A stretch of DNA of 64,000 bases. It comes from Candidatus Syntrophocurvum alkaliphilum. GTDB taxonomy: Bacteria; Bacillota; Syntrophomonadia; Syntrophomonadales; Syntrophomonadaceae. Both the position numbers and the translations under genes were made by a program. Below, piece by piece: positions 1-64,000 of the stretch (positions within the stretch are counted from its first letter, which is position 1; each line of letters starts with the position of its first letter). The stretch covers positions 1,730,001 through 1,794,000 of the forward strand of contig NZ_CP046457.1 of the NCBI RefSeq assembly GCF_009734445.1, read 5' to 3'. Under the pieces are notes generated by a model, which was not told where the DNA came from, searched no databases, and saw nothing but the letters and a program-made list of their open reading frames with translations.

Positions 1-1
1 T

Positions 2-532
2 AGCGATATGTTAGAGACTGTAACAGTACCAGTCCAATATGCCCACCCTGAAGCTTTAACTAATACAAGTGATGTTGTAAACAAATATGCAGCAGTAAAT
101 CTTTATCCTGAGCAAGCTATTTTAGGTAGACAGCTAGTAAGTCATGATAGTCGGGAAATGCCTTTTAGAATACCAGAAGATATGAGAGCAATTACGATTG
201 ATATTAATACTACCAGTGGAGTAGCTGGTTTTATAAAGCCTGGATATAAGGTAGATATAATTTATACCGTTAGAACGGAAAATGATGAAACCAGAACAGT
301 GACTTTATTAGATGAAATATTGGTTTTAGCTGTAGGTGAAGAGATTACTAAAGTTGAGGATAATATGTCCTCTAGTAATGTTACTCTTGCTGTTAAGCCA
401 GATGATGCTCAACTTATTACTTTAGCCGAAAATACTGGAAATTTAAAGCTTAGTTTAAGACCTATTGAAGATAATACTCAAAAGCCAACTACATTTAGTG
501 ATGTAAGAAGAATACTTAACAACTATCAGTAA
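2..532 (+). CDS. cpaB: Flp pilus assembly protein CpaB/RcpC, 5' end outside window
   Basis: Pilus assembly protein of the Tad/Flp system, normally anchored by one N-terminal membrane helix and acting in the cell envelope. What remains is the end of an SAF-type domain (from the window edge to about Q42 counting from the ATG at 8) followed by the RcpC-type domain. The frame is open to the first bases of the window and the usual N-terminal helix is missing, so the ATG at 8 is internal and the gene starts upstream. It is 16 bp from cpaE and is the first visible gene of a cpaB-cpaE-cpaF-tadB-tadC run. Family call is based on sequence character and on this gene order. Confidence 0.8.
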   Translation, partial: SDMLETVTVPVQYAHPEALTNTSDVVNKYAAVNLYPEQAILGRQLVSHDSREMPFRIPEDMRAITIDINTTSGVAGFIKPGYKVDIIYTVRTENDETRTVTLLDEILVLAVGEEITKVEDNMSSSNVTLAVKPDDAQLITLAENTGNLKLSLRPIEDNTQKPTTFSDVRRILNNYQ

Positions 533-548
533 GGAAGGGGGTTAAATA

Positions 549-1721
549 ATGGAAAAAGCTACAATTTTACTTATAGATTTTATGGTAAAAAACGATTTAA
601 AGGATTATTTAGATCAACAAACTGGTATTTCTGTGGTCGGTATTACAGATAATGTGGATATTGCTTTTACTATGGCAGAACGATATGAACCTACAATAAT
701 TATTCTTAACCTAGACTTAACTGTTGATGAAGTAGGATTAGATATTGCAGAAGCCTTTGCTTTAGAGTTTACTTCTTCTAGCTTAATTTTAATGAGCAGT
801 TTAGATAATAAAAAAATTCTGCGTCATGCACTTAAAGTAGGTGCTAAGGATGTAATTACTCTACCTATTGAAAACAAAAAAATATTAAAGATTATACAAC
901 AAGTAGCTAAGTATGACTTAAAGCGTAGAGAATTGTTTTCTATAAAAAAGAAAGTTCAACCCCAATTTAAAGTAATTACAGTCTTTAATACTAAAGGGGG
1001 TGTAGGTAAAAGTACGGTCTCACTTAATCTAGCTATTGCTATCCAACAATTAACTAAAGATAGGGTGCTTTTAGCTGATTTAGACCTTTTTTCCGGAAAC
1101 TTATCATTAATGGCGGGAGTGGATGCAAGGCGAACTATAAAAGATATGATAGATGAATTAAATAACTTAGATAAAGAATTTTTGGATGAATTTTGTATTA
1201 ACCATTATTCTGGAATAAAAATTTTAACTGCTCCAGCCCATCCTGAGTATGCTAGCTTTATTGAAGCTGAGCACATTGAAAAGATTTTAAATCTAGTATC
1301 ACAGGTTTTCAACTATGTTGTTATAGATGCCCCAACCCATTTTTCAGATACAGTTATTCCAGCTCTTGAATTTGCCCAGGAAATTATAATTGTGGCAAAT
1401 CCCGATTTAGCATCTATACAAAATCTAAAACAATGTCTAGACCTTTTAAATAGTTTATCTATGCAATCTAAAGTTAAAGTAGTATTCAATAAGGTTGGTA
1501 ATAATGGTTATTTAGATGTTAAGGATTTAGAAAAACAATTAGGTGTCGATGTTCAATGTAACATTCCTAATTGTGAAAAGGAGGCCCTTAATGCTGTTAA
1601 TTTAGGAGTACCCTTGATACTAGAGTATAAGAAAATACCTGCATCACAAAAAATACGCGAATTCGCTGCAAAGCTCGTAGGTGATAATAAATCTAAATCT
1701 TTTGTAGAGCTTAGAAGGTAG
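549..1721 (+). CDS. cpaE: CpaE-like pilus localisation ATPase (receiver-like + MinD/ParA-like domain)
   Basis: 390 aa. Residues 1-120 resemble a response-regulator receiver, but the position expected for the phosphorylated Asp reads ILNLDL, with Asn54, so it is probably not phosphorylated in the normal way. A deviant Walker A motif, KGGVGKST (149-156), starts a MinD/ParA-type ATPase domain that fills the rest. This is the classic CpaE architecture; CpaE proteins help place Tad pilus machinery at the pole. The ATG follows an AAGGAAGGGGG ribosome site. Separated by 10 bp from cpaF, so cotranscription is very likely. Confidence 0.9.
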   Translation: MEKATILLIDFMVKNDLKDYLDQQTGISVVGITDNVDIAFTMAERYEPTIIILNLDLTVDEVGLDIAEAFALEFTSSSLILMSSLDNKKILRHALKVGAKDVITLPIENKKILKIIQQVAKYDLKRRELFSIKKKVQPQFKVITVFNTKGGVGKSTVSLNLAIAIQQLTKDRVLLADLDLFSGNLSLMAGVDARRTIKDMIDELNNLDKEFLDEFCINHYSGIKILTAPAHPEYASFIEAEHIEKILNLVSQVFNYVVIDAPTHFSDTVIPALEFAQEIIIVANPDLASIQNLKQCLDLLNSLSMQSKVKVVFNKVGNNGYLDVKDLEKQLGVDVQCNIPNCEKEALNAVNLGVPLILEYKKIPASQKIREFAAKLVGDNKSKSFVELRR

Positions 1722-1731
1722 GTGAGTCTAA

Positions 1732-3111
1732 ATGTCATTATTACAAAAGCGTTTAAATCAACAACGATCTAATTTACAGGATGACAATCAAGTAAATGAG
1801 CTAGGACCCCTGGTTTCTGTTAAGCGTGAAAACTGGACTTTGGCTAAGGAGAAAATAATAGGTAAACTTGCTGATAGTGTAATGGATGAATTTTGGGAAG
1901 AAAACGATGATCAAGAAAAGGAAAAATATATTTCTCAACAAGTAAGAAAACTTGCTCAAGATATATTAAAGGAAATGAATTATACTTTAAACCCTTCAGA
2001 AAACCAACGATTGATTACTGAAGTAGTAAGTGACATCATTGGTTTTGGCCCTATAACTCCACTTCTAGGGGATAATAGTGTAAATGAAATCATGGTTAAC
2101 GGAGCTATGGATGTCTATGTAGAACGTTCTGGTAAGGTTGAATTAACAGATATTAAGTTTAAGGACAACCAGCATATAATGCATATAATTGAACGTATTG
2201 TCTCTCCTTTAGGTAGGCGAATTGATGAAAGTTCACCAATGGTAGATGCTAGATTACCTGATGGATCAAGGATAAATGCAATTATACCCCCACTTGCTCT
2301 TAATGGACCTGTACTAACTATAAGGAAATTTTCTAATCGTCCGTTTATGATAGCAGATTTAATTAATCATAGTACTCTTTCACAAGATATGGGTTTCTTT
2401 TTAAAAGCATGTATGGAAGGAGAACTTAACACCATAGTTGCTGGTGGAACAGCAAGTGGTAAAACAACAACTTTAAATGTGCTATCCTCTTTAATTCCTA
2501 GTTCTGAAAGAATTATTACTATCGAGGATGCAGCTGAATTACAGTTGCAACAAAAGCACTTAATACGGTTAGAATCTAGAACAGCTAATATAGAAGGTAA
2601 AGGCACGGTTACCATAAGAGATTTAGTAATAAATTCATTGCGTATGCGACCTGATCGTTTAGTGGTAGGAGAAGTTCGAGGTAGTGAAGCTTTAGATATG
2701 CTTCAGGCTATGAACACGGGGCATGATGGGTGTTTAACTACTGCCCATGCCAATTCAGCTCGGGATGTATTATCAAGGCTTGAAACTATGGTGTTAATGG
2801 CAGGAGTTGAATTACCTATTAAGGCTATTCGAGAACAAATAATGTCTGCCTTAGATTTAATAGTATTTCAATCAAGACTAAAGGATGGTTCACGCAAAAT
2901 TACTAGTATTACAGAAGTTGTAGGAATGGAAGGAGATGTAATTACCCTACAGGATATATTTTTATATGAACCTAGTGGAATAAATGAAAAGGGGAAAATA
3001 ATTGGGAGTTTTAGGACCACGGGAGTTATCCCTAAATTTCTTTCTAAGCTTGAAGCTAGGGGAGTTCATATCCCTCTTAGTATTTTTAATAGAGAGGGGA
3101 GAAACAATTAA
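1732..3111 (+). CDS. cpaF: CpaF/TadA secretion ATPase of the Tad pilus
   Basis: 459 aa type II/IV secretion ATPase that powers pilin polymerisation and retraction at the cytoplasmic face. Visible motifs: Walker A GGTASGKTTT (238-247), Asp box IEDAAEL (264-270), Walker B LVVGEVRG (310-317), His box GHDGCLTTAHAN (330-341). The helical N-terminal part (1-95) is usual for CpaF. Full length for the family. Its stop overlaps the tadB start by one base (TAATG), pointing to translational coupling. Confidence 0.95.
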   Translation: MSLLQKRLNQQRSNLQDDNQVNELGPLVSVKRENWTLAKEKIIGKLADSVMDEFWEENDDQEKEKYISQQVRKLAQDILKEMNYTLNPSENQRLITEVVSDIIGFGPITPLLGDNSVNEIMVNGAMDVYVERSGKVELTDIKFKDNQHIMHIIERIVSPLGRRIDESSPMVDARLPDGSRINAIIPPLALNGPVLTIRKFSNRPFMIADLINHSTLSQDMGFFLKACMEGELNTIVAGGTASGKTTTLNVLSSLIPSSERIITIEDAAELQLQQKHLIRLESRTANIEGKGTVTIRDLVINSLRMRPDRLVVGEVRGSEALDMLQAMNTGHDGCLTTAHANSARDVLSRLETMVLMAGVELPIKAIREQIMSALDLIVFQSRLKDGSRKITSITEVVGMEGDVITLQDIFLYEPSGINEKGKIIGSFRTTGVIPKFLSKLEARGVHIPLSIFNREGRNN

Positions 3112-4079
3112 TGTTGTTGATAGCTATAAGTATTAGCAGTTTTTTATTGGTTATAGTCATAGCTTACCAATTAAAAAGCTTGCTTACACGGAAAGAAAAT
3201 CGCATTAAAAAGCGATTACTTTTAACTATAGGCACACAGGAAGTTGAATCAACTAAAAAAACTAGCTCAGTTCCCACAAGGGAAAAATTACATTCTAAAC
3301 TCGTATCTTTTACAACATTAATTATTAATAGTAATTATCTTGAGAATAAAAAGCAAAACTTAGAAAAAGCCGGGCTTTTATTAAAAGTTGAAGAGTTATT
3401 ATTTTTCAAACTGTTATCTGCAGTAGTTGTAGGATTTTTTGGTCTTTTAATCTTTAATCAATTTATTTTCTTTATAATCACAGGAATATTAGGCTGGCTA
3501 TTACCTGAGCTATTGATTGTCTATTTAAAAAGGAAAAGAATCGCAGCTATTGAAGCACAGCTTTTAAATGCTGTAATTATTTTAGCTAATTCCCTTAGAG
3601 CCGGCTATAGCTTATTACAGGCTATTGATATAGTAAGTAAGGAAACTCCAAAGCCTTTAGGTCATGAGCTAAGCAAAGTTGTTAAAGAAATGCAGGTAGG
3701 AGTTAGACCCGAAGATGCACTACTCAATCTGCAAAAGCGTATTGAGAGTAATGAAATAGAACTTTTGGTTACTGGGATTTTAGTTCAACGTGAAGTAGGG
3801 GGAAATTTGGCCGAAATTTTAGATACTATAGCCGAAACTATTGATAAAAGGATTAAAATGCGTGCTAAAATTATGGCTCTTACTGCTCAAGGCAGGATGT
3901 CGGCTTGGGTAGTATCTATTTTACCATTTGCCCTAGCCCTATTCATTTTTGGAACCCGTCCTGATTTTGGTATGATAATGCTTACTGAGCCATTAGGTAT
4001 TACTATGCTAACAATAGGTTTTGTCATGCTTGTTTTAGGTATATTACTCATAAGAAGGATTGTGAATATTGATGTTTGA
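3111..4079 (+). CDS. tadB: TadB inner-membrane platform protein
   Basis: 322 aa type II secretion F-domain membrane protein. A short N-terminal helix (about 1-20), a pair of helices around residues 95-140, the cytoplasmic T2SSF region (LLNAVIILANSLRAGYSLLQAI) and C-terminal helices (about 265-318) match TadB. It forms the inner-membrane platform on which CpaF acts. Overlaps cpaF by 1 base and tadC by 11 bases, so the three are surely one operon. Confidence 0.92.
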   Translation: MLLIAISISSFLLVIVIAYQLKSLLTRKENRIKKRLLLTIGTQEVESTKKTSSVPTREKLHSKLVSFTTLIINSNYLENKKQNLEKAGLLLKVEELLFFKLLSAVVVGFFGLLIFNQFIFFIITGILGWLLPELLIVYLKRKRIAAIEAQLLNAVIILANSLRAGYSLLQAIDIVSKETPKPLGHELSKVVKEMQVGVRPEDALLNLQKRIESNEIELLVTGILVQREVGGNLAEILDTIAETIDKRIKMRAKIMALTAQGRMSAWVVSILPFALALFIFGTRPDFGMIMLTEPLGITMLTIGFVMLVLGILLIRRIVNIDV

Positions 4080-4995
4080 TTTAAATACTTTGCCATATAT
4101 TATTACATTTTTTGTCTTTATTCTAATGATACTGTTATTTATAACTATCTCTAATGCCTTGAATTTTAAACGTAATTTAGCATTATCTCGTTTAAAGAAC
4201 TTAGGCTACTCAGATAATAATCATATTTCTGATGAAAGTGAACTTATGTCTATGTCTTTAAAAGACAGAACAATAGGTGTGTTAGCCAATAAGTTTATTA
4301 ACAAAATAAATAATATAGCTCCTTATCAATTAAAAGAAGAAATAAGTGAAAAACTAGAAAAAGCTGGTAATCCACAAAATATGAAAGCTAGCGACTTTTT
4401 AGGATTACAAATTATTTCAGGTTTCACAACATTCATAATTACATGGAGCTTAGTAGGTATTCAATCTATTTTGCTAATACTAATAATGGTTATTTTAGCA
4501 TTTTATATACCTTGGTTTATTTTAAGTATTTTAGTAACTAAAAGACAGCAAGAAATTCAACAACAATTGCCTGATGTAGTAGACCTTTTGGTGATAAGTA
4601 TTGAATCCGGACTTGGTTTTGATCAAGCTCTTGCAAAAGTAGTTGAAAAATATCCAGGAGCACTAGGCAAGGAATTGCAACAGGTTTTAAGAGACATGAG
4701 CTTAGGAAAAACTCGTAAAGATGCGTTAAGTGATATGGCAGAGCGAGTAGGGCTTGAGGATCTTGAATTACTTGTAAATGCATTAGTACAATCTGATAAT
4801 TTAGGGGTAGGAATAGGTAAATTACTTAGAATTCAGTCAGATTTAATTCGTGAAAAGCGTCAACAAAGGATTGAAGCAGAAGCTATGCGTATACCTATTA
4901 AAATGCTTTTCCCATTAGTTTTTATGATTTTCCCTTGTATGTTTATTATTATTTTAGGTCCAGCTATTTTAAATATTATTAAGGCATTGGGCTAA
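4069..4995 (+). CDS. tadC: TadC inner-membrane platform protein
   Basis: 308 aa second platform protein with the same T2SSF domain (LPDVVDLLVISIESGLGFDQAL, about residues 165-186) and hydrophobic segments near 10-28, 110-162 and 275-305. Two start codons fit: TTG at 4069 and ATG at 4072; the AAGGA at 4055-4059 serves either. The gene ends the visible Tad operon. No flp pilin, TadE/F or prepilin peptidase follows, so those must lie upstream of the window or elsewhere. Confidence 0.92.
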   Translation: MMFDLNTLPYIITFFVFILMILLFITISNALNFKRNLALSRLKNLGYSDNNHISDESELMSMSLKDRTIGVLANKFINKINNIAPYQLKEEISEKLEKAGNPQNMKASDFLGLQIISGFTTFIITWSLVGIQSILLILIMVILAFYIPWFILSILVTKRQQEIQQQLPDVVDLLVISIESGLGFDQALAKVVEKYPGALGKELQQVLRDMSLGKTRKDALSDMAERVGLEDLELLVNALVQSDNLGVGIGKLLRIQSDLIREKRQQRIEAEAMRIPIKMLFPLVFMIFPCMFIIILGPAILNIIKALG

Positions 4996-5065
4996 GTTAT
5001 AATTTTTAGAATAATAGGATACTGTTTTTTCATTTAATGGGCACTTTATAAATCTACCTTGCTCT

Positions 5066-5653
5066 CTACTTTCTTTCCATTAAAAAAGTGCCATATTTTT
5101 TACCTTTATGTGTTATAAATTGTTTGTTTTTCGAGTTAAACCCTAACCTCTTATAAAAATCATAGGCTTTTTGATTATTTATATTTATATGAAGATATAT
5201 TATATTTTCATGTAATGCCTCAATTAGTTTTCTACCAATTCCTGTTCCTTGATAATTAGAGTCTACACATACAGCAACAATGTAATATCCTTTTTGATCC
5301 ATTTCTCCTCCAGTAATTCTTCCCATCTTATTATAAAGGGGTATTTTTTTTAAAAATGCCCAGGTTCCCATTACCTTTGAATATGAAAGTCCCGTACCTT
5401 TGTCTAAGTCCTGTTTTTGTTCAAGGGGATAACCAACAATAACTCCAATTACTTCATCTTCAATAATTGCTAATTTAACATATTGAGGATTATAATAATT
5501 GTTTTCCATAGCTAAAAGCTCTGTAATAATTCTTATCCCTTCTTCTTTTTTTCCATAAACTAAGGAATTCATCTCTATATCAGAATCAAATATAAGTTTA
5601 GCTATACTGCTTCTATCATGTTTATTTAGACTAAATTGCTCAATTTGTATCAT
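5066..5653 (-). CDS. GNAT-family N-acetyltransferase
   Basis: 195 aa. Residues about 120-190 carry the GNAT acetyl-CoA fold: a strand VAVCVDSNYQGTGIGRKLIEAL, where the Q-G-T-G-I-G loop is the pyrophosphate-binding motif A, then YDFYKRLGFN typical of the C-terminal motif. The acceptor substrate cannot be told. It points against the Tad operon and the following gene, and stands alone. No clear terminator is seen in the 70 bp between it and tadC. Confidence 0.85.
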   Translation of the reverse strand: MIQIEQFSLNKHDRSSIAKLIFDSDIEMNSLVYGKKEEGIRIITELLAMENNYYNPQYVKLAIIEDEVIGVIVGYPLEQKQDLDKGTGLSYSKVMGTWAFLKKIPLYNKMGRITGGEMDQKGYYIVAVCVDSNYQGTGIGRKLIEALHENIIYLHININNQKAYDFYKRLGFNSKNKQFITHKGKKYGTFLMERK

Positions 5654-6017
5654 TTTTTTTCACAACCTTTTCTAGTTTGTGTTACTAACAATAATACTAG
5701 ATTGTATAGGGTTTCCAAATAAAAACAATTATAAGTTACTTTAATCCACTTGATTTTTTAAATCCTGTTCTAATTATGGTGCAAATTCCCAAAGGAGCTA
5801 TCGTTGCTAACAATGGTTTTGAAACCTATTATAAGGACAGGAGAAAACGCCCCCTTGTCCTCTGCCCTGTCCTATTGACTTCTTAAATAATTAACTGTAC
5901 CATATATTTATACCAAACCTTCCGGAAGGTCGTCTTTGGAGTTAACACTTAAGTTTAGGGAGATTTATAAGTCTAACAGGTTATGGTATTATAAAAATTA
6001 TTAAAGGGGAGAAGAAA
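5654..6017. other. Intergenic region with hairpin and palindrome
   Basis: 364 bp without a gene between divergent transcription units. It holds an inverted repeat AGGACAGG (5834-5841) / CCTGTCCT (5866-5873) with a 24-nt loop and the separate 14-bp palindrome listed next. No convincing open reading frame is seen. The hairpin lacks a following T-run, so it is not called a terminator. Confidence 0.5.
5917..5930. promoter_or_regulatory. Perfect 14-bp palindrome ACCTTCCGGAAGGT, candidate TetR operator
   Basis: A perfect palindrome about 90 bp before the start of the betaine-binding lipoprotein gene, which is followed by a TetR-type regulator. TetR-family proteins bind such palindromes near their own operons. 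The link to the regulator at 6908 is inference from position; no second copy was found in the window. Confidence 0.4.
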
Positions 6018-6887
6018 ATGAAGAACAAAAAATTGAGTTTGTTTCTTGTGTTTCTTTTTGGCATGCTTGTGATTGCTGGCTGTGGACAAGTTGATGAGCC
6101 TGCGGAACAAGTAGAAAGTAAGGGTACGATCAAAATAGGTAAAAACAACTGGGCCGAAAATATAGCTGTCTCAAATATGTGGAAAATATTATTAGAGGAA
6201 AAAGGCTACGAAGTAGAATTAGTAAGTGCTGATAAATCTGTTGTGTATTTAGGTGTGTCTGAAGGAGAACTAGACATTGGTATGGAAGTATGGCTACCAA
6301 TTACTGACGCGCGTTATGTTGAAGAATATGGACATGGCTTTACTGTTCAGGATATGTGGTACGAAAACACTAGTCTGGGTTTAGTGGTGCCTTCTTACAT
6401 GGAGGTTAATTGTATTACCGAACTTAACGATTATGCTGATGAATACGGTGGCAGAATTGTTGGCATTGATCCTGGCTCTAGTTTAATGCAACTAACTGAA
6501 GAAGCCATCGAACATTATGATTTAAATTACGAACTTATTGAAAGCTCTGATTCAGCCATGATGGCTGATCTAGAACGAGCCTATGGAAATGATGAACCAA
6601 CCGTTGTTACTTTATGGAGTCCTCACTATGCTTTTGCATATTATGATCTTAAATATCTTGACGATCCTGCTGGTATTTATGGTGAATCAGACGATATAGT
6701 TTTCATTACTCGGGAAGGTTTTGAAGATGATCATCCCGAAGTACTAAGTTGGATGAACACTTGGTTTATGGATGACGACAGCTTAGGTGAACTTATGGGA
6801 ATTATTGAAGAAGTCGGAGATCCAGTAGAAGGTGCTAACATGTGGATTCAAGATAATCAAGATTTAATAAGCCAGTGGATCAACTAA
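6018..6887 (+). CDS. Glycine betaine/proline-type ABC transporter substrate-binding lipoprotein (OpuAC/ProX family)
   Basis: 289 aa. A lipoprotein signal peptide ends in the lipobox IAGC with Cys22. The mature part matches the OpuAC fold: the opening strand GTIKIGKNNWAENIAVSNMW, the GELDIGMEVWLP region and C-terminal PEVLSWMNTW. Members capture quaternary-amine osmolytes outside the membrane. No permease or ATPase gene adjoins, so it is an orphan binding protein, either serving a transporter elsewhere or acting as a sensor. It precedes a TetR regulator by 20 bp and follows a good ribosome site (AAAGGGGAGAAG). The exact ligand cannot be read from the sequence. Confidence 0.88.
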   Translation: MKNKKLSLFLVFLFGMLVIAGCGQVDEPAEQVESKGTIKIGKNNWAENIAVSNMWKILLEEKGYEVELVSADKSVVYLGVSEGELDIGMEVWLPITDARYVEEYGHGFTVQDMWYENTSLGLVVPSYMEVNCITELNDYADEYGGRIVGIDPGSSLMQLTEEAIEHYDLNYELIESSDSAMMADLERAYGNDEPTVVTLWSPHYAFAYYDLKYLDDPAGIYGESDDIVFITREGFEDDHPEVLSWMNTWFMDDDSLGELMGIIEEVGDPVEGANMWIQDNQDLISQWIN

Positions 6888-6907
6888 TATTCTAAGGAGG
6901 ATATGTC

Positions 6908-7492
6908 TTGAGTCAGACAAAAGAAAAAATAAAGAATGTAGCCTTTGGTTTGTTTGCTCAATACGGTTACAGTAATACAACAATGAATGAAATAGCTGAA
7001 TTAGTAGGAATTAAAAAAGCTTCTCTTTATGCACATTTCAAGAGCAAAGACGACCTTTTTTTAACTATCTACCAAGAGCTTGTAGCTGAGTTTGATGCTA
7101 GAATGGAGCAAACTGCAGAAGAAATCAAAGATTTGTCCTTTGAACAAAAGCTTTATATTGGTTATGAAAAATATATCGAATACTTTTTAGAAGACAGGAA
7201 ACGCGTAGATTTTTTCTATCAGGTATTGTACTTTAAACCAACTAATTTATACGATAAGATTGAATCTCACATACACAACTACCAACAACAATACCAAGGA
7301 AACCTAGAGCAGCTTTTTGAAGAAGGGATGACTCAGGGCATTATTCGCCAAGGTAATGCCTTTGAAATGGCTATATCATACCGGTGCTTCCGAGAAGGTG
7401 TACTGCTTTTTCTCATCTTAGACATCGGATTTACTAAAGATAAAATGAAGCAGGTCTGGGATAACTACTGGAATGGGATTAAGAAAACATAG
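6908..7492 (+). CDS. TetR/AcrR-family transcriptional regulator
   Basis: 194 aa. The N-terminal helix-turn-helix (about residues 5-52, with TMNEIAELVGIKKASLYAHFKSKDDL split over two helices) is diagnostic; the C-terminal part is an all-helical ligand-binding domain. The start is TTG, chosen because AAGGAGGAT ends 5 bases before it. It lies 20 bp after the betaine-binding protein gene, shares its terminator, and probably represses this small operon through the palindrome at 5917. Confidence 0.9.
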   Translation: MSQTKEKIKNVAFGLFAQYGYSNTTMNEIAELVGIKKASLYAHFKSKDDLFLTIYQELVAEFDARMEQTAEEIKDLSFEQKLYIGYEKYIEYFLEDRKRVDFFYQVLYFKPTNLYDKIESHIHNYQQQYQGNLEQLFEEGMTQGIIRQGNAFEMAISYRCFREGVLLFLILDIGFTKDKMKQVWDNYWNGIKKT

Positions 7493-7511
7493 TTTCCACT
7501 AAAATAAAATT

Positions 7512-7551
7512 AAACGGAGAATTTTGAAATATCACAGTTCTCCGTTTTTTT
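7512..7551 (+). terminator. Rho-independent terminator
   Basis: A 10-bp stem AAACGGAGAA (7512-7521) / TTCTCCGTTT (7538-7547) running into a T-tract, directly after the TetR gene. It ends the lipoprotein-TetR operon. Confidence 0.9.
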
Positions 7552-7564
7552 GTAGATTACTATA

Positions 7565-8929
7565 TTATAAACGTTGTATGGTATATAGATATGTTGGAAT
7601 TCGGCTTAATCGTTTTAATTGATTAAAATGAAAAAGCATACTCCGGGAAGGTATTTTTGAAAACAGTGGGGATAAATAAACCGCACCTTTATTTTGTGGA
7701 ACATTAAGTTCATCACGAGTTAGCTTAAGAAAAGCATTGTAATGTTCAGGTGATAATTCATCTCCTATGATAAAATTAGCTGTTATCTCTATATTATTAA
7801 ATTCTTGATTTATAGCTACCATTCTTTTAAAACTTTCCTTAACCTTTTTAGCTGATATGGGTTTACCAAGATAATCAAGTGTTGTCTGATCTGCAGATTC
7901 TAATCCTAAGTTTATAAAAGTACGACATTCCATTTGTTCAAGTTTTTTAAAAAAGAAATCATTCTTATTTAAAAATGAATTTACACTTCCAAAAAGATAA
8001 ATGCTAGAGCCTTGCATATAGGAGTTATCAAACCCAAACTGCTTAATAGCTTTTTTTGCATTCTCAATGATAAAGTCTTCTTCTGAGTTAAGTGTGTCAT
8101 GATCACCTAAAAAAATAGCATTATAGTTAATAAGATTACGACCATAAAATTGCTTTAGATCTTTTATTTGTTTATCGACGTCCTCCGTAGTCCTAGTTGA
8201 AAACGGACGTTTATTTTTTATTTTACAAAATGCACACTTATGAAGACATCCCTCGGAAAGAGAAAGAGGTATCACATTATAATCAACATGTCGAGTATCT
8301 GGTGGTAAAACCGAAGGTCTTGAACCAATAATATTAAATAACACTTCAGCTCTATCTTCCAGAATTTCCGGTGTTGTTTTTAGTACATCATCAATAAAAC
8401 TAGCAAAGGACTCTTTGAAATCAAAAGAATTAAGATGTGATTTTAAAATATCGTACCAAGAGTTAACTAAATTTTGTACAGATGTTTCCTTAAACGGATC
8501 AAATCCCAAAATTGAGTTTGAATTATAAGAGAAGTTTGGAATGTAATATTCTCCTGTGGCTTTATATATCTCATTATAAGGACTAGGTATTCTAAAATGA
8601 ATCGGCTCAGCAAGAAAACCATTGCCAAAACTTTCATAAGTTCCACTATAACCACCAGTTGAATAATATACCCAATCATTGCCAGCAGTTCTTTTAAGCC
8701 ATTCTTGTGAACTTGGCCAATTGTCTTTTTGGCCTTGCATACCAATAATTTCATTATTCATATTAAATTGAAACACCGCTTCATCAGTTTCAATTTCTGA
8801 GTAACATCCATACTTTATTGGATGACGACTCTTTACATATATATTTTCACCTTGTTTATTTAAAGTAATGCGAATCCCGTTTCGTGAACAAGTTAGCTCC
8901 TGTATATTCATATAAATATCCTGTTGCAT
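7565..8929 (-). CDS. Radical SAM protein of unknown function
   Basis: 454 aa. The motif CLHKCAFCK is the CxxxCxxC cluster site of radical SAM enzymes (about residue 227 onward); downstream strands such as NYNAIFLGDHD and INLGLESADQTTLDYLGKP (with E-S-A) match the SAM barrel. The first 220 residues form a separate N-terminal domain that I do not recognise. Longer readings start at a TTG at 8974 without a ribosome site; the ATG at 8929 has AGGAGA 9 bases upstream, so I chose it. This leaves 25 bp after the M24 gene, with which it should be cotranscribed. The reaction is unknown. Confidence 0.8.
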   Translation of the reverse strand: MQQDIYMNIQELTCSRNGIRITLNKQGENIYVKSRHPIKYGCYSEIETDEAVFQFNMNNEIIGMQGQKDNWPSSQEWLKRTAGNDWVYYSTGGYSGTYESFGNGFLAEPIHFRIPSPYNEIYKATGEYYIPNFSYNSNSILGFDPFKETSVQNLVNSWYDILKSHLNSFDFKESFASFIDDVLKTTPEILEDRAEVLFNIIGSRPSVLPPDTRHVDYNVIPLSLSEGCLHKCAFCKIKNKRPFSTRTTEDVDKQIKDLKQFYGRNLINYNAIFLGDHDTLNSEEDFIIENAKKAIKQFGFDNSYMQGSSIYLFGSVNSFLNKNDFFFKKLEQMECRTFINLGLESADQTTLDYLGKPISAKKVKESFKRMVAINQEFNNIEITANFIIGDELSPEHYNAFLKLTRDELNVPQNKGAVYLSPLFSKIPSRSMLFHFNQLKRLSRIPTYLYTIQRL

Positions 8930-8954
8930 GTTAATATTTCTCCTATGGTTTTTA

Positions 8955-10211
8955 TCAAAGTAGGTCTTCTTCAAATGGATAATTAGACAATAGTTCTGTA
9001 CCCTGCTCAGTAATTAGTAATTGCTCTTCTAACTTTACACCTTCACGGCCACCTTTTTTACCTATGTATGATTCCACACAAACAACCATGTTTGGTAATA
9101 TTATTCCGTCATATCCTGCATCAGGAAAATCGGCATGGTGATAAAGATAGGGGTATTCACCTGTCATACCACATCCATGAGCAGATAAATAGTACCGATT
9201 AGCATGGTATTCATCGGGTATATTCCATGCCTTTTCAGCATATTCACGAAAGCTCATACCCGGTTTTAAAATATTAATATTGTGCTGTATCTGTTCATAA
9301 GCAGTTTTATAGAGTGTTTTTTGTTCTTGAGAAGGTTTATCTGGTCCAGAATGAAAAGTTCTTGAAAAATCCGAATAGTAACCATGACAACCCACAACAT
9401 CTGTATCAAGTCCAATCAATTCATTTTCACCTATTATCTTATGTGATGATTCCTGAAACCACGGATTTGTTCTTTCCCCTGAATTCATAAGCCTAGTTTC
9501 AATATAATCACCATTTTGTGCAATAATCTGTTGGTGAAAAATAGACCATAGCTCATTTTCAGTAATTCCTGGTCTAATATTTTCTCGCAATATACCAACA
9601 GCTCTTTCAGTTGCCTGAAGTGAAGCTATAACACATTTTAGCTCTTCATTTGATTTAATACTTCTAGCCATCTCAACTGGTTCTTGTGCGTCAACAACTT
9701 TAACACCTAGAGCTGCCAATTCAATTGCTACTCCTGCATTCATCCGCTCCAAACCAATTTTTAATTTGCTTTCACCAACAAGTTGAGTAATCATAGATAA
9801 TGTTTCTCGTGCCCATACTTTTTCTTGTTCAACAATATGGGGACCAGCCGCTACAAAACTAGCTGTTTTAGCTGGTCGTACTTCATCAATTGTTTCTAAA
9901 CCATTAGCTAAATGCAGGCATCCAGTGAATTCATAAAGTATTGTTTTATCAGCTGTTACTATAAGATAGCGAGATGGAGTATTTCGAGCTGAAAAAACCT
10001 GCATATTTCTAGCTCCAGTCGTATAACGAATATTTACTGGATCAGAAAGAATAAGAGCTGAAATATCTCGATTTGCCATTTCTTTTCTAACCTGTTCTAA
10101 TCTATATAAACGAACACTTTGTAATTCTATCCCTATGTTTTCAGGTGCATTTTCATTTATATCTACTCCTGCTTGATCTGTATTATCTAAATGCCATTCA
10201 ACAAGCGCCAT
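8955..10211 (-). CDS. M24-family metallohydrolase (aminopeptidase P fold), DddP-like branch
   Basis: 418 aa. It has a creatinase-type N-terminal domain (about 35-180) and a pita-bread C-terminal domain. All five metal ligands can be seen: Asp in GLDTD, Asp in YYSDFSRTF, His in SAHGCG, Glu in CVESY and Glu in KLEEQ. Stretches such as IETRLMNSGERTNPWFQE and the YPFEEDLL ending resemble, from memory, DddP (a DMSP lyase on the M24 fold) more than ordinary prolidase. But the Asp reported as catalytic in DddP appears to be Gly here (HGCGMTGEYP), so lyase activity is doubtful. It is paired with the radical SAM gene. Confidence 0.8.
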   Translation of the reverse strand: MALVEWHLDNTDQAGVDINENAPENIGIELQSVRLYRLEQVRKEMANRDISALILSDPVNIRYTTGARNMQVFSARNTPSRYLIVTADKTILYEFTGCLHLANGLETIDEVRPAKTASFVAAGPHIVEQEKVWARETLSMITQLVGESKLKIGLERMNAGVAIELAALGVKVVDAQEPVEMARSIKSNEELKCVIASLQATERAVGILRENIRPGITENELWSIFHQQIIAQNGDYIETRLMNSGERTNPWFQESSHKIIGENELIGLDTDVVGCHGYYSDFSRTFHSGPDKPSQEQKTLYKTAYEQIQHNINILKPGMSFREYAEKAWNIPDEYHANRYYLSAHGCGMTGEYPYLYHHADFPDAGYDGIILPNMVVCVESYIGKKGGREGVKLEEQLLITEQGTELLSNYPFEEDLL

Positions 10212-10355
10212 AATTACACCCCAATCTATAAAACCTAAAAACTAGCAAACCTACTGGAAGGTAGGTGCTTATTTAATATTTTAATGTTTTTTGCTTTAAG
10301 CGTCAACAACGCTTTAGCTAAAAGCATAAGCTTTCCCCTAGTCATCTAAAACACC

Positions 10356-10391
10356 AAAGAAATAACCTTTAATAATTAGGGTTATTTCTTT
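10356..10391 (-). terminator. Terminator-like hairpin after the cysteine synthase gene
   Basis: A 12-bp perfect stem AAAGAAATAACC (10356-10367) / GGTTATTTCTTT (10380-10391). It lies between the cysteine synthase gene and the M24 gene on the same strand. Only a short T-rich stretch follows on the minus strand, so read-through is possible. Confidence 0.6.
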
Positions 10392-10456
10392 ATAATCTTA
10401 ATAAAGTGTTTAGTTTTTTGTATAGATAGATATAAGTAGTATTTAGTTACTGCCCA

Positions 10457-11356
10457 TCAGGTAGTAGTATTAAATAGATTTGTGCTCAAATATTTTTCCC
10501 CTCGGTCGGGGAACACCACAACAACAAAGCCATCCTCTATGTCTTTGATACATTCCAGAGCTGCAAGCATAGCCGCTCCACTACTCATACCCACGAAGAT
10601 ACCTTCCTGCGACACAATAGTTCGGGCCATCGCGAAAGCAGCATCAGTTTCAATCATTACCGTCCTATCAATCTTTGTAGGGTCATAGATTTCCGGCACT
10701 ATAGCCTCTTGCATGTTTTTTAGCCCTTGAATGTAATGACCTGAAACGGGATGTGCCTCAACTATTTGAATATCAGAATTTTTATTTTTTAATCCCATAC
10801 CAACTCCCATAATGGTTCCTGAGGTTCCAAGAGCAGAAACAAAATGGGTAATCTTCCCATCAGTTTTCTCCCAAATCTCATTGGCCGTGGTTAAATAATG
10901 TGTTAACTTGTTATATTCGTTAGAAAATTGGTTGGGCATAAAATACTTTTCAGGATACATGCGGCACAGTTCGTGGGCTTTCCTAATAGCTCCGTCTGTG
11001 CCTAAGGAAGCTTCCGTCAGCACTATCCTTGCTCCAAAAGCCTCAATCATCTTGCGGCGCTCGAAGGAAACTGCTTCACTCATGACTATTTCAACTGCAT
11101 ATCCTTTTACGGAACCTATCATCGCCAGTCCAATTCCTGTATTACCAGAGGTAGGTTCGATTATTATTTTACCCTTCGTTAGTGTGCCATTTTCCTCAGC
11201 CTGCTCAATCATATTTATTGCAATACGATCTTTGATGCTTCCTGTTGGATTAAAGCCTTCCAGCTTTGCGTACAGTGGGATATTTGGCTTAGGATTTAAC
11301 TTATTTACTCTGACAAGTGGTGTATGACCAATAGTATCAATTATACTGTTGTACAT
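10457..11356 (-). CDS. cysK: Cysteine synthase (O-acetylserine sulfhydrylase family)
   Basis: 299 aa PLP enzyme that makes cysteine from O-acetylserine and sulfide. Visible: PLP lysine in TGSIKDR (Lys42), substrate loop PTSGNTG (68-74), and the phosphate-binding GTSGT loop. The length fits CysK/CysM. A GGGAGG ribosome site precedes the ATG. It stands alone with its own terminator. CysK and CysM cannot be separated safely; a related PLP lyase role is also possible. Confidence 0.85.
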   Translation of the reverse strand: MYNSIIDTIGHTPLVRVNKLNPKPNIPLYAKLEGFNPTGSIKDRIAINMIEQAEENGTLTKGKIIIEPTSGNTGIGLAMIGSVKGYAVEIVMSEAVSFERRKMIEAFGARIVLTEASLGTDGAIRKAHELCRMYPEKYFMPNQFSNEYNKLTHYLTTANEIWEKTDGKITHFVSALGTSGTIMGVGMGLKNKNSDIQIVEAHPVSGHYIQGLKNMQEAIVPEIYDPTKIDRTVMIETDAAFAMARTIVSQEGIFVGMSSGAAMLAALECIKDIEDGFVVVVFPDRGEKYLSTNLFNTTT

Positions 11357-11441
11357 GCTTATTTATCCTCCCAGATTAATATCATAACTATATCATAGAT
11401 TATCTTTAACAAAAACAATTAAGGAAAGTATATAATAGTTT

Positions 11442-11646
11442 AATAGGTCGACGTGCTTTTAGCCAGGAGGGAAACGCTTTTCAGTTTGCTCGTTTCTAGT
11501 GAAAAGTAAGGTGGTAAAACACCCATGAAATGCCTATTAGCACGAGACGAGACAATTAAGCAAAATGTCCTCTTACTCTGGAATCTTTACCGGAACTGAA
11601 ATGCTGGTAAACTTAAAAAAGCATATTAAATGCTATTGCATTTTTT
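11442..11646 (+). ncRNA. Candidate structured RNA, unclassified
   Basis: Intergenic stretch of about 205 nt with dense pairing and no reading frame. A TATAAT (11431-11436) sits at the right distance for a transcript starting near 11442, though no good -35 is seen. Pairings: CGTGCT (11452-11457) with AGCACG; AATAGG (about 11442-11447) with CCTATT, crossing the former as in a pseudoknot; CTTTTCA with TGAAAAG; GGTG/CACC hairpin; TTTACC with GGTAAA. The end AAATGC-TATT-GCATTT plus T-run (11628-11646) looks like a terminator. It does not match the riboswitch, 6S, RNase P or SRP consensus sequences I remember. Confidence 0.45.
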
Positions 11647-11692
11647 AACAAGGTGTTCATTCTCACAGCACACCATTACCATATCTAAAATA

Positions 11693-11721
11693 TTGTAATA
11701 AACAAAAAGGAAGCTTATAAT
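11693..11721 (+). promoter_or_regulatory. Promoter of the XRE gene, predicted leaderless transcript
   Basis: TTGTAA (11693-11698), a 17-bp spacer and TATAAT (11716-11721). The expected transcription start falls at about 11728, the A of the start codon. No ribosome site lies at a normal distance before that ATG. Confidence 0.6.
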
Positions 11722-11727
11722 TAGCTT

Positions 11728-12117
11728 ATGAGTAATTTAAATAATAATAATTTTGGCAAACGTCTAAAAATATTAAGAGAAGCACACTACCTTAGTCAAG
11801 CTGAATTGGCTAAGGCTTTATCTGTTTCTAGATCCACTATATCTAGTTATGAAAATGACGCGCGTCATCCGGATTATGATACCTTAATAAAAATAGCTGA
11901 ATTTTTCGATGTTAGTATTGATTACTTATTAAGAAATGACTTAGCCGTTATAAAAAAATCCGAACAATATTTGAATATATTACAAGAAATAAATGATTTA
12001 CTTACAACTTCTCCTATTGAAAGTGAGAAAAAAGATGAAATAATTAAGGAAGTACGTGACTTCTTTATTTGGAAAGTTCGTCAGTTTCGAGAATCTCGTT
12101 CTTCTCAAGAAGAATAA
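11728..12117 (+). CDS. XRE-family transcriptional regulator
   Basis: 129 aa. A Cro/CI-type helix-turn-helix spans about residues 8-65 (LSQAELAKALSVSRSTISSY, with the recognition helix at SRSTISSYE) followed by IDYLLRND, a typical ending of this domain. The C-terminal 60 residues are charged and helical, of unknown role. The promoter abuts the ATG, so translation probably starts on a leaderless mRNA, which would be similar to phage CI repressors. Targets are not evident. Confidence 0.88.
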   Translation: MSNLNNNNFGKRLKILREAHYLSQAELAKALSVSRSTISSYENDARHPDYDTLIKIAEFFDVSIDYLLRNDLAVIKKSEQYLNILQEINDLLTTSPIESEKKDEIIKEVRDFFIWKVRQFRESRSSQEE

Positions 12118-12265
12118 CAACGTTTTTTGTTTTTATTATAGTTATTTCTGTTTCATTTACTTCCTCTAACTTATCTAATACTACACCTTCCCACATCTCT
12201 CCTTCATTCCAGAAGCATCCTATAATTTTTTCAAATTTAGTGTCTTTATTTGCAATTTTGTACAC
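12065..12265 (-). CDS. Small hypothetical protein, start uncertain
   Basis: Up to 66 aa, opposite the tail of the XRE gene by 53 bp. The composition is protein-like (hydrophobic strands TEITIIKTKNVVILLEKNEIL) and a strong AAGGAGGT precedes it on the minus strand. However the GTG at 12265 overlaps that ribosome site; the in-frame codon 7 bases after it is ATT (12256-12254), so either a rare start is used or the frame is not translated. No family recognised. Confidence 0.35.
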   Translation of the reverse strand: MYKIANKDTKFEKIIGCFWNEGEMWEGVVLDKLEEVNETEITIIKTKNVVILLEKNEILETDELSK

Positions 12266-12475
12266 CTCCTTGTTAAATATTGGACATGATACTAATATAC
12301 TACATTGTTTGCTATAAAAGCACCATAACTATAGTCCTGTTTTTTATTTTTTAAAATATAGGACTTTATGCTTAACAAGGCTTCAGAGCTTTTACTCTTT
12401 CATGGCTATTAACACTTACTTTTAAAATCGCAGCTATCTAGTTTTAGAAAGTAAGAAAATAAATTTACTTATAAA

Positions 12476-13276
12476 TTATTGTCTGAGGTTTACCTTACTA
12501 TGTTCATTTGGTTGTGCTTTAATATAATTCTTGTGTTGATACATTCTGCTATCAGCTATTTCTATTAACTCATTGGTATGTTTAGCATCTTCAGGAAAGT
12601 TTGCTATGCCATAGCTAATACTAATATTTAAATCTATTTCTAAGTTTATAATTTGTTTTTCTACTCGTAATGCAATTTGTTCAGCATCATCTTTATTAGT
12701 TTCTGGTAGTATTAATATAAACTCATCCCCACCATATCTTATAAATATATCCGTTTTTCTAATATGCTTTTTAATTTCTTGTACCACACTATACAAAATG
12801 ATATCGCCAGCTTCATGCCCTAAGTCATCATTTATACTTTTAAAATTATTTATGTCAATAAATAATATAGACAGAGGTCTATTCCTTTTTTGTGCAATCA
12901 TAATCTTGTTTTTAAGCATCTTATGTAAGTTATTTTTATTATAAATCCCTGTTAATTGATCATAAGTAGCTAAATATATTATTTCTCCTAATGCTTTATG
13001 TATATAAATTATTATAGTAGTAGCACCTAATACTAAGAATATATAAAACACTAAATTAAACACAATTGATTGAAAATATGATTTATTAGCAAAATTTATA
13101 GCTAATGATGCTAGTAAACAAAATAAACCAACAACTAATAACGCTATCAATACTTTGTCTTTCATTAATAGATCAACTTTTACTAATTTTAGTAATATGT
13201 TGGCTAAAATGGCTAAGATTAAAAGTAATATCACTGTATCGGTGCTTTTAAAAGTTATTAATAGTTCATATAGCAT
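12476..13276 (-). CDS. Membrane-anchored diguanylate cyclase (GGDEF)
   Basis: 266 aa. About three to four N-terminal membrane helices (residues 10-110) precede a full GGDEF domain starting at ATYDQLTGIYN. The active-site motif is intact (RYGGDEF) and the inhibitory site RxxD is present (RKTD, just upstream), so feedback by c-di-GMP is expected. It synthesises c-di-GMP from two GTP at the inner membrane. Signals sensed by the membrane part are unknown. A GAAAGGG ribosome site supports the ATG. c-di-GMP commonly governs pilus and surface behaviour, which may link it to the Tad genes, but this is inference. Confidence 0.92.
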   Translation of the reverse strand: MLYELLITFKSTDTVILLLILAILANILLKLVKVDLLMKDKVLIALLVVGLFCLLASLAINFANKSYFQSIVFNLVFYIFLVLGATTIIIYIHKALGEIIYLATYDQLTGIYNKNNLHKMLKNKIMIAQKRNRPLSILFIDINNFKSINDDLGHEAGDIILYSVVQEIKKHIRKTDIFIRYGGDEFILILPETNKDDAEQIALRVEKQIINLEIDLNISISYGIANFPEDAKHTNELIEIADSRMYQHKNYIKAQPNEHSKVNLRQ

Positions 13277-13604
13277 TTAAATCCCTTTCTTCTTAAATAT
13301 ACTCAAACAAAATTTTAAGCAATTGCACTCTAACTGTGACTATTTGCGTGTTGCAGTCACAATCTGCGTCTTTTTGGCTCAAAAAAAAGCGCTTACTTTA
13401 AGTTCGTAGAACCCTCCTAATATATGTAAATATAACCATATCATACAGTATTTAGTTCTAATGTGCCATAACTTTGAACTAGTTTGTTGATTTAGTTTAA
13501 CTTATTAATTATTATAATGAATAGACATAGACAATATCTGTCCTTTAGTTAAAACTTTTTTTTATAAACATTTTTCCTTAACCATATTTGCCAAAACACT
13601 ATCT
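13277..13604. other. Intergenic region with one hairpin
   Basis: 328 bp between two minus-strand genes. A hairpin GTGACT (13336-13341) / AGTCAC (13355-13360) lies in the presumed leader of the diguanylate cyclase gene. I looked for a c-di-GMP riboswitch core and did not see one. The rest is AT-rich with no gene. Confidence 0.4.
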
Positions 13605-14339
13605 TTAATTCTTTCTGTACTTATCTTTTATAATCTGATACCGTTCGTGGTTAATTTTATCCCATTGTGTCTTCTTATAATTAAGCCCCTTTAGTCTCTT
13701 ATTTATCCAGTCAGGATCATACTCTTTGAAATATATCGATTCCGCCCATTCCTGCATAGCTTTATGTTTTGGATGGTTTTTATCACGATATATTTCCATA
13801 AATTCATAAAAACCATGTATCCCGCCCACATCTTCAGGTGGTGCTGTTTCTGCTCCATCAAGAAGTGAAGGAAAACCGAAGTAGTAATCGTTAACAATCT
13901 TCTCCAGTTTCACCTTAAAATGCCAACCATCTCCGAAGTCATAGGTATATCTGATTTCTTTATACTTCTCAAGGTAGTCATCTACCTTAATGCCCGTTGG
14001 TTTACGAACCTCAATTTTCAATCTTTCTTGGTAACGCTTTTCAAACTCAAGCATTTCAGGTGACATCGTTTTTAGCCGTTCATCGTACATCTTTCTGTTT
14101 TTCTTGTAGTGCTGGTGCTCAAGGTAAGCTTCTTGATCATCAGTGACAACCTTATTCTCCTCAGTTAAATCAAACTCATAAAGGTGGTATCCCTCATTAG
14201 GGTAGCCGCTTTGAAAGTTGGTTACGTTTTGTATAATATCATGAAGCCTTTTGAACGTCGCTCCAGACGGCATTACAACTCTTCTCCATATCAACGGATT
14301 TGATTCTTCTAGTTCGATTCTTATGATATATGATTTCAA
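13605..14339 (-). CDS. Plasmid pRiA4b ORF-3 family protein
   Basis: 244 aa. The opening KSYIIRIELEESNPLIWRR, the YTYDFGDGWHFKV motif in the middle and the ending PPEDVGGIHGFYEF are characteristic of this family, often found next to mobile DNA; molecular role unknown. Longer readings up to 14477 add a hydrophobic stretch that the family lacks. I start at the TTG at 14339 because GGAGGT ends 9 bases before it. Single gene. Confidence 0.82.
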   Translation of the reverse strand: MKSYIIRIELEESNPLIWRRVVMPSGATFKRLHDIIQNVTNFQSGYPNEGYHLYEFDLTEENKVVTDDQEAYLEHQHYKKNRKMYDERLKTMSPEMLEFEKRYQERLKIEVRKPTGIKVDDYLEKYKEIRYTYDFGDGWHFKVKLEKIVNDYYFGFPSLLDGAETAPPEDVGGIHGFYEFMEIYRDKNHPKHKAMQEWAESIYFKEYDPDWINKRLKGLNYKKTQWDKINHERYQIIKDKYRKN

Positions 14340-14594
14340 TTTATAGATACCTCCAGTTATTAATTCACAAACAGCGCTGACAACCAGTATGTATATCAGC
14401 AGCTGATAGATAATATTCACCAACATTTTAAATTTGTTACGTAATTTAATTGTAAGTGTAAAATATAACTTCACCAATAATTTATATTACCAGTAAAGTT
14501 ATGGTCAAACAAAAAACCTTTCTCTATTTTATTTATAAAAACCCCTTGGTTCTGTAGTACATGTGTAGATTATGTTTTTATATAATCATATGCC

Positions 14595-14795
14595 CTAAAA
14601 ACTGTTGTGCAAGTAAGGAATAAATATAGCTAAGACTACAACAGCATCTAGTGTTTCTTCAAAAATATCAATTACTCCACCAGCTAATAAACCCCCAATC
14701 ATAGTTATTAAAAGAAACAAAAGAATATTATCTTGCACTATTTTCGCTACATCCATTACTTTTTCAACCATATTATACATTGTTCGGGACCTCAT
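14595..14795 (-). pseudogene. Fragment of an MgtE-type magnesium transporter
   Basis: 66 aa that resemble only the first helices of the MgtE membrane domain (LLFLLITMIGGLLAGGVI, then FEETLDAVVVLAIFIP). In intact MgtE these are followed by a GGN-containing segment and more helices; here the frame stops after IPYLHNSF. The N-terminal cytoplasmic and CBS domains are also missing. It sits just downstream of a frameshifted gene, in a stretch that seems to be decaying. Confidence 0.55.
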
Positions 14796-14818
14796 TCATT
14801 CTTAATATTGTAGTCCTG

Positions 14819-17502
14819 CTACTCTATAGATTGATCCTCTATCACCAACACATAGCCTGCATTACCATCCACTCTAATTTTTTGACCAGTCTTAATTTTT
14901 TTAGTAGCATCAACAATTCCTACAACAGCAGGTATGCCATATTCTCTAGCTACCACTGTACCATGGGTCAACAAGCCCCCCACCTCCATTACCAAGGCTG
15001 CAGCATTAATGAATAGAGGTGTCCAACCTGGATCTGTAAAGGGAGCAACCAAAATCTCTCCTTTATTTACTGAGGCCTTGGTAGGGTTTTGAATTACTTT
15101 AGCAATCCCTTCTACTACCCCTGAAGATACAGGCATTCCCGCTAATGCTTTTTCAGGCAGATCTTCTCTTTTATAAGATGCCTTTATTTCTTCACCGTTG
15201 CTAGTCATCAGTCTAGGAGGATTTAATTTTTGGAAATGGCTATATTCTTCTTTTCGACTGGCTACAACTTCCTTTAGACATTCATCTTTTTTTACAGCAT
15301 TATATATCTCAGACAACTTTAGATAAAATACATCCTGTTGGTAATTTAGTTGACCTTTTGATACTAATATATTGGCTTCCTCCAGTATAGCCTTTTTACA
15401 TATATATAGTAGACCCATAGCAAGATATTTTGGATGCTCACGAACGGGCATAACGTTTCTAAGTACCCTTACGAGCCTTTTTACCATTTTCCCTTTAACC
15501 TTGCCATGTTTGGCTTCAACTTCTCTCACCAGTTCTTCAGCTGCTTTTTTTCCTTCACTTATGGTAATGTTGTATTCCCTACGATGGAGTCCTTCTTCTC
15601 CAGTATCCACAACAGCCATAATAGATTCAGCTATAAATTGTGGGTTTTCTGCCCACCGATCCTTTGCAATATCTAGCTCCCCGCTGCCCTTAAGCCATAT
15701 TTTTCAATAAACTTATCAAAAAGTTGAATAAAATCATCATATCCATTTAAAGACTTTAACCTATCAAATAAAGTACTATAGTCTTCCTTTTTAAACTCTT
15801 GTATTAATTCTGGACTCTTTCTAATACTATCTGCTAAATCCCCTGTTAGTAGTCCCATTTCCGTAGTTATATTTCCTTCTAAGCCTTGCAAAATTTCATT
15901 AACGTATTTGCGAGAGCCTAGTAATTTTTCTTCTAACCCTTCCAAGATTTTGTAGCTAATAATAGCTGGTATGATGAGAGGAAGAAAGTTTTTAAAATCC
16001 TTAGAAAAACTTGCTATTTCATGGATAACTTCTAGCCTTTCTGCCCCCTGCCTGGCTTGATTTACTGCTTTTTGTGTTTCTACCAACCGCATATTTACAT
16101 AATCATTTGCGCATTCGACAGTGGCATCTGGGTTTTTATAAAGTAGATTTTTCATTCCTCTAATCACTATAGGCATCATAAATCTTTTTAAAGCCTTGAT
16201 CGTTTTACGGTCATTGACTATTTGGGTATTAAAATCAGTCCTGTTTATTAAATTCTCTAGTGCTGAGGCTAGTAAATTATCGGCATTTTTCAATATAGCA
16301 GGTAACATTTTCCTTAGTACATTGTTTTGTAAAAGACCACTTATGTCTATATAAATTCTTCCAGCTGCTGTTTTTGTATATTTATATACGTCTTGGTTTA
16401 TTTCTGATTTATCTATAGAAATGATAGCTCTTGCCATATCGACACCCAGAGGAGATATAGGGTCTGTCATTACCTGAATATGACTAAAAGAAGCATAGAC
16501 ATGCAATGCGTCTTTTGTGGGTATAGGCTGGGGGAGTGGAAATAAGGATGTGATTGATCTGCTCTGTACAATATATAATTGTTCTCCAGCTAAACACCAT
16601 TCAATATCTTGTGGACAACCATAATACTTTTCTATTCTTTTCCCCAGTTGTGCTAAATTTACTATCTGAGTATCGGTTAATACTTGGCTTTTGGATTGGT
16701 CGTTAGTTAATCGAACTTTGTTTGTTCCTCCCCCATTCAATGGCATTACCGCCAACTTCTTATCAGCTATAACCTTACTTTCTATCTTATCTTGACCCTT
16801 ATTATATTTATATATATCTGGTGACACCAACCCAGATACTAAGGCTTCTCCTAAGCCATAACTGGCATCAATGGTTAGAATATCTCTATGACCAGAAACA
16901 GGATCGGCAGTAAACATTATTCCCGATACGTTAGGTGAAACCATATTCTGTACTACAACTGCCATGTAAACCTGTTTATGTTCTATGTTGTTTTGTATTC
17001 TGTAAAGTATTGCTCTATCAGTAAATAGGGAAGCCCAACAGCTCTTTACTGAATGTAGTATGGACTCAATTCCATGCACATTGAGATAAGTATCCTGTTG
17101 CCCTGCAAAAGAGGCAAATTTCATATCCTCTGCGGTAGCACTGGATCTTACAGCATAGTTATTGTAAGGCCCCATCTTATTAATTGCATTTATTATTTCT
17201 TTCTCCACCAGCTTAGGAATTTGGGATTCCATTATTCGCTCTCTGATTTCTTTTGCCACTTGCCCGATATTCTCCTGGCATAATCCTTGTAAGGCTTCCT
17301 CTAAAAACCCCTCTAGACTGTTGTGTTCAATAAACTCTTTATAACTTAAGGTGGTAACACAAAATCCAGTAGGAACAGGAAAACCAAAGTTAATCATAAT
17401 ACCTAGATTTAAGCCCTTCCCCCCAACAAGTGGTAAGTCCTTTTCCTTCACTTCATCTAAAAACAGAATTAGCTTTTTATTCATTTCAACACTACCCATC
17501 AT
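14819..17502 (-). pseudogene. Rifampicin phosphotransferase/PEP synthase-like enzyme, broken by a frameshift
   Basis: Two adjacent frames form one enzyme of about 894 codons. 17502-15673 encodes the ATP-grasp domain (LVGGKGLNLG, YAVRSSATAED) and a middle domain with SFSHIQVMTDPISPLG, which resembles rifamycin phosphotransferases rather than classical PEP synthase. 15619-14819 encodes the swivelling domain with the catalytic His in GGLLTHGTVVAREYG. The frames join at a G4 run (15680-15683, C on the plus strand): one more G would read RAAGELDIAKDRW, as in the family. So a single base is missing, by mutation or assembly error. If intact it would phosphorylate a rifamycin-like substrate or pyruvate. 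Confidence 0.8.
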
Positions 17503-17639
17503 ATTTAGTCCTCTTCAAGAACCTCGCCATATCTGCGTTTAAGAATTTATAGGCGTTTCACTTCTTCCTCAAGCTCCTTGATTTTTTATTTAATAAATTA
17601 CAAGAAAGTGAATTTTGCCCACTAATACTTAACACAAAC

Positions 17640-17648
17640 TGCTATAAT
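17640..17648 (+). promoter_or_regulatory. Extended -10 promoter of the SLH gene
   Basis: TGCTATAAT, an extended -10 element about 77 bp before the SLH gene. The match to a -35 is weak (17 bp upstream). Confidence 0.4.
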
Positions 17649-17724
17649 TAGATTGTTATTGCTACTACTAATGAGCAACTAGAGCAAATTAGATTGGCAA
17701 TTATATAAAATAGTAATTGGAGGG

Positions 17725-19275
17725 ATGATGATGGGGAAAAAGCTAATGATAATTATCATAATGACAACGGTACTACTTTTTGGAACTATGGGTACTGTTG
17801 CAGCAGCAAATTTCACAGATATTGCAGGGAATCCGCAGGAGGATGCAATTTTGGAAATGTCTAGATTGGGAATATTAGAGGGCGTAGGCAACGACCAGTT
17901 TGCTCCTAATGCTGAACTGAACAGGGCTGCAGCAGCTAAAGTCGCTGGCTATTTACTTGGCTATACAGAACAAGACGCTGTTAAAGCCGCCCAAACTGAA
18001 GCGATTTTTACAGACATAGTCGGAACAAGCCACGAATGGGCACTTGGGTGGATTAATTTAATGTCAGAGGAAGGAATCTTGCGCGGAACAGGTGATGGGC
18101 TATACGCTCCAGGCGATCCACTACAAATGGTGCATTGGGGAACAATTCTAATCCGTGTTTTAGAACACGAGCAATCAGGAATGAACTGGCCGAACGATTA
18201 TAACGATATGGTAAATAACCTCGGATTAGAAGCTGGACTGTATTACAATGACACTGGCATCATGAATCGTGCCGAAATGGCTCGCATGACAACAACGGCA
18301 CTCTATAATGTTGAACGCCCGGACGGACAACGGATCGTTGACATTGTGAGTTTTCGTGCTGATACACTTGACGATTGGCATGTCCCTGAACAACCTGAAT
18401 CTAAAATATACCATAACGCCGATATCTCAGTTCAATTGAGCGAAACAGTAGTAGCACCAGGTGGCGGACAGACGATTACTATAACCGCAACAGCAATTCA
18501 CGGTCCTGATAATAGACCAGCTGCATTCACTAATATTGAATTTTTTGCAAGCGTTGGGCCGCACGATCGCAATGACCAGTTATCTGTAAATGAATCATTG
18601 ACTGATATTAACGGTGTAGCGACCTCTACATATACAACTGTTGCTGCTGATGATGGTAACACTATTGAGCTAGTAGCTGTTATCCAAACAGATAATGATG
18701 AATGGCTTGATAGACGCACATTTGCACTTGCCTCTAATACAGCAGCATTTGTTAGCGGACGAATTATTAACCCGTTTAATGGTGAGCCAGTCACAGACCC
18801 AGAAATAATAGTAGGTTTATACGGTAATCCACAGATTCACACCCGTCTCATAGCTGATGACCAAGGCAACTATAGTGGGCCAATTAACGCTAATACATAC
18901 GATGTTAATATTAGAATGAACTTAGGCGACAGTCCTCCATACCCTGGAGAATTTAGTGGATCACATTTTAGAATCGATGACAATGGTGATGTTTGGATTG
19001 GTATTCAAAAAAGAGCTTTTAGCGCAGGCAACAGCTACACTATTCCGTCTGAGTTAGGGGTAGTGACTGGAGTACATAATCGTCCGGCAGGGACAGAAAT
19101 TTACATAGTACGTAAGTCTGACCAATTCACGCAAATCGCTAATATTAGTAGTAACGGGCGCTTTATGACAACACTTCCGCCAGGTCAGTATTGGATTGGC
19201 AATTCCGTCGGCACTACACTAAAGGATAATATTAACATCCAAAAAGGCAGTGTCACAAAAGCAGGCACTTTTTAA
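17725..19275 (+). CDS. SLH-domain surface protein with Ig-like and carboxypeptidase-regulatory-like domains
   Basis: 516 aa secreted protein. Signal peptide about 1-27 (ending VAAA), then S-layer homology repeats (FTDIAG...; ILEGVGNDQFAPNAELNRA; GILRGTGDGLYAPGDP) over about 30-210 that anchor it to wall polysaccharide. Residues about 225-350 look like an Ig/Big_1 domain (VVAPGGGQTITITATA, GVATSTYTT); the C-terminus (about 355-516) has carboxypeptidase-regulatory-like strands. Three ATGs are in tandem; the last (17731) is best spaced from TTGGAGGG. The gene is visibly richer in G+C than its neighbours, so it may have been acquired. Monocistronic, with a terminator. Confidence 0.82.
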   Translation: MMMGKKLMIIIIMTTVLLFGTMGTVAAANFTDIAGNPQEDAILEMSRLGILEGVGNDQFAPNAELNRAAAAKVAGYLLGYTEQDAVKAAQTEAIFTDIVGTSHEWALGWINLMSEEGILRGTGDGLYAPGDPLQMVHWGTILIRVLEHEQSGMNWPNDYNDMVNNLGLEAGLYYNDTGIMNRAEMARMTTTALYNVERPDGQRIVDIVSFRADTLDDWHVPEQPESKIYHNADISVQLSETVVAPGGGQTITITATAIHGPDNRPAAFTNIEFFASVGPHDRNDQLSVNESLTDINGVATSTYTTVAADDGNTIELVAVIQTDNDEWLDRRTFALASNTAAFVSGRIINPFNGEPVTDPEIIVGLYGNPQIHTRLIADDQGNYSGPINANTYDVNIRMNLGDSPPYPGEFSGSHFRIDDNGDVWIGIQKRAFSAGNSYTIPSELGVVTGVHNRPAGTEIYIVRKSDQFTQIANISSNGRFMTTLPPGQYWIGNSVGTTLKDNINIQKGSVTKAGTF

Positions 19276-19320
19276 GCACATGAAAATTACAGATTAAGCA
19301 ACCTAACAACTCTCGAAACT

Positions 19321-19353
19321 TAGGAGGTAGGTCATCAATCTACCTCCTATTTA
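19321..19353 (+). terminator. Rho-independent terminator of the SLH gene
   Basis: 10-bp perfect stem TAGGAGGTAG (19321-19330) / CTACCTCCTA (19340-19349), followed by TTT. Confidence 0.8.
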
Positions 19354-19482
19354 ACAAATTACTTTAAATATCCTTATGAAATTAGAAAAATAATCTATAC
19401 AACTAATATAATTGAAGGATATCATCGGCAACTTAAGCATTATACAAACTTCCCTCCCTTATTGTTGAAATTTAAAAATTAA
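19351..19482 (+). pseudogene. C-terminal fragment of an IS256-family transposase
   Basis: An open stretch without a start translates around YPYEIRKIIYTTNIIEGYHR, the well-known block near the end of IS256/Mutator transposases, then runs to a TAA at 19482. The catalytic part is absent. It is an insertion-sequence scar right where the SLH gene's terminator meets the ygjP copy. Confidence 0.75.
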
Positions 19483-20184
19483 CTATTTTATTTTTTCCCT
19501 CAGCCACTTTCTTCTCTCTTTGTAATCTGGAAGGATAGATTCAACTAGATTCCAGAATTCTTTGGAGTGGTTTAGTTGGACTAGGTGGGCCAATTCGTGA
19601 ACTACTATGTAATCTATAACTGGGGATGGTGCCATTATTAGTTTCCAATTAAAATTAACATTACCTTTTGAACTACAACTGCCCCAACGTTTCTTTTGTT
19701 CTTTAACAGTTACTTTTGCGGGCTTTTTGCCAATTTTATATTGATAATACTCGACTCGTTCATTTATCTTTTCTTTGGCTTTTTCACGGTACCATTTTTC
19801 CATTGCATTCTTTAATATTTCTTCATCTTTCGTGGGAGTAGATATTATAAATTTTCCTCTAAAAAGCTTAACTTCGGGCACTTTTAAACTATTATCCAGT
19901 TCTATTTGTAAGGAATAGTTTCTTCCCATGTACATAAATGATTCACCATTTACAAACTCTTTTTTAATTGGAATATGTTTTACATTTTTAAACTCATATA
20001 GCTTTTTTACTATCCAATCAGCTTTAGTCATGACCTTTTTTTTAATTGTTTCTTCTTTCATTCCAACTGGAACTATAGCTGTTACTTTATCAGGTGCTTC
20101 AACAGTAATAGCCATAGTTTTGCGTTTTCTATATATAACATCAAAGTAAATGGTCTTTGTTCCATAGTTAATTGATAGCTGCAT
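19483..20184 (-). CDS. YgjP-like metallopeptidase (M48-like, DUF45), copy 1
   Basis: 233 aa. Zinc motif HELAHLVQLNHSKEFW near residue 200 and upstream KKRWGSCSSKG are typical of YgjP proteins, which are often encoded beside type I hsdR. Nearly identical to the copy at 54843-55556, apart from a different C-terminus (WLREKIK). The ATG at 20184 has AAGGAG 7 bases before it; the longer reading from 20226 has no support. Unlike copy 2 it follows only a ruined hsdR, so its expression is uncertain. Confidence 0.85.
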   Translation of the reverse strand: MQLSINYGTKTIYFDVIYRKRKTMAITVEAPDKVTAIVPVGMKEETIKKKVMTKADWIVKKLYEFKNVKHIPIKKEFVNGESFMYMGRNYSLQIELDNSLKVPEVKLFRGKFIISTPTKDEEILKNAMEKWYREKAKEKINERVEYYQYKIGKKPAKVTVKEQKKRWGSCSSKGNVNFNWKLIMAPSPVIDYIVVHELAHLVQLNHSKEFWNLVESILPDYKERRKWLREKIK

Positions 20185-20199
20185 ATAATTCTCCTTAGT

Positions 20200-20427
20200 T
20201 GATTGTTGCGAAGTGTTTTTTAGCAAGGTTAAGCTCTAAATTGCTGATACCTACATATTTTTTTAATTAACCTTTCCTTTTTCGTCACTATCAAATAGGA
20301 TAAAGTTTTGTATTATATCTAGGAGTTTTTTTCTAAGACTCCTTATAAAAAGACGTTCTGTCCATTGTTTTCTACATCAGGTATTTCCTTTAATTTAAAA
20401 GGATAAGCATCTTTCCCCTCCAAATAG
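20200..20427 (-). pseudogene. hsdR relic
   Basis: DNA here matches two separate parts of the intact hsdR at 55567-58704: its last codons (20200-20232 match about 55569-55605) joined directly to a middle stretch (20233-20427 match about 57825-58012). About 2.2 kb of hsdR has been lost between. The upper break is at about 20427, where the helicase gene begins to match something else. With ygjP copy 1 it is the remains of a second hsdR-ygjP module. Confidence 0.85.
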
Positions 20428-22336
20428 AAGCAAGCTTTTGCCCATCTGGCTGTTGTTCACCTACCACGTCTTTAAGATTATCCCGCAATTCTAGCACTTT
20501 TAATAATATCCCCATCATATCCTGAAGAGTTTGGTTGCCTTCATGAAATAATGTATCCGCATTCCATGAAGATCTGTCAATATTGCCTTTATTGACCAAA
20601 ACAGTATTAATACTCTGTAATGAAAAACCTGTACTATCAACCAATTTTAGAGGCTGATTAGGAGCACTTATATAATTAGCATACTCATGAATTCCTCTTA
20701 ATAATTTATTAGCCAAAGTTGGGCTTTTAATTCGTAGCTTTTCAAATCCTAAAGTTCCACGTAAAACCTGTTCTACCTGATCTATAAACGTATCTGGTTT
20801 TCCAATTTGACGATATGTATGTACTAAATACTGCAGAAAACTAGACCACTCTGGATACCTATAAACAATACTTCCCAAATCACCCAAATTATCTTCTGCT
20901 TCATTTGCTAGTTTTAATAATGCTGAGTTTAGTTCTCCAGACTGCTTATTAATGAATTCTCTAAGTTTTTCTACATGATTTTCATCCTTAGCAACTAAAG
21001 TAACTACACCAACACTGCTTTGCCCAATTCTTCCTGCCCTACCTGCAATATTCCAAAAATCTTCTGGTGGCATGTCAACAGTTTTTTGTTTTTCTGGATA
21101 TTGATGAGAAGCCATAATTAATCCAGAAATCGGAAAATTGACTCCCTGTGCAATAGTAGTTGTAGCGACAAGAAAATTCAATTCATTTTCCTCGAATAGC
21201 CATTCCATTAGAAATCGAACATCATCAGACAAGCCAGCATGGTGTACCCCAATTCCATAGGATAAAAGATCAATAAGCGGAAAATTTGCACCTAATTCAA
21301 GCTGCAAAAACTTTTTAACCAGTTGTATTTTTTCAGATGGTAGTTCTATATAATTAGATTCAATTTTTAACTTATCTGCTAAAGACCACACCCAATCTGG
21401 CCGCGTATGCATCACTATAACCGGTCCACGTTGCTTTAAATACTGAGCGGTTACAGCCGCCAATGTACTTTTGTCATTTACTTGAGCAAATGTCTTAGCA
21501 ATGTCATGTGTTCCCGGTAAATTAAGCAAACCATTAGTGGTCAATGTATTTCTTGAAGTATGCACTGTTTCCATATCTAAACTATAATTATAACTTTTAT
21601 TTTTTATTAATTCTTCTTGTTTAGCCTTAACAATACCTATAATTCTATCATTTGGCTGCCAGTCTAATGCAAGACTTATATCATCTGAATTTTGACCTCC
21701 CAGCCAACGGGCTACTTCTTGTCCGTTAGCAATAAAGGGGGTTAATAATAGGAATTGTGCCCACTGGCACTCTTTATTAATTGTAGCTAATAAAAGTTCT
21801 AGTTTCAGTCCACGACTATTACTCTGAATATTATGGGCTTCGTCAACTACAACTAATGTTAGTGGACGCCCTATCTTTTCTTCCCACCCTTGCCTAAGCA
21901 TTAGGTCCAATTTTTCTGGCGTTGTCACAAGAACTCTAAATTGTGAATTTTCGGCTTGTTCCTGTAATAATCTCTGTTCAATATTGTCTACCTCAAGCGC
22001 TGGACTAACTTGTTCGACTAACACTCCCAAAGAATCAAAATCACGACGCAATTGACGTGTAACCTGATTCACTAGCGCTTTTGTAGGAACAAGATAGGCC
22101 ACCCAACCTTTTTCATATTCAAATTGATTTAATGCCTGCAAAATTCGAAACTCTGCTATCATTGTTTTCCCACTTGAGGTAGGTAAACTAACAACTACAG
22201 CTCGGCGACTGGACCCTAATAAACCTTGTTCTGCTAACGTCCGGCGCTGTGGTGGTAAAACATCAAAAATGGCACGATTACCACGTCCTCTATCTACCAA
22301 ACTACGAACAAACTGAGTTACCCTAGAATATAAACG
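20390..22336 (-). pseudogene. Ski2-like DEAD/DEAH helicase, truncated at both ends
   Basis: About 648 codons with intact helicase motifs: Walker A PTSSGKT, DEAH box VVVDEAHN, TPEKLD, and motif VI GRAGRIG. The superfamily 2 Ski2-like arrangement suggests a DNA or RNA helicase of a defence or repair system. The 5' end is cut: the frame runs up to a stop at 22337 close to the IS21 end, without a proper start. The last dozen codons are out-of-frame hsdR relic sequence, so the true C-terminus is lost too. Probably not functional in its native role. Confidence 0.75.
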
Positions 22337-22358
22337 TCAATAAAAAAATGAACAAAAA

Positions 22359-22380
22359 TGCAAATATTTTTATGTACAAC
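22359..22380. repeat. IS21 left terminal inverted repeat
   Basis: Begins TGCAAATATTT and ends ATGTACAAC; pairs with the copy at 27926-27947 with a few mismatches. It overlaps the istB stop codon. Confidence 0.75.
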
Positions 22381-22805
22381 TAATCTTCTTTTTGACCAAC
22401 TTTTGATAGAGCTTCTGCAGTTCTATATGAACTACCAAGTATATTTACAATGCTAGAATGATGTACTAGTCTGTCTAAAATAGCACTAGCTAACATGTTA
22501 TCAGTAAAAATATCGGTCCAATCTGATAAACTAATATTACTAGTTACTATGGTGCTTTTTTTCTCGTATCTACGATCAATAAGCTGGAAAAACATTTTTG
22601 CCTCTTGCTCACCGATAGGCAAATATCCGATTTCATCGATTATTAAAAGCCTATATTTAGCAAAATGCTTAATTCGATTTTCTAACTTGTTTTCTAGATG
22701 AGCTTTCCTAAGTTGTTCAATTAAATCATGGCATTTAATAAAATAAGTGCTTATACGTTTTTTAGCTGCTGCAATACCTATAGAAGTGGCCAGATGCGAC
22801 TTTCC
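22380..22805 (-). pseudogene. istB: istB, 3' part
   Basis: C-terminal part of the IS21 ATPase helper, from the second half of the P-loop (GKSHLATSIG) through the Walker B LLIIDEIGYLP to the normal end. The 5' part is at 26287-26619. Joining both across the inserted element restores GNSGVGKSHLA and a frame of 252 residues, the usual IstB size. Confidence 0.9.
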
Positions 22806-22832
22806 GTTATGGAAAGCTTTCCATAACGGAAA
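22801..22832. repeat. 32-bp perfect palindrome at the left end of the Rit element
   Basis: Each arm is 16 bp, starting TTTCCGTTATGGAAAG. It begins with the TTTCC shared with the right junction. The palindrome contains two inverted copies of the TTATGGAAAG motif found elsewhere in the element's ends. Confidence 0.9.
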
Positions 22833-22858
22833 TTATAGTAAGTTTTTGCTTATGGAAA
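22828..22858. repeat. Rit element left inverted repeat
   Basis: 31 bp from GGAAATTATAGTAAG to CTTATGGAAA. It pairs with 26256-26286 with a single mismatch (T/C at base 12). Confidence 0.92.
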
Positions 22859-22954
22859 AAAATAAGAATATTACTGAATAATAAGAGGATAGTGCTTTTA
22901 TTTCTTTCCATAACACCTCACAATTAATTATACAAATATTATTGGAGGTGCTAT

Positions 22955-24196
22955 ATGGAAAAAAGAATACCAATTGAAGAATTAGTTAATAATGTTTTAA
23001 AGGAGCTTGAGAGATTAAACTATGCCCACAATACGATAAGTGGGTACCGTGCATTTTACAAAAGAGTAATTGAATTTGCACATGAAAAAAACCAAACATA
23101 TTTTTCTGAAGAGCTTGGTAGTGAGTTCTTGAAAGAAAAGTATAACTGCACAGTTAATTATTACACGGAATCAATGCCTAAATCTTTTAAGAATTCAATT
23201 AGGCGAATTAGAGTCCTTGGCGATTATCAACTTCACGGAGTAGTCATTAGAAGGATTGTAAAAAAACCTGGTTATGTGAATCCACCTCAATTTGAAAAAG
23301 AGCTTTTAGCTTATCAAAAATACTGTGAAGATAATGACTATGCTAAAAGAGGCCTTCGCACACGTATGCAAAGGCTTTTCTTTTTTATCGATTATCTGGA
23401 TGGGCGCAATATTCAAAATGTGAATGATATTACTCCTGAAATAATATCTCATTATGTAAAAACAATTTATAGACATCATGAGAAAAGTATTTCATCAATA
23501 CTTACAACCCTTAGAGTATTTTTAAGATTTCTATATCTTAATAAATTTACAAACGATAATTTATCAGTAAGCGTACCAAAACAAAAGAAATATCAATACC
23601 CGGCTATACCATCAGTATGGAAACAAGAAGATGTTAAACAGATGCTAGAAACAATAGATAGAGGGAACCCAACTGGAAAAAGAGATTTTGCTATACTTCT
23701 TTTAGTTACAAGACTTGGAATAAGAGTTGGTGATATTAAATCACTAAAACTATCTGATCTAAATTGGCAATCTAAAACTATAGAAATAAAACAGGAAAAA
23801 ACAAAAAGCAAAACTACATACCCAATATTGGATGATATCGGCTGGGCATTAATAGATTATTTTAAAAATGGACGTCCAGTAAGTCAATCACCATATGTTT
23901 TTATACGTATGCATGCACCCTATGAAGAATTTGGCAGGGATGCTAACCTCCATAATATTATAACGAAGTATACTAGACTTGCTGGGATCACAATTCCTAA
24001 GGGTAAAAGACATGGCATGCATTCTTTACGTCACACATTAGCTAGTACTCTTCTTGAACAAGGAACACCTTTACAAGTTATTTCAGAAGTATTAAGACAC
24101 ATAAACTCTAAGACCACAGGAGTATATTTACAGATAGGTATTGAAGGACTTAGAAAATGTGCACTTGACCCAGAGGAGGTGTTCTTAGATGATTAA
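22955..24196 (+). CDS. Rit recombinase A (tyrosine recombinase)
   Basis: 413 aa. N-terminal SAM-like DNA-binding part (to about 215), then the catalytic domain with Arg in RLGIRVGDIKSLKL, the HSLRHTLAS motif and the GVYLQI tyrosine. It catalyses strand exchange via a 3'-phosphotyrosine. A GGAGGT ribosome site stands before the ATG. The stop overlaps the next gene by 8 bp, and all three should be cotranscribed and act together. Confidence 0.92.
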   Translation: MEKRIPIEELVNNVLKELERLNYAHNTISGYRAFYKRVIEFAHEKNQTYFSEELGSEFLKEKYNCTVNYYTESMPKSFKNSIRRIRVLGDYQLHGVVIRRIVKKPGYVNPPQFEKELLAYQKYCEDNDYAKRGLRTRMQRLFFFIDYLDGRNIQNVNDITPEIISHYVKTIYRHHEKSISSILTTLRVFLRFLYLNKFTNDNLSVSVPKQKKYQYPAIPSVWKQEDVKQMLETIDRGNPTGKRDFAILLLVTRLGIRVGDIKSLKLSDLNWQSKTIEIKQEKTKSKTTYPILDDIGWALIDYFKNGRPVSQSPYVFIRMHAPYEEFGRDANLHNIITKYTRLAGITIPKGKRHGMHSLRHTLASTLLEQGTPLQVISEVLRHINSKTTGVYLQIGIEGLRKCALDPEEVFLDD

Positions 24197-25171
24197 AGAA
24201 CCGTACATTTTTACTAGCATTCTGGGTGATTTAATGGTTGGATATATAGAAGAACAAAGAGCTGTTGGATATAAATATACCAAAGGTGCATCACTTTTAA
24301 AAAAACTTGATCAATTGATTGTAAAAAACAATCTAAAGAGCAAAGAATTACCTAAAGAATTGGTATACCAATGGACAGCAAAAAGACCTAATGAAACAGA
24401 AAGCACCCAAAATGGCAGGATTTCAACAGTACGTGGTTTTGCAAAATATATGGTTCGTTTAGGATATGATGCTTACATTTACCCACCTCGCGCACTTACC
24501 ATTGAAAGATATTCGTATATTCCTTATATTTTTTCTAAACAAGAAATAAAAAAGATATTTGATATATGCGATAACTATCCAATTTCGGTATATTCTCCAA
24601 ACAGACATCTCGTTATTTCACTTATACTAAGAATGTTATATGGATGTGGCTTAAGAATATCCGAAGCTGTAAATTTAAAAATAAATGATGTTAATTTAAC
24701 TGATGGAACATTGACTATACATAATACAAAATTTGATAAAAGTCGAATTGTTCCAATGTCAGAATCTCTAAACAAGCAATGTCAACTATATGTAAAAGAA
24801 GTTCATCAGTTCGAAAGCAAGAATCCCTACTTTTCCCATCGCCATATGGTGAAAATTATAATGAAAGCACTATATATAAATTGTTTAGAAAAATAATATG
24901 GCAAGCAAATATTTCTCATAGCGGAAAAGGACCGAGGCTTCATGATTTAAGACATACATTTGCAGTACATTGTTTGAAAAAATGGGTGTTAGCAGGAGAA
25001 AACCTAACAAATCTTTTACCTTACTTGTCTGTTTATCTTGGTCATAACGATTTAAGGGGAACTCAACACTATCTTAGATTAACATCTGATTTATATCCTA
25101 CAATAACCACATCAGTGGAGCAGCATTTTTCAAACACAATACCGGAGGTAGTATTTTATGAAGATGACTAA
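24189..25171 (+). pseudogene. Rit recombinase B, frameshifted
   Basis: Two frames form a tyrosine recombinase of about 327 aa. The first (24189-24896) holds the N-terminal domain and YGCGLRISEAVNLK; the second supplies LHDLRHTFAVHCL and LGHNDLRGTQHYL with the tyrosine. They join near 24813-24823, where one base is missing: after HQFES the reading should pass to LLFPSPYGENYNES. The total 983 nt is one short of a whole number of codons. It could be a real mutation, which would disable the trio, or an assembly error. Confidence 0.88.
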
Positions 25172-26180
25172 TTTTGCTAGAACATTAACCCGTTACATGT
25201 CAGACTATCTCCCAACGCAACGTAATGTTAGCACAAATACAATCAAGTCTTACAGAGATACATTTAAACAACTATTGAATTATTTTGATGAAATACTAAA
25301 CATTAAACCTGAACATCTTACTTTTGAAAAAATAACTGCTGAGACAATTAAAGATTTTCTATTATGGCTTGAAAAGTCAAAAGGTGTTAGCATCAATACA
25401 CGTAATCAAAGACTAGCTGCAATACATAGCCTCTTTAGATATGTGCAGTCAGAAAATCCAGAGTTTTTATTAGAAAGTCAACGTATATTAGGAATTCCTT
25501 TTAAAAAAAGAGAAAAGAAGTCAATATCTTATTTAACCCAGGAATGTCTTAAAGCTTTATTACAACAACCAAATCCTAATACAATAAAAGGCCGTCGTGA
25601 TCTTACAATGATAGCTACTTTTTATGATACCGGAGCTAGAGTACAAGAATTAATTGATTTAAAAGCATGTGATGTTAGATTGACAAAACCTGCAACTGTT
25701 TTATTAACTGGAAAAGGAAACAAACAACGCTCTGTACCTATCATGGGAAAGACTTGTACATTATTAGAAGAGTATATGAGAGAACATTATCTTTTAGAAA
25801 ATGGTTATCAGAATCATCCATTGTTTTTTAATAGCAATAGAAAACCCTTTACAAGACCAGGGGTATCATACATTCTGGAAAAGTATCTTAAGAAAGCCAA
25901 AGAATCATATCCAGAAATGCAATTCCCGAAAAGCTTACATCCTCATATGATTAGACATACTAAAGCAATACATTTATTGGAAGCTAATGTTAATTTAATT
26001 TATATTAGAGACTTACTAGGACATGTTAATGTTACCACTACAGAAATTTACGCAAGGGTTAATTCAGAAGTTAAAAGAAAAGCATTAGAAGCAGCTTATG
26101 TTGAGGTTGTAAAACAAGATATTCCTGCTTGGGATAAAGATACTGATTTATTAAATTGGTTAAATGATTTTTGCAGATAA
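25158..26180 (+). CDS. Rit recombinase C (tyrosine recombinase)
   Basis: 340 aa. XerC/D-like layout: N-terminal core-binding domain (8-105) and catalytic domain with Arg in YDTGARVQELIDLK, HPHMIRHTKA and LLGHVNVTTTEIYARV carrying the tyrosine. All catalytic residues are present. Overlaps recombinase B by 14 bp. Confidence 0.92.
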   Translation: MKMTNFARTLTRYMSDYLPTQRNVSTNTIKSYRDTFKQLLNYFDEILNIKPEHLTFEKITAETIKDFLLWLEKSKGVSINTRNQRLAAIHSLFRYVQSENPEFLLESQRILGIPFKKREKKSISYLTQECLKALLQQPNPNTIKGRRDLTMIATFYDTGARVQELIDLKACDVRLTKPATVLLTGKGNKQRSVPIMGKTCTLLEEYMREHYLLENGYQNHPLFFNSNRKPFTRPGVSYILEKYLKKAKESYPEMQFPKSLHPHMIRHTKAIHLLEANVNLIYIRDLLGHVNVTTTEIYARVNSEVKRKALEAAYVEVVKQDIPAWDKDTDLLNWLNDFCR

Positions 26181-26187
26181 AAAAAGA

Positions 26188-26264
26188 TTATGGAAAGATT
26201 TTAGAATTATGCGATTTTTTTAACCATGAATTATTGCTTACTTAACACTAAAATCTTTCCATAA
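26188..26264. repeat. Subterminal inverted repeat at the right end of the Rit element
   Basis: 17-bp perfect arms TTATGGAAAGATTTTAG (26188-26204) and CTAAAATCTTTCCATAA (26248-26264). A weaker equivalent exists at the left end (22850-22865 with about 22897-22913). They probably form recombinase binding sites and a transcription stop after the third gene. Confidence 0.8.
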
Positions 26265-26286
26265 GCAAAAACTTGCTATAATTTCC
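26256..26286. repeat. Rit element right inverted repeat
   Basis: 31 bp inverted relative to 22828-22858, one mismatch; ends at the TTTCC that abuts the istB reading frame. Confidence 0.92.
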
Positions 26287-26619
26287 GACTCCGGAATTTC
26301 CGATCAATAGAATATTGCTGTTAGTCTCTAAGAATCTTAAACTTTCAAAATCTAAGAATTGTTGTTTATTAATTTTAGGTTGGAATTCAAAATCAAAATC
26401 TTTGAGTTCTTTTTGATGTGGAAATCCAGCTACTTTAACCATTGCATTGGTAGCATTAAAGTTTTTAACTTCTATCTCTTTAGAAGTAAGTTCGTATAAA
26501 GCATCTATAACGCTTATTTTCCCATCATTTATTTGGTCTAAATAATTATCTAACTTAATACTCATCTGGGTTAACTTAAGCTCTTTTAAATTGTCATGTA
26601 ATATTTGATAATTGCTCAT
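26287..26619 (-). pseudogene. istB: istB, 5' part
   Basis: N-terminal part of the IS21 helper ATPase: helical N-terminus, NFNATNAMVKVAGFP region and the start of the P-loop (LLIGNSGVG), where the reading frame is split by the inserted element. The start overlaps the end of istA by 26 bp, as is common for istA-istB. Confidence 0.9.
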
Positions 26620-27886
26620 TAAATTTCTCCAATTCCCTTAGATGCTGTATAGCATATTCTTCAACCCCATCATGTTTTCTAAATGTTTGTTTTAACATGT
26701 CTAAATGATGCTGTTCTGTGTATGTTATTTTTTTGTTTTCCATGATTTCATGGACAGTAATAAGTTTTTTGTTATAATAGACATGCAAGTTATTTTCAAT
26801 TATTTTTATTGTTACTTTCTTTCCAATTAAGGTTGAAGGAACTGAATACATTTTCTTTTTGTAAGAGAAAAGTGCATTTGTATTTACATTCACCTTTATG
26901 GAAGAAAGCTTATAGGAAGAACATATTTTTTCTTGTGGTAAAGGAAAAAGATGTTCTCTTTCTTTTTTGTACATAAGTATAGGTGGTATGCCTGTACTCT
27001 GACAAATTCTAGTATTAGCCTCGTTTGTTATCTGCTCTAATTTTTCATGTAATTGTTCGATATTATCTAACACTCCGTTATAAGTCATTATTTCATCTAT
27101 AATTTTCATAGGATTCTCTACTTTTGCTTTAGTTTGAGGCCTTCCTTTAATACAAGGAACTACTTTAAATCCATAATCATCTGCAAATTGCTGAAATTTA
27201 GGATTAACAGTACCATCTGATAATTCTGTTCTAGCTTTTAACATCATTGTAGTAGCATTATCTATAACTAACTCCTTAGGCACACCCCCTATTGTTTCAA
27301 AAGCATTAGCTAAAAAGTCTACAACACAATCTAAGCTTGTTGATAAGTAAATAAGCCAAACTTTTTGCCTTGATGCTGATAATACTAAGCTTCCTACATT
27401 TATAATTATTTCTTCACTATTTCTAAACCTAAATTTAATTTTTTCTTTCCAATCAAACTGTGCTTGTTTACCTAGTTCTGTTTCTGTTTTAATTGAATTT
27501 GAATTACCTTTTGGTTTAAAATAATTAGCAAACTCTTCATGCTTTAGTATGTAGTAATTAAAGTTATTCCTGGTGCATTTTAATCCATGCTCTCTTTGTA
27601 AATATCTAAACAGATGATCTTTGTAATAAAACATTTGAGATGATTCATCAGATAGTAATTCTTTTATAATTTCATAGTAGTCATCAATCACAGATTTTTT
27701 CTTTTTTCTTTCCTTTTTATCAGCTCCTATGTAATATTTTTTAACTGTCCTTCTATCAACCCCCAAATTCCTTGCTATTTCACTAAAATTTGGCTTATCC
27801 AAGTTATTTGCCTCCACAAGTGTTTTAAGTTTCGGTAAGTCTTTTACTGAGTTAATATCAATATCAGTAATTAATTTTATTTTCAT
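26594..27886 (-). CDS. istA: IS21-family transposase IstA
   Basis: 430 aa DDE transposase. An N-terminal helix-turn-helix (NFSEIARNLGVDRRTVKKYY) is followed by the rve integrase core; acidic residues are seen in QFDWKE and ELVIDNATT, and the third in the VENPMK region (Glu). The length is slightly below many IstA proteins. With istB broken, transposition would need help from another copy. Confidence 0.9.
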   Translation of the reverse strand: MKIKLITDIDINSVKDLPKLKTLVEANNLDKPNFSEIARNLGVDRRTVKKYYIGADKKERKKKKSVIDDYYEIIKELLSDESSQMFYYKDHLFRYLQREHGLKCTRNNFNYYILKHEEFANYFKPKGNSNSIKTETELGKQAQFDWKEKIKFRFRNSEEIIINVGSLVLSASRQKVWLIYLSTSLDCVVDFLANAFETIGGVPKELVIDNATTMMLKARTELSDGTVNPKFQQFADDYGFKVVPCIKGRPQTKAKVENPMKIIDEIMTYNGVLDNIEQLHEKLEQITNEANTRICQSTGIPPILMYKKEREHLFPLPQEKICSSYKLSSIKVNVNTNALFSYKKKMYSVPSTLIGKKVTIKIIENNLHVYYNKKLITVHEIMENKKITYTEQHHLDMLKQTFRKHDGVEEYAIQHLRELEKFNEQLSNIT

Positions 27887-27925
27887 TTCTCATCACCCAG
27901 TAAAACTATAGAAACTTATGTGATT

Positions 27926-27947
27926 TTTGTACATTTAAATATTAGCA
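27926..27947. repeat. IS21 right terminal inverted repeat
   Basis: Reads inward (minus strand) TGCTAATATTTAAATGTAC...; an almost identical end, extending further, occurs alone at 46059-46092. Confidence 0.75.
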
Positions 27948-28044
27948 TTTATAAGGCCCCCTCAAGAGCTTGATTGCTCCCAAGGTGTGCTGGGGGTTGG
28001 TGTTGTGTATATCAGTAGCTTAATAAAATAGTGTCTAGCTTCGA

Positions 28045-31000
28045 TTAATCACTAGTATGTTCATAACCCTGCCACCTTAAGAAAGGATAGCCTTGATTTT
28101 CTGATGAGTTAATGCCCCAAGTGCTACTAAAATTCCAATCAACATAAGTAGCTTGCTGCTTCATTTGCTCAGTTGTTTTAGGTGTTCCACTCCCTGACTG
28201 CCCGTTCACATCTTCGTTGTAATAGGTGTTACTGGATGAGCCACTATCCCAGGTACCTACTATGCTACCCACGCTTGAACCATCTCCAGAAACACTTCCT
28301 GTCATGTAAGAGTTTGTTATATCACCAGCTATCCAACCTGCTAAACCCCCAATACCAGAACCACTTCCTTCTACATTGCCATGAGCGTTCACATTGCTCA
28401 AATCTCTTCTGTTAGAAATAAAGTTAGCTACCCACCCAATTTGCCCAACAAATCCACCTACCCTGTGTACACCTGTGACATCACCTGAAGCATATAGACC
28501 TGATAAATTTCTTATAGAATAACCGGCAAAACCACCTATTCTGCTGTACCCATCAACATTACCTGTAGCATAGCTCTCAGTGCATGAACTTCCAGTAGCC
28601 ATTTTACCTACAAACCCACCAACTTCTTCATTTCCAGCAACACTTCCAGTGGCATAACTGTTTGTAGCAGAGTTGTACGCCAATTCGCCTACAAATCCTC
28701 CAACCTGATCTGCACTGGGCGCATTCACATCACCTGTAGCGTAACTATTACTTACAGAAGTTCCCCCCTGCCCGGAAATTCTTCCAATAAAACCACCAAA
28801 ATGATTATGATCTTCTTCATCAAAGATACCTGTCACATTTCCCGATGCACTAGAGTCAAGAATTGTTAATCTAGTTCCACCATGTCCCAAGAGTCCTCCA
28901 ACATATTGGATACCATAGACATCTCCGTATGCTGAACAGTTTTCTATTTTCTGGTCGTAATCGGTATTAGACGTAGTTTGAGCAGCGGTTGCTCTTCCAA
29001 TTAAGCCACCCACATATTTCTCGCCATGTACTGTCAAATCCGCAGTTACGTTAGCCATCTGCCCAACAAACCTGCCAGCTAGAGGACCTACATAATCCTT
29101 GCCTGTAATGCTTCCTCCCTCTATGGTTAGGTTGTGGACACCTGGATGATGGTCTAAACTGCTGTATTTCGATGTTACCCCGAACAACCCTACATCATTT
29201 ACTTCTGGTCTGTCAATAAAAAGATTAATAACCGAATAACCCTCACCGTTAAATATACCTTGGAAAGTGTCTCCTTCAGTACCGATAGGCTCCCAACCTT
29301 TACCATCGTTCCAGTAGGCACCACCGTCAGATGTTGCATCGCCTAAATCAATATCATTTAGTAGGATAAAATGTGTATTGGCATGGTCAGACCCCAAGTG
29401 CTTTCTTACATTGTCTAAGTGTTCAGCTGTAGCTATTTGATAAGGGGCTTCCTCTGTACCACTACCACCATCAAAGTCCGCTTCTTCAGTTACTGTAATC
29501 GTTACGGTATCTTGAAAACCACCATCATTTGTGGTTACAGTGATTTCTGCTGTTCCTACCGCTACTCCTGTCACTTCACCAGTTGCACTTACTGTTGCTA
29601 TACCATCATCGCTTGATGACCATATTACATCTTTGTTTGTCGCGCTTCCAGGTTCTACTGTTGCGTTGAACTGGAAGTTTGCTCCTACTCCAATTGTTTG
29701 GTCAGCTTCGTCAATGCTTACTCCAGTTACAGGTACTAAAGTACCTGCAGCTTTCTCCCCATCAAAGGTTGCTGTCGCTGTATCTAAGTCTGTTACTGCT
29801 TGATCAACTGTTGCTTGAGAAGCACTAGTATCATCGTATACTCCTTGGGCTGCTCCTATAGCTTCTTCATATGTATCCATAGCTACCTGGCTTACCCACT
29901 CATCAGTTGTTAGTACGTCTGAACCGTCTGTGCTTATTTCTACAGAATCTCTGTTAGTTTCTGCTTCGCCAATGGCTGTTGCTAAAGCATTTTTATCTAC
30001 AGCTACATACTGAGCAGTCACTGTTAAGTCGCTTGTAATGTTTGTAAAGTCAGCTGGACTCCAACCCGTAAACTTGTAGCCATCTCTAGTTGGATCGGCT
30101 GGTGCTGTTGCTGCACTTCCGTGCTCTATTGTCTCTGTAGCGATTTCTGAATTATCCCAATCAACAAATGTTACTGTATATGTTTTTAGAGTCAGTGTAA
30201 CTGATTCAATAATATCTGATTCTATAACTGTCACACTACCTGTTACATCTTCATAGCCTGTTTTAGTTATTGTATAGCTGTAAGTTCCCTCTTCTAGATC
30301 AAATTCTACTTCTCCAGGCCAAACAGTAAGCTCTTCGTCGCCATTGATTGAAACTAGCGCATCATATATACCAACATTGAATTCTACTTTATGAAGGGTA
30401 ATTGGTTCATAATCTCCAGTTACCTCTATTGGATTATCTTCTCTACTTGCCACTTGAACACCCGTAGTGCCAGCTTGAATATTAACAGATTTCGTAGTAG
30501 ATGATCCTAAAGTGAATTCTAATCTTGCACCTGTAGCATTTGCCCCTACTTCTACATTAGTTGAAGCAGTGTCTCTCATATTAACTCTAACATTTGGCTT
30601 GTTAACTGTCATATTCCCAATTGATGAGTTTCTAAGCCTTACAGAATTTAGTCCACCGCCATCAATCGTTAGGTTGTCAAAATTCGTGCCATCAGCGGTG
30701 AAGTTATTAACGCCTGAAGATATTGATACTGTTCCATTAATAACCTGAAATGGAGAGTGCGGTGGAGTACCATTAATAACCACATTATCTGCCTTAATAG
30801 TCAAATTCCCATCTATTATGGCATTTGAACCATTAATCGTTTGTGTATTGCTTACTGTATAGTCACCAGTATATGTCCCAGGTACTACGGTAATTGTTGT
30901 TATGTCACTATTATCTAAAGCAGTGGTTAGCTCTTCTCTATTGTAGACAGCAGCAGTTGACGCAGCATTAAATGTAATCTCTTTTTTAGCAACTGAAGAA

Positions 31001-32523
31001 TTGTTCATACCTGATTTTACACCGATAACTTTTACTGTAACCGTCCCTCCAAGATCACTGTTGCCAGTTAAGTCACTCGCATCTACTGTTATCAATGATG
31101 ATGTTGGTGATGATGTGGAAGGTGTTGTTCCATCTAATGTGTAATAGAATGTAACTCCACTAATATCGGATGAGAAGTCAACTGCAACTGATGCACTGTT
31201 ATTTAAAGCACTAACATCATCCGGTGTTGTTGTAATATTAATAGCACTTACAGAAACTGTTGAGCTACTAGACGACCCACTTGATCTTCTAGGCTGTAAG
31301 TTCTCTGGCAGATTAATTTTATATTCTGAGTCCTTAGCTCCTGTACCTAAAGCTTTAATTATTCTGCCTTCATTATTAACATTTGTTGTTGTATTAACAT
31401 CAAGTAGGTCTATTACTGTTTCTTTTGATGTATTTACTTTTACTTCTTCTGCCTTGTCATCTATTTGTAGTTTATTAACCTGGGTTTCTTCTTGCATTGT
31501 TAGTTTTACATTTCCTGTATTCACATTTATATTGTCAAAGGTCCCTTGAAATATTATTTCAGTATCTTTTGCTTCTTCTGCGACTGTTACTGAAGCTCCT
31601 CTATCATGTATCATTACTATACGGAGTTTGCCTGCTGCTTTTTGAATGATTATATTTCTAAAGTCTCCTCCGTTTATGTAGATACTATCTGAGCCACCAC
31701 CTCTAATATAGGAGTCTCCTTCTACTGTAACATTGTTTAATGTTACTTCTCCTTCTCCTACTTCTTCTGCTATTGTAAGGTCACCTGTAATAGTTACATT
31801 TTGTAAAATTACTTGATCTGCTTTTATATATACATCACCATCAAACTTTTTATTTCCTTCTTCTGGACCATAGGTGCCTGCTTTGTTTATTGTCCAAATT
31901 GCCTCTTTTAATACTCTATCTAATAACACTAATGCTTCTGCCCTAGTTATAGGTTCTATAGGTTTAAAGCTACCATCTGGATATCCACCCATAAATCCTG
32001 CTTCTGCTACTGCTCCTACTGATCCTTTACTCCAACTTGGTATGTCTTTAGCATCATTAAATATATCTATATAATTTGTATTTTTTTTCATTTGTTTAAT
32101 TTTAGTAATGATTATAGCTGCTTCCTGTCTACTTATTGTATTATTTGGTTTAATTGTTCCGTCAGGATAACCGCCAATGTAACCTGCTGCATATGCTATT
32201 TTGATTGCCTCTGTAAACCAAGTGTCTTCTGGCACATCGCCAAACTGGATTTCCCCTTCTTCTGTGAAATTAAATACTCTGTTTGTTAAGGTCATGAATT
32301 CTGCTCTAGTAATTGAATTATTAGGTTTAAATGTACCATCTGGATATCCCCTAACAATTCCTCCATCTACCATTTCTTGAATTGTATCTTTTGCCCAATG
32401 GTTTTTTATATCTAATAACGTGTTATTTGCATAAACGTTTGGTGTCGATTCAAAAACTATGGTAAATAAAAAGGTAAATAATAAAAAAACACATAGCATT
32501 TTATTCTTTTTTAAAACCAACAT
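28045..32523 (-). CDS. Large SLH-domain surface protein with beta-helix, Big_2, InlB_B and GLUG regions
   Basis: 1492 aa. Signal peptide to about residue 32 (VYA), then three SLH repeats (about 35-210; IVRGYPDGTFKPNNSITRAE is typical) that anchor it to the wall. Next: a repeat-rich part with DUF-like beta strands (220-420), a Ser-rich linker (SSGSSSSST), a chitobiase/Big-like segment, beta-helix, an InlB_B repeat (VTFVDWDN...GYKFTGW), a FIVAR-like helix, a Big_2 domain (VSIDEADQTIGVG) and finally GLUG-type repeats (YVGGLIGR, VGGFVG). The ATG at 32523 has GGGAG 9 bases before it; a longer reading to 32583 would put a charged stretch before the signal peptide. Likely adhesin or S-layer-associated scaffold; ligand unknown. 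Confidence 0.87.
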   Translation of the reverse strand: MLVLKKNKMLCVFLLFTFLFTIVFESTPNVYANNTLLDIKNHWAKDTIQEMVDGGIVRGYPDGTFKPNNSITRAEFMTLTNRVFNFTEEGEIQFGDVPEDTWFTEAIKIAYAAGYIGGYPDGTIKPNNTISRQEAAIIITKIKQMKKNTNYIDIFNDAKDIPSWSKGSVGAVAEAGFMGGYPDGSFKPIEPITRAEALVLLDRVLKEAIWTINKAGTYGPEEGNKKFDGDVYIKADQVILQNVTITGDLTIAEEVGEGEVTLNNVTVEGDSYIRGGGSDSIYINGGDFRNIIIQKAAGKLRIVMIHDRGASVTVAEEAKDTEIIFQGTFDNINVNTGNVKLTMQEETQVNKLQIDDKAEEVKVNTSKETVIDLLDVNTTTNVNNEGRIIKALGTGAKDSEYKINLPENLQPRRSSGSSSSSTVSVSAINITTTPDDVSALNNSASVAVDFSSDISGVTFYYTLDGTTPSTSSPTSSLITVDASDLTGNSDLGGTVTVKVIGVKSGMNNSSVAKKEITFNAASTAAVYNREELTTALDNSDITTITVVPGTYTGDYTVSNTQTINGSNAIIDGNLTIKADNVVINGTPPHSPFQVINGTVSISSGVNNFTADGTNFDNLTIDGGGLNSVRLRNSSIGNMTVNKPNVRVNMRDTASTNVEVGANATGARLEFTLGSSTTKSVNIQAGTTGVQVASREDNPIEVTGDYEPITLHKVEFNVGIYDALVSINGDEELTVWPGEVEFDLEEGTYSYTITKTGYEDVTGSVTVIESDIIESVTLTLKTYTVTFVDWDNSEIATETIEHGSAATAPADPTRDGYKFTGWSPADFTNITSDLTVTAQYVAVDKNALATAIGEAETNRDSVEISTDGSDVLTTDEWVSQVAMDTYEEAIGAAQGVYDDTSASQATVDQAVTDLDTATATFDGEKAAGTLVPVTGVSIDEADQTIGVGANFQFNATVEPGSATNKDVIWSSSDDGIATVSATGEVTGVAVGTAEITVTTNDGGFQDTVTITVTEEADFDGGSGTEEAPYQIATAEHLDNVRKHLGSDHANTHFILLNDIDLGDATSDGGAYWNDGKGWEPIGTEGDTFQGIFNGEGYSVINLFIDRPEVNDVGLFGVTSKYSSLDHHPGVHNLTIEGGSITGKDYVGPLAGRFVGQMANVTADLTVHGEKYVGGLIGRATAAQTTSNTDYDQKIENCSAYGDVYGIQYVGGLLGHGGTRLTILDSSASGNVTGIFDEEDHNHFGGFIGRISGQGGTSVSNSYATGDVNAPSADQVGGFVGELAYNSATNSYATGSVAGNEEVGGFVGKMATGSSCTESYATGNVDGYSRIGGFAGYSIRNLSGLYASGDVTGVHRVGGFVGQIGWVANFISNRRDLSNVNAHGNVEGSGSGIGGLAGWIAGDITNSYMTGSVSGDGSSVGSIVGTWDSGSSSNTYYNEDVNGQSGSGTPKTTEQMKQQATYVDWNFSSTWGINSSENQGYPFLRWQGYEHTSD

Positions 32524-32674
32524 TGAAATACTCCCTTCAAAAATAATATCTCTTCTACTACCCTCCTCTTTATAAAATTCCACCCATTTTTAACCCCGAT
32601 AAAATAATCATTTTAAAATTTCTATCTTAGGAGTAATTGCCTAAGACAAAAAGCTAATTAGCTTTTAAATTATA

Positions 32675-32683
32675 TGCTATAAT
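32675..32683 (+). promoter_or_regulatory. Extended -10 promoter of the LuxR-type gene
   Basis: TGCTATAAT, preceded by an 18-bp palindrome AAAAGCTAATTAGCTTTT (32649-32666). The surrounding block recurs in worn form at 45880-45955. Confidence 0.55.
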
Positions 32684-32695
32684 CATTTTTAAGAC

Positions 32696-32714
32696 ATCAC
32701 CCCTAAAGGGTGAT
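32696..32714. promoter_or_regulatory. Inverted repeat ATCACCC-N5-GGGTGAT, candidate autoregulatory operator
   Basis: Located just downstream of the -10 and 18 bp before the start of a LuxR-type regulator. The same 19-bp sequence occurs at 45931-45949 with shared flanks. Position suggests binding of the LuxR-type protein to its own leader region; not proven. Confidence 0.6.
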
Positions 32715-32732
32715 TTTAAGTGGGTGAGGGTT

Positions 32733-34140
32733 ATGAGAGGGTGGCCTATCGGGCTTGGGTTTTGGGCTGGTTGGCTATGGGTAACTTTTTTAAATGGTCC
32801 ATTTGTTTATAGATTTTTATTAACTTTAGAATCAACTTATATAAATATTGTAATGCTACTATTTTTAGCTTGTAATACGATTACTTATTTGGTTTTGGCT
32901 AATGAAAGTTATTATAAGAAATTCAATAATAAATTGGTAATTATTTGTGGCATGATTTTAATGGTGTGCTCTACATTACTTATTGTTGGAACTGCTTTTA
33001 GTACAGTTTTAGGTCTATACGCACTGTATTTAGCGGCTATTTTAGGCGGAATAGGGTCAGCAATAATTCTAGTATTTTACGGTGAATTATATAGTCAATA
33101 TAGTATTAAACGTGCTGGTTTATATTATGGGATATGTTTGGCTATTGCAACTTTGGTGTACTTAGGAGTATCTTTTATACATTTATACCTAGCTATTCTG
33201 ATAACCCTACTACTACCTATATTTTCTGTTTATTCACTTATTAAAGGACTAAGTAGTAACAACTTAATTATTATAGCTGATAATGAAGACTATGCTAAAT
33301 TAGATAATATCTTACATACGATTAGCTATAATGTTCTTTTTGTTTTACTTTGTTGGTGGGCTAATGTATAACATTTTAAGCCTATTGCCAAATTTACCGG
33401 AACAACAATTATTTTGGTATAGTAGTTTAATATATTGTGTAGTAATATTTATTGCTGTTGTAAGTATATTTAAGGATGAATTTACTTATCTTCGCTATTC
33501 CCATAATCTTGCATTGCCACTGTTAGGCATTGGCTTTTTGCTAGTTCCTTTTTTAAGTGGAGGAAGTATTATAATCTCTTTTCTGTTTTTTCAAATGGGA
33601 TTTGCTGTTTTTGATTTTTTTGTCTGGATGATTCTTTGTTACATTGCTAAAACAACTGAAAACAAACGCCAAGTATTTGCTATTGGCTTCTTTATAGTTA
33701 CTTTGTCTATGTTTGGCAGTTCTCTCTTTCATCAAGGTATAACCTTATATGTAACTAATGTTATTCAACAAATAAACACCCTGTCCATATTGGCCGCAAT
33801 TATAATGTTTGTATCAGTAATTCTTTTCATAAATCTATTTACTATATCTAAAATTAATTATGATAAACCTGATGACTCTATTACCTTAGCTGAATCAGGA
33901 GCAACTTCTGATAATGTAGTCGAACAATTATCTCCTACCATCGCTTTTTCTGAATATGGGTTGACCGCACGCGAACAACAGGTGTTAGATTTACTATTAA
34001 AAGGATATAATAATCCCAACATATGTAATTCTTTAAACATAAGCAACAATACTTTAAAAACTCATTTACGAAACATCTATAGGAAAGTTGAAGTATCAAA
34101 TAGACAAGAACTGATCGATGTTTATTATTCTCAAAAATAG
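32733..34140 (+). pseudogene. Membrane-bound LuxR-family regulator, frameshifted
   Basis: Two frames make one protein of about 469 aa: ten or more membrane helices in an MFS-like arrangement, then a C-terminal LuxR helix-turn-helix (LTAREQQVLDLLLKGYNN...LKTHLRNIYRKV). This layout is known for membrane LuxR regulators in several anaerobes. The frames break at a T5 run near 33335-33340: dropping one T gives VLLFYFVGGLMYN. So one extra base is present, either a mutation or an assembly error. I take the ATG at 32733 (after GGTGAGG) rather than GTG 32724. Confidence 0.8.
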
Positions 34141-34153
34141 TATCAATATCCAT

Positions 34154-34177
34154 AAAAAAAGGACAAGATAAATGTCC
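34154..34177 (-). terminator. Terminator of the prfC-helD operon
   Basis: On the minus strand GGACA-TTTATCT-TGTCC is followed by seven T. It lies between the convergent LuxR gene and helD. Confidence 0.75.
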
Positions 34178-34190
34178 TATCCTATTCGCC

Positions 34191-36485
34191 TTATCCTTTT
34201 TCAACAGCGTTAGTCTTATTCAATATTGATAAAGTTTTTCCTGTGCATACGACATCTAAGCTGTGTAAAGCCCTTGTCATAGCAACATATAAAAGTTTTA
34301 AATCTAGTTCAGTTTGCTCGTAATCTTCTTCTAGAGTGGTGATAATTACTGCATCAAACTCTAGTCCTTTAGCATGATATGCAGATAAAATAACTATACC
34401 ACCTTCATAACTAATATCATTAGCATTAAGTTGTTTAGCAGCAATATTACCTCTTTTGTCTAGTGATTTTTTTAATTTTGTACATTCCTTAGTAGTCTTA
34501 CAAATAATGGCTACAGTAGAATAATCTTTTTCTTTTAGATCTTGAACTCTTTTTTCCAACGCACTTATAGTTTCGTTTTGGTTTTTTTGCCTTAAAACCT
34601 TTGGTTTTTCCCCATGCCTAACAACTGGCTTGGCTAACACTAAACCTGGTAACTCAGTTAGCTTTAGTACATCATTAGCTAAATCCATAATCTCTATAGT
34701 GGTACGATAGCTTTGTTCAAGAGTCAGGTATCTACTGTTTCCACTAGTAAAGACCTTTTCTCTTAATTCATTCCAATCATTCATACCACGATAAGAATGA
34801 ATACCTTGAGATATATCTCCTAAGAGAGTAAACATCTCTGTATCAAAAATTTCCTTTAAAATATCTATCTGAAATAAGCTAAAATCCTGAGCTTCATCTA
34901 TTACTAAATGTTTGGCCTTCATTTCTTTTTTAAAGCCAAATGCTTTGTACTGAATGTATAGTAGTGGTGTTAGGTCTTCAAACTCAACCCTTTTTTTTGC
35001 TAAAACCTCTTTAGTGTAATTACAGAAATAAGATAAAAACTCTTGGTTTATTTCGTTATTAGCAAAGTATTGTAATTTTTCAGGACTAGTTGCTAATTCC
35101 CTATAGTAGTGTAACGCATCATTTTGAGGAAAAAGAGCGATATATTTTTTCACTGCATTTTTAGAAGTTTTTTTAAGTGATTCTATTTTATTATCTCTTT
35201 CATCCATTAATATTCCTAATTGTTCTCTACGTTCTTCAGCATCATCAGTTGAACGTCTAACCTCATTTAAGCGCTTATCATAGTCATCTTCTAACTCTTC
35301 TATTATACTGTTAAGCTCTTTTTTCAGCTTACTTGTTAATATTTTTTTAACTCTTGGGATTCTGCTATATATAGGAAGATAATAAAAATCTTTTAAAAAT
35401 ATACTGTTAACTTCTTCGGCAGTTAGTATGGTATATTCTTCTAGCTTTAAATCCTCTTGCGGCACAAAGTCTTGTTCCAAAGAGAGCACATATTTTTCAA
35501 TTATTTCTTTAAACTCCAAAGAGCCTTTAAACATAGATACATCTCTTATTAAAGCATTTTCATCCCCATCAACCAAAAGCTTTTCTAGTTTTTCATCAGG
35601 ACTAACTAGTTTATATTTTACACCGGTAAGATCATAGACCAAATCAACAAACGTTGTCTGCTCTACTTGATCTACTCCTAGTTCTGGTAAAACTTCCGAT
35701 ATATAATTTAAAAACAAACTATTTGGTGCAATTATCATAAAGTTTTCGGGAGTAAAGCTCTCTTCATAGGTATAGATTAAATATGCTATTCTATGCAGTG
35801 CAATAGTGGTTTTTCCACTTCCTGCTGCTCCTTGAACAATTAATGGCTCAGATATGCTAGCACGTATAATTTTGTTTTGCTCTGCTTGGATTGTATTTAC
35901 TATATCCTTTAGCCGATTATCCTTATTCTCCTGTAAAGCCACTTGCAAAAACTCGTCGGTTGAAGCAAAATCCACATCCATCATATCTTCTAATTTGCCA
36001 TCTTTTATTATATATTGCCTTTTAAGTAAGAGTTCCCCACTGTGAGTGCCGGAGGGGGTTTCATAGGTTACATGACCTAAATTCCCATCATAATAAACAC
36101 TAGCTACAGGTGAACGCCAATCAATAACTAATGGAGTCTCATCACCATCTGCTCTTGGTAGAGCAATTTTGCCTATATACAGTTTATCTTCTTTACTATT
36201 GCCTTCTCGCTTTATATCGATTCTGCAAAAATAAGGCTTTTTTTCCGCATGTACTAATCCATCATAACTATTTTCTAGTCTTTCTAAAAACTTTGAGTTC
36301 ATCATTATACGAACATAACTAAGACTGCTATCAAGAAAATCGAAATCTATATAAGCTTCACGCAGTTCTTCATTGTACTGCTCACGTTTTGTATCCATGG
36401 CTAAAATAATATCTTTAACGTAATCGACGGTATATTCAAGTCTTTCTAATTCCGCCTTATACTCTGGATGTTTTTTTAATGACAC
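34191..36485 (-). CDS. helD: HelD-like helicase (UvrD/Rep superfamily), RNA polymerase recycling
   Basis: 764 aa. Long charged N-terminal arm (1-75), then IDWRSPVASVYYDG, a HelD hallmark, Walker A GAAGSGKTT (219-227), and UvrD-type C-terminal motifs (VIDEAQDFSLFQ, GDISQGIHSYRG, YVAMTRALHSL). HelD removes stalled RNA polymerase from DNA in Firmicutes. The start is GTG, 9 bases after AAGGA. It is 27 bp downstream of prfC and shares its operon. Confidence 0.9.
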   Translation of the reverse strand: MSLKKHPEYKAELERLEYTVDYVKDIILAMDTKREQYNEELREAYIDFDFLDSSLSYVRIMMNSKFLERLENSYDGLVHAEKKPYFCRIDIKREGNSKEDKLYIGKIALPRADGDETPLVIDWRSPVASVYYDGNLGHVTYETPSGTHSGELLLKRQYIIKDGKLEDMMDVDFASTDEFLQVALQENKDNRLKDIVNTIQAEQNKIIRASISEPLIVQGAAGSGKTTIALHRIAYLIYTYEESFTPENFMIIAPNSLFLNYISEVLPELGVDQVEQTTFVDLVYDLTGVKYKLVSPDEKLEKLLVDGDENALIRDVSMFKGSLEFKEIIEKYVLSLEQDFVPQEDLKLEEYTILTAEEVNSIFLKDFYYLPIYSRIPRVKKILTSKLKKELNSIIEELEDDYDKRLNEVRRSTDDAEERREQLGILMDERDNKIESLKKTSKNAVKKYIALFPQNDALHYYRELATSPEKLQYFANNEINQEFLSYFCNYTKEVLAKKRVEFEDLTPLLYIQYKAFGFKKEMKAKHLVIDEAQDFSLFQIDILKEIFDTEMFTLLGDISQGIHSYRGMNDWNELREKVFTSGNSRYLTLEQSYRTTIEIMDLANDVLKLTELPGLVLAKPVVRHGEKPKVLRQKNQNETISALEKRVQDLKEKDYSTVAIICKTTKECTKLKKSLDKRGNIAAKQLNANDISYEGGIVILSAYHAKGLEFDAVIITTLEEDYEQTELDLKLLYVAMTRALHSLDVVCTGKTLSILNKTNAVEKG

Positions 36486-36512
36486 TGTTAATATTCCTTC
36501 CTATTAAGATAT

Positions 36513-38108
36513 TTAGCTTATATTTGAAAAAGTCTCCTCAGAAGAAGTAGAGAAAAACTCTAAATCAGGATTCCTATCTTTAAGCCACCTTAAAACATAT
36601 TCCGCTTCTACCAATACAATTATATTATTATCACTATCATAAGCAGGTTTAGAACCTAACATATCTAAACTTTTTAAATCAATGGGATTATTTGATCTAA
36701 CCCAGCGAGCCATTTGATAGGAAATGCCCTCAAAAATAATATCTGCTCCATATTCTTCTTTTAGACGGTATTTAAAAACATCAAACTGAAGCTGACCAAC
36801 CGCACCTATTATGAGCTCTTCACTCGCGCCTATAGTCTTAAAAAGCTGAATAGTTCCCTCTTCAATTAACTGATGTAAGCCTTTTTGAAACTGCTTATAC
36901 TTGCCTGTATCACTATTAATAAGACGAGCAAAAATCTCCGGAGCAAATTGAGGTGGTTTGCTAAACTCAAAATCACCCTTATAACATACGGTATCACCTA
37001 TACTAAAAATTCCGGGGTCAAATACACCTATAATATCTCCAGGATATGCTTCCTCAATTATATCTCTTTCCTGAGCAAAAAATTGTTGAGGCTGACTTAG
37101 TTTTATAGTTTTACCAGATCGCATATGATTTACGGCTAAGCCTTTTTCAAATTTACCTGAACAAATACGCATAAAAGCTATCCTATCACGGTGGGCAGGG
37201 TTCATGTTTGCCTGTATCTTAAAAACAAAACCTGAAAAGTCATTAGTAACCGGATCAATAACTCCTTTTTGGGTTTGATAGGCACGTGGCGGTGGAGCTA
37301 TATCTAAATATTCTTCTAAAAATGTCTGTACTCCAAAATTATTTAAAGCACTACCAAAGAATACTGGGGTAAGCTTTCCCTGTAATATTTCATCTATATT
37401 ATAGTCATCTCCAGCAACCTCTAATAACTCTAAATCCTCTAACAGATTATTATAGTCTGATTCAGTAATCTTATTGTTAGCTATAGCCTCTTCAATAGAT
37501 ATTGTCTTGCGAGTTTCATTATCATCATTTTTATCAAACAGTTCTAAATGCTCTCTTTTCCGGTCATATACTCCCTTAAAATCAAAGTTCATACCCACCG
37601 GCCAATTCATAGGATAAGAGCGAATACCTAAAACATTTTCGATTTCCTCTAGTAATTCCAATGGCTCCTTACCTACACGGTCTAATTTATTTATAAATGT
37701 AAAAACAGGTAAACCTCTTAAACTACATACTTCAAAAAGCTTTATAGTCTGTGCTTCAACACCTTTGGCAGCATCAATTAACATTACTGCACTATCTGCA
37801 GCTAAAAGTGTTCTATAGGTGTCCTCACTAAAATCCTGATGGCCTGGTGTATCGAGAATATTAACTTTGTAATCATTATAAGAAAACTGCATAGCACTAG
37901 AAGTTACTGAAATACCCCGTTGTTTTTCTAGTTCCATCCAGTCTGAGGTTGCAAACTTCTTAGATTTTCGTCCCTTAACAGTTCCTGCTAACCTAATTGC
38001 TCCACCAAACAAGAGTAGTTTCTCGGTTAAAGTAGTTTTCCCAGCATCCGGGTGTGAGATAATTGCAAATGTTCTTCTTCGTTTTACTTCTGATTGAATA
38101 TTTGTCAC
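36513..38108 (-). CDS. prfC: Peptide chain release factor 3
   Basis: 531 aa translational GTPase that recycles RF1/RF2 from the ribosome. G1 HPDAGKTT (19-26), the RGISVTSS switch, DTPGH and NKLD motifs are in place, and the C-terminal domain (APEIFARLIN, GAVGQLQFDVFKYRL) fits RF3 rather than EF-G. Full length. Transcribed ahead of helD. Confidence 0.96.
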   Translation of the reverse strand: MTNIQSEVKRRRTFAIISHPDAGKTTLTEKLLLFGGAIRLAGTVKGRKSKKFATSDWMELEKQRGISVTSSAMQFSYNDYKVNILDTPGHQDFSEDTYRTLLAADSAVMLIDAAKGVEAQTIKLFEVCSLRGLPVFTFINKLDRVGKEPLELLEEIENVLGIRSYPMNWPVGMNFDFKGVYDRKREHLELFDKNDDNETRKTISIEEAIANNKITESDYNNLLEDLELLEVAGDDYNIDEILQGKLTPVFFGSALNNFGVQTFLEEYLDIAPPPRAYQTQKGVIDPVTNDFSGFVFKIQANMNPAHRDRIAFMRICSGKFEKGLAVNHMRSGKTIKLSQPQQFFAQERDIIEEAYPGDIIGVFDPGIFSIGDTVCYKGDFEFSKPPQFAPEIFARLINSDTGKYKQFQKGLHQLIEEGTIQLFKTIGASEELIIGAVGQLQFDVFKYRLKEEYGADIIFEGISYQMARWVRSNNPIDLKSLDMLGSKPAYDSDNNIIVLVEAEYVLRWLKDRNPDLEFFSTSSEETFSNIS

Positions 38109-38257
38109 TATACATATTCCTTTCCTTTATTCATCCTATTTTTATAACATAATAAGTAAGCTTTGTGAAGTTTGTTTATAATTAACGTATTAGTTGATTA
38201 TACAATATTAATAATGTACTATTATCCCTGATAATAGTAAAAAGAAAGGATAAGTTT

Positions 38258-38884
38258 ATGAATTGCAGTCTATGTAGTGGTTCTACTTCTTGGTTTTATA
38301 ATTTTAGAAATATGGATTATTATAAATGTGGTGCATGTTCCTCTGTCTTTCTACATCCTAAATACTTTCTTTCCTCAGATGAAGAAAAAGCACGCTATGA
38401 AGAACATAATAATTGTGTAGATGACAAAGGATATCAAAAATTTGTTTCGCCTATTGTTAACGCGGTTAAGGAAAGGTTTTCAATAGATGCTAGAGGACTT
38501 GACTTTGGTGCAGGAACTGGCCCCGTTATTACAAAACTTTTAAGTGATGAAGGTTTCAGTCTAGAATTATATGATCCTTTCTTTTGGAATAATCCAGAGG
38601 TTCTAGAATCAACATATGACTTTATTGTTTGTTGTGAAGTAATTGAACACTTCAAAGACCCATTAAAGGAATTCAAACTCCTAAGATCTCTATTAAACCC
38701 AGGTGGTGTTTTATACTGTATGACTGAAGTATATTCAGAAGATAGGGACTTTGAAAAATGGCACTATAAAAACGATGCTACCCACGTCTTTTTCTATCAT
38801 AAGGATGCTTTTAAGTGGATTAAAGATAATTTAAAGTTTTCCAGATTAGATATTAATGGTAGGTTAATAGAACTAGAAAGATAA
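38258..38884 (+). CDS. Class I SAM-dependent methyltransferase with N-terminal zinc-binding motif
   Basis: 208 aa. Two CxxC pairs (CSLC, CGAC) form a likely zinc knuckle in the first 35 residues; residues 75-160 hold the Rossmann methyltransferase core with LDFGAGTGP (SAM motif I) and FIVCCEVIEHFKDP. Resembles methyltransferases acting on small metabolites or sugars; the substrate is unknown. An AAAGGA site precedes the ATG. Single gene ending in a terminator. Confidence 0.85.
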   Translation: MNCSLCSGSTSWFYNFRNMDYYKCGACSSVFLHPKYFLSSDEEKARYEEHNNCVDDKGYQKFVSPIVNAVKERFSIDARGLDFGAGTGPVITKLLSDEGFSLELYDPFFWNNPEVLESTYDFIVCCEVIEHFKDPLKEFKLLRSLLNPGGVLYCMTEVYSEDRDFEKWHYKNDATHVFFYHKDAFKWIKDNLKFSRLDINGRLIELER

Positions 38885-38892
38885 CTGAGGTG

Positions 38893-38950
38893 AAATAGGG
38901 AGCGTATGTTTGTTCTAGAACAAATATCCGCCCCTATTTGTGTTTGTTTT
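38893..38950 (+). terminator. Strong terminator hairpin
   Basis: Outer stem AAATAGGG (38893-38900) / CCCTATTT (38932-38939) with a nested palindrome around TTTGTTCTAGAACAAA, then T-rich sequence. Can serve both the methyltransferase and the facing ABC-F gene. Confidence 0.8.
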
Positions 38951-38957
38951 GATGCTT

Positions 38958-40547
38958 TTAAATAGCAATACTTTGTAAATATTCATCATAGGTTAAACGT
39001 ACATCGATCATTTTTGTTGGTGTAAGTTCGATAATACGATTAGCAATTGTCTGTACTAACTGACGATCATGAGATGTAAAGAGTATATTGCTTTTATAAT
39101 CACGCATACCATTGTTTAAAGCAGTAATCGACTCTAAATCCAAATGGTTCGTAGGTTGGTCTAAAAGCAGTACATTCGCATGACAGAGCATAGTTTTAGC
39201 TAGCAAACATCGGACTTGTTCACCACCGGAAAGCACTTTAACTGGCTTTAGAACTTCTTCCCCGGAAAAGAGCATTTTCCCTAAGAAACCTCTTACATAT
39301 GAATCAGCTTTGTCGGATGAGTACTGTCGCAGCCAATCAACAATGTTCATTTCCTGATCTTGAAAATAAGAGGAACTATCTATGGGTAAATATGCAGTTG
39401 TAATAGTAACACCCCATTTATAGTGTCCACTATCAGGCTCTAATTCACCAGCAAGTATCTTTAATAGAGTTGTATATGCAATTTCGTTATTTCCAACAAA
39501 AGCAATTTTATCACCTTTGTACACAGTAAAACTTACATTATCGAGAACTTTTTCTCCATCAATAGTCTTACTTAAATCAACAACCGAAAGAATATCATTA
39601 CCAACTTCCCTTTCGGGCTTAAAACTAATAAAAGGATACTTACGATTAGATGGCTCAATATCTTCTAAATTTATCTTCTCTAACATTTTTTTACGTGAGG
39701 TAGCCTGTCTAGACTTGGACGCATTTGCACTAAATCGTGCAATAAACTCCTTAAGCTGTTTTACTTTTTCTTCATTTTTCTTATTCTGATCGCGTGCCAT
39801 CTGTAGTGCTAATTGACTAGATTCGTACCAGAAGTCGTAATTCCCTACAAAAAGCTTAATCGTTCCAAAATCTACATCGGTGATATGAGTGCAAATATTA
39901 TTCACAAAATGTCGATCATGGGTCACAACGATGACAATTCCATCGAAGGAAATTAAAAATTCTTCTAGCCAAGTGATAGCTTGAATATCTAAATGGTTAG
40001 TAGGCTCATCTAGAATAAGGATGCCAGGATTACCAAAGAGCGCCTGTGCTAAAAGCACTTTCACCTTCTCTGCCCCTTGCAGCTCAGACATTACTTTATC
40101 ATGAAGCTCTATTCCTACCCCTAATCCCTGTAGCAAGGTCGAAGCTTCTGATTCGGCTTCCCAACCGTTCATTTTACTAAATTCGTCTTCTAAATCAGCA
40201 ACTTTGATACCATCCTCATCACTAAAATCCGCTTTGCTATAAATCTCCTCTTTTTCTTTCATTATTTCATAGAGGCGTTGATTACCCATAATCACAGTAT
40301 CTAGCACTATATAATCATCGTATTGAAAGTGGTCTTGTTTTAAAATAGACATTCGCAAACCCGAAGCTACCGTAATTTCACCAATATCAGGTTCAATTTC
40401 TCCAGCAAGTATCTTTAGAAATGTGCTTTTACCTGCTCCATTTGCACCAATAACTCCATAGCAATTACCTGGAGTAAACTTTAAATTTACATTTTCGAAA
40501 AGCTTACGCTCTCCGTATCTTAATCCTACATTACTTACAGTTATCAC
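38958..40547 (-). CDS. ABC-F family ATPase (YkpA/YbiT-like)
   Basis: 529 aa soluble protein with two ABC domains and no membrane part, so a ribosome-associated ABC-F factor. Domain 1 has Walker A GANGAGKST (34-42) and LDEPTNHLD. Domain 2 has a degenerate Walker A (GNNEIAYTT in place of GxxGxGKS/T) but an intact LSGGEQ and LDQPTNHLD; domain 1's own signature is changed to LQGAEK. I believe this asymmetry is typical of the YkpA-like group, but this is memory. Role is in translation; drug resistance is not indicated. GTG start. Confidence 0.88.
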   Translation of the reverse strand: MITVSNVGLRYGERKLFENVNLKFTPGNCYGVIGANGAGKSTFLKILAGEIEPDIGEITVASGLRMSILKQDHFQYDDYIVLDTVIMGNQRLYEIMKEKEEIYSKADFSDEDGIKVADLEDEFSKMNGWEAESEASTLLQGLGVGIELHDKVMSELQGAEKVKVLLAQALFGNPGILILDEPTNHLDIQAITWLEEFLISFDGIVIVVTHDRHFVNNICTHITDVDFGTIKLFVGNYDFWYESSQLALQMARDQNKKNEEKVKQLKEFIARFSANASKSRQATSRKKMLEKINLEDIEPSNRKYPFISFKPEREVGNDILSVVDLSKTIDGEKVLDNVSFTVYKGDKIAFVGNNEIAYTTLLKILAGELEPDSGHYKWGVTITTAYLPIDSSSYFQDQEMNIVDWLRQYSSDKADSYVRGFLGKMLFSGEEVLKPVKVLSGGEQVRCLLAKTMLCHANVLLLDQPTNHLDLESITALNNGMRDYKSNILFTSHDRQLVQTIANRIIELTPTKMIDVRLTYDEYLQSIAI

Positions 40548-40675
40548 TTTGTCCCGCCTTTATTATTTAAATTTGCATATCTTTAAATAATAACATACAT
40601 AAACTAGATTAGCACAAAAATAAAGGAGGAATCTTTCTAATGGCAATTAATCTCATGATGTCCTAAAAAGATTAC

Positions 40676-41617
40676 TTATCGAACAATATACGTTCCACTT
40701 TCTCGTTTCAAAGCTTTATCAAGTTCACTAGCCGAAGTAACTAGTACCTCTTTACCCCCTGCTTCTATGTATCTTATAGCAGCTTCTATTTTCGGTCCCA
40801 TACTACCGGGTGGAAACTGCCCCTCGGCCATAAGCTTTTTAGCTTCACTAACGGTAATAGTATCTAGATACTGCATGTTGGCTTGACCAAAATTAATCGC
40901 AACCTGCGGAACTCCAGTCAGGATTATGTAAAGATCTGCTCCTATTTCATTAGCTAACAAGCTAGAGGCATAATCCTTATCAATAACTGCTTCTACCCCA
41001 ATTATTTCGTTATCTTTAGTCATAACTGGGATTCCCCCACCACCACAAGCTATGACTATGTTATTATTCTTAACCATTTGCAGAATAGCTTTCTTCTCTA
41101 ATATATCGGAGGGTACTGGGGAAGGCACTACTCGTCGATAACCGCGACCGCTGTCTTCAACTACTTGCCAGTTCTTTTCTCTCGTCATCTGCTGAGCATA
41201 GTCTTCATTAAAGAAAGGACCAATAGGCTTGGTTGGCGTCTGAAATGCTGGGTCGTCTTCGTCTACTACTACAGTCGTCATTAATGTGACAACCTCTTTG
41301 TTTAACCCTAAATTCTCACATTCCTTACGCAAAGAATTAGTCAACATAAAGCCAATCGAACCTTGAGTGGAGGCAACACAAGTATATAAAGGTAAGGGTG
41401 GTACTTCATCAACAGCTCTTTCGACTTGAATAAGCATATTTCCTACTTGAGGACCATTACCATGTACAAGCACTAGTTCATAACCATTTCTCGCAATTTC
41501 AATAATAGCTTTACTTGCTTCTGATGCATTAGTCTCTTGCTCTTCTATTGTTCCTACTTGGTGCTCTGGATGAAGTGCATTTCCACCAAAAGCGACTACT
41601 GCTATTTTATTATCCAT
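40676..41617 (-). CDS. arcC: Carbamate kinase
   Basis: 313 aa, converts carbamoyl phosphate and ADP to ATP and carbamate/ammonia in arginine or purine fermentation. AFGGNALHP at the N-terminus, LVHGNGPQVGN, GSIGFMLTNSLR, and CGGGGIPV with GVEAVIDKD are the family landmarks. Good AAAGGGAG ribosome site. No arcA or arcB lies beside it, so carbamoyl phosphate must come from genes elsewhere. Confidence 0.95.
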   Translation of the reverse strand: MDNKIAVVAFGGNALHPEHQVGTIEEQETNASEASKAIIEIARNGYELVLVHGNGPQVGNMLIQVERAVDEVPPLPLYTCVASTQGSIGFMLTNSLRKECENLGLNKEVVTLMTTVVVDEDDPAFQTPTKPIGPFFNEDYAQQMTREKNWQVVEDSGRGYRRVVPSPVPSDILEKKAILQMVKNNNIVIACGGGGIPVMTKDNEIIGVEAVIDKDYASSLLANEIGADLYIILTGVPQVAINFGQANMQYLDTITVSEAKKLMAEGQFPPGSMGPKIEAAIRYIEAGGKEVLVTSASELDKALKRESGTYIVR

Positions 41618-41645
41618 ATCTTCTCTCCCTTTATCTAATAAATAT

Positions 41646-41677
41646 AAAATGTAGAAGTATTAATCCTTCTACATTTT
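41646..41677 (-). terminator. Hairpin before arcC
   Basis: 12-bp perfect stem AAAATGTAGAAG (41646-41657) / CTTCTACATTTT (41666-41677) followed on the minus strand by T/A-rich sequence. Likely stops transcription coming from the gene at 41797, or attenuates arcC. Confidence 0.6.
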
Positions 41678-41747
41678 ATAAAAACTATCCTTAGCTCACA
41701 AGGTTTTTTTAATTTATTCACCTTTTAGTAAGGGCAAGATATGGAGG

Positions 41748-41790
41748 ACGAAGTTTCCCATAAGCTAGATGCCTTATGGAAAAACTTCGT
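41748..41790. terminator. Long hairpin with T-run on the plus strand
   Basis: Outer arms ACGAAGTTT / AAACTTCGT and inner CCATAAG / CTTATGG, then TTTTTT on the plus strand. It follows the 3' end of a minus-strand gene, so its orientation does not match a neighbour; its task is unclear. Confidence 0.5.
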
Positions 41791-41796
41791 TTTTTA

Positions 41797-44655
41797 TCAC
41801 TCCTGAGGTCTAATACCATTAGATTTATCCTGTTTTGGATTTTCTTTACCTTTCGTATTCTCTGATCCTTCAGAAAAATCAAGTGATCCTTTATCATCTG
41901 TTATCTCTTTTGATATCGATGTTTCATTTTCAGCTCCATCATTTGATGACCATTCACTTCGATTATACGCATCGCTTAAATCATCCCTAGTTTCTTTCAT
42001 GGTCTGTTGAGCTACTGAGTCATCTGTTTCACCATTTATTTCTGATTTGGCAGTTTCAAATATCCCATAATCTCCCTTGCTTTTCACCAAGTTTTCTAAA
42101 TAATCACCAATAACATCATCAGCTGCATTCCATACTGTTTGATTTGCTGCTTCATATAAGGATTTACCTTCATAGGCCCACTCGGTAATAAACTTACGCA
42201 TAGCTACTATGACTTTAACTGCCAGCCAACCAGGAACTACTACTCTCCAACCAGTTCCTGTTATTACTATTTCACGTTCTTTAAGGTTATCACAAAACGC
42301 TTTCCAACTTGTTTCGGCACCTGATAACATGATACTTGTTGGATTAATGCTGTTATATATATTATTTATGTGTCTTTCTAGCCAACTAATAGGGTCAAGT
42401 CCTTCATAAATATATGCCTTGATACAATCTACCATCATATTGCGGACTAAGGGAGCTATCACGCCTCCTGCTGGCCCTAGTTTAACTTTTACCACTGAAT
42501 TAAAACAATGATCTCCTGCCCACTCTGCCCATTCAAGTACGTTAACTATCCTATCTGCCCATCTTTCAACATCTTTATAGCCTTCGGCACCTTCAGCTAG
42601 GACTAACAGTTGGGCAATATTCCAGATTTTACGCCTTAGTTCATACATTCCTTCTGGACCTAGCACCTGGGAGTGGCGATCTAAGATATCTTGAAGTTTT
42701 GGTCTATGGGCTTCAGGTACATAGTTATCTATGACGTACTGACAGCGTTGGATTTCTTTTTCCCTATCAAATGGTAGCATATCAGTGGTTTCTACTTTAA
42801 ATACTATCTCTTCTGAAAAATCTTTTTCATCCTGCCCCTTGATGCTTAATTTAACTGGTACGTTAAGATTAATACCTCCCCCTGGTATTTCTTCTTTGAT
42901 ATAGAAGTTATATTCAGTGAAACTTTGACTTGATGTCTTAATTTCATGTGCTAGTTCGCCTACTTCCATAGCATTTTTAGTCTGTTCATCAGTAGGCTGG
43001 ATTTCTATATTTAGATTTTCAGATGTAAGTAGTTGAGGTTGATTTACTGCTCTATTGTTCTGTTCATCCCATACTACTGCCTGAAGTCTTACAGGTATTT
43101 CTCCCTGCTCTCCATCAGCTTTTAGGGTATATGTGCCATCCTGGTTTTGACCAATTTCAGGGTTCACATGATACAAACCTTCTTGCCAAACAATGGCTTT
43201 AAGCAAACGAATAGCTTCACCCCTATCAGAAGTAGCTTTTACTAATATTTCAGCCATTTCATAGGGTTGGTTTTCATCCATTTCCTTTGCTGCTTCGGTA
43301 ATGGTTAGAATTGCACTATTGTTTTGTTCTTTTTCTATCTCAAATTCTACTATTCCATCATCTCTTTTAAAACGAAGTTCTGCATCAAAATCCCATTCAG
43401 GTTCTACAAGCTCGAATGTTACGTTGTTTTGGAAAATGCCACCTTCTCCTACAAAACGGAAGCTAATCACAGCATTATCTGTAAATTCTTGCAAGAACAC
43501 ATGTACAGTATCTGTATCTCCAGTTTGTTTTAAAAAGCCCACACTGTCTTTACTAACATCAAGCTGTAGGTCATGGTCAGCAGTCACTGCTTTAACTGAA
43601 GCACCCATATAATCTCCACTCATTTCAGGAGCTCCCATTTCCAATTGGCTGCTTTCAGAGAAAATGTCTATGTTTGCTGTTAAATCTGGTCTTGTTATTT
43701 CTTCACCATCTATCGTAACTTCAACCATGCGTGCATAAACATAATAGGTTTCTCCGCCACTAGTAATCTGGTTACCAAAATCCTTGTAAAGCACCATTTT
43801 GTAGGAACTATCTGACTCCTCTTCTTCTTCTCTTCGACTCCTGTCGGCTACATTTCCACTTGCACCTGCACCACCTGCTGCTGATGCTGCACCGGCAGCT
43901 CCTGCAGCAGCTGCGGCTACACCTGCTAGACCTATAACTATAACATTGGAAACAGCTACCGAGGTTTCTCCAGGTGTATCTCTTGCTTCAGTGTCAATGA
44001 AAATTGATGTTAGTCCAGAGCGAGAATCAATACCGTATTCAAATGTATAATTGTCGCTTAAATATCTAGGAGGGTTTCCAAATCTTGATCCTTCTTGATA
44101 TGTGGGAGGAGTTGTTCTTACATCCATAATAGTATTTGTTTCCATTTCTACCCGTTCATCACGAAATACTTCTATATCATCAAACCCCATAGTAAATTCA
44201 CTTTGATTTATAAACATGGGGCCAGAAAAACTAAATTGTTGTATATCTACCCTGTATAGTTCATTGTTTTGATATTTGTTTTCTATAGCTTCGAAATAAA
44301 ACTCAGTTTGACCAACAAATCGATATACAGGCTCAGGTGAAGGATCTCCATGCCAGTAATCATTATAGTCAATAAATCTACCAGTGATTGAAATGTTTCC
44401 ACTATATATTACATTTTGTTCTGTTTGCTCGCAAACAAACTCACCAGAAACGCTATTGGAATAACTAACTTCTTCTTCAAGAGGCGCAGATATAACACCA
44501 TCACCTAAAAGTAAACCCATATAATGATTGGTTGATGCAATAGCATTGTCCTGATAATCAAAATTAATAGTGAAGTTATCATCAGCAACTACTGGTGATG
44601 TTAGTAAACCTAAGCATAAGACAATAACAATACAAACGGTTAACAAGCGTTTCAT
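41797..44655 (-). CDS. Large secreted protein of unknown function
   Basis: 952 aa, no family recognised. Signal peptide about 1-25 (SPVVADD). An Ala/Gly-rich hydrophobic stretch near 236-266, which could span the membrane, is followed by a charged block RSRREEEEESD. The middle (about 280-640) looks like repeated beta domains; the later part is helical (WNIAQLLVLAEGAEGY...), and the last 80 residues are Ser/Asp/Glu-rich. Overlaps the preceding membrane protein gene by 4 bp (ATGA), so the two are translationally coupled and probably act together at the cell surface. Confidence 0.75.
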   Translation of the reverse strand: MKRLLTVCIVIVLCLGLLTSPVVADDNFTINFDYQDNAIASTNHYMGLLLGDGVISAPLEEEVSYSNSVSGEFVCEQTEQNVIYSGNISITGRFIDYNDYWHGDPSPEPVYRFVGQTEFYFEAIENKYQNNELYRVDIQQFSFSGPMFINQSEFTMGFDDIEVFRDERVEMETNTIMDVRTTPPTYQEGSRFGNPPRYLSDNYTFEYGIDSRSGLTSIFIDTEARDTPGETSVAVSNVIVIGLAGVAAAAAGAAGAASAAGGAGASGNVADRSRREEEEESDSSYKMVLYKDFGNQITSGGETYYVYARMVEVTIDGEEITRPDLTANIDIFSESSQLEMGAPEMSGDYMGASVKAVTADHDLQLDVSKDSVGFLKQTGDTDTVHVFLQEFTDNAVISFRFVGEGGIFQNNVTFELVEPEWDFDAELRFKRDDGIVEFEIEKEQNNSAILTITEAAKEMDENQPYEMAEILVKATSDRGEAIRLLKAIVWQEGLYHVNPEIGQNQDGTYTLKADGEQGEIPVRLQAVVWDEQNNRAVNQPQLLTSENLNIEIQPTDEQTKNAMEVGELAHEIKTSSQSFTEYNFYIKEEIPGGGINLNVPVKLSIKGQDEKDFSEEIVFKVETTDMLPFDREKEIQRCQYVIDNYVPEAHRPKLQDILDRHSQVLGPEGMYELRRKIWNIAQLLVLAEGAEGYKDVERWADRIVNVLEWAEWAGDHCFNSVVKVKLGPAGGVIAPLVRNMMVDCIKAYIYEGLDPISWLERHINNIYNSINPTSIMLSGAETSWKAFCDNLKEREIVITGTGWRVVVPGWLAVKVIVAMRKFITEWAYEGKSLYEAANQTVWNAADDVIGDYLENLVKSKGDYGIFETAKSEINGETDDSVAQQTMKETRDDLSDAYNRSEWSSNDGAENETSISKEITDDKGSLDFSEGSENTKGKENPKQDKSNGIRPQE

Positions 44656-45548
44656 GAGGAGGCCACCTCCTCTCTTTTTCCATAAACAAACTTAATAACT
44701 AGTGCTACAATCAGCAGAGTAATACCAGCTATATAACCTATGCTTCCTCCTGAAATATATGAAAGTGGTATAGCAAGAGCAAATCCAGAAGATAAGCCAG
44801 CAATAATATAGTTCACACGTGAAACTGCAGGAATATCCTTGAAAATTTGATATATGATAGATCTAATAAAACCTCTTAAAAACCCTGCACGGTTACTTAA
44901 TGCTCTTAATGATAAAATTAATCCGGTAATAGCTGCCATGTTGCTCATGGGGGTAATATCTCCTGCCATAAAATTATATGCAATTAAGGATATTCCACTA
45001 CCTAATAGTAATGAGTCTAATGACTTATTTTTGCGAACTTGCAAAGCTCCTAATAAAACCTTGATACCACTAATGCTTGATGCAATCTTTTTATTCCCAA
45101 AAATATTCAAAACAGTTGTAAATACTAAATAAGTAAGTAACCCCTTACCTACAATCCCCCCAATTAACCCAGCTACACCTCCACTAGTACCTCCTTGGGC
45201 AAAGGTAAGAAAGTTTAATATTTTTATAAATTGGCTATCTACAACAAATGAATTTAATATTGTTAACACTAGCCATACTAATGAAATTAATATTATTAAT
45301 AACAATGCCTTAAAATTACTAAAAACCAACTTGAATCCTTGGAAAAACCTAGTGATAGAACCTAATAAAAATTGTAAAGGCGATAAGTTTCCGGTAAGTA
45401 AACCACCTAAACCCGGTAAAGAGTGTAGCGTCATCTCACCTTTAGATGTGTCAGCAACCATCTCTGATAAGTTAATCTTTTTTTCTGCATTTTCATTTGA
45501 AACATCTGCGGTTTGAACATGGTTAAGTTCAGTTTTATCAAGATTCAA
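44652..45548 (-). CDS. Polytopic membrane protein of unknown function
   Basis: 298 aa. About 60 hydrophilic residues, then five to seven hydrophobic segments (around 92-115, 130-150, 180-215, 245-290), with many Gly and Ser. No known family seen. TTG start chosen because AGGAGG lies 8 bases before. It leads the operon with the 952-aa secreted protein and is the likely membrane partner. Confidence 0.72.
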   Translation of the reverse strand: MNLDKTELNHVQTADVSNENAEKKINLSEMVADTSKGEMTLHSLPGLGGLLTGNLSPLQFLLGSITRFFQGFKLVFSNFKALLLIILISLVWLVLTILNSFVVDSQFIKILNFLTFAQGGTSGGVAGLIGGIVGKGLLTYLVFTTVLNIFGNKKIASSISGIKVLLGALQVRKNKSLDSLLLGSGISLIAYNFMAGDITPMSNMAAITGLILSLRALSNRAGFLRGFIRSIIYQIFKDIPAVSRVNYIIAGLSSGFALAIPLSYISGGSIGYIAGITLLIVALVIKFVYGKREEVASS

Positions 45549-45615
45549 AATAAATTCCTCCTTTATAAATCCAACATATAAACTTCATATAAAATCGCCC
45601 AATATGTGTAATTAT

Positions 45616-45819
45616 TTAATCATCTCCATCGTCTCCATCATCATTGTCATCATCTTCATCATTGGAATATTGATGTATATTATTTTCGTCAAAATATCTA
45701 TCATCTTGGTAAAACCTATAATAATCATCATTACTTTTACTAGAGTTTCCTTTATTGAAATAAGGACGTAAAAGTAAAAAAACTAAAAATATAACAAAAA
45801 GAAGAACTAAAGATTCCAC
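45616..45819 (-). CDS. Small membrane protein with acidic tail
   Basis: 67 aa: one N-terminal membrane helix (LVLLFVIFLVFLLLRPYF), a Tyr/Asn-rich middle, and an Asp-rich tail (DEDDDNDDGDDGDD). A GTG start follows a GGGGGG site. Located 67 bp before the membrane/secreted pair and reading the same way, so it may belong to that operon. No family known to me. Confidence 0.55.
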   Translation of the reverse strand: MESLVLLFVIFLVFLLLRPYFNKGNSSKSNDDYYRFYQDDRYFDENNIHQYSNDEDDDNDDGDDGDD

Positions 45820-45880
45820 AAATCTACCCCCCTTATAATTTTTGTGTGTAGAAAAAAATAACTAAAAAAATAAAGGCTAA

Positions 45881-45955
45881 TCTCATAAGATAAAGCCTTT
45901 AAATTATATGCTATGTTTACCTTTTAGCGCATCACCCCTAAAGGGTGATTTTTAA
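45881..45955. promoter_or_regulatory. Relic of a LuxR-gene promoter and operator
   Basis: Shares AAATTATATGCTAT (45901-45914), the ATCACCC-N5-GGGTGAT repeat (45931-45949) and an upstream hairpin with the promoter region at 32649-32714, at the same spacing. The -10 has decayed to TATGTT and no LuxR gene follows; an IS21 end lies 100 bp downstream instead. Confidence 0.65.
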
Positions 45956-46058
45956 TTATGTGAAGGATTAAGTTAGACGCAGGAAAGCTTCTCCTGTCCT
46001 GAAATGCAAAAAAATCGGGAATATCACCCCGAGTTTTCTCTAAATAATATATATAAAA

Positions 46059-46092
46059 TGCTAATATTTAAATGTACAAAAAATCACATATG
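46059..46092. mobile_element. Solitary IS21 terminal sequence
   Basis: Matches the right end of the IS21 element at 27947 read inward: 22 identical bases, then the same sequence with one extra A through ATCACATA, and weaker likeness for some 20 bp more. No transposase genes remain. It is the scar of an older IS21 insertion or deletion. Confidence 0.7.
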
Positions 46093-46130
46093 TTACTAAT
46101 TGGATTACTCCAAACTGGCCACGCTCTACT

Positions 46131-47068
46131 TTAAAGTTCTTCAATTTTCTTTGTAAGAAGAATCTCTTCTCTTTTACGCACCATTTCCTCATAATTGAGA
46201 CTATATTTTTTCTTTTTATAGTATTTTTCAAATGTTGCAACATATTTAGTTGATTTAAAATAATTTTCCATTCTACTCGAAACATAATGAACTTGCTCCC
46301 CGGGGTCATAAACTGCAGGTGCGTTTTTATCAAGATCTATAATTGTTTCTGTGATTACACCCCAGGAGATGTCAACAAGTGAGTAGTTTTTGAGGTCTCT
46401 CATTACTGCTCTAAGTATAGCTTCCTGAACCGGGTCAAAAAATTTAAATTTTTTTGAATACATGATAGCGCCATGCATATGGTCGAGAATATCAAGAAAT
46501 CCGTCCTTAAAAACTTCATTTGATATATTTTGAAGTAACTGAAAACAATATTTAAGAATACCAAGTCCAGGACTGCTCTGCCCCGGTAACTGAGGTTTGT
46601 TTTTGTCAAAATTTGCAAGGGGATTTTTGGCTGATAACCACTCTATAAGAATCATATTGTAAGGTTCTATTTTTACCCCTTCTTCAAAAAAACGTTCATT
46701 AGGAATAAAGGTGTGCTCACTAACCCTGAGGTCAAGGAGCTGATTATCAGAGATTTATCTTTCCAGTAGAGGTTCAAGTAATATATATAGTTTTCATCTC
46801 TGTCAATATCAATAAGAATATCAGAGAACCCCATGGATTCTAGATGCTTTATCATACCTATTGATTCAATCATATTGTACATGTCTTTTTCTGAAAATCT
46901 ACCAAGGAATAGATTTTTTGAACCATCTAGGCTATAAATGTCCTCCATTGTGATACTAAGATCGACATCTTCGAAATCAAAATCAAAATCGAATGTATCA
47001 GCAACACTAGTGTCAGCCTTTTTAAAATTTTTTAATTTATTTAATTTAAAAACCTTTCTTTCAGTCAA
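46131..47068 (-). pseudogene. Unknown protein of about 312 aa, frameshifted
   Basis: Two frames (47068-46673, then continuing to 46131) join near 46750. In the first the reading departs after WKDKSLI; in the other, DNQLLDLRVSEHTFIPNERFFEEG leads smoothly into MILIEWLSAKNP. The total 938 nt lacks one base for an intact frame. The N-terminus has an acidic Asp/Phe run (FDFDFDFEDVD); the rest is mixed helical with no catalytic motif I recognise. The IS21 relic lies 40 bp beyond its end. Confidence 0.6.
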
Positions 47069-47233
47069 TCAAATACTCCTTTCAAATCATCTGCTACGCC
47101 TTAGCTATGTTTAATATTTTTATCTGTTATAATGAATATTTTAACACTTCTACATAAGTTTTAGGTTAGCATTTATCATTATTTACTATCATCTAAAACT
47201 ATGTCTCCTGCTTATATTTTACCATCTACACGT

Positions 47234-47290
47234 ACTATACAGTCAGCTTTAGTTATAAGCCTTTTTTTAATTGTTTCTTCTTTCAGCTGG
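47234..47290 (-). pseudogene. Short relic of a ygjP gene
   Basis: About 52 bp here match the ygjP copies (near 20009-20070 and 55381-55440) at most positions, including CAGCTTTAGT and AATTGTTTCTTCTTTCA. Nothing else of the gene remains. The rest of the 304-bp gap (47069-47372) shows no gene. Confidence 0.7.
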
Positions 47291-47372
47291 TCTCTTGATA
47301 AAAATACAGATATAATTAAACTTTTTTGTAGCAGATAATAGATAATGTGAATGCATGAGTTACATATTCTAT

Positions 47373-47744
47373 TTAATTTCTTCTTCCCTCTGCATTAAAT
47401 TTTCTTCTTAGTGCCAGCTCAGTTGGTATTATGGGCAATATCAAGCCAGCTAACTGAAATATTGTTAGTACTAACACAATAATCCCAAGAGTGTCTAAAT
47501 TACTGCCACTGAAATAAATCATCGTTACAATAGATATCGCCAATAGAACAAAGCCAAGTTGAGTCCATAGCTTACCAATAAATTTATGTGCAAATTGCCA
47601 TGTTTCTTGGTTTTTCATAGACCAGTGTGTTCGATATCCATATCTCCAATTAATGTCCATAGGAGGATTCTTACTCCAAATTAAACCAAAAATTATCATC
47701 GTTGCTGGAATCAATAAAGTAACTATAATATAAAATACAAACAT
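47373..47744 (-). CDS. SdpI-family membrane protein
   Basis: 123 aa with about three helices. The motif YGYRTHWSMKNQETWQFAHK, between the first two helices, is typical of the SdpI/YhfL family, whose Bacillus member gives immunity to the SdpC toxin. No toxin gene adjoins. The ATG at 47744 follows AGGAGGT at good spacing; a longer reading to 47762 would run through that site. Confidence 0.85.
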   Translation of the reverse strand: MFVFYIIVTLLIPATMIIFGLIWSKNPPMDINWRYGYRTHWSMKNQETWQFAHKFIGKLWTQLGFVLLAISIVTMIYFSGSNLDTLGIIVLVLTIFQLAGLILPIIPTELALRRKFNAEGRRN

Positions 47745-47961
47745 TTTTCCACCTCCTATCAACTTATAATTGCGGTATAAATGGAATATGCCCTTTGAGC
47801 TCTATCTAGTCTTCCTAAAAATCATTAAGCTAGTTTGTTAATTGTGAATTTGGTTATATTTTATTTGCAGCTCCAACTAATATTATAAGCAAAGTATCAA
47901 ATGAGGAGGACTAGCTATCAAGGTGGATTGTGGTTAATTTTTACCTAGTATTATTTCTTCA

Positions 47962-48387
47962 CTACTCTGTATATATTTTCTCCCAGAAATAAACAATGGT
48001 TTTGTAGATAAAAAGAATAACAATGGTTCCGAAAAATGTAACTGCAAAACCACCTAATAAAACTTTAAATTCTACAACATTCCTAAAAAAGAACAGAAGC
48101 CCTACTGATAGAAGTCCTGTAAATATTGGAAAAAAAATAAAGTATAAATGTTCATTTTTTCTCATAGAAAAAGGATATGAAATAGGAATGCCTTTAGTTG
48201 CAAGGGTAAGAAACTGAAATACCGATGCAATAAACCAAACTAAGAAAATATCAAGTGTTTCCATAAGAGTTTGATTCAAAAAGAACCACCGATATAATAG
48301 TACGGCAAAAATACCAAACCAAAATACTGTGTATCCTATGCTGTTCGCTTTGTTGAGTTCAATATTAATTCTCTCGTCATTTTTCAT
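47962..48387 (-). CDS. Four-helix membrane protein, partner of an XRE regulator
   Basis: 141 aa with four membrane helices (about 15-33, 45-62, 77-100, 110-135) and short charged ends. It lies 1 bp after an XRE regulator gene and reads the same way. Such regulator plus DUF3796/DUF2178-like membrane protein pairs are common in Firmicutes; exact function unknown. Confidence 0.7.
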   Translation of the reverse strand: MKNDERINIELNKANSIGYTVFWFGIFAVLLYRWFFLNQTLMETLDIFLVWFIASVFQFLTLATKGIPISYPFSMRKNEHLYFIFFPIFTGLLSVGLLFFFRNVVEFKVLLGGFAVTFFGTIVILFIYKTIVYFWEKIYTE

Positions 48388-48388
48388 T

Positions 48389-48637
48389 TTAATCCTCCTC
48401 TAACCAAAATAGTTGCTCAAGAGGCTTGTCTAGAACTTGGATTAACTTAAGGACTAAGGCAATTGTAGGATTGTATTTCTCCTTCTCAATCAGTCCTATT
48501 GTCTGCCTTGTCACGCCTACCTTTTCAGCAAGTTCCTCTTGTGTTAGCTTTTTTTCAACACGACTCAACCTAACATTGTTTTTTATTATACTAATACCCT
48601 CCAATCTAATTATAAAAATGCAATATATATTTTGCAT
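48389..48637 (-). CDS. Small XRE-family regulator, start unresolved
   Basis: The helix-turn-helix (KKLTQEELAEKVGVTRQTIGLIEKEKYNP) and the ending LDKPLEQLFWLEED identify the compact 67-aa XRE type. Coordinates give the longest frame from ATG 48637. But a TATAAT (48614-48609) and the operator-like palindrome lie inside that extension, and GGAGGG (48602-48597) points to a start near 48589, where the codon is ATA. TTG 48604 overlaps the ribosome site. The real start is thus probably downstream of the listed one. Confidence 0.8.
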   Translation of the reverse strand: MQNIYCIFIIRLEGISIIKNNVRLSRVEKKLTQEELAEKVGVTRQTIGLIEKEKYNPTIALVLKLIQVLDKPLEQLFWLEED

Positions 48638-48638
48638 T
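48617..48638. promoter_or_regulatory. Palindrome AATGCAA-N8-TTGCATT, candidate XRE operator
   Basis: Perfect 7-bp arms at 48617-48623 and 48632-48638, directly ahead of the XRE gene's -10. Suggests autorepression. Confidence 0.5.
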
Positions 48639-48859
48639 GCGTCAAATAATTTTTTGTTTTTTAAAAAGAGTTTTTTAGATTAGCTATTGTTTAATGTAAG
48701 TAATTGTTAAAATATGCAATAGGGGGGAGTATTACTTCCTTATATAATGTGAAAGTAGAAAATGTTTACTTATATGTAAATCAAGCCTTTAGATATATAT
48801 TGTAATTAAAAAATCGTAATGGTAAATTTAATAATATTAATTTATTCTTAGGAGGAAAA

Positions 48860-49795
48860 ATGAGTAGAAAATATTCTGGTGATGATTACTGGAAAAATTA
48901 TATGGAAAATATATTCGGTATTGAACTGATAGATAAATGGGATCAATATGTTACACAAGATTGTATTTTATCAAATAATAGAAACATTAACCTTGAAATA
49001 TACGATTCTGGTGATAATACAAGACCAACTTTGGTATTTGCACATGGAATAGCTGGTTATGCAAGAGTTCTTTTACCATTTTTAATTCCTCTTAGAGAAA
49101 AAGGCTATAATATTATAGCCCCAGATCTTCAGGGGTATGGATATAATGGTGGCTTAAAAGGAGATTTTGATTGGGACGCACATGTTCAAAATCTTAAAGA
49201 TACCGTAGACTATGCAAAGAAAAGATTTACAGGAAAGATCATCTTGGGTGGAGCTAGTATGGGAGGCCCATTAGCCTATGCTACTGCTACACGCTATAAA
49301 AATGTAGATGCTTTGGCGTGTTGGTGTCTTTGGGACTTTAATGACAGAGAATTTATGTTAAATGAAACAAATACAAAGCAGTTTACATACTTGCTAATTC
49401 CTATTTTTAAAGTTCTTAGTAACATTTTAGGAAAGATGAGACTAAAAACATATACCTTAGTATCTTATGATACATTATCCGCTTCAAAAGAACTAAATGA
49501 ACTAATAAAAGATGATCCACAAGCTGGTACTCACATTACACTTAAAGGTGCCCTAAGTTTAGTTCTTAAGAGTAAACCTGATATACCTCATAATGAATTC
49601 ACTCTCCCTGTACTAGTTTTACAACCTGGAGACGATCGAATGACTCCAGTAAAGTACATAGAAAAAACATTTAATCAATTAGCATCTAAAAATAAAAAAT
49701 ATGTCAAGCTTAAAGGTTGTGAGCATTTTCCTATTGAAAAAGAATTTTATGTTAGATGGGCCGAAGAATTTGATAGGTTTATTAAAGAGTTGTAA
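48860..49795 (+). CDS. Alpha/beta hydrolase
   Basis: 311 aa. Oxyanion motif FAHGIAG (about residue 57), nucleophile elbow GGASMGG with the active Ser (about 135), acid in LQPGDDRMTP and His in GCEHFPIEKEF near the C-terminus give a full catalytic triad. Resembles lysophospholipase/esterase proteins of the serine aminopeptidase family; substrate unknown. AGGAGG ribosome site. Single gene; the 145-bp gap after it holds nothing clear. Confidence 0.88.
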   Translation: MSRKYSGDDYWKNYMENIFGIELIDKWDQYVTQDCILSNNRNINLEIYDSGDNTRPTLVFAHGIAGYARVLLPFLIPLREKGYNIIAPDLQGYGYNGGLKGDFDWDAHVQNLKDTVDYAKKRFTGKIILGGASMGGPLAYATATRYKNVDALACWCLWDFNDREFMLNETNTKQFTYLLIPIFKVLSNILGKMRLKTYTLVSYDTLSASKELNELIKDDPQAGTHITLKGALSLVLKSKPDIPHNEFTLPVLVLQPGDDRMTPVKYIEKTFNQLASKNKKYVKLKGCEHFPIEKEFYVRWAEEFDRFIKEL

Positions 49796-49940
49796 GTTTA
49801 AACTTAATCCTTAGCACTATTTTACAGCGCTCGCCTAGTTTAATTAGAATCTTCTTTTTCATATCTTTATTGGTACTACCCATGAAGATAAAAAACTCGA
49901 AAAATTGATTATTATTTATATCAACTTTGCATTTATGTTT

Positions 49941-51212
49941 TTAAAAATAGCCTTCTTCCATTCTAGCTATAGCTGACTCTAAAAGGGTATCTATACCTTG
50001 TAATAAGTCATCATAAGTTTGTTTTTGAAAAATATGTGGATCAAGACCAATTCCTTCCATAGGTGATCCCGAGGCAGATATGTCAACTCCACGGGTAGGG
50101 AAACGAAAATATATTCCTCCATCTGTTTTAAATAAAACAGGCCCGCCTCCGGAGTCTCCTTTGGTAGGTTCACCCATTGTAATAACCCTGCCGGAGTCAC
50201 TTAGATCAAAGGCAAAACTTTCAGCAGCCGAAAAGGTCTGTGGACCTACTAAAGCAATCACTTTGCCACTATAATTTATGCCGTGATATGGTTTTATACT
50301 GCGTCCTTGCCAGATGTCCGTCTCTTTCTGAATCAACCTTCTGACCATCTGATCTCCATTTAAAGAGTTACCGCCACCATTTTTTCTTAGGTCAAGAACT
50401 ATACCTTTTTTATCCAACATTTGTTCTAGTGCCTCGTCAAAGGCTTCCACAATACTATCAGTCATGGTATTAATAGCAATATAACCATAGTCCCCTAATT
50501 TTTTTATTTCAATAGGCGGAAACTGGTAGATACCTAACTCGTTTCTAGGGATATTTAAAGATAATTCCAGGTTAAGTTGATCTCCTTGAGGACTTGTTAA
50601 TAGATACTCTCTGGTTTTAGGTTCATATTCATATCGCCTAAACACCCACTGCAAGCTTTCCTGCTCTAGGGCTTGCGGGGTTGATCCACTAATCATTGAA
50701 AACCTTTCCTTCATCCATTCCCTAGCAGGCTTATTATCAATCTCTTCAATAACCCATCCTACTTCTACCTTTTTGTCAATCTGCTCTTGGTTTCCTAGGT
50801 ATGTAATAACCACTTTACCTTCTATTAGAGCAGTTAGTATAGGAACACCATATTCAGGAACTCCTGTGTACACATTGCTGTGCCCGTTTTTTAGTTCAGC
50901 AAATAGCTTTAGGAGAGCTATGTTAAATTGAGAAAAACTTTTTGCTGATTCTGCCTTGGTTACATAGGTTGAGCGTAAAAGGTCTATATCAATATTTTTC
51001 TTATCCTTATGGGCATACCATTTGTCAATAGCATTGATTATATAGTTAACTTCCTGGCCGTATTCCTCTGATTCAAGGTTTATTGAAATTTCATTTGGAA
51101 ATTCAGTAGCTCGATTAACACCTTCCATAGAGTACTTATTCGTATTTAGGCATCCGGTTATAATCAAAGCTGATATTGTTAAAGATATAACACCGATAAT
51201 AATTTTTCTCAT
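49941..51212 (-). CDS. S41-family peptidase lipoprotein
   Basis: 423 aa. Signal peptide with lipobox IITGC (Cys21), then an N-terminal helical part and an S41 (tail-specific protease-like) core: LDLRKNGGG and TFSAAESFAF, whose Ser is the usual nucleophile. Anchored outside the membrane and likely cleaves peptides or processes surface proteins. The ATG at 51212 follows GGGAGA and starts a proper signal peptide; readings extending to 51329 do not. Confidence 0.85.
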   Translation of the reverse strand: MRKIIIGVISLTISALIITGCLNTNKYSMEGVNRATEFPNEISINLESEEYGQEVNYIINAIDKWYAHKDKKNIDIDLLRSTYVTKAESAKSFSQFNIALLKLFAELKNGHSNVYTGVPEYGVPILTALIEGKVVITYLGNQEQIDKKVEVGWVIEEIDNKPAREWMKERFSMISGSTPQALEQESLQWVFRRYEYEPKTREYLLTSPQGDQLNLELSLNIPRNELGIYQFPPIEIKKLGDYGYIAINTMTDSIVEAFDEALEQMLDKKGIVLDLRKNGGGNSLNGDQMVRRLIQKETDIWQGRSIKPYHGINYSGKVIALVGPQTFSAAESFAFDLSDSGRVITMGEPTKGDSGGGPVLFKTDGGIYFRFPTRGVDISASGSPMEGIGLDPHIFQKQTYDDLLQGIDTLLESAIARMEEGYF

Positions 51213-51355
51213 GGTCAATCTCCCAGTATATTTATTACCCATAAATATACCATAAAGGCACTCTGTTAAAGCAAGGGGTTGTATAATAATGTTTTCCAGA
51301 ACCGCAAAATGGAAGTATAAGCTTTCCATTTGGAAATGTTATGGTTCAACTGACA

Positions 51356-51398
51356 GGTTCCATATGTATCACCTAAAATTAAATTGGTGGAGGCGGGG
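51356..51398. repeat. Left copy of a 43-bp direct repeat (ssrA 3' end + mntA start)
   Basis: Identical to 62686-62728 except for one base. It contains the last 14 bases before and including the CCA of tmRNA and the 5' leader and first codons of mntA, but no gene continues on either side. Typical of the duplicated end of an island at ssrA. Confidence 0.85.
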
Positions 51399-51432
51399 CT
51401 TATAGGGTTGAAGCCACAGTAGACCTATAATT

Positions 51433-52518
51433 TTAGTGAAAACGCTTGTCCTTTATATCTATGTTTAAATCCCACAATAAATTGCTTTTGAAAAAATATT
51501 TATTCAATTCATCTTTTCCTATTTGTTTATCTCTTAATTCTAAAACCTTTAATAGGTTTTGTAGCGATAAGTATTTTATTTTTGTTTCAGCAAAATCACG
51601 ATAAAAATTTTCCATGTTTATGTATTCACGAATTAATTTGTAGTCTTTTTCAGGTTCTTTTCCTACTATTATAAAATATATATCATTAGCATAATCACAT
51701 TGAAGTTTTAATGCTTGAAATTTTATTAAAACATCAGTCCATTTTCTTTTAAACTCTACTTCAAAAACAGCTATAATTTTTCCTTTGTGTTCTGTCCATA
51801 TTACATCAATTAAATCGACTTGTTCGCTCGACTTACATTCAATTAAATTATTTAAATCAAGATTATGCATATTTAAGATTCCAACAGTTTTAAGGTTAGT
51901 TCCATTAAAGCTTTTATTTTTATCATTTTTTGCGAATTTAGATCTATAAGCTAAACTTACTGCTAAAGCACCTAATAAAGCTTGATAACTTAAATGTGTA
52001 TTTTTCAATATTTCTTTGTTTGGAAAGTAATATTTGTGTTTAGTTAGATTCTGTAAATTTGCATTATCAAACTCTATATACACATTGTCAGTTTTCTGCG
52101 TCCCAAATTTAAGTAAATTATATTCTACAAACCAAGCCTTAATTTTATTATTATCTAATTTAAATCCATCATAATAACCCCTATCCAATATCTTCTCTCT
52201 TATTTCATTATATTTATCATACCAGTTATGATAAACCAGTATATTAGAACTATTTGGGTCATTTGTTGGTCTAGTAACAACTAATTTGCTTTTAGGGTCA
52301 ATTGTTTTATTAGTTTTTATTTCTGCTATATCGAAATAATTACATTTCCCGCAAGAACGATTAGTATCCCATGGTTTTAATATATTATAACGGTTGAGTA
52401 GTTTTCTAATTTCAATATGTTTACTGTCTTTTAATGCATTAATTATCTCAGACTTTTCAATATATTGTGTATTTCTAAAAGTATTTATAATAATTTCCGA
52501 GTTATATTTATCTTCCAA
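51433..52518 (-). CDS. Putative restriction endonuclease, partner of the divergent methyltransferase
   Basis: 361 aa, no family recognised with certainty. A CGKC pair (residues 56-59) may bind zinc. In the second half VDLIDVIW...IIAVFEVEFKRKWTD fits a PD-(D/E)xK nuclease: Asp, then Glu-x-Lys/Arg on the next strand. It diverges from a DNA methyltransferase gene 219 bp away, the usual arrangement of a type II system. The specificity is unknown. Confidence 0.6.
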   Translation of the reverse strand: MEDKYNSEIIINTFRNTQYIEKSEIINALKDSKHIEIRKLLNRYNILKPWDTNRSCGKCNYFDIAEIKTNKTIDPKSKLVVTRPTNDPNSSNILVYHNWYDKYNEIREKILDRGYYDGFKLDNNKIKAWFVEYNLLKFGTQKTDNVYIEFDNANLQNLTKHKYYFPNKEILKNTHLSYQALLGALAVSLAYRSKFAKNDKNKSFNGTNLKTVGILNMHNLDLNNLIECKSSEQVDLIDVIWTEHKGKIIAVFEVEFKRKWTDVLIKFQALKLQCDYANDIYFIIVGKEPEKDYKLIREYINMENFYRDFAETKIKYLSLQNLLKVLELRDKQIGKDELNKYFFKSNLLWDLNIDIKDKRFH

Positions 52519-52737
52519 CTATTTATCCCCCAAACTAGTTTTCCTTAGTTTTAGGAATAAATTCAAAAAGATACTATAAAAAATTAGCAAAATATCATAA
52601 AACTTGTAAAGTAAAAATTTATTATACTAAAGAAGTGTAAATACCATAAAATACCTTGTGCTATGTAGTTATTAATTAATATAGACACAAATAAACTTTA
52701 AAAAGGGTGCCCTAATACTTATAAAAGGAGCATAGGC

Positions 52738-53616
52738 TTGGACAATAAAATTTTTAAAGGGCACAAAGGTAAAAACCAATGGACAATCTACCCGTATGAT
52801 TGTATAAAAGCTATGAAGCAAATTCCTGATGAGTCTATAGACTGTATCATTACAAGTCCACCATATTTAAACAAAAGATCATATGGTCAAGTTGGTCGTG
52901 AACAAGGAAATAAAGCAATGTACAAATATGCTGCATCTGGAAAACCATTAGAATATGAAATTGGTTGTAATCAAAATATAGATGAATATTTCAATAGCAT
53001 AAATCAAGTTTTCAAATTATGCTATGTATTATTAAAACCTGATAAATTCTTCTTTTTCAACATTGGTAATTTAAGAAGAAACAAAGAAACAACTGATATT
53101 AGCCATATATTTGTTCAAATGGCCAAGGATATTGGTTTTAAGCATAGAGATACTATAATATGGGTAAAAAATAACCCGCGACCTGTGCCGCCTAACTCCG
53201 AAATATATTGGCTTGACAATGGTTGGGAATATTTGCTAATGTTTTCAAAGGGAACTGGTACTATAGATAGAGAAAAATATGACTTAACAGTTAAGAACAA
53301 CTGTAAAGTATGTAAAACTCAGCAAGAATTTGAAAAAACTAAGCCTAATTACTTCAAGACTAATATAGGTTATACTGAGGAAAGTATAAAGCATGAGCAC
53401 CCTGCAAAATTCCCGCTAAGTTTACCAAGATTTGTTCTGCAACTATGTACTAAAGAAAATGACACAATACTAGATCCTTTCGCTGGAGTAGGAACTACTT
53501 TAATCGCTGGTTTACAATTAAATAGAAATGTTATAGGTTGTGAACTTAATTACGACTATTGTGAAAAAGCGGTAGATGAAATAAAAAAGACAATATTTAT
53601 TATAAATAAACCATAA
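52738..53616 (+). CDS. DNA methyltransferase (TSPPY type, N4-cytosine or N6-adenine)
   Basis: 292 aa. Catalytic motif TSPPYLNKRSYG near residue 40 precedes the SAM-binding motif DPFAGVGTT near 250, so it is a beta-class enzyme; the SPPY form is common in N4-cytosine methylases. A small CxxC feature (CKVCK) lies in the recognition part. Starts with TTG after AAGGAG at 8 bases. It probably protects host DNA from the divergent nuclease. Confidence 0.88.
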   Translation: MDNKIFKGHKGKNQWTIYPYDCIKAMKQIPDESIDCIITSPPYLNKRSYGQVGREQGNKAMYKYAASGKPLEYEIGCNQNIDEYFNSINQVFKLCYVLLKPDKFFFFNIGNLRRNKETTDISHIFVQMAKDIGFKHRDTIIWVKNNPRPVPPNSEIYWLDNGWEYLLMFSKGTGTIDREKYDLTVKNNCKVCKTQQEFEKTKPNYFKTNIGYTEESIKHEHPAKFPLSLPRFVLQLCTKENDTILDPFAGVGTTLIAGLQLNRNVIGCELNYDYCEKAVDEIKKTIFIINKP

Positions 53617-53741
53617 GTAAATTTCACAAAATTAAAAGAGGACCAGACGCATCCAATCCCCTTAAGTGTATGCCGAAGCAATACACCGCTATTACTTGTA
53701 TATTATGATACTAAAACAAAAATAATTCGTAAAGTAAAAAT

Positions 53742-54712
53742 TTAAATATAATTATTTAAGCCATTTACTTTATTTCTAAAATCTGAACCCATTATCGAGG
53801 TATGAACAGATATAGGAATAGTATTTCTTAGTTGTTCTGATTCTATATAGATATTTCGCACAATTTTTTTTAATTCTGTTTTATTTATACCGAGCTTCTT
53901 TAAAAGAAAGATTACGATTATAAAATAATCTACAATATTTTCAAAATTAATATTGGATATACCAGTTTCACTTTGAAGATATTCTTTTAATCTTGACGGA
54001 GGATTAGTTTTCTTAAATCTGCAATCAAAAACTACTGAATTATGAGCTACAGCATTACGCAGTTCTTTGATTAGAAAAATAATATCTTCTATAATTCTTC
54101 CATTTTGGTTATGGGAACTAGTATGAATTCCTAAGTCCTTAGCAACGGCTATCCTAGTGTTTTGATTTAAACACTGCAAGAAAAATCCAAATTCCCCCAT
54201 ATTTATAACTTCAAAAATCGCCCAAAGCGGTATTGGTTTATTACTATGAAAGAAATGAGAAATTACAGCTCTTTGTTGTGAATAACTAAAACTTATTTTT
54301 TGGTTTATCTTATTTCTAAGTTCTAATCTATTTTTCATTTTTTCCCTGTATCTTGAATTACCTGTATTCTCCTGTTTATAATCATTTAAAAAATTTGTAA
54401 AAACATAATCGAAGTCAATTGGCCCCATACTAATTAAGGTATTTAATGTGTAATTTTTAATTGCCGTTTCGATAAACATAATTCTCGGATATAAAATAGT
54501 TTTTAAGTTAGTATCAAAATCATACACACTAACAATTTCATTAAAATCGTCATATAGAATTTGATTGTTAGAATTCCCAATAAAACGATACCTTTTTACC
54601 CATGATAATAGCCCATATTTAAAAGCTGTTTTTTGTTTTTGCTACCACTTATAGATATACCATGATTATTTCTAAGATGCCGCATTAATGCGTCGGTAGT
54701 TTTGCCTTTCAA
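53742..54712 (-). pseudogene. Abi_2-family abortive infection protein, frameshifted
   Basis: An AbiD/AbiF-type protein of about 323 aa with HEPN motif RNAVAH in the C-terminal half, which in active members is an RNase site. The intact C-terminal frame covers 54527-53742. The N-terminal part begins at TTG 54712 (after GGAGGAG) and reads KGKTTDALMRHL...LLNMGYYHG, then hits a stop at 54596-54598. One missing T there would give HGYKRYRF, the expected family sequence. So one base is missing, by mutation or assembly error. It lies inside the defence block. Confidence 0.85.
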
Positions 54713-54842
54713 CAAAATCTCCTCCAGTTATTATCTTTAAGCGAAATTTTCAACCTCATAACAACATTTCTACCTATTATCAGTATTTTCCTTCAATACA
54801 AACAAAAATCACTGAAAAATTGGAATTATATTCAAAAACAAA

Positions 54843-55556
54843 TCACAACCCCATCCTCACCCCATTATTCCTTAGCCACTTTCTTCTCTCTTTATAATCA
54901 GGAAGGATAGATTCTACTAGATTCCAGAATTCTTTGGAATGATTTAGGTGTACTAGGTGGGCCATTTCGTGGACTACTATGTAATCTATAACTGGGGATG
55001 GTGCCATTATTAGTTTCCAATTTAAATTAATATTACCTTTTGAACTACAACTGCCCCACCGTTTCTTTTGTTCTTTCACAGTTACTTTTGCGGGTTTTTT
55101 GCCTATTTTATATTGATAATACTCGACTCGTTCATTTATTTTTTCTTTGGCTTTTTCACGGTACCATTTTTCCATTGCATTCTTTAATGCTTCTTCATCT
55201 TTCGTGGGAGTAGATATTATAAATTTTCCTCTAAAAAGCTTTACTTCGGGCACTTGTAAACTATCATCTAGTTCTATTTGTAAAGAATAGTTTCTTCCCA
55301 TGTACATAAATGATTCACCATTTACAAACTCTTTTTTAAGGGGAATATGTTTTACATTTTTAAACTCATATAGCTTTTTTACTATCCAGTCCGCTTTAGT
55401 CATAACCTTCTTTTTAATTGTTTCTTCTTTCATTCCAACTGGAACTATAGCTGTTACTTTATCAGGTGCTTCAACAGTAATAGCCATAGTTTTGCGTTTT
55501 CTATATATAACATCAAAGTAAATAGTCTTTGTCCCATAGTTAATTGATAGCTGCAT
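54843..55556 (-). CDS. YgjP-like metallopeptidase, copy 2 (hsdR-linked)
   Basis: 237 aa, same family and almost same sequence as 19483-20184. Motif HEMAHLVHLNHSKEFW. The ATG at 55556 has AAGGAG 7 bases ahead and lies 10 bp after the hsdR stop, so it belongs to the hsd operon. The function in type I systems is not known to me. The last residues (NNGVRMGL) differ from copy 1 (EKIK). Confidence 0.88.
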   Translation of the reverse strand: MQLSINYGTKTIYFDVIYRKRKTMAITVEAPDKVTAIVPVGMKEETIKKKVMTKADWIVKKLYEFKNVKHIPLKKEFVNGESFMYMGRNYSLQIELDDSLQVPEVKLFRGKFIISTPTKDEEALKNAMEKWYREKAKEKINERVEYYQYKIGKKPAKVTVKEQKKRWGSCSSKGNINLNWKLIMAPSPVIDYIVVHEMAHLVHLNHSKEFWNLVESILPDYKERRKWLRNNGVRMGL

Positions 55557-55566
55557 ATAATTCTCC

Positions 55567-58500
55567 TTAGTTGATTGTTGCGAAGTGTTTTTTAGCAAGG
55601 TTAAGTAATGGTTGTACTAAGGATTTACGATCCTCTATAGAAAGCTTACTGTGGTATTTTATATTTAGTTTCATGTAAATTGCTCTTTCTATTTGATTAC
55701 TTTTAGTAGGATTTATTGTCCAATCAATAACATAATTCTCTTTAACAATTTGAGCTACATCTGTAGCTATTTCTTTTGCTAGTTCTACTACATCAGTAGT
55801 TATGTATTCTACTCCATCCTCAGCAACTAATTCTGATTCTGTGTCATTAGTAGAACTTAATTGCTTACGAACTATTTCAAAGAATGAATACTCTTCTTTG
55901 CTAAGACCCAAAGCCTTAGCTTGTTCTGTTTCACCTTTTTGTACATCAGTTTCTAAGAATTTTTCTAATTTATTTTTTCTCTCCACCCAATCATTACGTG
56001 TTTCTTCTAGTATTTGCTGTAGCTTGTCTAGTAAGCTAGTATAGTAAACTGGATTATCATCTAGTTTTACTCGTATCATTTCTCTAACTGAGTGCTCCAT
56101 AGCTGATGCTTTTGCTTCATCGGTCTTTAAGGTATTTAATTTGTCTCTAAAGTCATTATCAAATAGGCTCATAGGTGTTATCCACTGCCTAACCCCTAAA
56201 GACTGTAAGTGTTCTGAAATTATTTGTTTTACTTTTTGTCCACAATCAGATATATCTAGATGCTTACCTGGCTCAAATCTTGCTTTGGCTGCCGCCCTTA
56301 TGTAAGATAGCCAACGTAAATCATTTATGTTATTAGTAGGCACATGGCTTGGTAAGATTTGCTCCATTGCCGAAGCATATCTTTTATAGGCTAGCTCAAA
56401 TTCTGCTCTTTTGTCTTCTGGTTTTATTTTATTAATTAATGCATCTAAATCATTTTTATCTGTTCCGTTAAATATCGCCATCACTGCTTCACGGTATGAT
56501 AGCATTTCTTTATATATTGCATCAGTTGACTGCATAGGTTCTCCTAACTCATCTTTATCAAATATAGCTAAGGCTTCTTCTAAAAAGTTAGAAACACCAT
56601 AATAATCAACAATATAACCACATTTTTTATCTCCATGAGTTCGATTAACTCGGGCTATAGCTTGTAAAAGGTTGTGTTCTTTTAATGGACAATCCAAGTA
56701 CATTACCTGCTCAATAGGTGCATCAAATCCTGTTAAAAGCATGTCTTTTACTATTATAAAGGTTAGTTTATCTTCCTCTAAAGGTTGCTTAAATCTATTT
56801 ATAAGGTTTTTTTGCTGAGCTTTAGTAGTATTATGCTCTTTTAGATGAGGTGGATCATTAAGACTGCCTGAATATATTATTTGCACCTCTAGTGGTTCAT
56901 CCATTATATCTTCCATGTGTTTATTAATAGCATTATAGTATTTAACACAAGCTTCTCGCGAAACACAAACTATTTGCGCTTTAAAACCATTAGGGTATAC
57001 TTGTTCCTTATAATGTTTTAGTAGATCTTTAGCTATAGTATCTATCCGGTCATCTGCTTCAACTACAGCTTTTTTGTTAACATATTTTTGCTTTATTGCT
57101 TCTCTTTCTTCTTCACTTCTGTTTTCAAATGCTTGGTCAAACAGTTCTTCTAATGTTTCACCTTTTATCTGTAAATCAGGTCTTCTACCTTCATATATGA
57201 TTGGCACAGTGGCTCCATCTTCTACTGCCTGTTGAATTGTGTATTTGTCAATATATCCCCCGAACCTTTTCGGAGTTGATTTATCTTTTTTATCTATAGG
57301 TGTACCAGTAAAGCCTATAAATACAGCATTAGGTAAAGCATCTCTCATGTTTTTAGCAGTATTTTTGTATTGACTGCGATGTGCTTCATCAGCTAATACT
57401 ATTACATTTGACTTAGTTGTTAGAACCTCAAAAGGCTTTTCAAAATAAAGTGCGGTTTCTTGTTTGCCATCATTAAAAACAGCCTTTTCTTCTTTTTCAC
57501 TTTGAAATTTTTGAATAGTAGTCATTATTATCTGAGCCCTAGCTCCTGATAATAGTTCTTTCATTTGGGCAATAGTTTCTGCTCTCACTGGTGTAGTTAT
57601 AGTAGATAAAGTATTTACAAAGGTATTATAAATTTGGTCATCTAAGTCAATTCGATCAGTTACTACCACAATAGTAGCATCTCTTAATCTAGGTATTCTT
57701 CTTATTTTTCTAGCTAAATAAACCATAGTTAAGGATTTACCTGATCCTTGAGTGTGCCATATAACTCCACCACGTGTTAAAGCATCTTTACCATTTATTA
57801 AATTACTTATAGATTTGTTAACAGCTCTAAATTGCTGATATCTACATATCTTTTTAGTCTTTCCTTTTTCATCACTATCAAATAGGATAAAGTTTTGTAT
57901 TATATCTAAAAGGTTTCTTTGTTCTAAGACTCCTTGTAAAAAGACGTTCTGTCCATTGTTGTCTACATCTGGTATATCCTTTAATTTAAAAGGATAAGGA
58001 TCTTTCCACTCCAAATAGTTTCCATAACCAGAACTAATAGTACCTACATATGCATGATACTTGTTTAGAATGGCGGTAAAAAAGTTAGTATGAAAAAGAC
58101 GCGGAGCACCTTCTCCTTTTTGAGAGCCTCTTTGATCCATATATCTTCTTAGTTGTTCAAATGCCTCATATTTACCTATATTCTCATTCTTACTTTTTTC
58201 TAGAAAAGGTGATTTGCATTCTAATACAACTACTGGAATTCCATTTATAAATATAATAATATCAGGAATTATTTTTTCAGTTGGCCCCTGAATTACAAAC
58301 TGTCTAGTAACTAAAAACTCATTATTATCTATATTGTCCCAGTCAATAAACTTAACGGTATGAAACTTTTTCTTGCCACTACCATCTAAATCTTGATCTA
58401 AAGAGTATTTAAGATTAACTATAGCATCATATATTTTTTCGTTTATTTCTAATAAACTTGCTCCTAAGTTATCAGCACGACTAATAAAGCGCACAGCTTT

Positions 58501-58704
58501 ATTTAGGTTACTCTCATTTATCCATGGATTAATCCTTTTTAAGGACTGAATTAACCTATCATGTAAGATTACTTCATTAAGTGATTCTCTTTCTCCATTT
58601 TCAGGAGTTAAGTTATCACCATGATTAAATTCATAACCTAGGTTTTTTAAGTATTCTATTGCTGGCAATTCTACCAAAGTTTCTTCGTTTCCTAGATATG
58701 GCAA
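55567..58704 (-). CDS. hsdR: Type I restriction enzyme, R subunit
   Basis: 1045 aa. N-terminal nuclease domain with VVLECKSP (ExK), then motor domain with IWHTQGSGKSLTMVYLARK (Walker A), LADEAHRSQY (DEAH-like) and ARVNRTHG (motif VI), and a C-terminal helical region that docks on the methylase core. It translocates DNA with ATP and cuts unmodified DNA. TTG start behind AAGGTGG. It follows hsdS by 139 bp and looks full length and intact. Confidence 0.95.
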   Translation of the reverse strand: MPYLGNEETLVELPAIEYLKNLGYEFNHGDNLTPENGERESLNEVILHDRLIQSLKRINPWINESNLNKAVRFISRADNLGASLLEINEKIYDAIVNLKYSLDQDLDGSGKKKFHTVKFIDWDNIDNNEFLVTRQFVIQGPTEKIIPDIIIFINGIPVVVLECKSPFLEKSKNENIGKYEAFEQLRRYMDQRGSQKGEGAPRLFHTNFFTAILNKYHAYVGTISSGYGNYLEWKDPYPFKLKDIPDVDNNGQNVFLQGVLEQRNLLDIIQNFILFDSDEKGKTKKICRYQQFRAVNKSISNLINGKDALTRGGVIWHTQGSGKSLTMVYLARKIRRIPRLRDATIVVVTDRIDLDDQIYNTFVNTLSTITTPVRAETIAQMKELLSGARAQIIMTTIQKFQSEKEEKAVFNDGKQETALYFEKPFEVLTTKSNVIVLADEAHRSQYKNTAKNMRDALPNAVFIGFTGTPIDKKDKSTPKRFGGYIDKYTIQQAVEDGATVPIIYEGRRPDLQIKGETLEELFDQAFENRSEEEREAIKQKYVNKKAVVEADDRIDTIAKDLLKHYKEQVYPNGFKAQIVCVSREACVKYYNAINKHMEDIMDEPLEVQIIYSGSLNDPPHLKEHNTTKAQQKNLINRFKQPLEEDKLTFIIVKDMLLTGFDAPIEQVMYLDCPLKEHNLLQAIARVNRTHGDKKCGYIVDYYGVSNFLEEALAIFDKDELGEPMQSTDAIYKEMLSYREAVMAIFNGTDKNDLDALINKIKPEDKRAEFELAYKRYASAMEQILPSHVPTNNINDLRWLSYIRAAAKARFEPGKHLDISDCGQKVKQIISEHLQSLGVRQWITPMSLFDNDFRDKLNTLKTDEAKASAMEHSVREMIRVKLDDNPVYYTSLLDKLQQILEETRNDWVERKNKLEKFLETDVQKGETEQAKALGLSKEEYSFFEIVRKQLSSTNDTESELVAEDGVEYITTDVVELAKEIATDVAQIVKENYVIDWTINPTKSNQIERAIYMKLNIKYHSKLSIEDRKSLVQPLLNLAKKHFATIN

Positions 58705-58765
58705 GATTTCACCACCTTTGGGGTTTGTAATTTTGAATTTTCAATTCTTAATTTTTAATTATAGT

Positions 58766-58784
58766 TGGAAAGCTTTGCTTTCCA
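58766..58784. repeat. Hairpin TGGAAAGC-TTT-GCTTTCCA between hsdS and hsdR
   Basis: Perfect 8-bp arms. Preceded by AATTCTTAATTTTTAATT, the same word that is tandemly repeated at 63091. Similar arms GAAAAGC/GCTTTTC occur at 63176-63192. Probably a small dispersed repeat. Confidence 0.6.
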
Positions 58785-58843
58785 TTTGTTATAGATATTG
58801 ACACTGACAGACACAGATTAAACAGACTAACACAGACTTTTTA

Positions 58844-60118
58844 TTACACCTTTACCCTTATTTGACCGGTTAAGAGTTTTTGCATAAGTCCTTTTTTTAG
58901 GAGTTCTAGGTTTTGTTTTTTGGTTTGGTAGTTTTCTAGTTTTTCGTCGACTGAGGATAGGATTTCTGCTATTTTTTGTTGTTCGGATATTGGAGGGATA
59001 GGAATAAATAATTTCATTAATTCATTTTTTGATAAGTTATACCTAGTTGAACCCTGTCCAAGTACGCTAATTTTTTTTCTTATTATCTCACTTCTTAATA
59101 AATAAGCTGCAAATTCAGGAATTAAAAAATAGAAATTTTTTAATCTATAACCAAAACAAAAACTATTTAAATAAACTTCATCAACTTCATCTAATAAAAC
59201 TGAACTCATTCCTACTTCTACTACAGACTCTGAGGATGTTGTAAAAAATATATCTCCATATTTAACTTTATTCTGGTTTTCATTACTTTTTATATTAACG
59301 TATTGAAAGTTATTTATATTAATTCTTGTGTTATCAAATATATTTTTATATGGAATAAATGGCTTTCCAAAACCAAAATCATTTTTATTTTTACCAGAAA
59401 GACCAGAATATGTATCCCCTAATTCTGATAATTGTTTAAGCTCCCACTCCTCCGGAATCTCTCCTAAATCTGTCTTTTTAAATTTGGTATGTCCAATTCC
59501 TTTAGTTAGAAGTTTTTGCATTAAACCTTTTTTAAGCTCTTTGGTTTTTTCTATTAAAGCATCAATCTGCTCAATTTGCTCATCAACAGTTGAAAGTATA
59601 TCGGCTATTTTTTTTTGTTCTTTCAAATGTGGTAATGATAAACTAAGTTCTTCTGTAAAAACTTCTTTTGCAACCCTTTGACGACCAGTTGTTCCAAGCA
59701 TTCTATTTATTGCATAATTTCTAATTCGTTCTGATCGCATTGTATAATATAAGAACTTAGGAATGATTTCATCACTAAATGGTGATAAAACAACAAATTC
59801 AGTAGATCCTAAGCCATAATCAGTAGCTAATTTTTCAACATAACCACATTTACCATTTTCTGTACATGGTGTTATTCTTGCAAATAATGTGTCTTGCTCT
59901 TTAAATTTGCTTCCTGATGCTTCTCCATACACTCTACTTTTAATGTTTTTAATTTGGTTTTCTTCTGCTGATGGCAAAGAGCTCATTGCAATATAATCAT
60001 ATGTTTTTCCTCTAGTTAGTTTGTAGTTAGGATTAATTCTTGCTATTTTTGAAAGTTTTTTTACTTCCCACTCCTCTGGAATCTCACCCAATTCAGTTTT
60101 CTTATAACCTTCTCTCAT
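58844..60118 (-). CDS. hsdS: Type I restriction enzyme, S subunit
   Basis: 424 aa specificity subunit with two target-recognition domains (about 15-190 and 225-405), each started by a GEIPEEWE-type phrase and ended by a coiled coil (KKIADILSTVDEQIEQIDALIEKTKELKKGLMQ, cut here in two segments in the protein). The repeated halves LMQKLLT confirm two conserved regions. It sets the sequence recognised by the complex. ATG after GAGGT. Confidence 0.93.
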   Translation of the reverse strand: MREGYKKTELGEIPEEWEVKKLSKIARINPNYKLTRGKTYDYIAMSSLPSAEENQIKNIKSRVYGEASGSKFKEQDTLFARITPCTENGKCGYVEKLATDYGLGSTEFVVLSPFSDEIIPKFLYYTMRSERIRNYAINRMLGTTGRQRVAKEVFTEELSLSLPHLKEQKKIADILSTVDEQIEQIDALIEKTKELKKGLMQKLLTKGIGHTKFKKTDLGEIPEEWELKQLSELGDTYSGLSGKNKNDFGFGKPFIPYKNIFDNTRININNFQYVNIKSNENQNKVKYGDIFFTTSSESVVEVGMSSVLLDEVDEVYLNSFCFGYRLKNFYFLIPEFAAYLLRSEIIRKKISVLGQGSTRYNLSKNELMKLFIPIPPISEQQKIAEILSSVDEKLENYQTKKQNLELLKKGLMQKLLTGQIRVKV

Positions 60119-60387
60119 TCCGCTAACCTCTTTATCAATTAAATATTTATAAATATCCCGGTAAACTTACATTAAGTAAAAAAGCACTGTTTTTCAACAT
60201 TAATTAAAAATTCATAATTAAAAAAGTCAGCAACCTTAATAAGCGACCGAAAGGGAGCATCAGTAGTACCCGAAGGGTGTGTAAGTCGTTCGTCGCTCCT
60301 TGCCGTCCATGGCACCGCGACACTTGTCCATCCGTGGACTTCGAAGTCTGTGGAGTCTGTGTCTATTAAAAAACGGTGAATATATTC
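60119..60387. other. G+C-rich spacer between hsdM and hsdS
   Basis: 269 bp without a gene. About 60230-60350 is clearly richer in G+C than the surroundings (AAGCGACCGAAAGGGAGC, later GTCCGTGGAC-like inverted words) and contains repeated short words such as AAGTCTGTGGAGTCTGTG. I see no RNA family in it. It splits what is usually a tight hsdM-hsdS pair. Confidence 0.5.
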
Positions 60388-61905
60388 CTATATCTCCTCA
60401 AACCCCAACTCTTTCAAATATCCATTAAGCTTATCTTCAGTCTCGTCAATCTTAGAATTTATCTCTCTAATATCCTTTAGCACCGCTTCTATATCTACTT
60501 CTTCCTCTTCCTGAGTTGTATCTACATAACGACTAATGTTTAAGTTGTAATCATGCCCCTCGATTGTATTTCTATCTACCACTGTAGCAAATTTATCTAC
60601 ATTCTCAAATTTATCAAAAGCCTGTACAATTCTCTCTATATCTTCATCCCTGAGTTTATTTTTATTACCATCCTTTATAAATCCTTTACTAGCATCTATA
60701 AATAAAACTTTATCCTTTCTCTCAATGGGCTTATCTTTGTTAATTATTAATAATGCTGCTGGTATGCTTGTACCGTAAAAAATATTTGCAGGTAAGCCTA
60801 TTACTGCTTCGATTAAATCATCTTTTAGAAAACCTTTTCTAACATTACCTTCTGCTCCACCTCTGAATAAAACACCATGTGGTACAACAGTTCCTATGTT
60901 TCCTTTACTATTTAGACTTGCAACCATATGACAAACAAATGCTAAATCCCCATATGATTTTGGTGGTATTCCATAGGGAAACCTTATAAATGGATCTGCT
61001 TCTACTTCTTCTTTCCCCCAATTTTTTAGACTAAATGGTGGATTCGCTAACACTTTATCAAATGTTTTTAACACTCCACCTTCTGTATGTTGAGGTTCTC
61101 TTATAGTATCACCTTTCAAAATATCTGCACCTGTAGCATTATGAAAAAGCATATTCATTTTACATATAGCCCAAGTTGAAAGGTTTATTTCTTGTCCAAA
61201 TAATGATGTGTTTTTAAAATTACCACCTTGTTCTTTTATGTATCTTATACTTTCTATTAAAAATCCCCCCGAGCCAACTGTCGGGTCATAAAGTCGGTCT
61301 CCTTCTTGCGGTTTTAAAATTCTAACTAATAATCTTCTTACTTCATATGGAGTATAAAACTCCCCACCTTTAGCCCCACCATCATTAGCAAATGTTTTAA
61401 TCAAATACTGGTAGGCATCTCCTAATACATCATCATTTTCTAATTTTTCACTGGCTAAATTAACTTTATCAAATAATAATAATAGCTGTGATAGCTTTTT
61501 ATCAGGTACTCTCTCTTTATCATTATAATTAGCTGTGGTTAATACCCCTAAAAGTTCTGAATTTCTAGGTTCATCTTCTATTGCTTTAAATGCCTTGTCC
61601 AATTCTGGACCAATGTTTAAAGTTAGGTTTTTAAGTTTATCCCATCTAGCACTTTCTGGTACAAAAAAGTTTTCATATATAACAGGTTCTTCTAGTAGTG
61701 CAGCTACTTCACTATCTGGCATTCCTTGTGATATAAACTCTTGTCGCTTTAAATCTCTTTCTATTTCAAACTCATCATTCATTCTTTTTAAAAATAATAA
61801 TCCAAAAACATAATCTTTATATTCAGCAGCAGACAATTCCCCACGCAATATATCCGCAGCATTCCATAATATAGTCTCTAATTGTTTTAAAGTTAACTTG
61901 CTCAT
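60388..61905 (-). CDS. hsdM: Type I restriction enzyme, M subunit
   Basis: 505 aa N6-adenine methyltransferase. N-terminal helical domain, SAM motif DPTVGSGGFLIES (about 206-218) and catalytic NPPFS. With HsdS it methylates host sites. GGAGCG precedes the ATG at 7 bases. First gene of the hsdM-hsdS-hsdR-ygjP series; a terminator stands between it and the upstream toxin-antitoxin pair. Confidence 0.95.
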   Translation of the reverse strand: MSKLTLKQLETILWNAADILRGELSAAEYKDYVFGLLFLKRMNDEFEIERDLKRQEFISQGMPDSEVAALLEEPVIYENFFVPESARWDKLKNLTLNIGPELDKAFKAIEDEPRNSELLGVLTTANYNDKERVPDKKLSQLLLLFDKVNLASEKLENDDVLGDAYQYLIKTFANDGGAKGGEFYTPYEVRRLLVRILKPQEGDRLYDPTVGSGGFLIESIRYIKEQGGNFKNTSLFGQEINLSTWAICKMNMLFHNATGADILKGDTIREPQHTEGGVLKTFDKVLANPPFSLKNWGKEEVEADPFIRFPYGIPPKSYGDLAFVCHMVASLNSKGNIGTVVPHGVLFRGGAEGNVRKGFLKDDLIEAVIGLPANIFYGTSIPAALLIINKDKPIERKDKVLFIDASKGFIKDGNKNKLRDEDIERIVQAFDKFENVDKFATVVDRNTIEGHDYNLNISRYVDTTQEEEEVDIEAVLKDIREINSKIDETEDKLNGYLKELGFEEI

Positions 61906-62004
61906 TGCTCACGCTCCAAATCTAAGCTTCACTTATAGAAAATATTAACTATTATATTCAATTATTAACTTGGATTTCCTGTTGGTATAGATTAAATAAG
62001 CATT

Positions 62005-62035
62005 AAAAAACACTATAAACATAATGTTCATAGTG
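62005..62035 (-). terminator. Terminator after hepT
   Basis: Stem CACTATGAACAT / ATGTTTATAGTG with T6 on the minus strand. Confidence 0.8.
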
Positions 62036-62061
62036 CCATGCTTTGTGCTTTTAAACAATAT

Positions 62062-62403
62062 TTATTGTTCTTTGTAACTATCTACTATTATTTGAATTTT
62101 ACTAACAAGTGGTGGTAAATCTATTTCTACTACATTCCAAACTATATTTAAATCGACACCCATGTAATCATGAATTAGCACATCCCTAATTCCGGCCATT
62201 TTCTTCCAAGGTATCCCATTGTGCTGTTCACGTATTTTTACTGAAACTTTTTTTGTTGCCTCTCCTATAACTTCTAAATTTCTAATTACAGCATCTTGGA
62301 TCATAGTATTGTTCATAAAACTATTTTTTCCATCTTCTGTATAGCTTTGAACTTTTTCAATGCATTCTAATATATGAATTAAGTATAATTTATCACTTTT
62401 CAT
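62062..62403 (-). CDS. hepT: HepT-like HEPN ribonuclease toxin
   Basis: 113 aa DUF86 protein. RDVLIHDY fits the Rx4-HxY active site of HepT toxins. Shares ATGA with the preceding mntA gene, the standard antitoxin-toxin arrangement. Known pairs act by AMPylation of a HepT tyrosine by MntA; here the Tyr after His is present. Confidence 0.9.
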   Translation of the reverse strand: MKSDKLYLIHILECIEKVQSYTEDGKNSFMNNTMIQDAVIRNLEVIGEATKKVSVKIREQHNGIPWKKMAGIRDVLIHDYMGVDLNIVWNVVEIDLPPLVSKIQIIVDSYKEQ

Positions 62404-62693
62404 AATTGTATAGCCTCCCTTTTTACTTGGTCAGCTATTAAATTATGTAATGATTTTTCAGTTGCTATATCAACTTTAAATCCTAGCAATTCCTCTAATT
62501 CTAATTTTAGACCTACCATATCAAAAAGCGTTCTATCTTTATCAAAGTCAACAAGCAAATCTAAGTCACTGTTTTTATGCTCTTCACCTCTTGAAATTGA
62601 TCCAAATATACGAATATTGCTGGCTCCATACTTTTGAGCCAGCTTTAATATTATTTCTTTATTTTGTTTGATAACATTTAATTTTGGTTCCAT
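62400..62693 (-). CDS. mntA: MntA-like nucleotidyltransferase antitoxin
   Basis: 97 aa. The nucleotidyltransferase motif GSISRGEEHKNSDLDLLVDF carries GSx10DxD. The ATG at 62693 follows AGGTGA at 5 bases; a start at 62702 is less well placed. Its first codons and leader lie inside the 43-bp repeat and start 22 bp after the tmRNA 3' end. Confidence 0.9.
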   Translation of the reverse strand: MEPKLNVIKQNKEIILKLAQKYGASNIRIFGSISRGEEHKNSDLDLLVDFDKDRTLFDMVGLKLELEELLGFKVDIATEKSLHNLIADQVKREAIQL

Positions 62694-62728
62694 ATGTATC
62701 ACCTAAAATTTAATTGGTGGAGGCGGGG
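62686..62728. repeat. Right copy of the 43-bp direct repeat
   Basis: Overlaps the 3' end of tmRNA and the start of mntA. Pairs with 51356-51398 (one mismatch, 11,330 bp apart), bracketing the restriction, Abi and toxin-antitoxin genes. Confidence 0.85.
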
Positions 62729-63071
62729 GGAATCGAACCCCCGTCCGAAAGAAAGACCAGCTGAGTCTCTCCGAGCGCAGTCTGTGTACTAAACTTCGCC
62801 TTCAGTCGCCCACAGACAGGCTACTTTCTGGCTATCCCCGATTAATTTCCCCTTAAAGCCCCTCGAGGAGAAAGACTTCAGGGTACCCTCACTGTGTGAC
62901 GCCCTAAACTAAGCCGTGAGGAAACCTAGCCGGACGAGCTGCTTTAAGCAGCAGCTAGTGAATAATTATCTTCTGCAGTTATTTTAACTGATCCACCTTT
63001 TTAACGAGTCGGTGAAGAACTCGGCTCGCTACTCAACCCACCTTTTCCCTCGTCGAAGCCATTACGCCCCC
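62715..63071 (-). ncRNA. ssrA: Transfer-messenger RNA
   Basis: 357 nt. The acceptor stem pairs GGGGGCG (5' end, 63071-63065) with CGCCTCC ahead of ACCA (62721-62715 region); the T-arm GGGGGTTCGATTCCCCC is intact. The tag frame reads AEDNYSLAAA and a stop (about 62964-62932). It rescues stalled ribosomes with SmpB. The 3' CCA is encoded. Its 3' end is duplicated at 51356. Confidence 0.95.
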
Positions 63072-63090
63072 ATGATATATTAATTAATAA

Positions 63091-63170
63091 TTCTTAATTT
63101 TTAATTCTTAATTTTTAATTCTTAATTTTTAATTCTTAATTTTTAATTCTTAATTTTTAATTCTTAATTA
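63091..63170. repeat. Tandem repeat TTCTTAATTTTTAA, 14 bp x 5.7
   Basis: Five perfect copies and a partial one in the 305-bp gap between smpB and ssrA, 20 bp upstream of the tmRNA 5' end, so in its promoter zone. No CRISPR-like spacers. The same word occurs singly near 58745. Confidence 0.9.
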
Positions 63171-63302
63171 ATGATGAAAAGCAAAGCTTTTCTTTTTACT
63201 ATCGGCTAATAATTTCGATTATATGGGACTATGGGTTTTTGTTAAGTTTTAGAAATCACCTAAGTTATAATTGAAAATCTATGATTTTCATTCCTTAATT
63301 AA

Positions 63303-63329
63303 GAATTCATAATTCAAAATTATGAATTC
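63303..63329. repeat. Palindrome GAATTCATAATT-CAA-AATTATGAATTC
   Basis: 12-bp arms just after the smpB stop on its strand; might stop transcription, though the T-run is weak. Confidence 0.65.
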
Positions 63330-63376
63330 AAAACTGCATAATATATATTAATATCTATAAATCACTTTGTACACTG

Positions 63377-63847
63377 TTATTTAAAGGATTTTTCCTTAAA
63401 TGCTCTTTCCATGTCTCTTTGAGCATCACGGGCAGCGATGTCTTGTCGCTTGTCATGTAGCTTTTTACCTACTGCTACTGCTAATTCCATTTTCATAAGA
63501 CCATTTTTGAGATAAACTTGCGTAGGTATTAAGGTAAATCCTTTTTCCTTTTGTAAACCAGTAAGACGGTTTATTTCTCTGCGATTAAGCAGAAGTTTTT
63601 TTGGTCTCTTTGGTTCATGGTTAAATTGGTTCCCTTGTTCGTATGGACTTATGTGAAAATTATTAACCCATACTTCACCTGACTTGACGACAGCATAAGC
63701 ATCTTGAAGGTTTCCCCTACCGTTGCGTAAAGATTTAACTTCAGTACCTACTAAAGCAATTCCAGCTTCATAGGTTTCTTTTATATGATACTCAAATCTT
63801 GCCTTACGGTTTTTTATTACTGTTTTTGTTCTTTGGCTTTTACTCAT
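63377..63847 (-). CDS. smpB: SsrA-binding protein SmpB
   Basis: 156 aa, binds tmRNA and brings it to stalled ribosomes. [37 protein letters not shown] and the basic C-terminal tail ([23 protein letters not shown]) are standard. ssrA lies 305 bp downstream on the same strand, a common order. The 150 bp upstream to the window edge show no gene. Confidence 0.96.
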
Positions 63848-64000
63848 ACTGCACCTCTATTTATTAGTGGTTTAGAAGAAATAAACCCTCGCCTCGGTAC
63901 AATTATTAGCGCCAAAGCCAGGGTTGTTTTCATCGTGTTCAATGTTTATTATATATTATCTGAAAACTTCAGTCAAGAATTTTCCATAATATGGTTTAGG

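Follow-up and report, generated by a model that had tools for sequence, protein, structure and literature searches.

RIT (recombinase-in-trio) elements apparently recognize their targets through conserved active-site codons. For the group described here, sequence comparisons make it very probable that the RIT recombinases insert the element site-specifically at the Gly-Lys codons of the Walker A motif (P-loop) of istB. RIT elements have been known for over ten years. Known RITs consist of three adjacent, overlapping tyrosine-recombinase genes (A-B-C) spanning ∼3.5 kb, with an inverted repeat and an overlapping palindrome at their ends, and the copies described lie within transposase and radC genes. 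The accessible text of these reports (PMC3414803, PMC2864759) states no target rule, whereas the group studied here occupies a fixed codon string. RIT target specificity is listed as not formally tested in the available part of a further source (PMC10214605). The open literature that we searched does not formulate such a rule for RITs, although one may be published elsewhere.

The window, a stretch of 64,000 nucleotides from Candidatus Syntrophocurvum alkaliphilum, carries a RIT element of 3,481 bp (Table 1), a length obtained by comparison with an empty copy and in agreement with the size expected for RITs. As the sequence-only reading had proposed, a trio of tyrosine-recombinase genes (22955-26180, + strand) lies inside the P-loop of istB, and every frame matches Pfam Phage_integrase. 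The genes are adjacent and point in the same direction, with overlaps of 8 and 14 bases. Gene order, size and end structure are those of known RITs, as far as the accessible text describes them (PMC3414803, PMC2864759). Moreover, the window RitC is 47% identical over 99% of its length to the copy of Cupriavidus necator pHG1, which the accessible part of one report lists as a RIT carrier (PMC2864759). A RitA with two core-binding domains and a RitC with an additional C-terminal helix are also RIT features (PMC8138268). RitB is an intact single frame in 65 of the 68 loci examined but not in the other 3, to which the window belongs, and the broken RitB of its own element is a point against the mobility model.

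Table 1. Coordinates of the RIT element, its ends and the interrupted IS21 in the window
Feature	Position	Strand	Details
IS21-family copy, interrupted by the RIT element	22329-27934	-	without the insert, 2123/2125 bases match a second copy in the same genome
istB downstream half, starts GKSHLA	22380-22805	-	Pfam IstB_IS21, profile positions 104-234
Outer hexamer TTTCCG (CGGAAA on istB strand), palindromic end	22801-22806		common to the empty copy and the right end
20-bp palindrome TTATGGAAAGCTTTCCATAA, two abutted boxes	22807-22826		read directly and by pattern search
Inner hexamer CGGAAA	22827-22832		
Left terminal inverted repeat, 32 bp	22827-22858		31/32 identical to right repeat; repeat score 30 over 32 bases
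ritA	22955-24196	+	413 aa; Pfam Phage_integrase 2.9e-25
ritB, frameshifted	24189-25171	+	frames 24189-24896 and 24779-25171; Pfam Phage_integrase in both pieces
ritC	25158-26180	+	340 aa; Pfam Phage_integrase 3.4e-31
Right terminal inverted repeat; short end, directly meets target	26256-26287		repeat comparison
Hexamer TTTCCG at short end	26282-26287		comparison with the empty copy
istB upstream half, ends GNSGV before core Gly-Lys	26287-26619	-	Pfam IstB_IS21, profile positions 2-103
istA of interrupted IS21, 430 aa	26594-27886	-	ORF; present in the second, intact copy

The element cuts an IS21 istB in two at the Gly-Lys codons of its Walker A motif. Deletion of 22806-26286 restores GVGKSHLA and an IstB of 252 aa, as had been read from the letters, and the product is 100% identical to that of an uninterrupted copy found in the same genome (G000:C1:1615956-1616711), the empty istB that the sequence-only reading had suggested looking for. 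The TTTCC noted at both edges is present (22801-22805 and 26282-26286), but the stretch actually shared comprises 6 bp, TTTCCG, so the position of the junction is ambiguous by 6 bp. We infer the mobility of RIT elements from this empty copy and from the variety of targets. The near-identical empty site in the window's own genome is the only one found, which we count against the model; in 22 genomes of other loci, the search yielded nothing beyond diverged homologues and the interrupted copies.

The ends of the element combine a 32-bp terminal inverted repeat with a 20-bp palindrome, as in RITs. Each terminal repeat carries a box (TTAT..AAAG) next to a hexamer. At the palindromic end (P-end), two extra boxes form the palindrome, which is bounded by a second hexamer, and the other end is short (S-end). 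Core sites of the Xer/FLP type consist of inverted binding boxes of ∼10 bp around a 6-bp spacer. The RIT ends read as a core of this kind, with putative inverted boxes around a 6-bp nGGNAA spacer; they differ in that the RIT site is doubled into a palindrome and that the target arms lack a clear box.

To define the target across relatives, we surveyed 81 loci, namely the window and 80 loci found through RitC and not through the target. Inverted repeats beginning GGNAATTAT are present in 43 of the 81 loci. In the 41 elements selected by RitC and this end motif, a Walker A half adjoins 40/40 testable S-ends and 29/29 testable P-ends. The half next to the P-end is K[ST] and that next to the S-end is GxxGx, whatever the direction of the rit genes. 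No relative with these ends was seen at an unrelated sequence, the case that would have spoken against target choice; four left ends that have a flank but no GGNAATTAT (L044, L060, L065 and L068) fall outside this test. L068 is truncated into RitA. The left end of L065 is found at a different place within an istB, which we also count against the model.

A single ancient insertion into istB, spread as an IS21-RIT composite, would likewise produce a shared site, by common descent and not by target choice. The copies do lie inside IS21 elements, since 25 of 31 long upstream flanks encode an IstA homologue, and most copies fall together on the RitC tree. However, the P-end adjoins ritC in 19 elements and ritA in 11, so that both gene directions relative to istB occur, which by itself contradicts a single insertion; the window's istB has a nearly identical intact copy; the downstream istB halves are just 22-58% identical to that of the window; and another lineage uses the Walker B motif of the same gene. 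We therefore rejected this composite, which we regard as very unlikely.

Still less probable is a general attraction to P-loops, in which a Gly-Lys codon pair of the form GGNAAR would make any ATPase gene a target. The genetic code makes this conceivable, since any Gly-Lys codon pair satisfies the minimal core GGNAA. However, the recognized targets belong solely to the IstB family: Pfam assigns 28/29 downstream and 35/38 upstream halves to IstB, no other family dominates, and NCBIfam IS21_help_AAA matches 29/29 downstream halves. Targets in several ATPase families were not found, and the generic reading was rejected. The earlier suggestion of a target selected by its sequence is supported as far as the P-loop codon string is concerned, but its extension to many ATPases is not supported: judged from these matches, the target is IstB, not ATPases at large. 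In favour of the model, no other of the 249 four-residue windows compared across 17 intact IstB proteins is as conserved as GKSH, and third codon positions carry near-zero information in 23 targets. Against it, every target is an istB, so that sequence alone does not tell recognition apart from conservation of the protein.

We considered it highly improbable that the element is retained as a brake on its host IS, with precise excision and re-insertion toggling IS21 transposition. Excision would indeed yield a full in-frame IstB, but no ORF of at least 80 aa other than the recombinase frames exists within 22801-26287, RitB is broken in the window, and related trios lie in reverse transcriptase, integrase and methylase genes. 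Random insertion, by which a non-specific element might fortuitously have hit one P-loop, has a negligible probability and was rejected for the GGNAATTAT subfamily, as all 69 testable ends lie at the same Walker A codons.

Under site-specific insertion at the Walker A codons, crossover would take place within the 6-bp nGGNAA spacer, between the element-borne box and the target sequence. Excision would restore istB and join the element ends into a circle with a palindromic attachment site containing two equivalent 6-bp crossover sites, so that this doubled core would allow insertion into an asymmetric target either way round. If the inner P-end hexamer recombined with a second istB, the products would be elements that have an S-end on both sides, each next to an upstream istB half, and lone palindromes between two downstream halves. 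Elements with two S-ends (L041, L042, L047 and L052) and palindromes between two downstream istB halves (L165, L176, L177 and L178) are both found. Recognition would tolerate synonymous changes, since it is directed at a stretch of the gene in which the protein allows no change, and mobile-element genes may offer a landing site that does no harm, recurs and spreads horizontally. Several observations count against the model. The circle-junction pattern occurs in 0/186 fetched loci, and the cores GTTAA (L166) and AGCAA (L029) deviate from GGNAA. The S-end, outer and inner hexamers often differ, with the GGN base equal at the S-end and the outer P-end hexamer in 15/25 elements, so that either strand may stem from the target. 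In favour of the model, three copies within one genome agree over 60 bases, yet their inner hexamer is different. A pattern search around G446 gave matches in 6/397 genomes, apparently mostly palindrome sites already found, with no new targets, and scans of viral contigs revealed neither RitC relatives nor matches to the P-end pattern. The target rule, the predicted attachment site and the predicted circle junction make RIT mobility directly testable.

Tn7 uses TnsD as a separate selector, inserts downstream of a gene that is left unbroken and has a transposase of another class; RIT differs in all three respects. However, TnsD at glmS reads active-site codons that vary solely at wobble positions across hosts, and RIT is alike in this, to judge from the accessible text (PMC2918618). 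In the parts available of two reports (PMC10214605, PMC5385486), Tn554, SE and GInt resemble RIT in combining several tyrosine recombinases with a site preference, and SE and Tn554 leave a 6-bp hexamer at their junctions, as RIT does here. By contrast, these elements require a small protein (TnpC, Srap or GinD), absent from the 3,481 bp of RIT among ORFs of at least 80 aa, and a palindromic form of their circle is not described there, whereas the RIT circle is predicted to be palindromic. Inteins share the RIT address, the Walker A or Walker B codons of ATPases, but in the available text they are removed by protein splicing and depend on different enzymes for homing, whereas RIT disrupts the gene and its targets are dispensable genes of mobile elements (PMC5050341).

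Sister RIT lineages, which the sequence-only reading had missed, occupy other conserved motifs, mostly in mobile-element genes. These include the IstB Walker B, the QGG of group II intron reverse transcriptases and tyrosine-recombinase active-site motifs; related trios also lie in methylase genes. We consider it fairly likely that catalytic motifs are the address of RIT transposons in general, the trio of each lineage reading one conserved active-site codon string, usually in a mobile-element gene, with motif switching between lineages. The series of switches that we propose within this reading, and on balance favour, comprises IstB Walker A, IstB Walker B (two separate clades), reverse-transcriptase QGG, tyrosine-recombinase HxLRH and catalytic Tyr, AbiEii KGGT and C5-methylase ENV. 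If true, RITs would parallel inteins at the level of DNA and provide a natural series of recombinases with altered targets. The finding also shows that one mobile-element class exploits those codons of other classes that are least free to change. How tyrosine recombinases change DNA specificity is a question widely useful in genome engineering, and related trios directed at different codon strings would show it. Target assignment left aside L073, L080, L087, L098, L104, L108, L111, L114 and L117 (of the 80 loci) and the plasmid loci L179 and L181. L184, labelled in the RitC tree as a Walker A plasmid copy, has ends that show Walker B, and its label was kept out of the counts. Target types cluster on the RitC tree: Walker A requires 6 changes, against 30.1 in shuffles, none of the 500 being as low.

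The insert in the window istB is 3,481 bp long and carries three tyrosine-recombinase genes. It agrees with RIT (recombinase-in-trio) elements in gene order, size and ends; for the latter, PMC3414803 mentions a 28-9 bp inverted repeat with an overlapping palindrome. The sequence-only reading held that an RIT splits this IS21 istB and that its excision restores a 252-aa IstB. An uninterrupted IS21 copy elsewhere in the same genome (2.36 Mb, one contig) bears this out, being equal to the joined window flanks at 2123/2125 bases and encoding an IstB identical to the restored 252-aa protein. The sequence TTTCCG is common to both insert boundaries (22801-22806 and 26282-26287), and the boundaries 22801-26286 first proposed are thus good to within a 6-bp ambiguity. 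The window RitB (24189-25171) is split by a frameshift, whereas 65/68 loci examined have an unbroken RitB frame; the window copy may be inactive, or the frameshift base may be an assembly error. Adjoining the IS21 copy is an open frame of 1,512 aa (28045-32583) that by eye resembles a repeat-rich surface-layer type protein. A 42-base piece at 46056-46098, 93% identical to one end of the window IS21, is perhaps an IS21 remnant.

Nearby relatives were examined before the wide genome scan. A RitC alignment of the window and three relatives, all in istB, was used to scan 84,980 species genomes, selection being on RitC and not on target. The scan yielded 140 candidates encoding relatives, and the best 80 of 140, with the window, made up 81 loci (L numbers). 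In 43 of them the inverted repeats start GGNAATTAT at one or both ends, and 41 of these 43 have at least one end with sufficient flank for testing; the test omits five short and one palindromic end, whose flanks are too brief. All testable ends lie at halves of the Walker A motif: the in-frame translation directly before the core Gly is Gxxxx at 40/40 short ends, and 29/29 palindromic ends translate to GK[ST]. The start GGNAATTAT is absent at four ends having flank, all of them left (L044, L060, L065 and L068); that of L068 is truncated into RitA, and that of L065 lies, by eye, elsewhere in an istB.

The proposal that the site is chosen for its sequence stands for this subfamily, but not for ATPases in general. 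When scanned separately, 28/29 downstream and 35/38 upstream halves of the target matched Pfam IstB, 29/29 downstream halves matched the NCBI IS21 helper ATPase model, and an IstA homologue lies at most 3.5 kb away in 25 of the 31 upstream flanks of sufficient length. This indicates that the target is the IstB of IS21 elements and not ATPases generally. When 17 intact IstB proteins are aligned, GKSH ranks first in conservation among 249 four-residue windows; the top window of Walker B, DEIG, is 7th and IDEI is 20th. Where both target halves are present (23 targets), the motif varies little or not at all at its non-wobble bases, and third codon positions carry ∼0.01-0.4 bit, two-codon residues excepted. 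TnsD of Tn7 shows this pattern at glmS, with free wobble positions (PMC2918618). Because every target is istB, the wobble pattern alone cannot separate recognition from conservation of the protein. Inteins use the same address, inserting at Walker A and Walker B codons (PMC5050341).

The targeting extends further than the sequence-only reading had supposed. No GGNAATTAT end was present in 38/81 loci: the target was readable in 26 (Table), three (L050, L066, L106) end within the repeat without flank, and nine were others. The motif names QGG, HxLRH, KGGT and ENV are those we take to apply. Pfam backs 20/26 readings, the remainder (L071, L072, L078, L105, L112, L116) being made by eye. Within each family the breakpoints share a profile position, 122-124 of RVT_1 in 6/6 scanned and 160/161 of IstB in 5/5 scanned. 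Plasmid records agree with these targets: RITs of Rhodococcus and Agrobacterium vitis interrupt a reverse-transcriptase gene at QGG, and those of Mycetohabitans and Paraburkholderia phymatum adjoin, by eye, the IstB Walker B.

Window features, and target genes of RIT loci without a GGNAATTAT end
Feature or target	Window position or loci	Strand	Site or remark
IS21-family copy, istB split by insert	22329-27934	-	3,481-bp insert
Palindromic end of window element	22801-22832		TTTCCG-TTATGGAAAGCTTTCCATAA-CGGAAA
IstB	L084, L085, L091, L102, L112, L118		Walker B
Group II intron reverse transcriptase	L069, L071, L072, L076, L078, L082, L086, L089, L090		QGG
Tyrosine recombinase	L079		HxLRH
Tyrosine recombinase	L095		catalytic Tyr
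AbiEii-type nucleotidyltransferase	L103, L105, L109		KGGT
SSB	L093		by gene only
C5 methylase	L113		ENV
TraG-like ATPase	L115		by gene only
ArdA-containing protein	L097		by gene only
Putative amidoligase	L110, L116		by gene only

In a RitC tree with 89 rows (where the label of L184 is wrong), the 42 rows of Walker A required 6 changes versus 30.1 in shuffles, and 0/500 shuffles reached so low a number. The figures are 5 versus 9.6 for the 10 rows of the reverse-transcriptase group, and one change each for the 6 rows of Walker B and the 3 rows of KGGT. These few changes indicate that target choice goes with lineage, without being confined to a single clade; Walker B turns up at two places far apart in the tree (L084-L118 and L183/L184). 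The deep order of the tree is unsure because of several long branches. Published RITs have been noted in IS66 tnpA, radC and a Tn6049-like transposase, and PMC10214605 lists RIT target specificity as not formally tested. Open-literature searches, whose scope excluded the main 2013 RIT paper, returned no RIT target rule.

Each repeat contains, outward from the genes, two TTAT..AAAG-type boxes and then a hexamer nGGNAA. This hexamer adjoins the target directly at the short end; at the palindromic end, a 20-bp palindrome of two abutted boxes and then a second hexamer stand between it and the target. The plan resembles an Xer-like core site, in which inverted boxes stand 6 bp apart. In every case the palindromic end faces the K[ST] half, the neighbouring rit gene being ritC in 19 elements and ritA in 11. 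Beyond this anatomy, we infer the mechanism from sequence: the two placements of the palindromic end are what a circular form would give if its site were symmetric and offered two equivalent crossover points. One genome holds three copies (L164, L166, L168) that agree over 60 bases but not at N of the inner hexamer, a difference that exchange of hexamers would produce.

Two upstream istB halves flank the elements L041, L042, L047 and L052, and palindromes without rit genes lie between two downstream halves at L165, where one half soon reaches a stop, L176, L177 and L178. These loci record rearrangements involving two IS21 copies, and both kinds fit a crossover between the inner hexamer and a second istB, which would yield two-upstream-half elements and lone palindromes. 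L082 has a palindrome at both ends, and next to each lies the upstream half of a reverse-transcriptase gene, broken at QGG, so that it mirrors the elements with two short ends. The flanks of L111 read as two different genes, by eye IS transposase-like and NlpC-like frames, perhaps another rearrangement.

A search of the genomes of the phylum for the palindrome only, taking no account of rit genes or target, gave hits in 12/398. Among 17 loci inspected for targets, L171 is a chance intergenic occurrence, L174 lies at a reverse-transcriptase QGG motif, L166 and L029 have altered cores (GTTAA and AGCAA, respectively), L167 and L168 gave no clear target, and the remainder are GK[ST] halves.

What the first reader, a model, noticed from the sequence alone, without database searches (positions are those of the whole stretch)
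51356..62728. Defence block bracketed by 43-bp direct repeats derived from the ssrA 3' end
The end of tmRNA plus the start of mntA is copied, with one mismatch, 11.3 kb away, where it belongs to no gene. Everything between is defence: type II-like pair, Abi, type I system, MntA-HepT. ssrA is a classic integration site. No integrase is inside, so the block is either a non-autonomous cassette or an island that lost its recombinase. The right repeat includes mntA codons, so exchange may have happened in a longer homology than a usual att core.
Basis: partly seen in the sequence, partly recalled or inferred. Interest (0 to 1): 0.75.

Follow-up and report, generated by a model that had tools for sequence, protein, structure and literature searches.

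The report
Stranded defence island at tmRNA gene
An 11.3-kb block of intact anti-phage defence genes sits at the end of the tmRNA gene and has lost its DNA-inserting enzyme, of which only the last 14 amino-acid codons remain at its far edge; this shows how the block probably arrived and why it may now be stuck.

Summary
The repeat is real: 51356-51398 and 62686-62728 match at 42 of 43 bases, and they are the only two such sites in this closed 2.36-Mb Syntrophomonadales genome. The block between them carries a divergent type II-like R-M pair, an Abi_2 gene, HsdR/S/M with a YgjP metallopeptidase, and MntA-HepT. No recombinase lies inside.

The main new result: the left copy is not gene-less. On the + strand, ssrA's last 14 bases run in frame into GGGGAYRVEATVDL* (51386-51430), the C-terminal tail of a large serine recombinase (LSR) family that inserts at ssrA. 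In relatives, insertion splits the LSR gene: the body abuts ssrA and the tail marks the far end, with the same 14-base overlap. Here the body is gone, and a genome search with the family's C-terminal domain found nothing.

Best reading: an LSR-type ssrA island that lost its integrase, similar to integrase-less ssrA islands of Dehalococcoides and to cis-mobilizable elements (CIMEs). The other 29 bases of the repeat hold the mntA ribosome-binding site and start; simple insertion does not explain them, but tandem modules or recombination may. The right junction resembles a restored attB, so self-excision is unlikely. No empty site in a sister strain was available.

The parts
51356..51398 (.). left copy of the 43-nt direct repeat (displaced ssrA end at 51385-51398 plus 29 nt with a broken mntA leader/start)
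   Evidence: the repeat finder; only two copies in the genome
51386..51430 (+). orphan C-terminal tail of an ssrA-targeting large serine recombinase: GGGGAYRVEATVDL* (attR arm)
   Evidence: 19-20 of 30 nt identical to two G031 tails outside the ssrA part, 0 of 20,000 shuffles
51433..52518 (-). restriction-endonuclease-like protein (361 aa)
   Evidence: PADLOC REase_II 4e-6; 31% to Enterococcus proteins, some annotated type II restriction endonuclease; no Pfam or PDB match
52738..53616 (+). N6/N4 DNA methyltransferase, divergent partner of the REase-like gene
   Evidence: Pfam PF01555 6e-43, PADLOC MTase_II 3e-43
53742..54527 (-). Abi_2 / AbiD abortive-infection protein
   Evidence: Pfam PF07751 3e-24, PADLOC AbiD 1.5e-20
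54843..55598 (-). YgjP-like metallopeptidase, overlapping the 3' end of hsdR
   Evidence: Pfam PF01863 4e-67
55567..58704 (-). HsdR, type I restriction subunit
   Evidence: TIGR00348 1e-163 over cut-off
58844..60118 (-). HsdS, type I specificity subunit
   Evidence: Pfam PF01420 4e-34, two stretches
60388..61905 (-). HsdM, type I methyltransferase subunit
   Evidence: TIGR00497 1e-84 over cut-off
62062..62403 (-). HepT RNase toxin (RX4HXY motif RDVLIHDY)
   Evidence: NF047751 61.4 bits, cut-off 60; motif read
62400..62693 (-). MntA antitoxin (GSX10DXD), ATG start inside the right repeat
   Evidence: PADLOC PDC-S09 4e-37 from residue 4 of the GTG-started ORF, so ATG 62693 is the likely start; NF047752 below cut-off (42.5 vs 60)
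62686..62728 (.). right copy of the 43-nt repeat (ssrA 3' end, 22-nt spacer with ribosome-binding site, first 8 nt of mntA); attB-like junction
   Evidence: no LSR sequence here apart from ssrA itself
62715..63071 (-). ssrA (tmRNA), the insertion target
   Evidence: ARAGORN, Rfam RF00023 189 bits

Best explanation
The block is the remnant of an ssrA-targeting island of the large-serine-recombinase (DsiB-like) type that has lost its integrase. In such islands the integrase gene runs across the attachment site: on the circle it is whole, but insertion at the ssrA 3' end splits it. The body is left against ssrA (reading into antisense ssrA) and a short tail is left at the far end, next to a displaced copy of the last ~14 nt of ssrA. 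SHOWN here by sequence: the displaced ssrA end with an in-frame homologous tail at the left end, the absence of an LSR body beside ssrA, and no match to this LSR family's C-terminal domain in the genome. SHOWN in relatives: body at ssrA, tail at the far end. INFERRED: the body was lost after arrival. INFERRED: the extra 29 nt of the repeat (mntA leader and start) reflect a second event, most likely two tandem modules with the same ssrA-proximal end of which the second was deleted, or recombination through the 43-nt homology. INFERRED: the island is now immobile unless a new LSR element inserts at the intact site beside ssrA; that element could leave together with the block, using the block's left site and tail (accretion and cis-mobilization). 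The defence genes are uninterrupted, and mntA-hepT is probably transcribed by read-through from ssrA.
For: Tail GGGGAYRVEATVDL* at 51386-51430 in frame with the displaced ssrA end; homologous tails with the stop at a similar place in G031, where an LSR C-terminus reads straight into it, with 19 and 20 of 30 nt identity and none of 20,000 shuffles reaching it; further tails in G107, G147, G182, G210, no reversed-control hit. G147: LSR body abuts tmRNA and the tail lies 43 kb away. G210: 544-codon LSR ending in the same tail, with an identical orphan tail 22.8 kb away. Viral contigs L186/L187: same LSR reading into antisense ssrA or into its own tail. The shared ssrA stretch in G147 and G210 is the same 14 nt. 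LSR bodies abut ssrA in several genomes of this order. No such LSR in the own genome.
Against: No empty site or sister strain was available. The right junction lacks an LSR-type arm and looks like attB, and the 29 nt beyond ssrA shared by both copies do not follow from one LSR insertion. The tail is short (14 codons), and the first pattern that led to it came partly from a weaker match in G035. That the body was lost after arrival, rather than the block having moved as a passenger, is not shown.
Confidence: 0.75

Rival explanations
1. A tyrosine-integrase island whose att core is the whole 43-nt repeat, centred just past the ssrA end; the integrase was lost or acts in trans.
For: 43 nt is a length that tyrosine integrases can leave, and ssrA is a common tyrosine-integrase target (general knowledge; Islander, PMC4383910). 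An imperfect CACC...GGTG inverted pair lies near the middle of the repeat. The own genome has tyrosine recombinases.
Against: The left arm encodes an LSR tail. None of the own tyrosine recombinases is linked to ssrA: XerC, XerD, one beside tRNA-Trp with a partner, one truncated near tRNA-Val, and a three-gene cluster 25 kb past the left repeat. The ssrA part is 14 nt, as in the LSR islands.
Confidence: 0.1
2. The block is a non-autonomous passenger that still moves: it keeps attachment arms and is carried in trans or in cis by LSR elements that visit ssrA.
For: Cargo genes are uninterrupted, the tail arm is preserved, and LSR elements at ssrA occur in several genomes of this order. Fifteen ssrA islands without an integration module are known in Dehalococcoides.
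Against: The right junction lacks a P-arm, so the pair of sites is attR plus attB, which serine integrases do not normally recombine (general knowledge). No second genome with the same block was found in the held sets.
Confidence: 0.12
3. No site-specific step placed this block: a DNA piece recombined with the chromosome through the 43-nt homology, or a larger rearrangement copied the ssrA-mntA junction.
For: The repeat covers the mntA leader and start as well as ssrA, more than the LSR overlap needs. Decayed copies of the hsdR-ygjP unit lie in the left flank, so units of this kind have been copied or gained more than once.
Against: It does not explain why the left copy runs in frame into an LSR tail found at the same position in ssrA islands of other genomes. 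It remains possible for the second step only.
Confidence: 0.08

Closest known systems
Dehalococcoides ssrA genomic islands (DsiB type), especially the 15 without an integration module (PMC3146451)
   Same: Inserted at ssrA, displaced ssrA 3' end at the far boundary, integrase of the large serine type whose gene overlaps the attachment site at its 3' end, some islands with cargo but no integration module
   Different: Different phylum and cargo (defence, not reductive dehalogenases); there the direct repeat is 20 nt with insertion in the T-loop, here 14 nt of ssrA plus 29 nt beyond it; an orphan integrase tail is identified here
CIMEs, cis-mobilizable elements of streptococci (PMC7563491)
   Same: Cargo bounded by attachment-type sites with no recombination or conjugation genes; 1.2-13 kb size range quoted for classical CIMEs
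   Different: Those derive from ICEs or IMEs and are found in tandem with them; here no parent element is present, no conjugation ancestry is shown, and the right site looks like attB
Defence islands at the tmRNA hotspot (#9) of E. coli (PMC10121019)
   Same: The tmRNA locus as an insertion hotspot among mapped defence-carrying sites
   Different: Elements reported at that hotspot include prophages, P4-like satellites and IMEs; this block has no mobility gene
Type VII toxin-antitoxin MntA-HepT and type I R-M (HsdRMS)
   Same: Canonical subunits and motifs present
   Different: Nothing unusual except that mntA starts 22 nt after ssrA, inside the repeat

Membership tests
autonomous LSR-type (DsiB-like) ssrA island | displaced copy of the ssrA 3' end at the far boundary | tested here: met
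   14 nt at 51385-51398
autonomous LSR-type (DsiB-like) ssrA island | LSR C-terminal tail on the far arm, in frame with the displaced ssrA end | tested here: met
   GGGGAYRVEATVDL*
autonomous LSR-type (DsiB-like) ssrA island | LSR gene body against ssrA | tested here: not met
   no LSR sequence beside ssrA apart from ssrA itself; none in the genome. So it is not filed as an autonomous member
CIME / integrase-less ssrA island | no recombination or transfer genes inside | tested here: met
CIME / integrase-less ssrA island | attachment sites retained at both ends | tested here: inconclusive
   left end is attR-like with tail; right end is attB-like, not attL
CIME / integrase-less ssrA island | derived from a mobile parent element by deletion | tested here: inconclusive
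   the orphan tail shows a parent LSR element; ICE or IME ancestry is not shown
CIME / integrase-less ssrA island | can be mobilized by accretion with an incoming element | not testable with these tools
   needs an experiment
tyrosine-integrase ssrA/tRNA island | tyrosine integrase in or beside the island | tested here: not met
   none in the block; nearest are the three genes at 22955-26180, 25 kb past the left repeat
type I restriction-modification | HsdR, HsdM and HsdS together | tested here: met
MntA-HepT type VII toxin-antitoxin | HepT RX4HXY and MntA GSX10DXD motifs in an overlapping gene pair | tested here: met
   motifs read; HepT over the NCBIfam cut-off, MntA below it

The most novel reading that the evidence does not exclude
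In this LSR family the split of the integrase gene at ssrA acts as an on/off switch: full-length enzyme is made only from the circle or from a tandem array, and integrase-less defence modules persist at ssrA because their orphan tail completes the integrase of any incoming element, which then carries them away.
Probability: 0.15. Interest if true: 0.7.

Novelty: new variant of a known kind. Interest (0 to 1): 0.5.

Why it matters
Many defence islands have no visible means of movement. Here a 14-codon fossil of the integrase identifies the parent element and its insertion route, and the same tail signature can be searched for in other genomes to find integrase-less islands that carry no recombinase gene. 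It also bears on a question left open for Dehalococcoides, namely where the end of the dsiB gene lies: in the Bacillota examples read here it lies across the attachment site, at the far end of the inserted element.

Tried and rejected
Exact core sequence (CACCAATTNAATTTTAGGTGATACA) in genome contigs and IMG/VR: no hits. A longer form in the 63 genomes of the order with 3 mismatches: own genome only. Whole block against plasmids: no match; against the order's genomes: no second copy, only short or distant matches. The S41 flank gene as a synteny anchor: no close orthologue. The conserved ssrA terminator of several relatives, as a strict pattern in the own genome: absent. The own genome's two prophage LSRs as helpers: 24-29% identical to the ssrA LSRs and 0.9 Mb away. 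XerC/XerD and the tRNA-linked integrases as helpers: no link to ssrA. MntA relatives next to ssrA: none of those examined. REase homologues in viral contigs: none. G035, G067 and G018 hits of the first tail pattern: G035 has an LSR body at ssrA 2.9 kb away and fits, but its tail is of a different subtype and it had shaped the pattern, so it is only weak support; no LSR or ssrA was seen near the G067 and G018 hits and they were not used.

Full report
WHAT WAS CHECKED. The window is positions 1,730,001-1,794,000 of a closed 2.36-Mb genome. Its nearest named SmpB relatives are Syntrophomonadaceae and Syntrophomonas, and no congener appeared among the held genomes. The two 43-nt repeats are real and differ at one base. 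With three mismatches allowed they are the only two sites in the genome, and 15 nt of the ssrA end with two mismatches adds only three other sites elsewhere. tmRNA lies at 62715-63071 on the minus strand. The repeat is therefore the last 14 nt of ssrA plus 29 nt beyond it. Those 29 nt contain AGGTGA and ATGGAACC, the ribosome-binding site and start of mntA.

CARGO. From ssrA outward: MntA and HepT, HsdM, HsdS, HsdR, a YgjP-like metallopeptidase overlapping hsdR, an Abi_2 protein, then a divergent methyltransferase and restriction-endonuclease-like pair. The reading frames are uninterrupted. The REase assignment is the weakest: a PADLOC hit at 4e-6 and 31% identity to Enterococcus proteins, some annotated as type II enzymes, with no convincing Pfam or PDB match. 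No recombinase is present. Block G+C is 30.5%, against 34.2% for the left flank.

WHAT RELATIVES SHOW AT ssrA. Downstream of ssrA the relatives differ strongly. Several keep a hairpin terminator directly after ssrA; the window does not, and a strict pattern for it finds nothing in the genome. In G022, G038, G040, G003, G033 and G035 a large serine recombinase ORF, or a fragment of one, ends against ssrA and reads on into antisense ssrA. The one in G035 has lost its catalytic domain, while those of G022, G038 and G040 carry all three LSR domains. In other Bacillota the C-terminal domain of such LSRs also lies next to tmRNA. This is the arrangement described for dsiB in Dehalococcoides, where 15 of the ssrA islands have no integration module and may be cis-mobilizable (PMC3146451).

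THE ORPHAN TAIL. The window's left repeat reads, on the + strand, T GGT GGA GGC GGG GCT TAT AGG GTT GAA GCC ACA GTA GAC CTA TAA, that is GGGGAYRVEATVDL*. Upstream in frame there are stops, so no LSR body is attached. Homologous reads occur in G031: an LSR C-terminus continues in frame...EITFKVSVVSN|GGDGAYRVETTIKL*, and a second site reads GGGVAYRVETTVKL*. Outside the ssrA part the window matches these at 19 and 20 of 30 nt, reached by none of 20,000 shuffles. A pattern search in 399 Bacillota genomes gave G107, G147, G182 and G210 as well, one off-target hit (G232) and no reversed-control hits. In G147 the LSR body abuts tmRNA and the tail lies 43 kb away. In G210 a 544-codon LSR ends in GGGGAYRAISTVPKRT* and an identical orphan tail lies 22.8 kb away. 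Two viral contigs carry nearly the same LSR, one continuing into antisense ssrA (L186) and one into its own tail (L187). So insertion splits the LSR gene and the tail marks the far end of the element. The shared ssrA stretch in G147 and G210 is TGGTGGAGGCGGGG, the same 14 nt as the ssrA part of the window's repeat.

WHAT IS MISSING. Beside ssrA the window has 22 nt and then mntA; no LSR sequence matched there apart from ssrA itself. The genome has no match to the LSR C-terminal domain and only two resolvase-domain genes, in a prophage-like region at 891-893 kb, 24-29% identical to the ssrA LSRs. Tyrosine recombinases are XerC and XerD, one beside tRNA-Trp with a second small gene next to it, one truncated gene near tRNA-Val, and the three-gene cluster in the window.

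INTERPRETATION. The left end is attR-like for an LSR-type ssrA island, and the right end looks like attB. The 14 nt of ssrA fit the LSR family; the 29 nt of mntA leader do not follow from one insertion. Since mntA needs that leader, the left copy is best read as a broken mntA start, so two modules with the same ssrA-proximal end may once have stood in tandem, the second now deleted. In G147 the sequence beyond the far site is an LSR C-terminal remnant resembling the one at the near site, which is the same kind of tandem signature. Decayed copies of the hsdR-ygjP unit in the left flank fit a history of repeated units but do not prove it. Homologous recombination through the 43 nt is an alternative for this second step.

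PREDICTED BEHAVIOUR (inference from general knowledge of serine integrases). They recombine attP x attB, or attL x attR with a directionality factor. The window's pair is attR and attB, so the block should not excise alone even with a helper. A new LSR element inserting beside ssrA would create an attL that can pair with the block's left attR, so the two could leave together and the block's tail would complete the helper's integrase gene. That is accretion and cis-mobilization as defined for CIMEs (PMC7563491). mntA starts 22 nt after ssrA with no terminator between and a terminator-like hairpin after hepT, so read-through from ssrA is likely.

LIMITS. No empty site or sister strain was available. 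The tail is short and its first lead came from one weaker match (G035); the later in-frame hits with nearby stops are what carry the claim. Some relatives are fragmented MAGs, and G210 has an assembly gap next to ssrA. Function of the cargo was not tested.

Noticed in passing
window 19483-20427: A decayed second copy of the hsdR-ygjP unit: a YgjP gene 96% identical over 736 bp to the one in the block, directly joined to a 200-bp hsdR fragment (89%), 31 kb outside the block and in the same orientation.
   Followed up: partly
window 47233-47285: A 53-bp fragment 89% identical to part of the block's ygjP, 4 kb beyond the left repeat.
   Followed up: partly
window 22955-26180: Three tandem tyrosine recombinases (recombinase-in-trio-like), the middle one broken into two frames, next to an IS21-like istA/istB pair at 26248-27886.
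   Followed up: partly
L186:4598 and L187:4208: Two viral contigs with nearly the same phage LSR, one continuing into antisense ssrA (inserted form), one into its own C-terminal tail (uninserted form).
   Followed up: yes
L163 (G000:C1:884000-902000) and L057: A prophage-like region in the own genome carries a pair of LSRs whose relatives (44-51%) lie 328 bp beyond ssrA in G034.
   Followed up: partly
L161:6832-8831 and L162:8262-10130: Other recombinase loci in the own genome: a 410-aa tyrosine integrase beside tRNA-Trp with a second small recombinase gene, and a truncated one near tRNA-Val.
   Followed up: partly
window 63080-63177: Tandem 14-nt A+T-rich repeats (TTAATTTTTAATTC) between ssrA and smpB.
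   Followed up: no
window about 60228-60347 (block positions 8830-8949): A short sequence between hsdS and hsdM matches many dispersed sites, some in tandem, in other genomes of the family (about 90% over 50 bp), as if a family-wide small repeat.
   Followed up: no
L057, L058, L059, L074 and similar loci, just after ssrA: A conserved hairpin terminator directly follows ssrA in several relatives from three families of the order and is missing from the window.
   Followed up: partly
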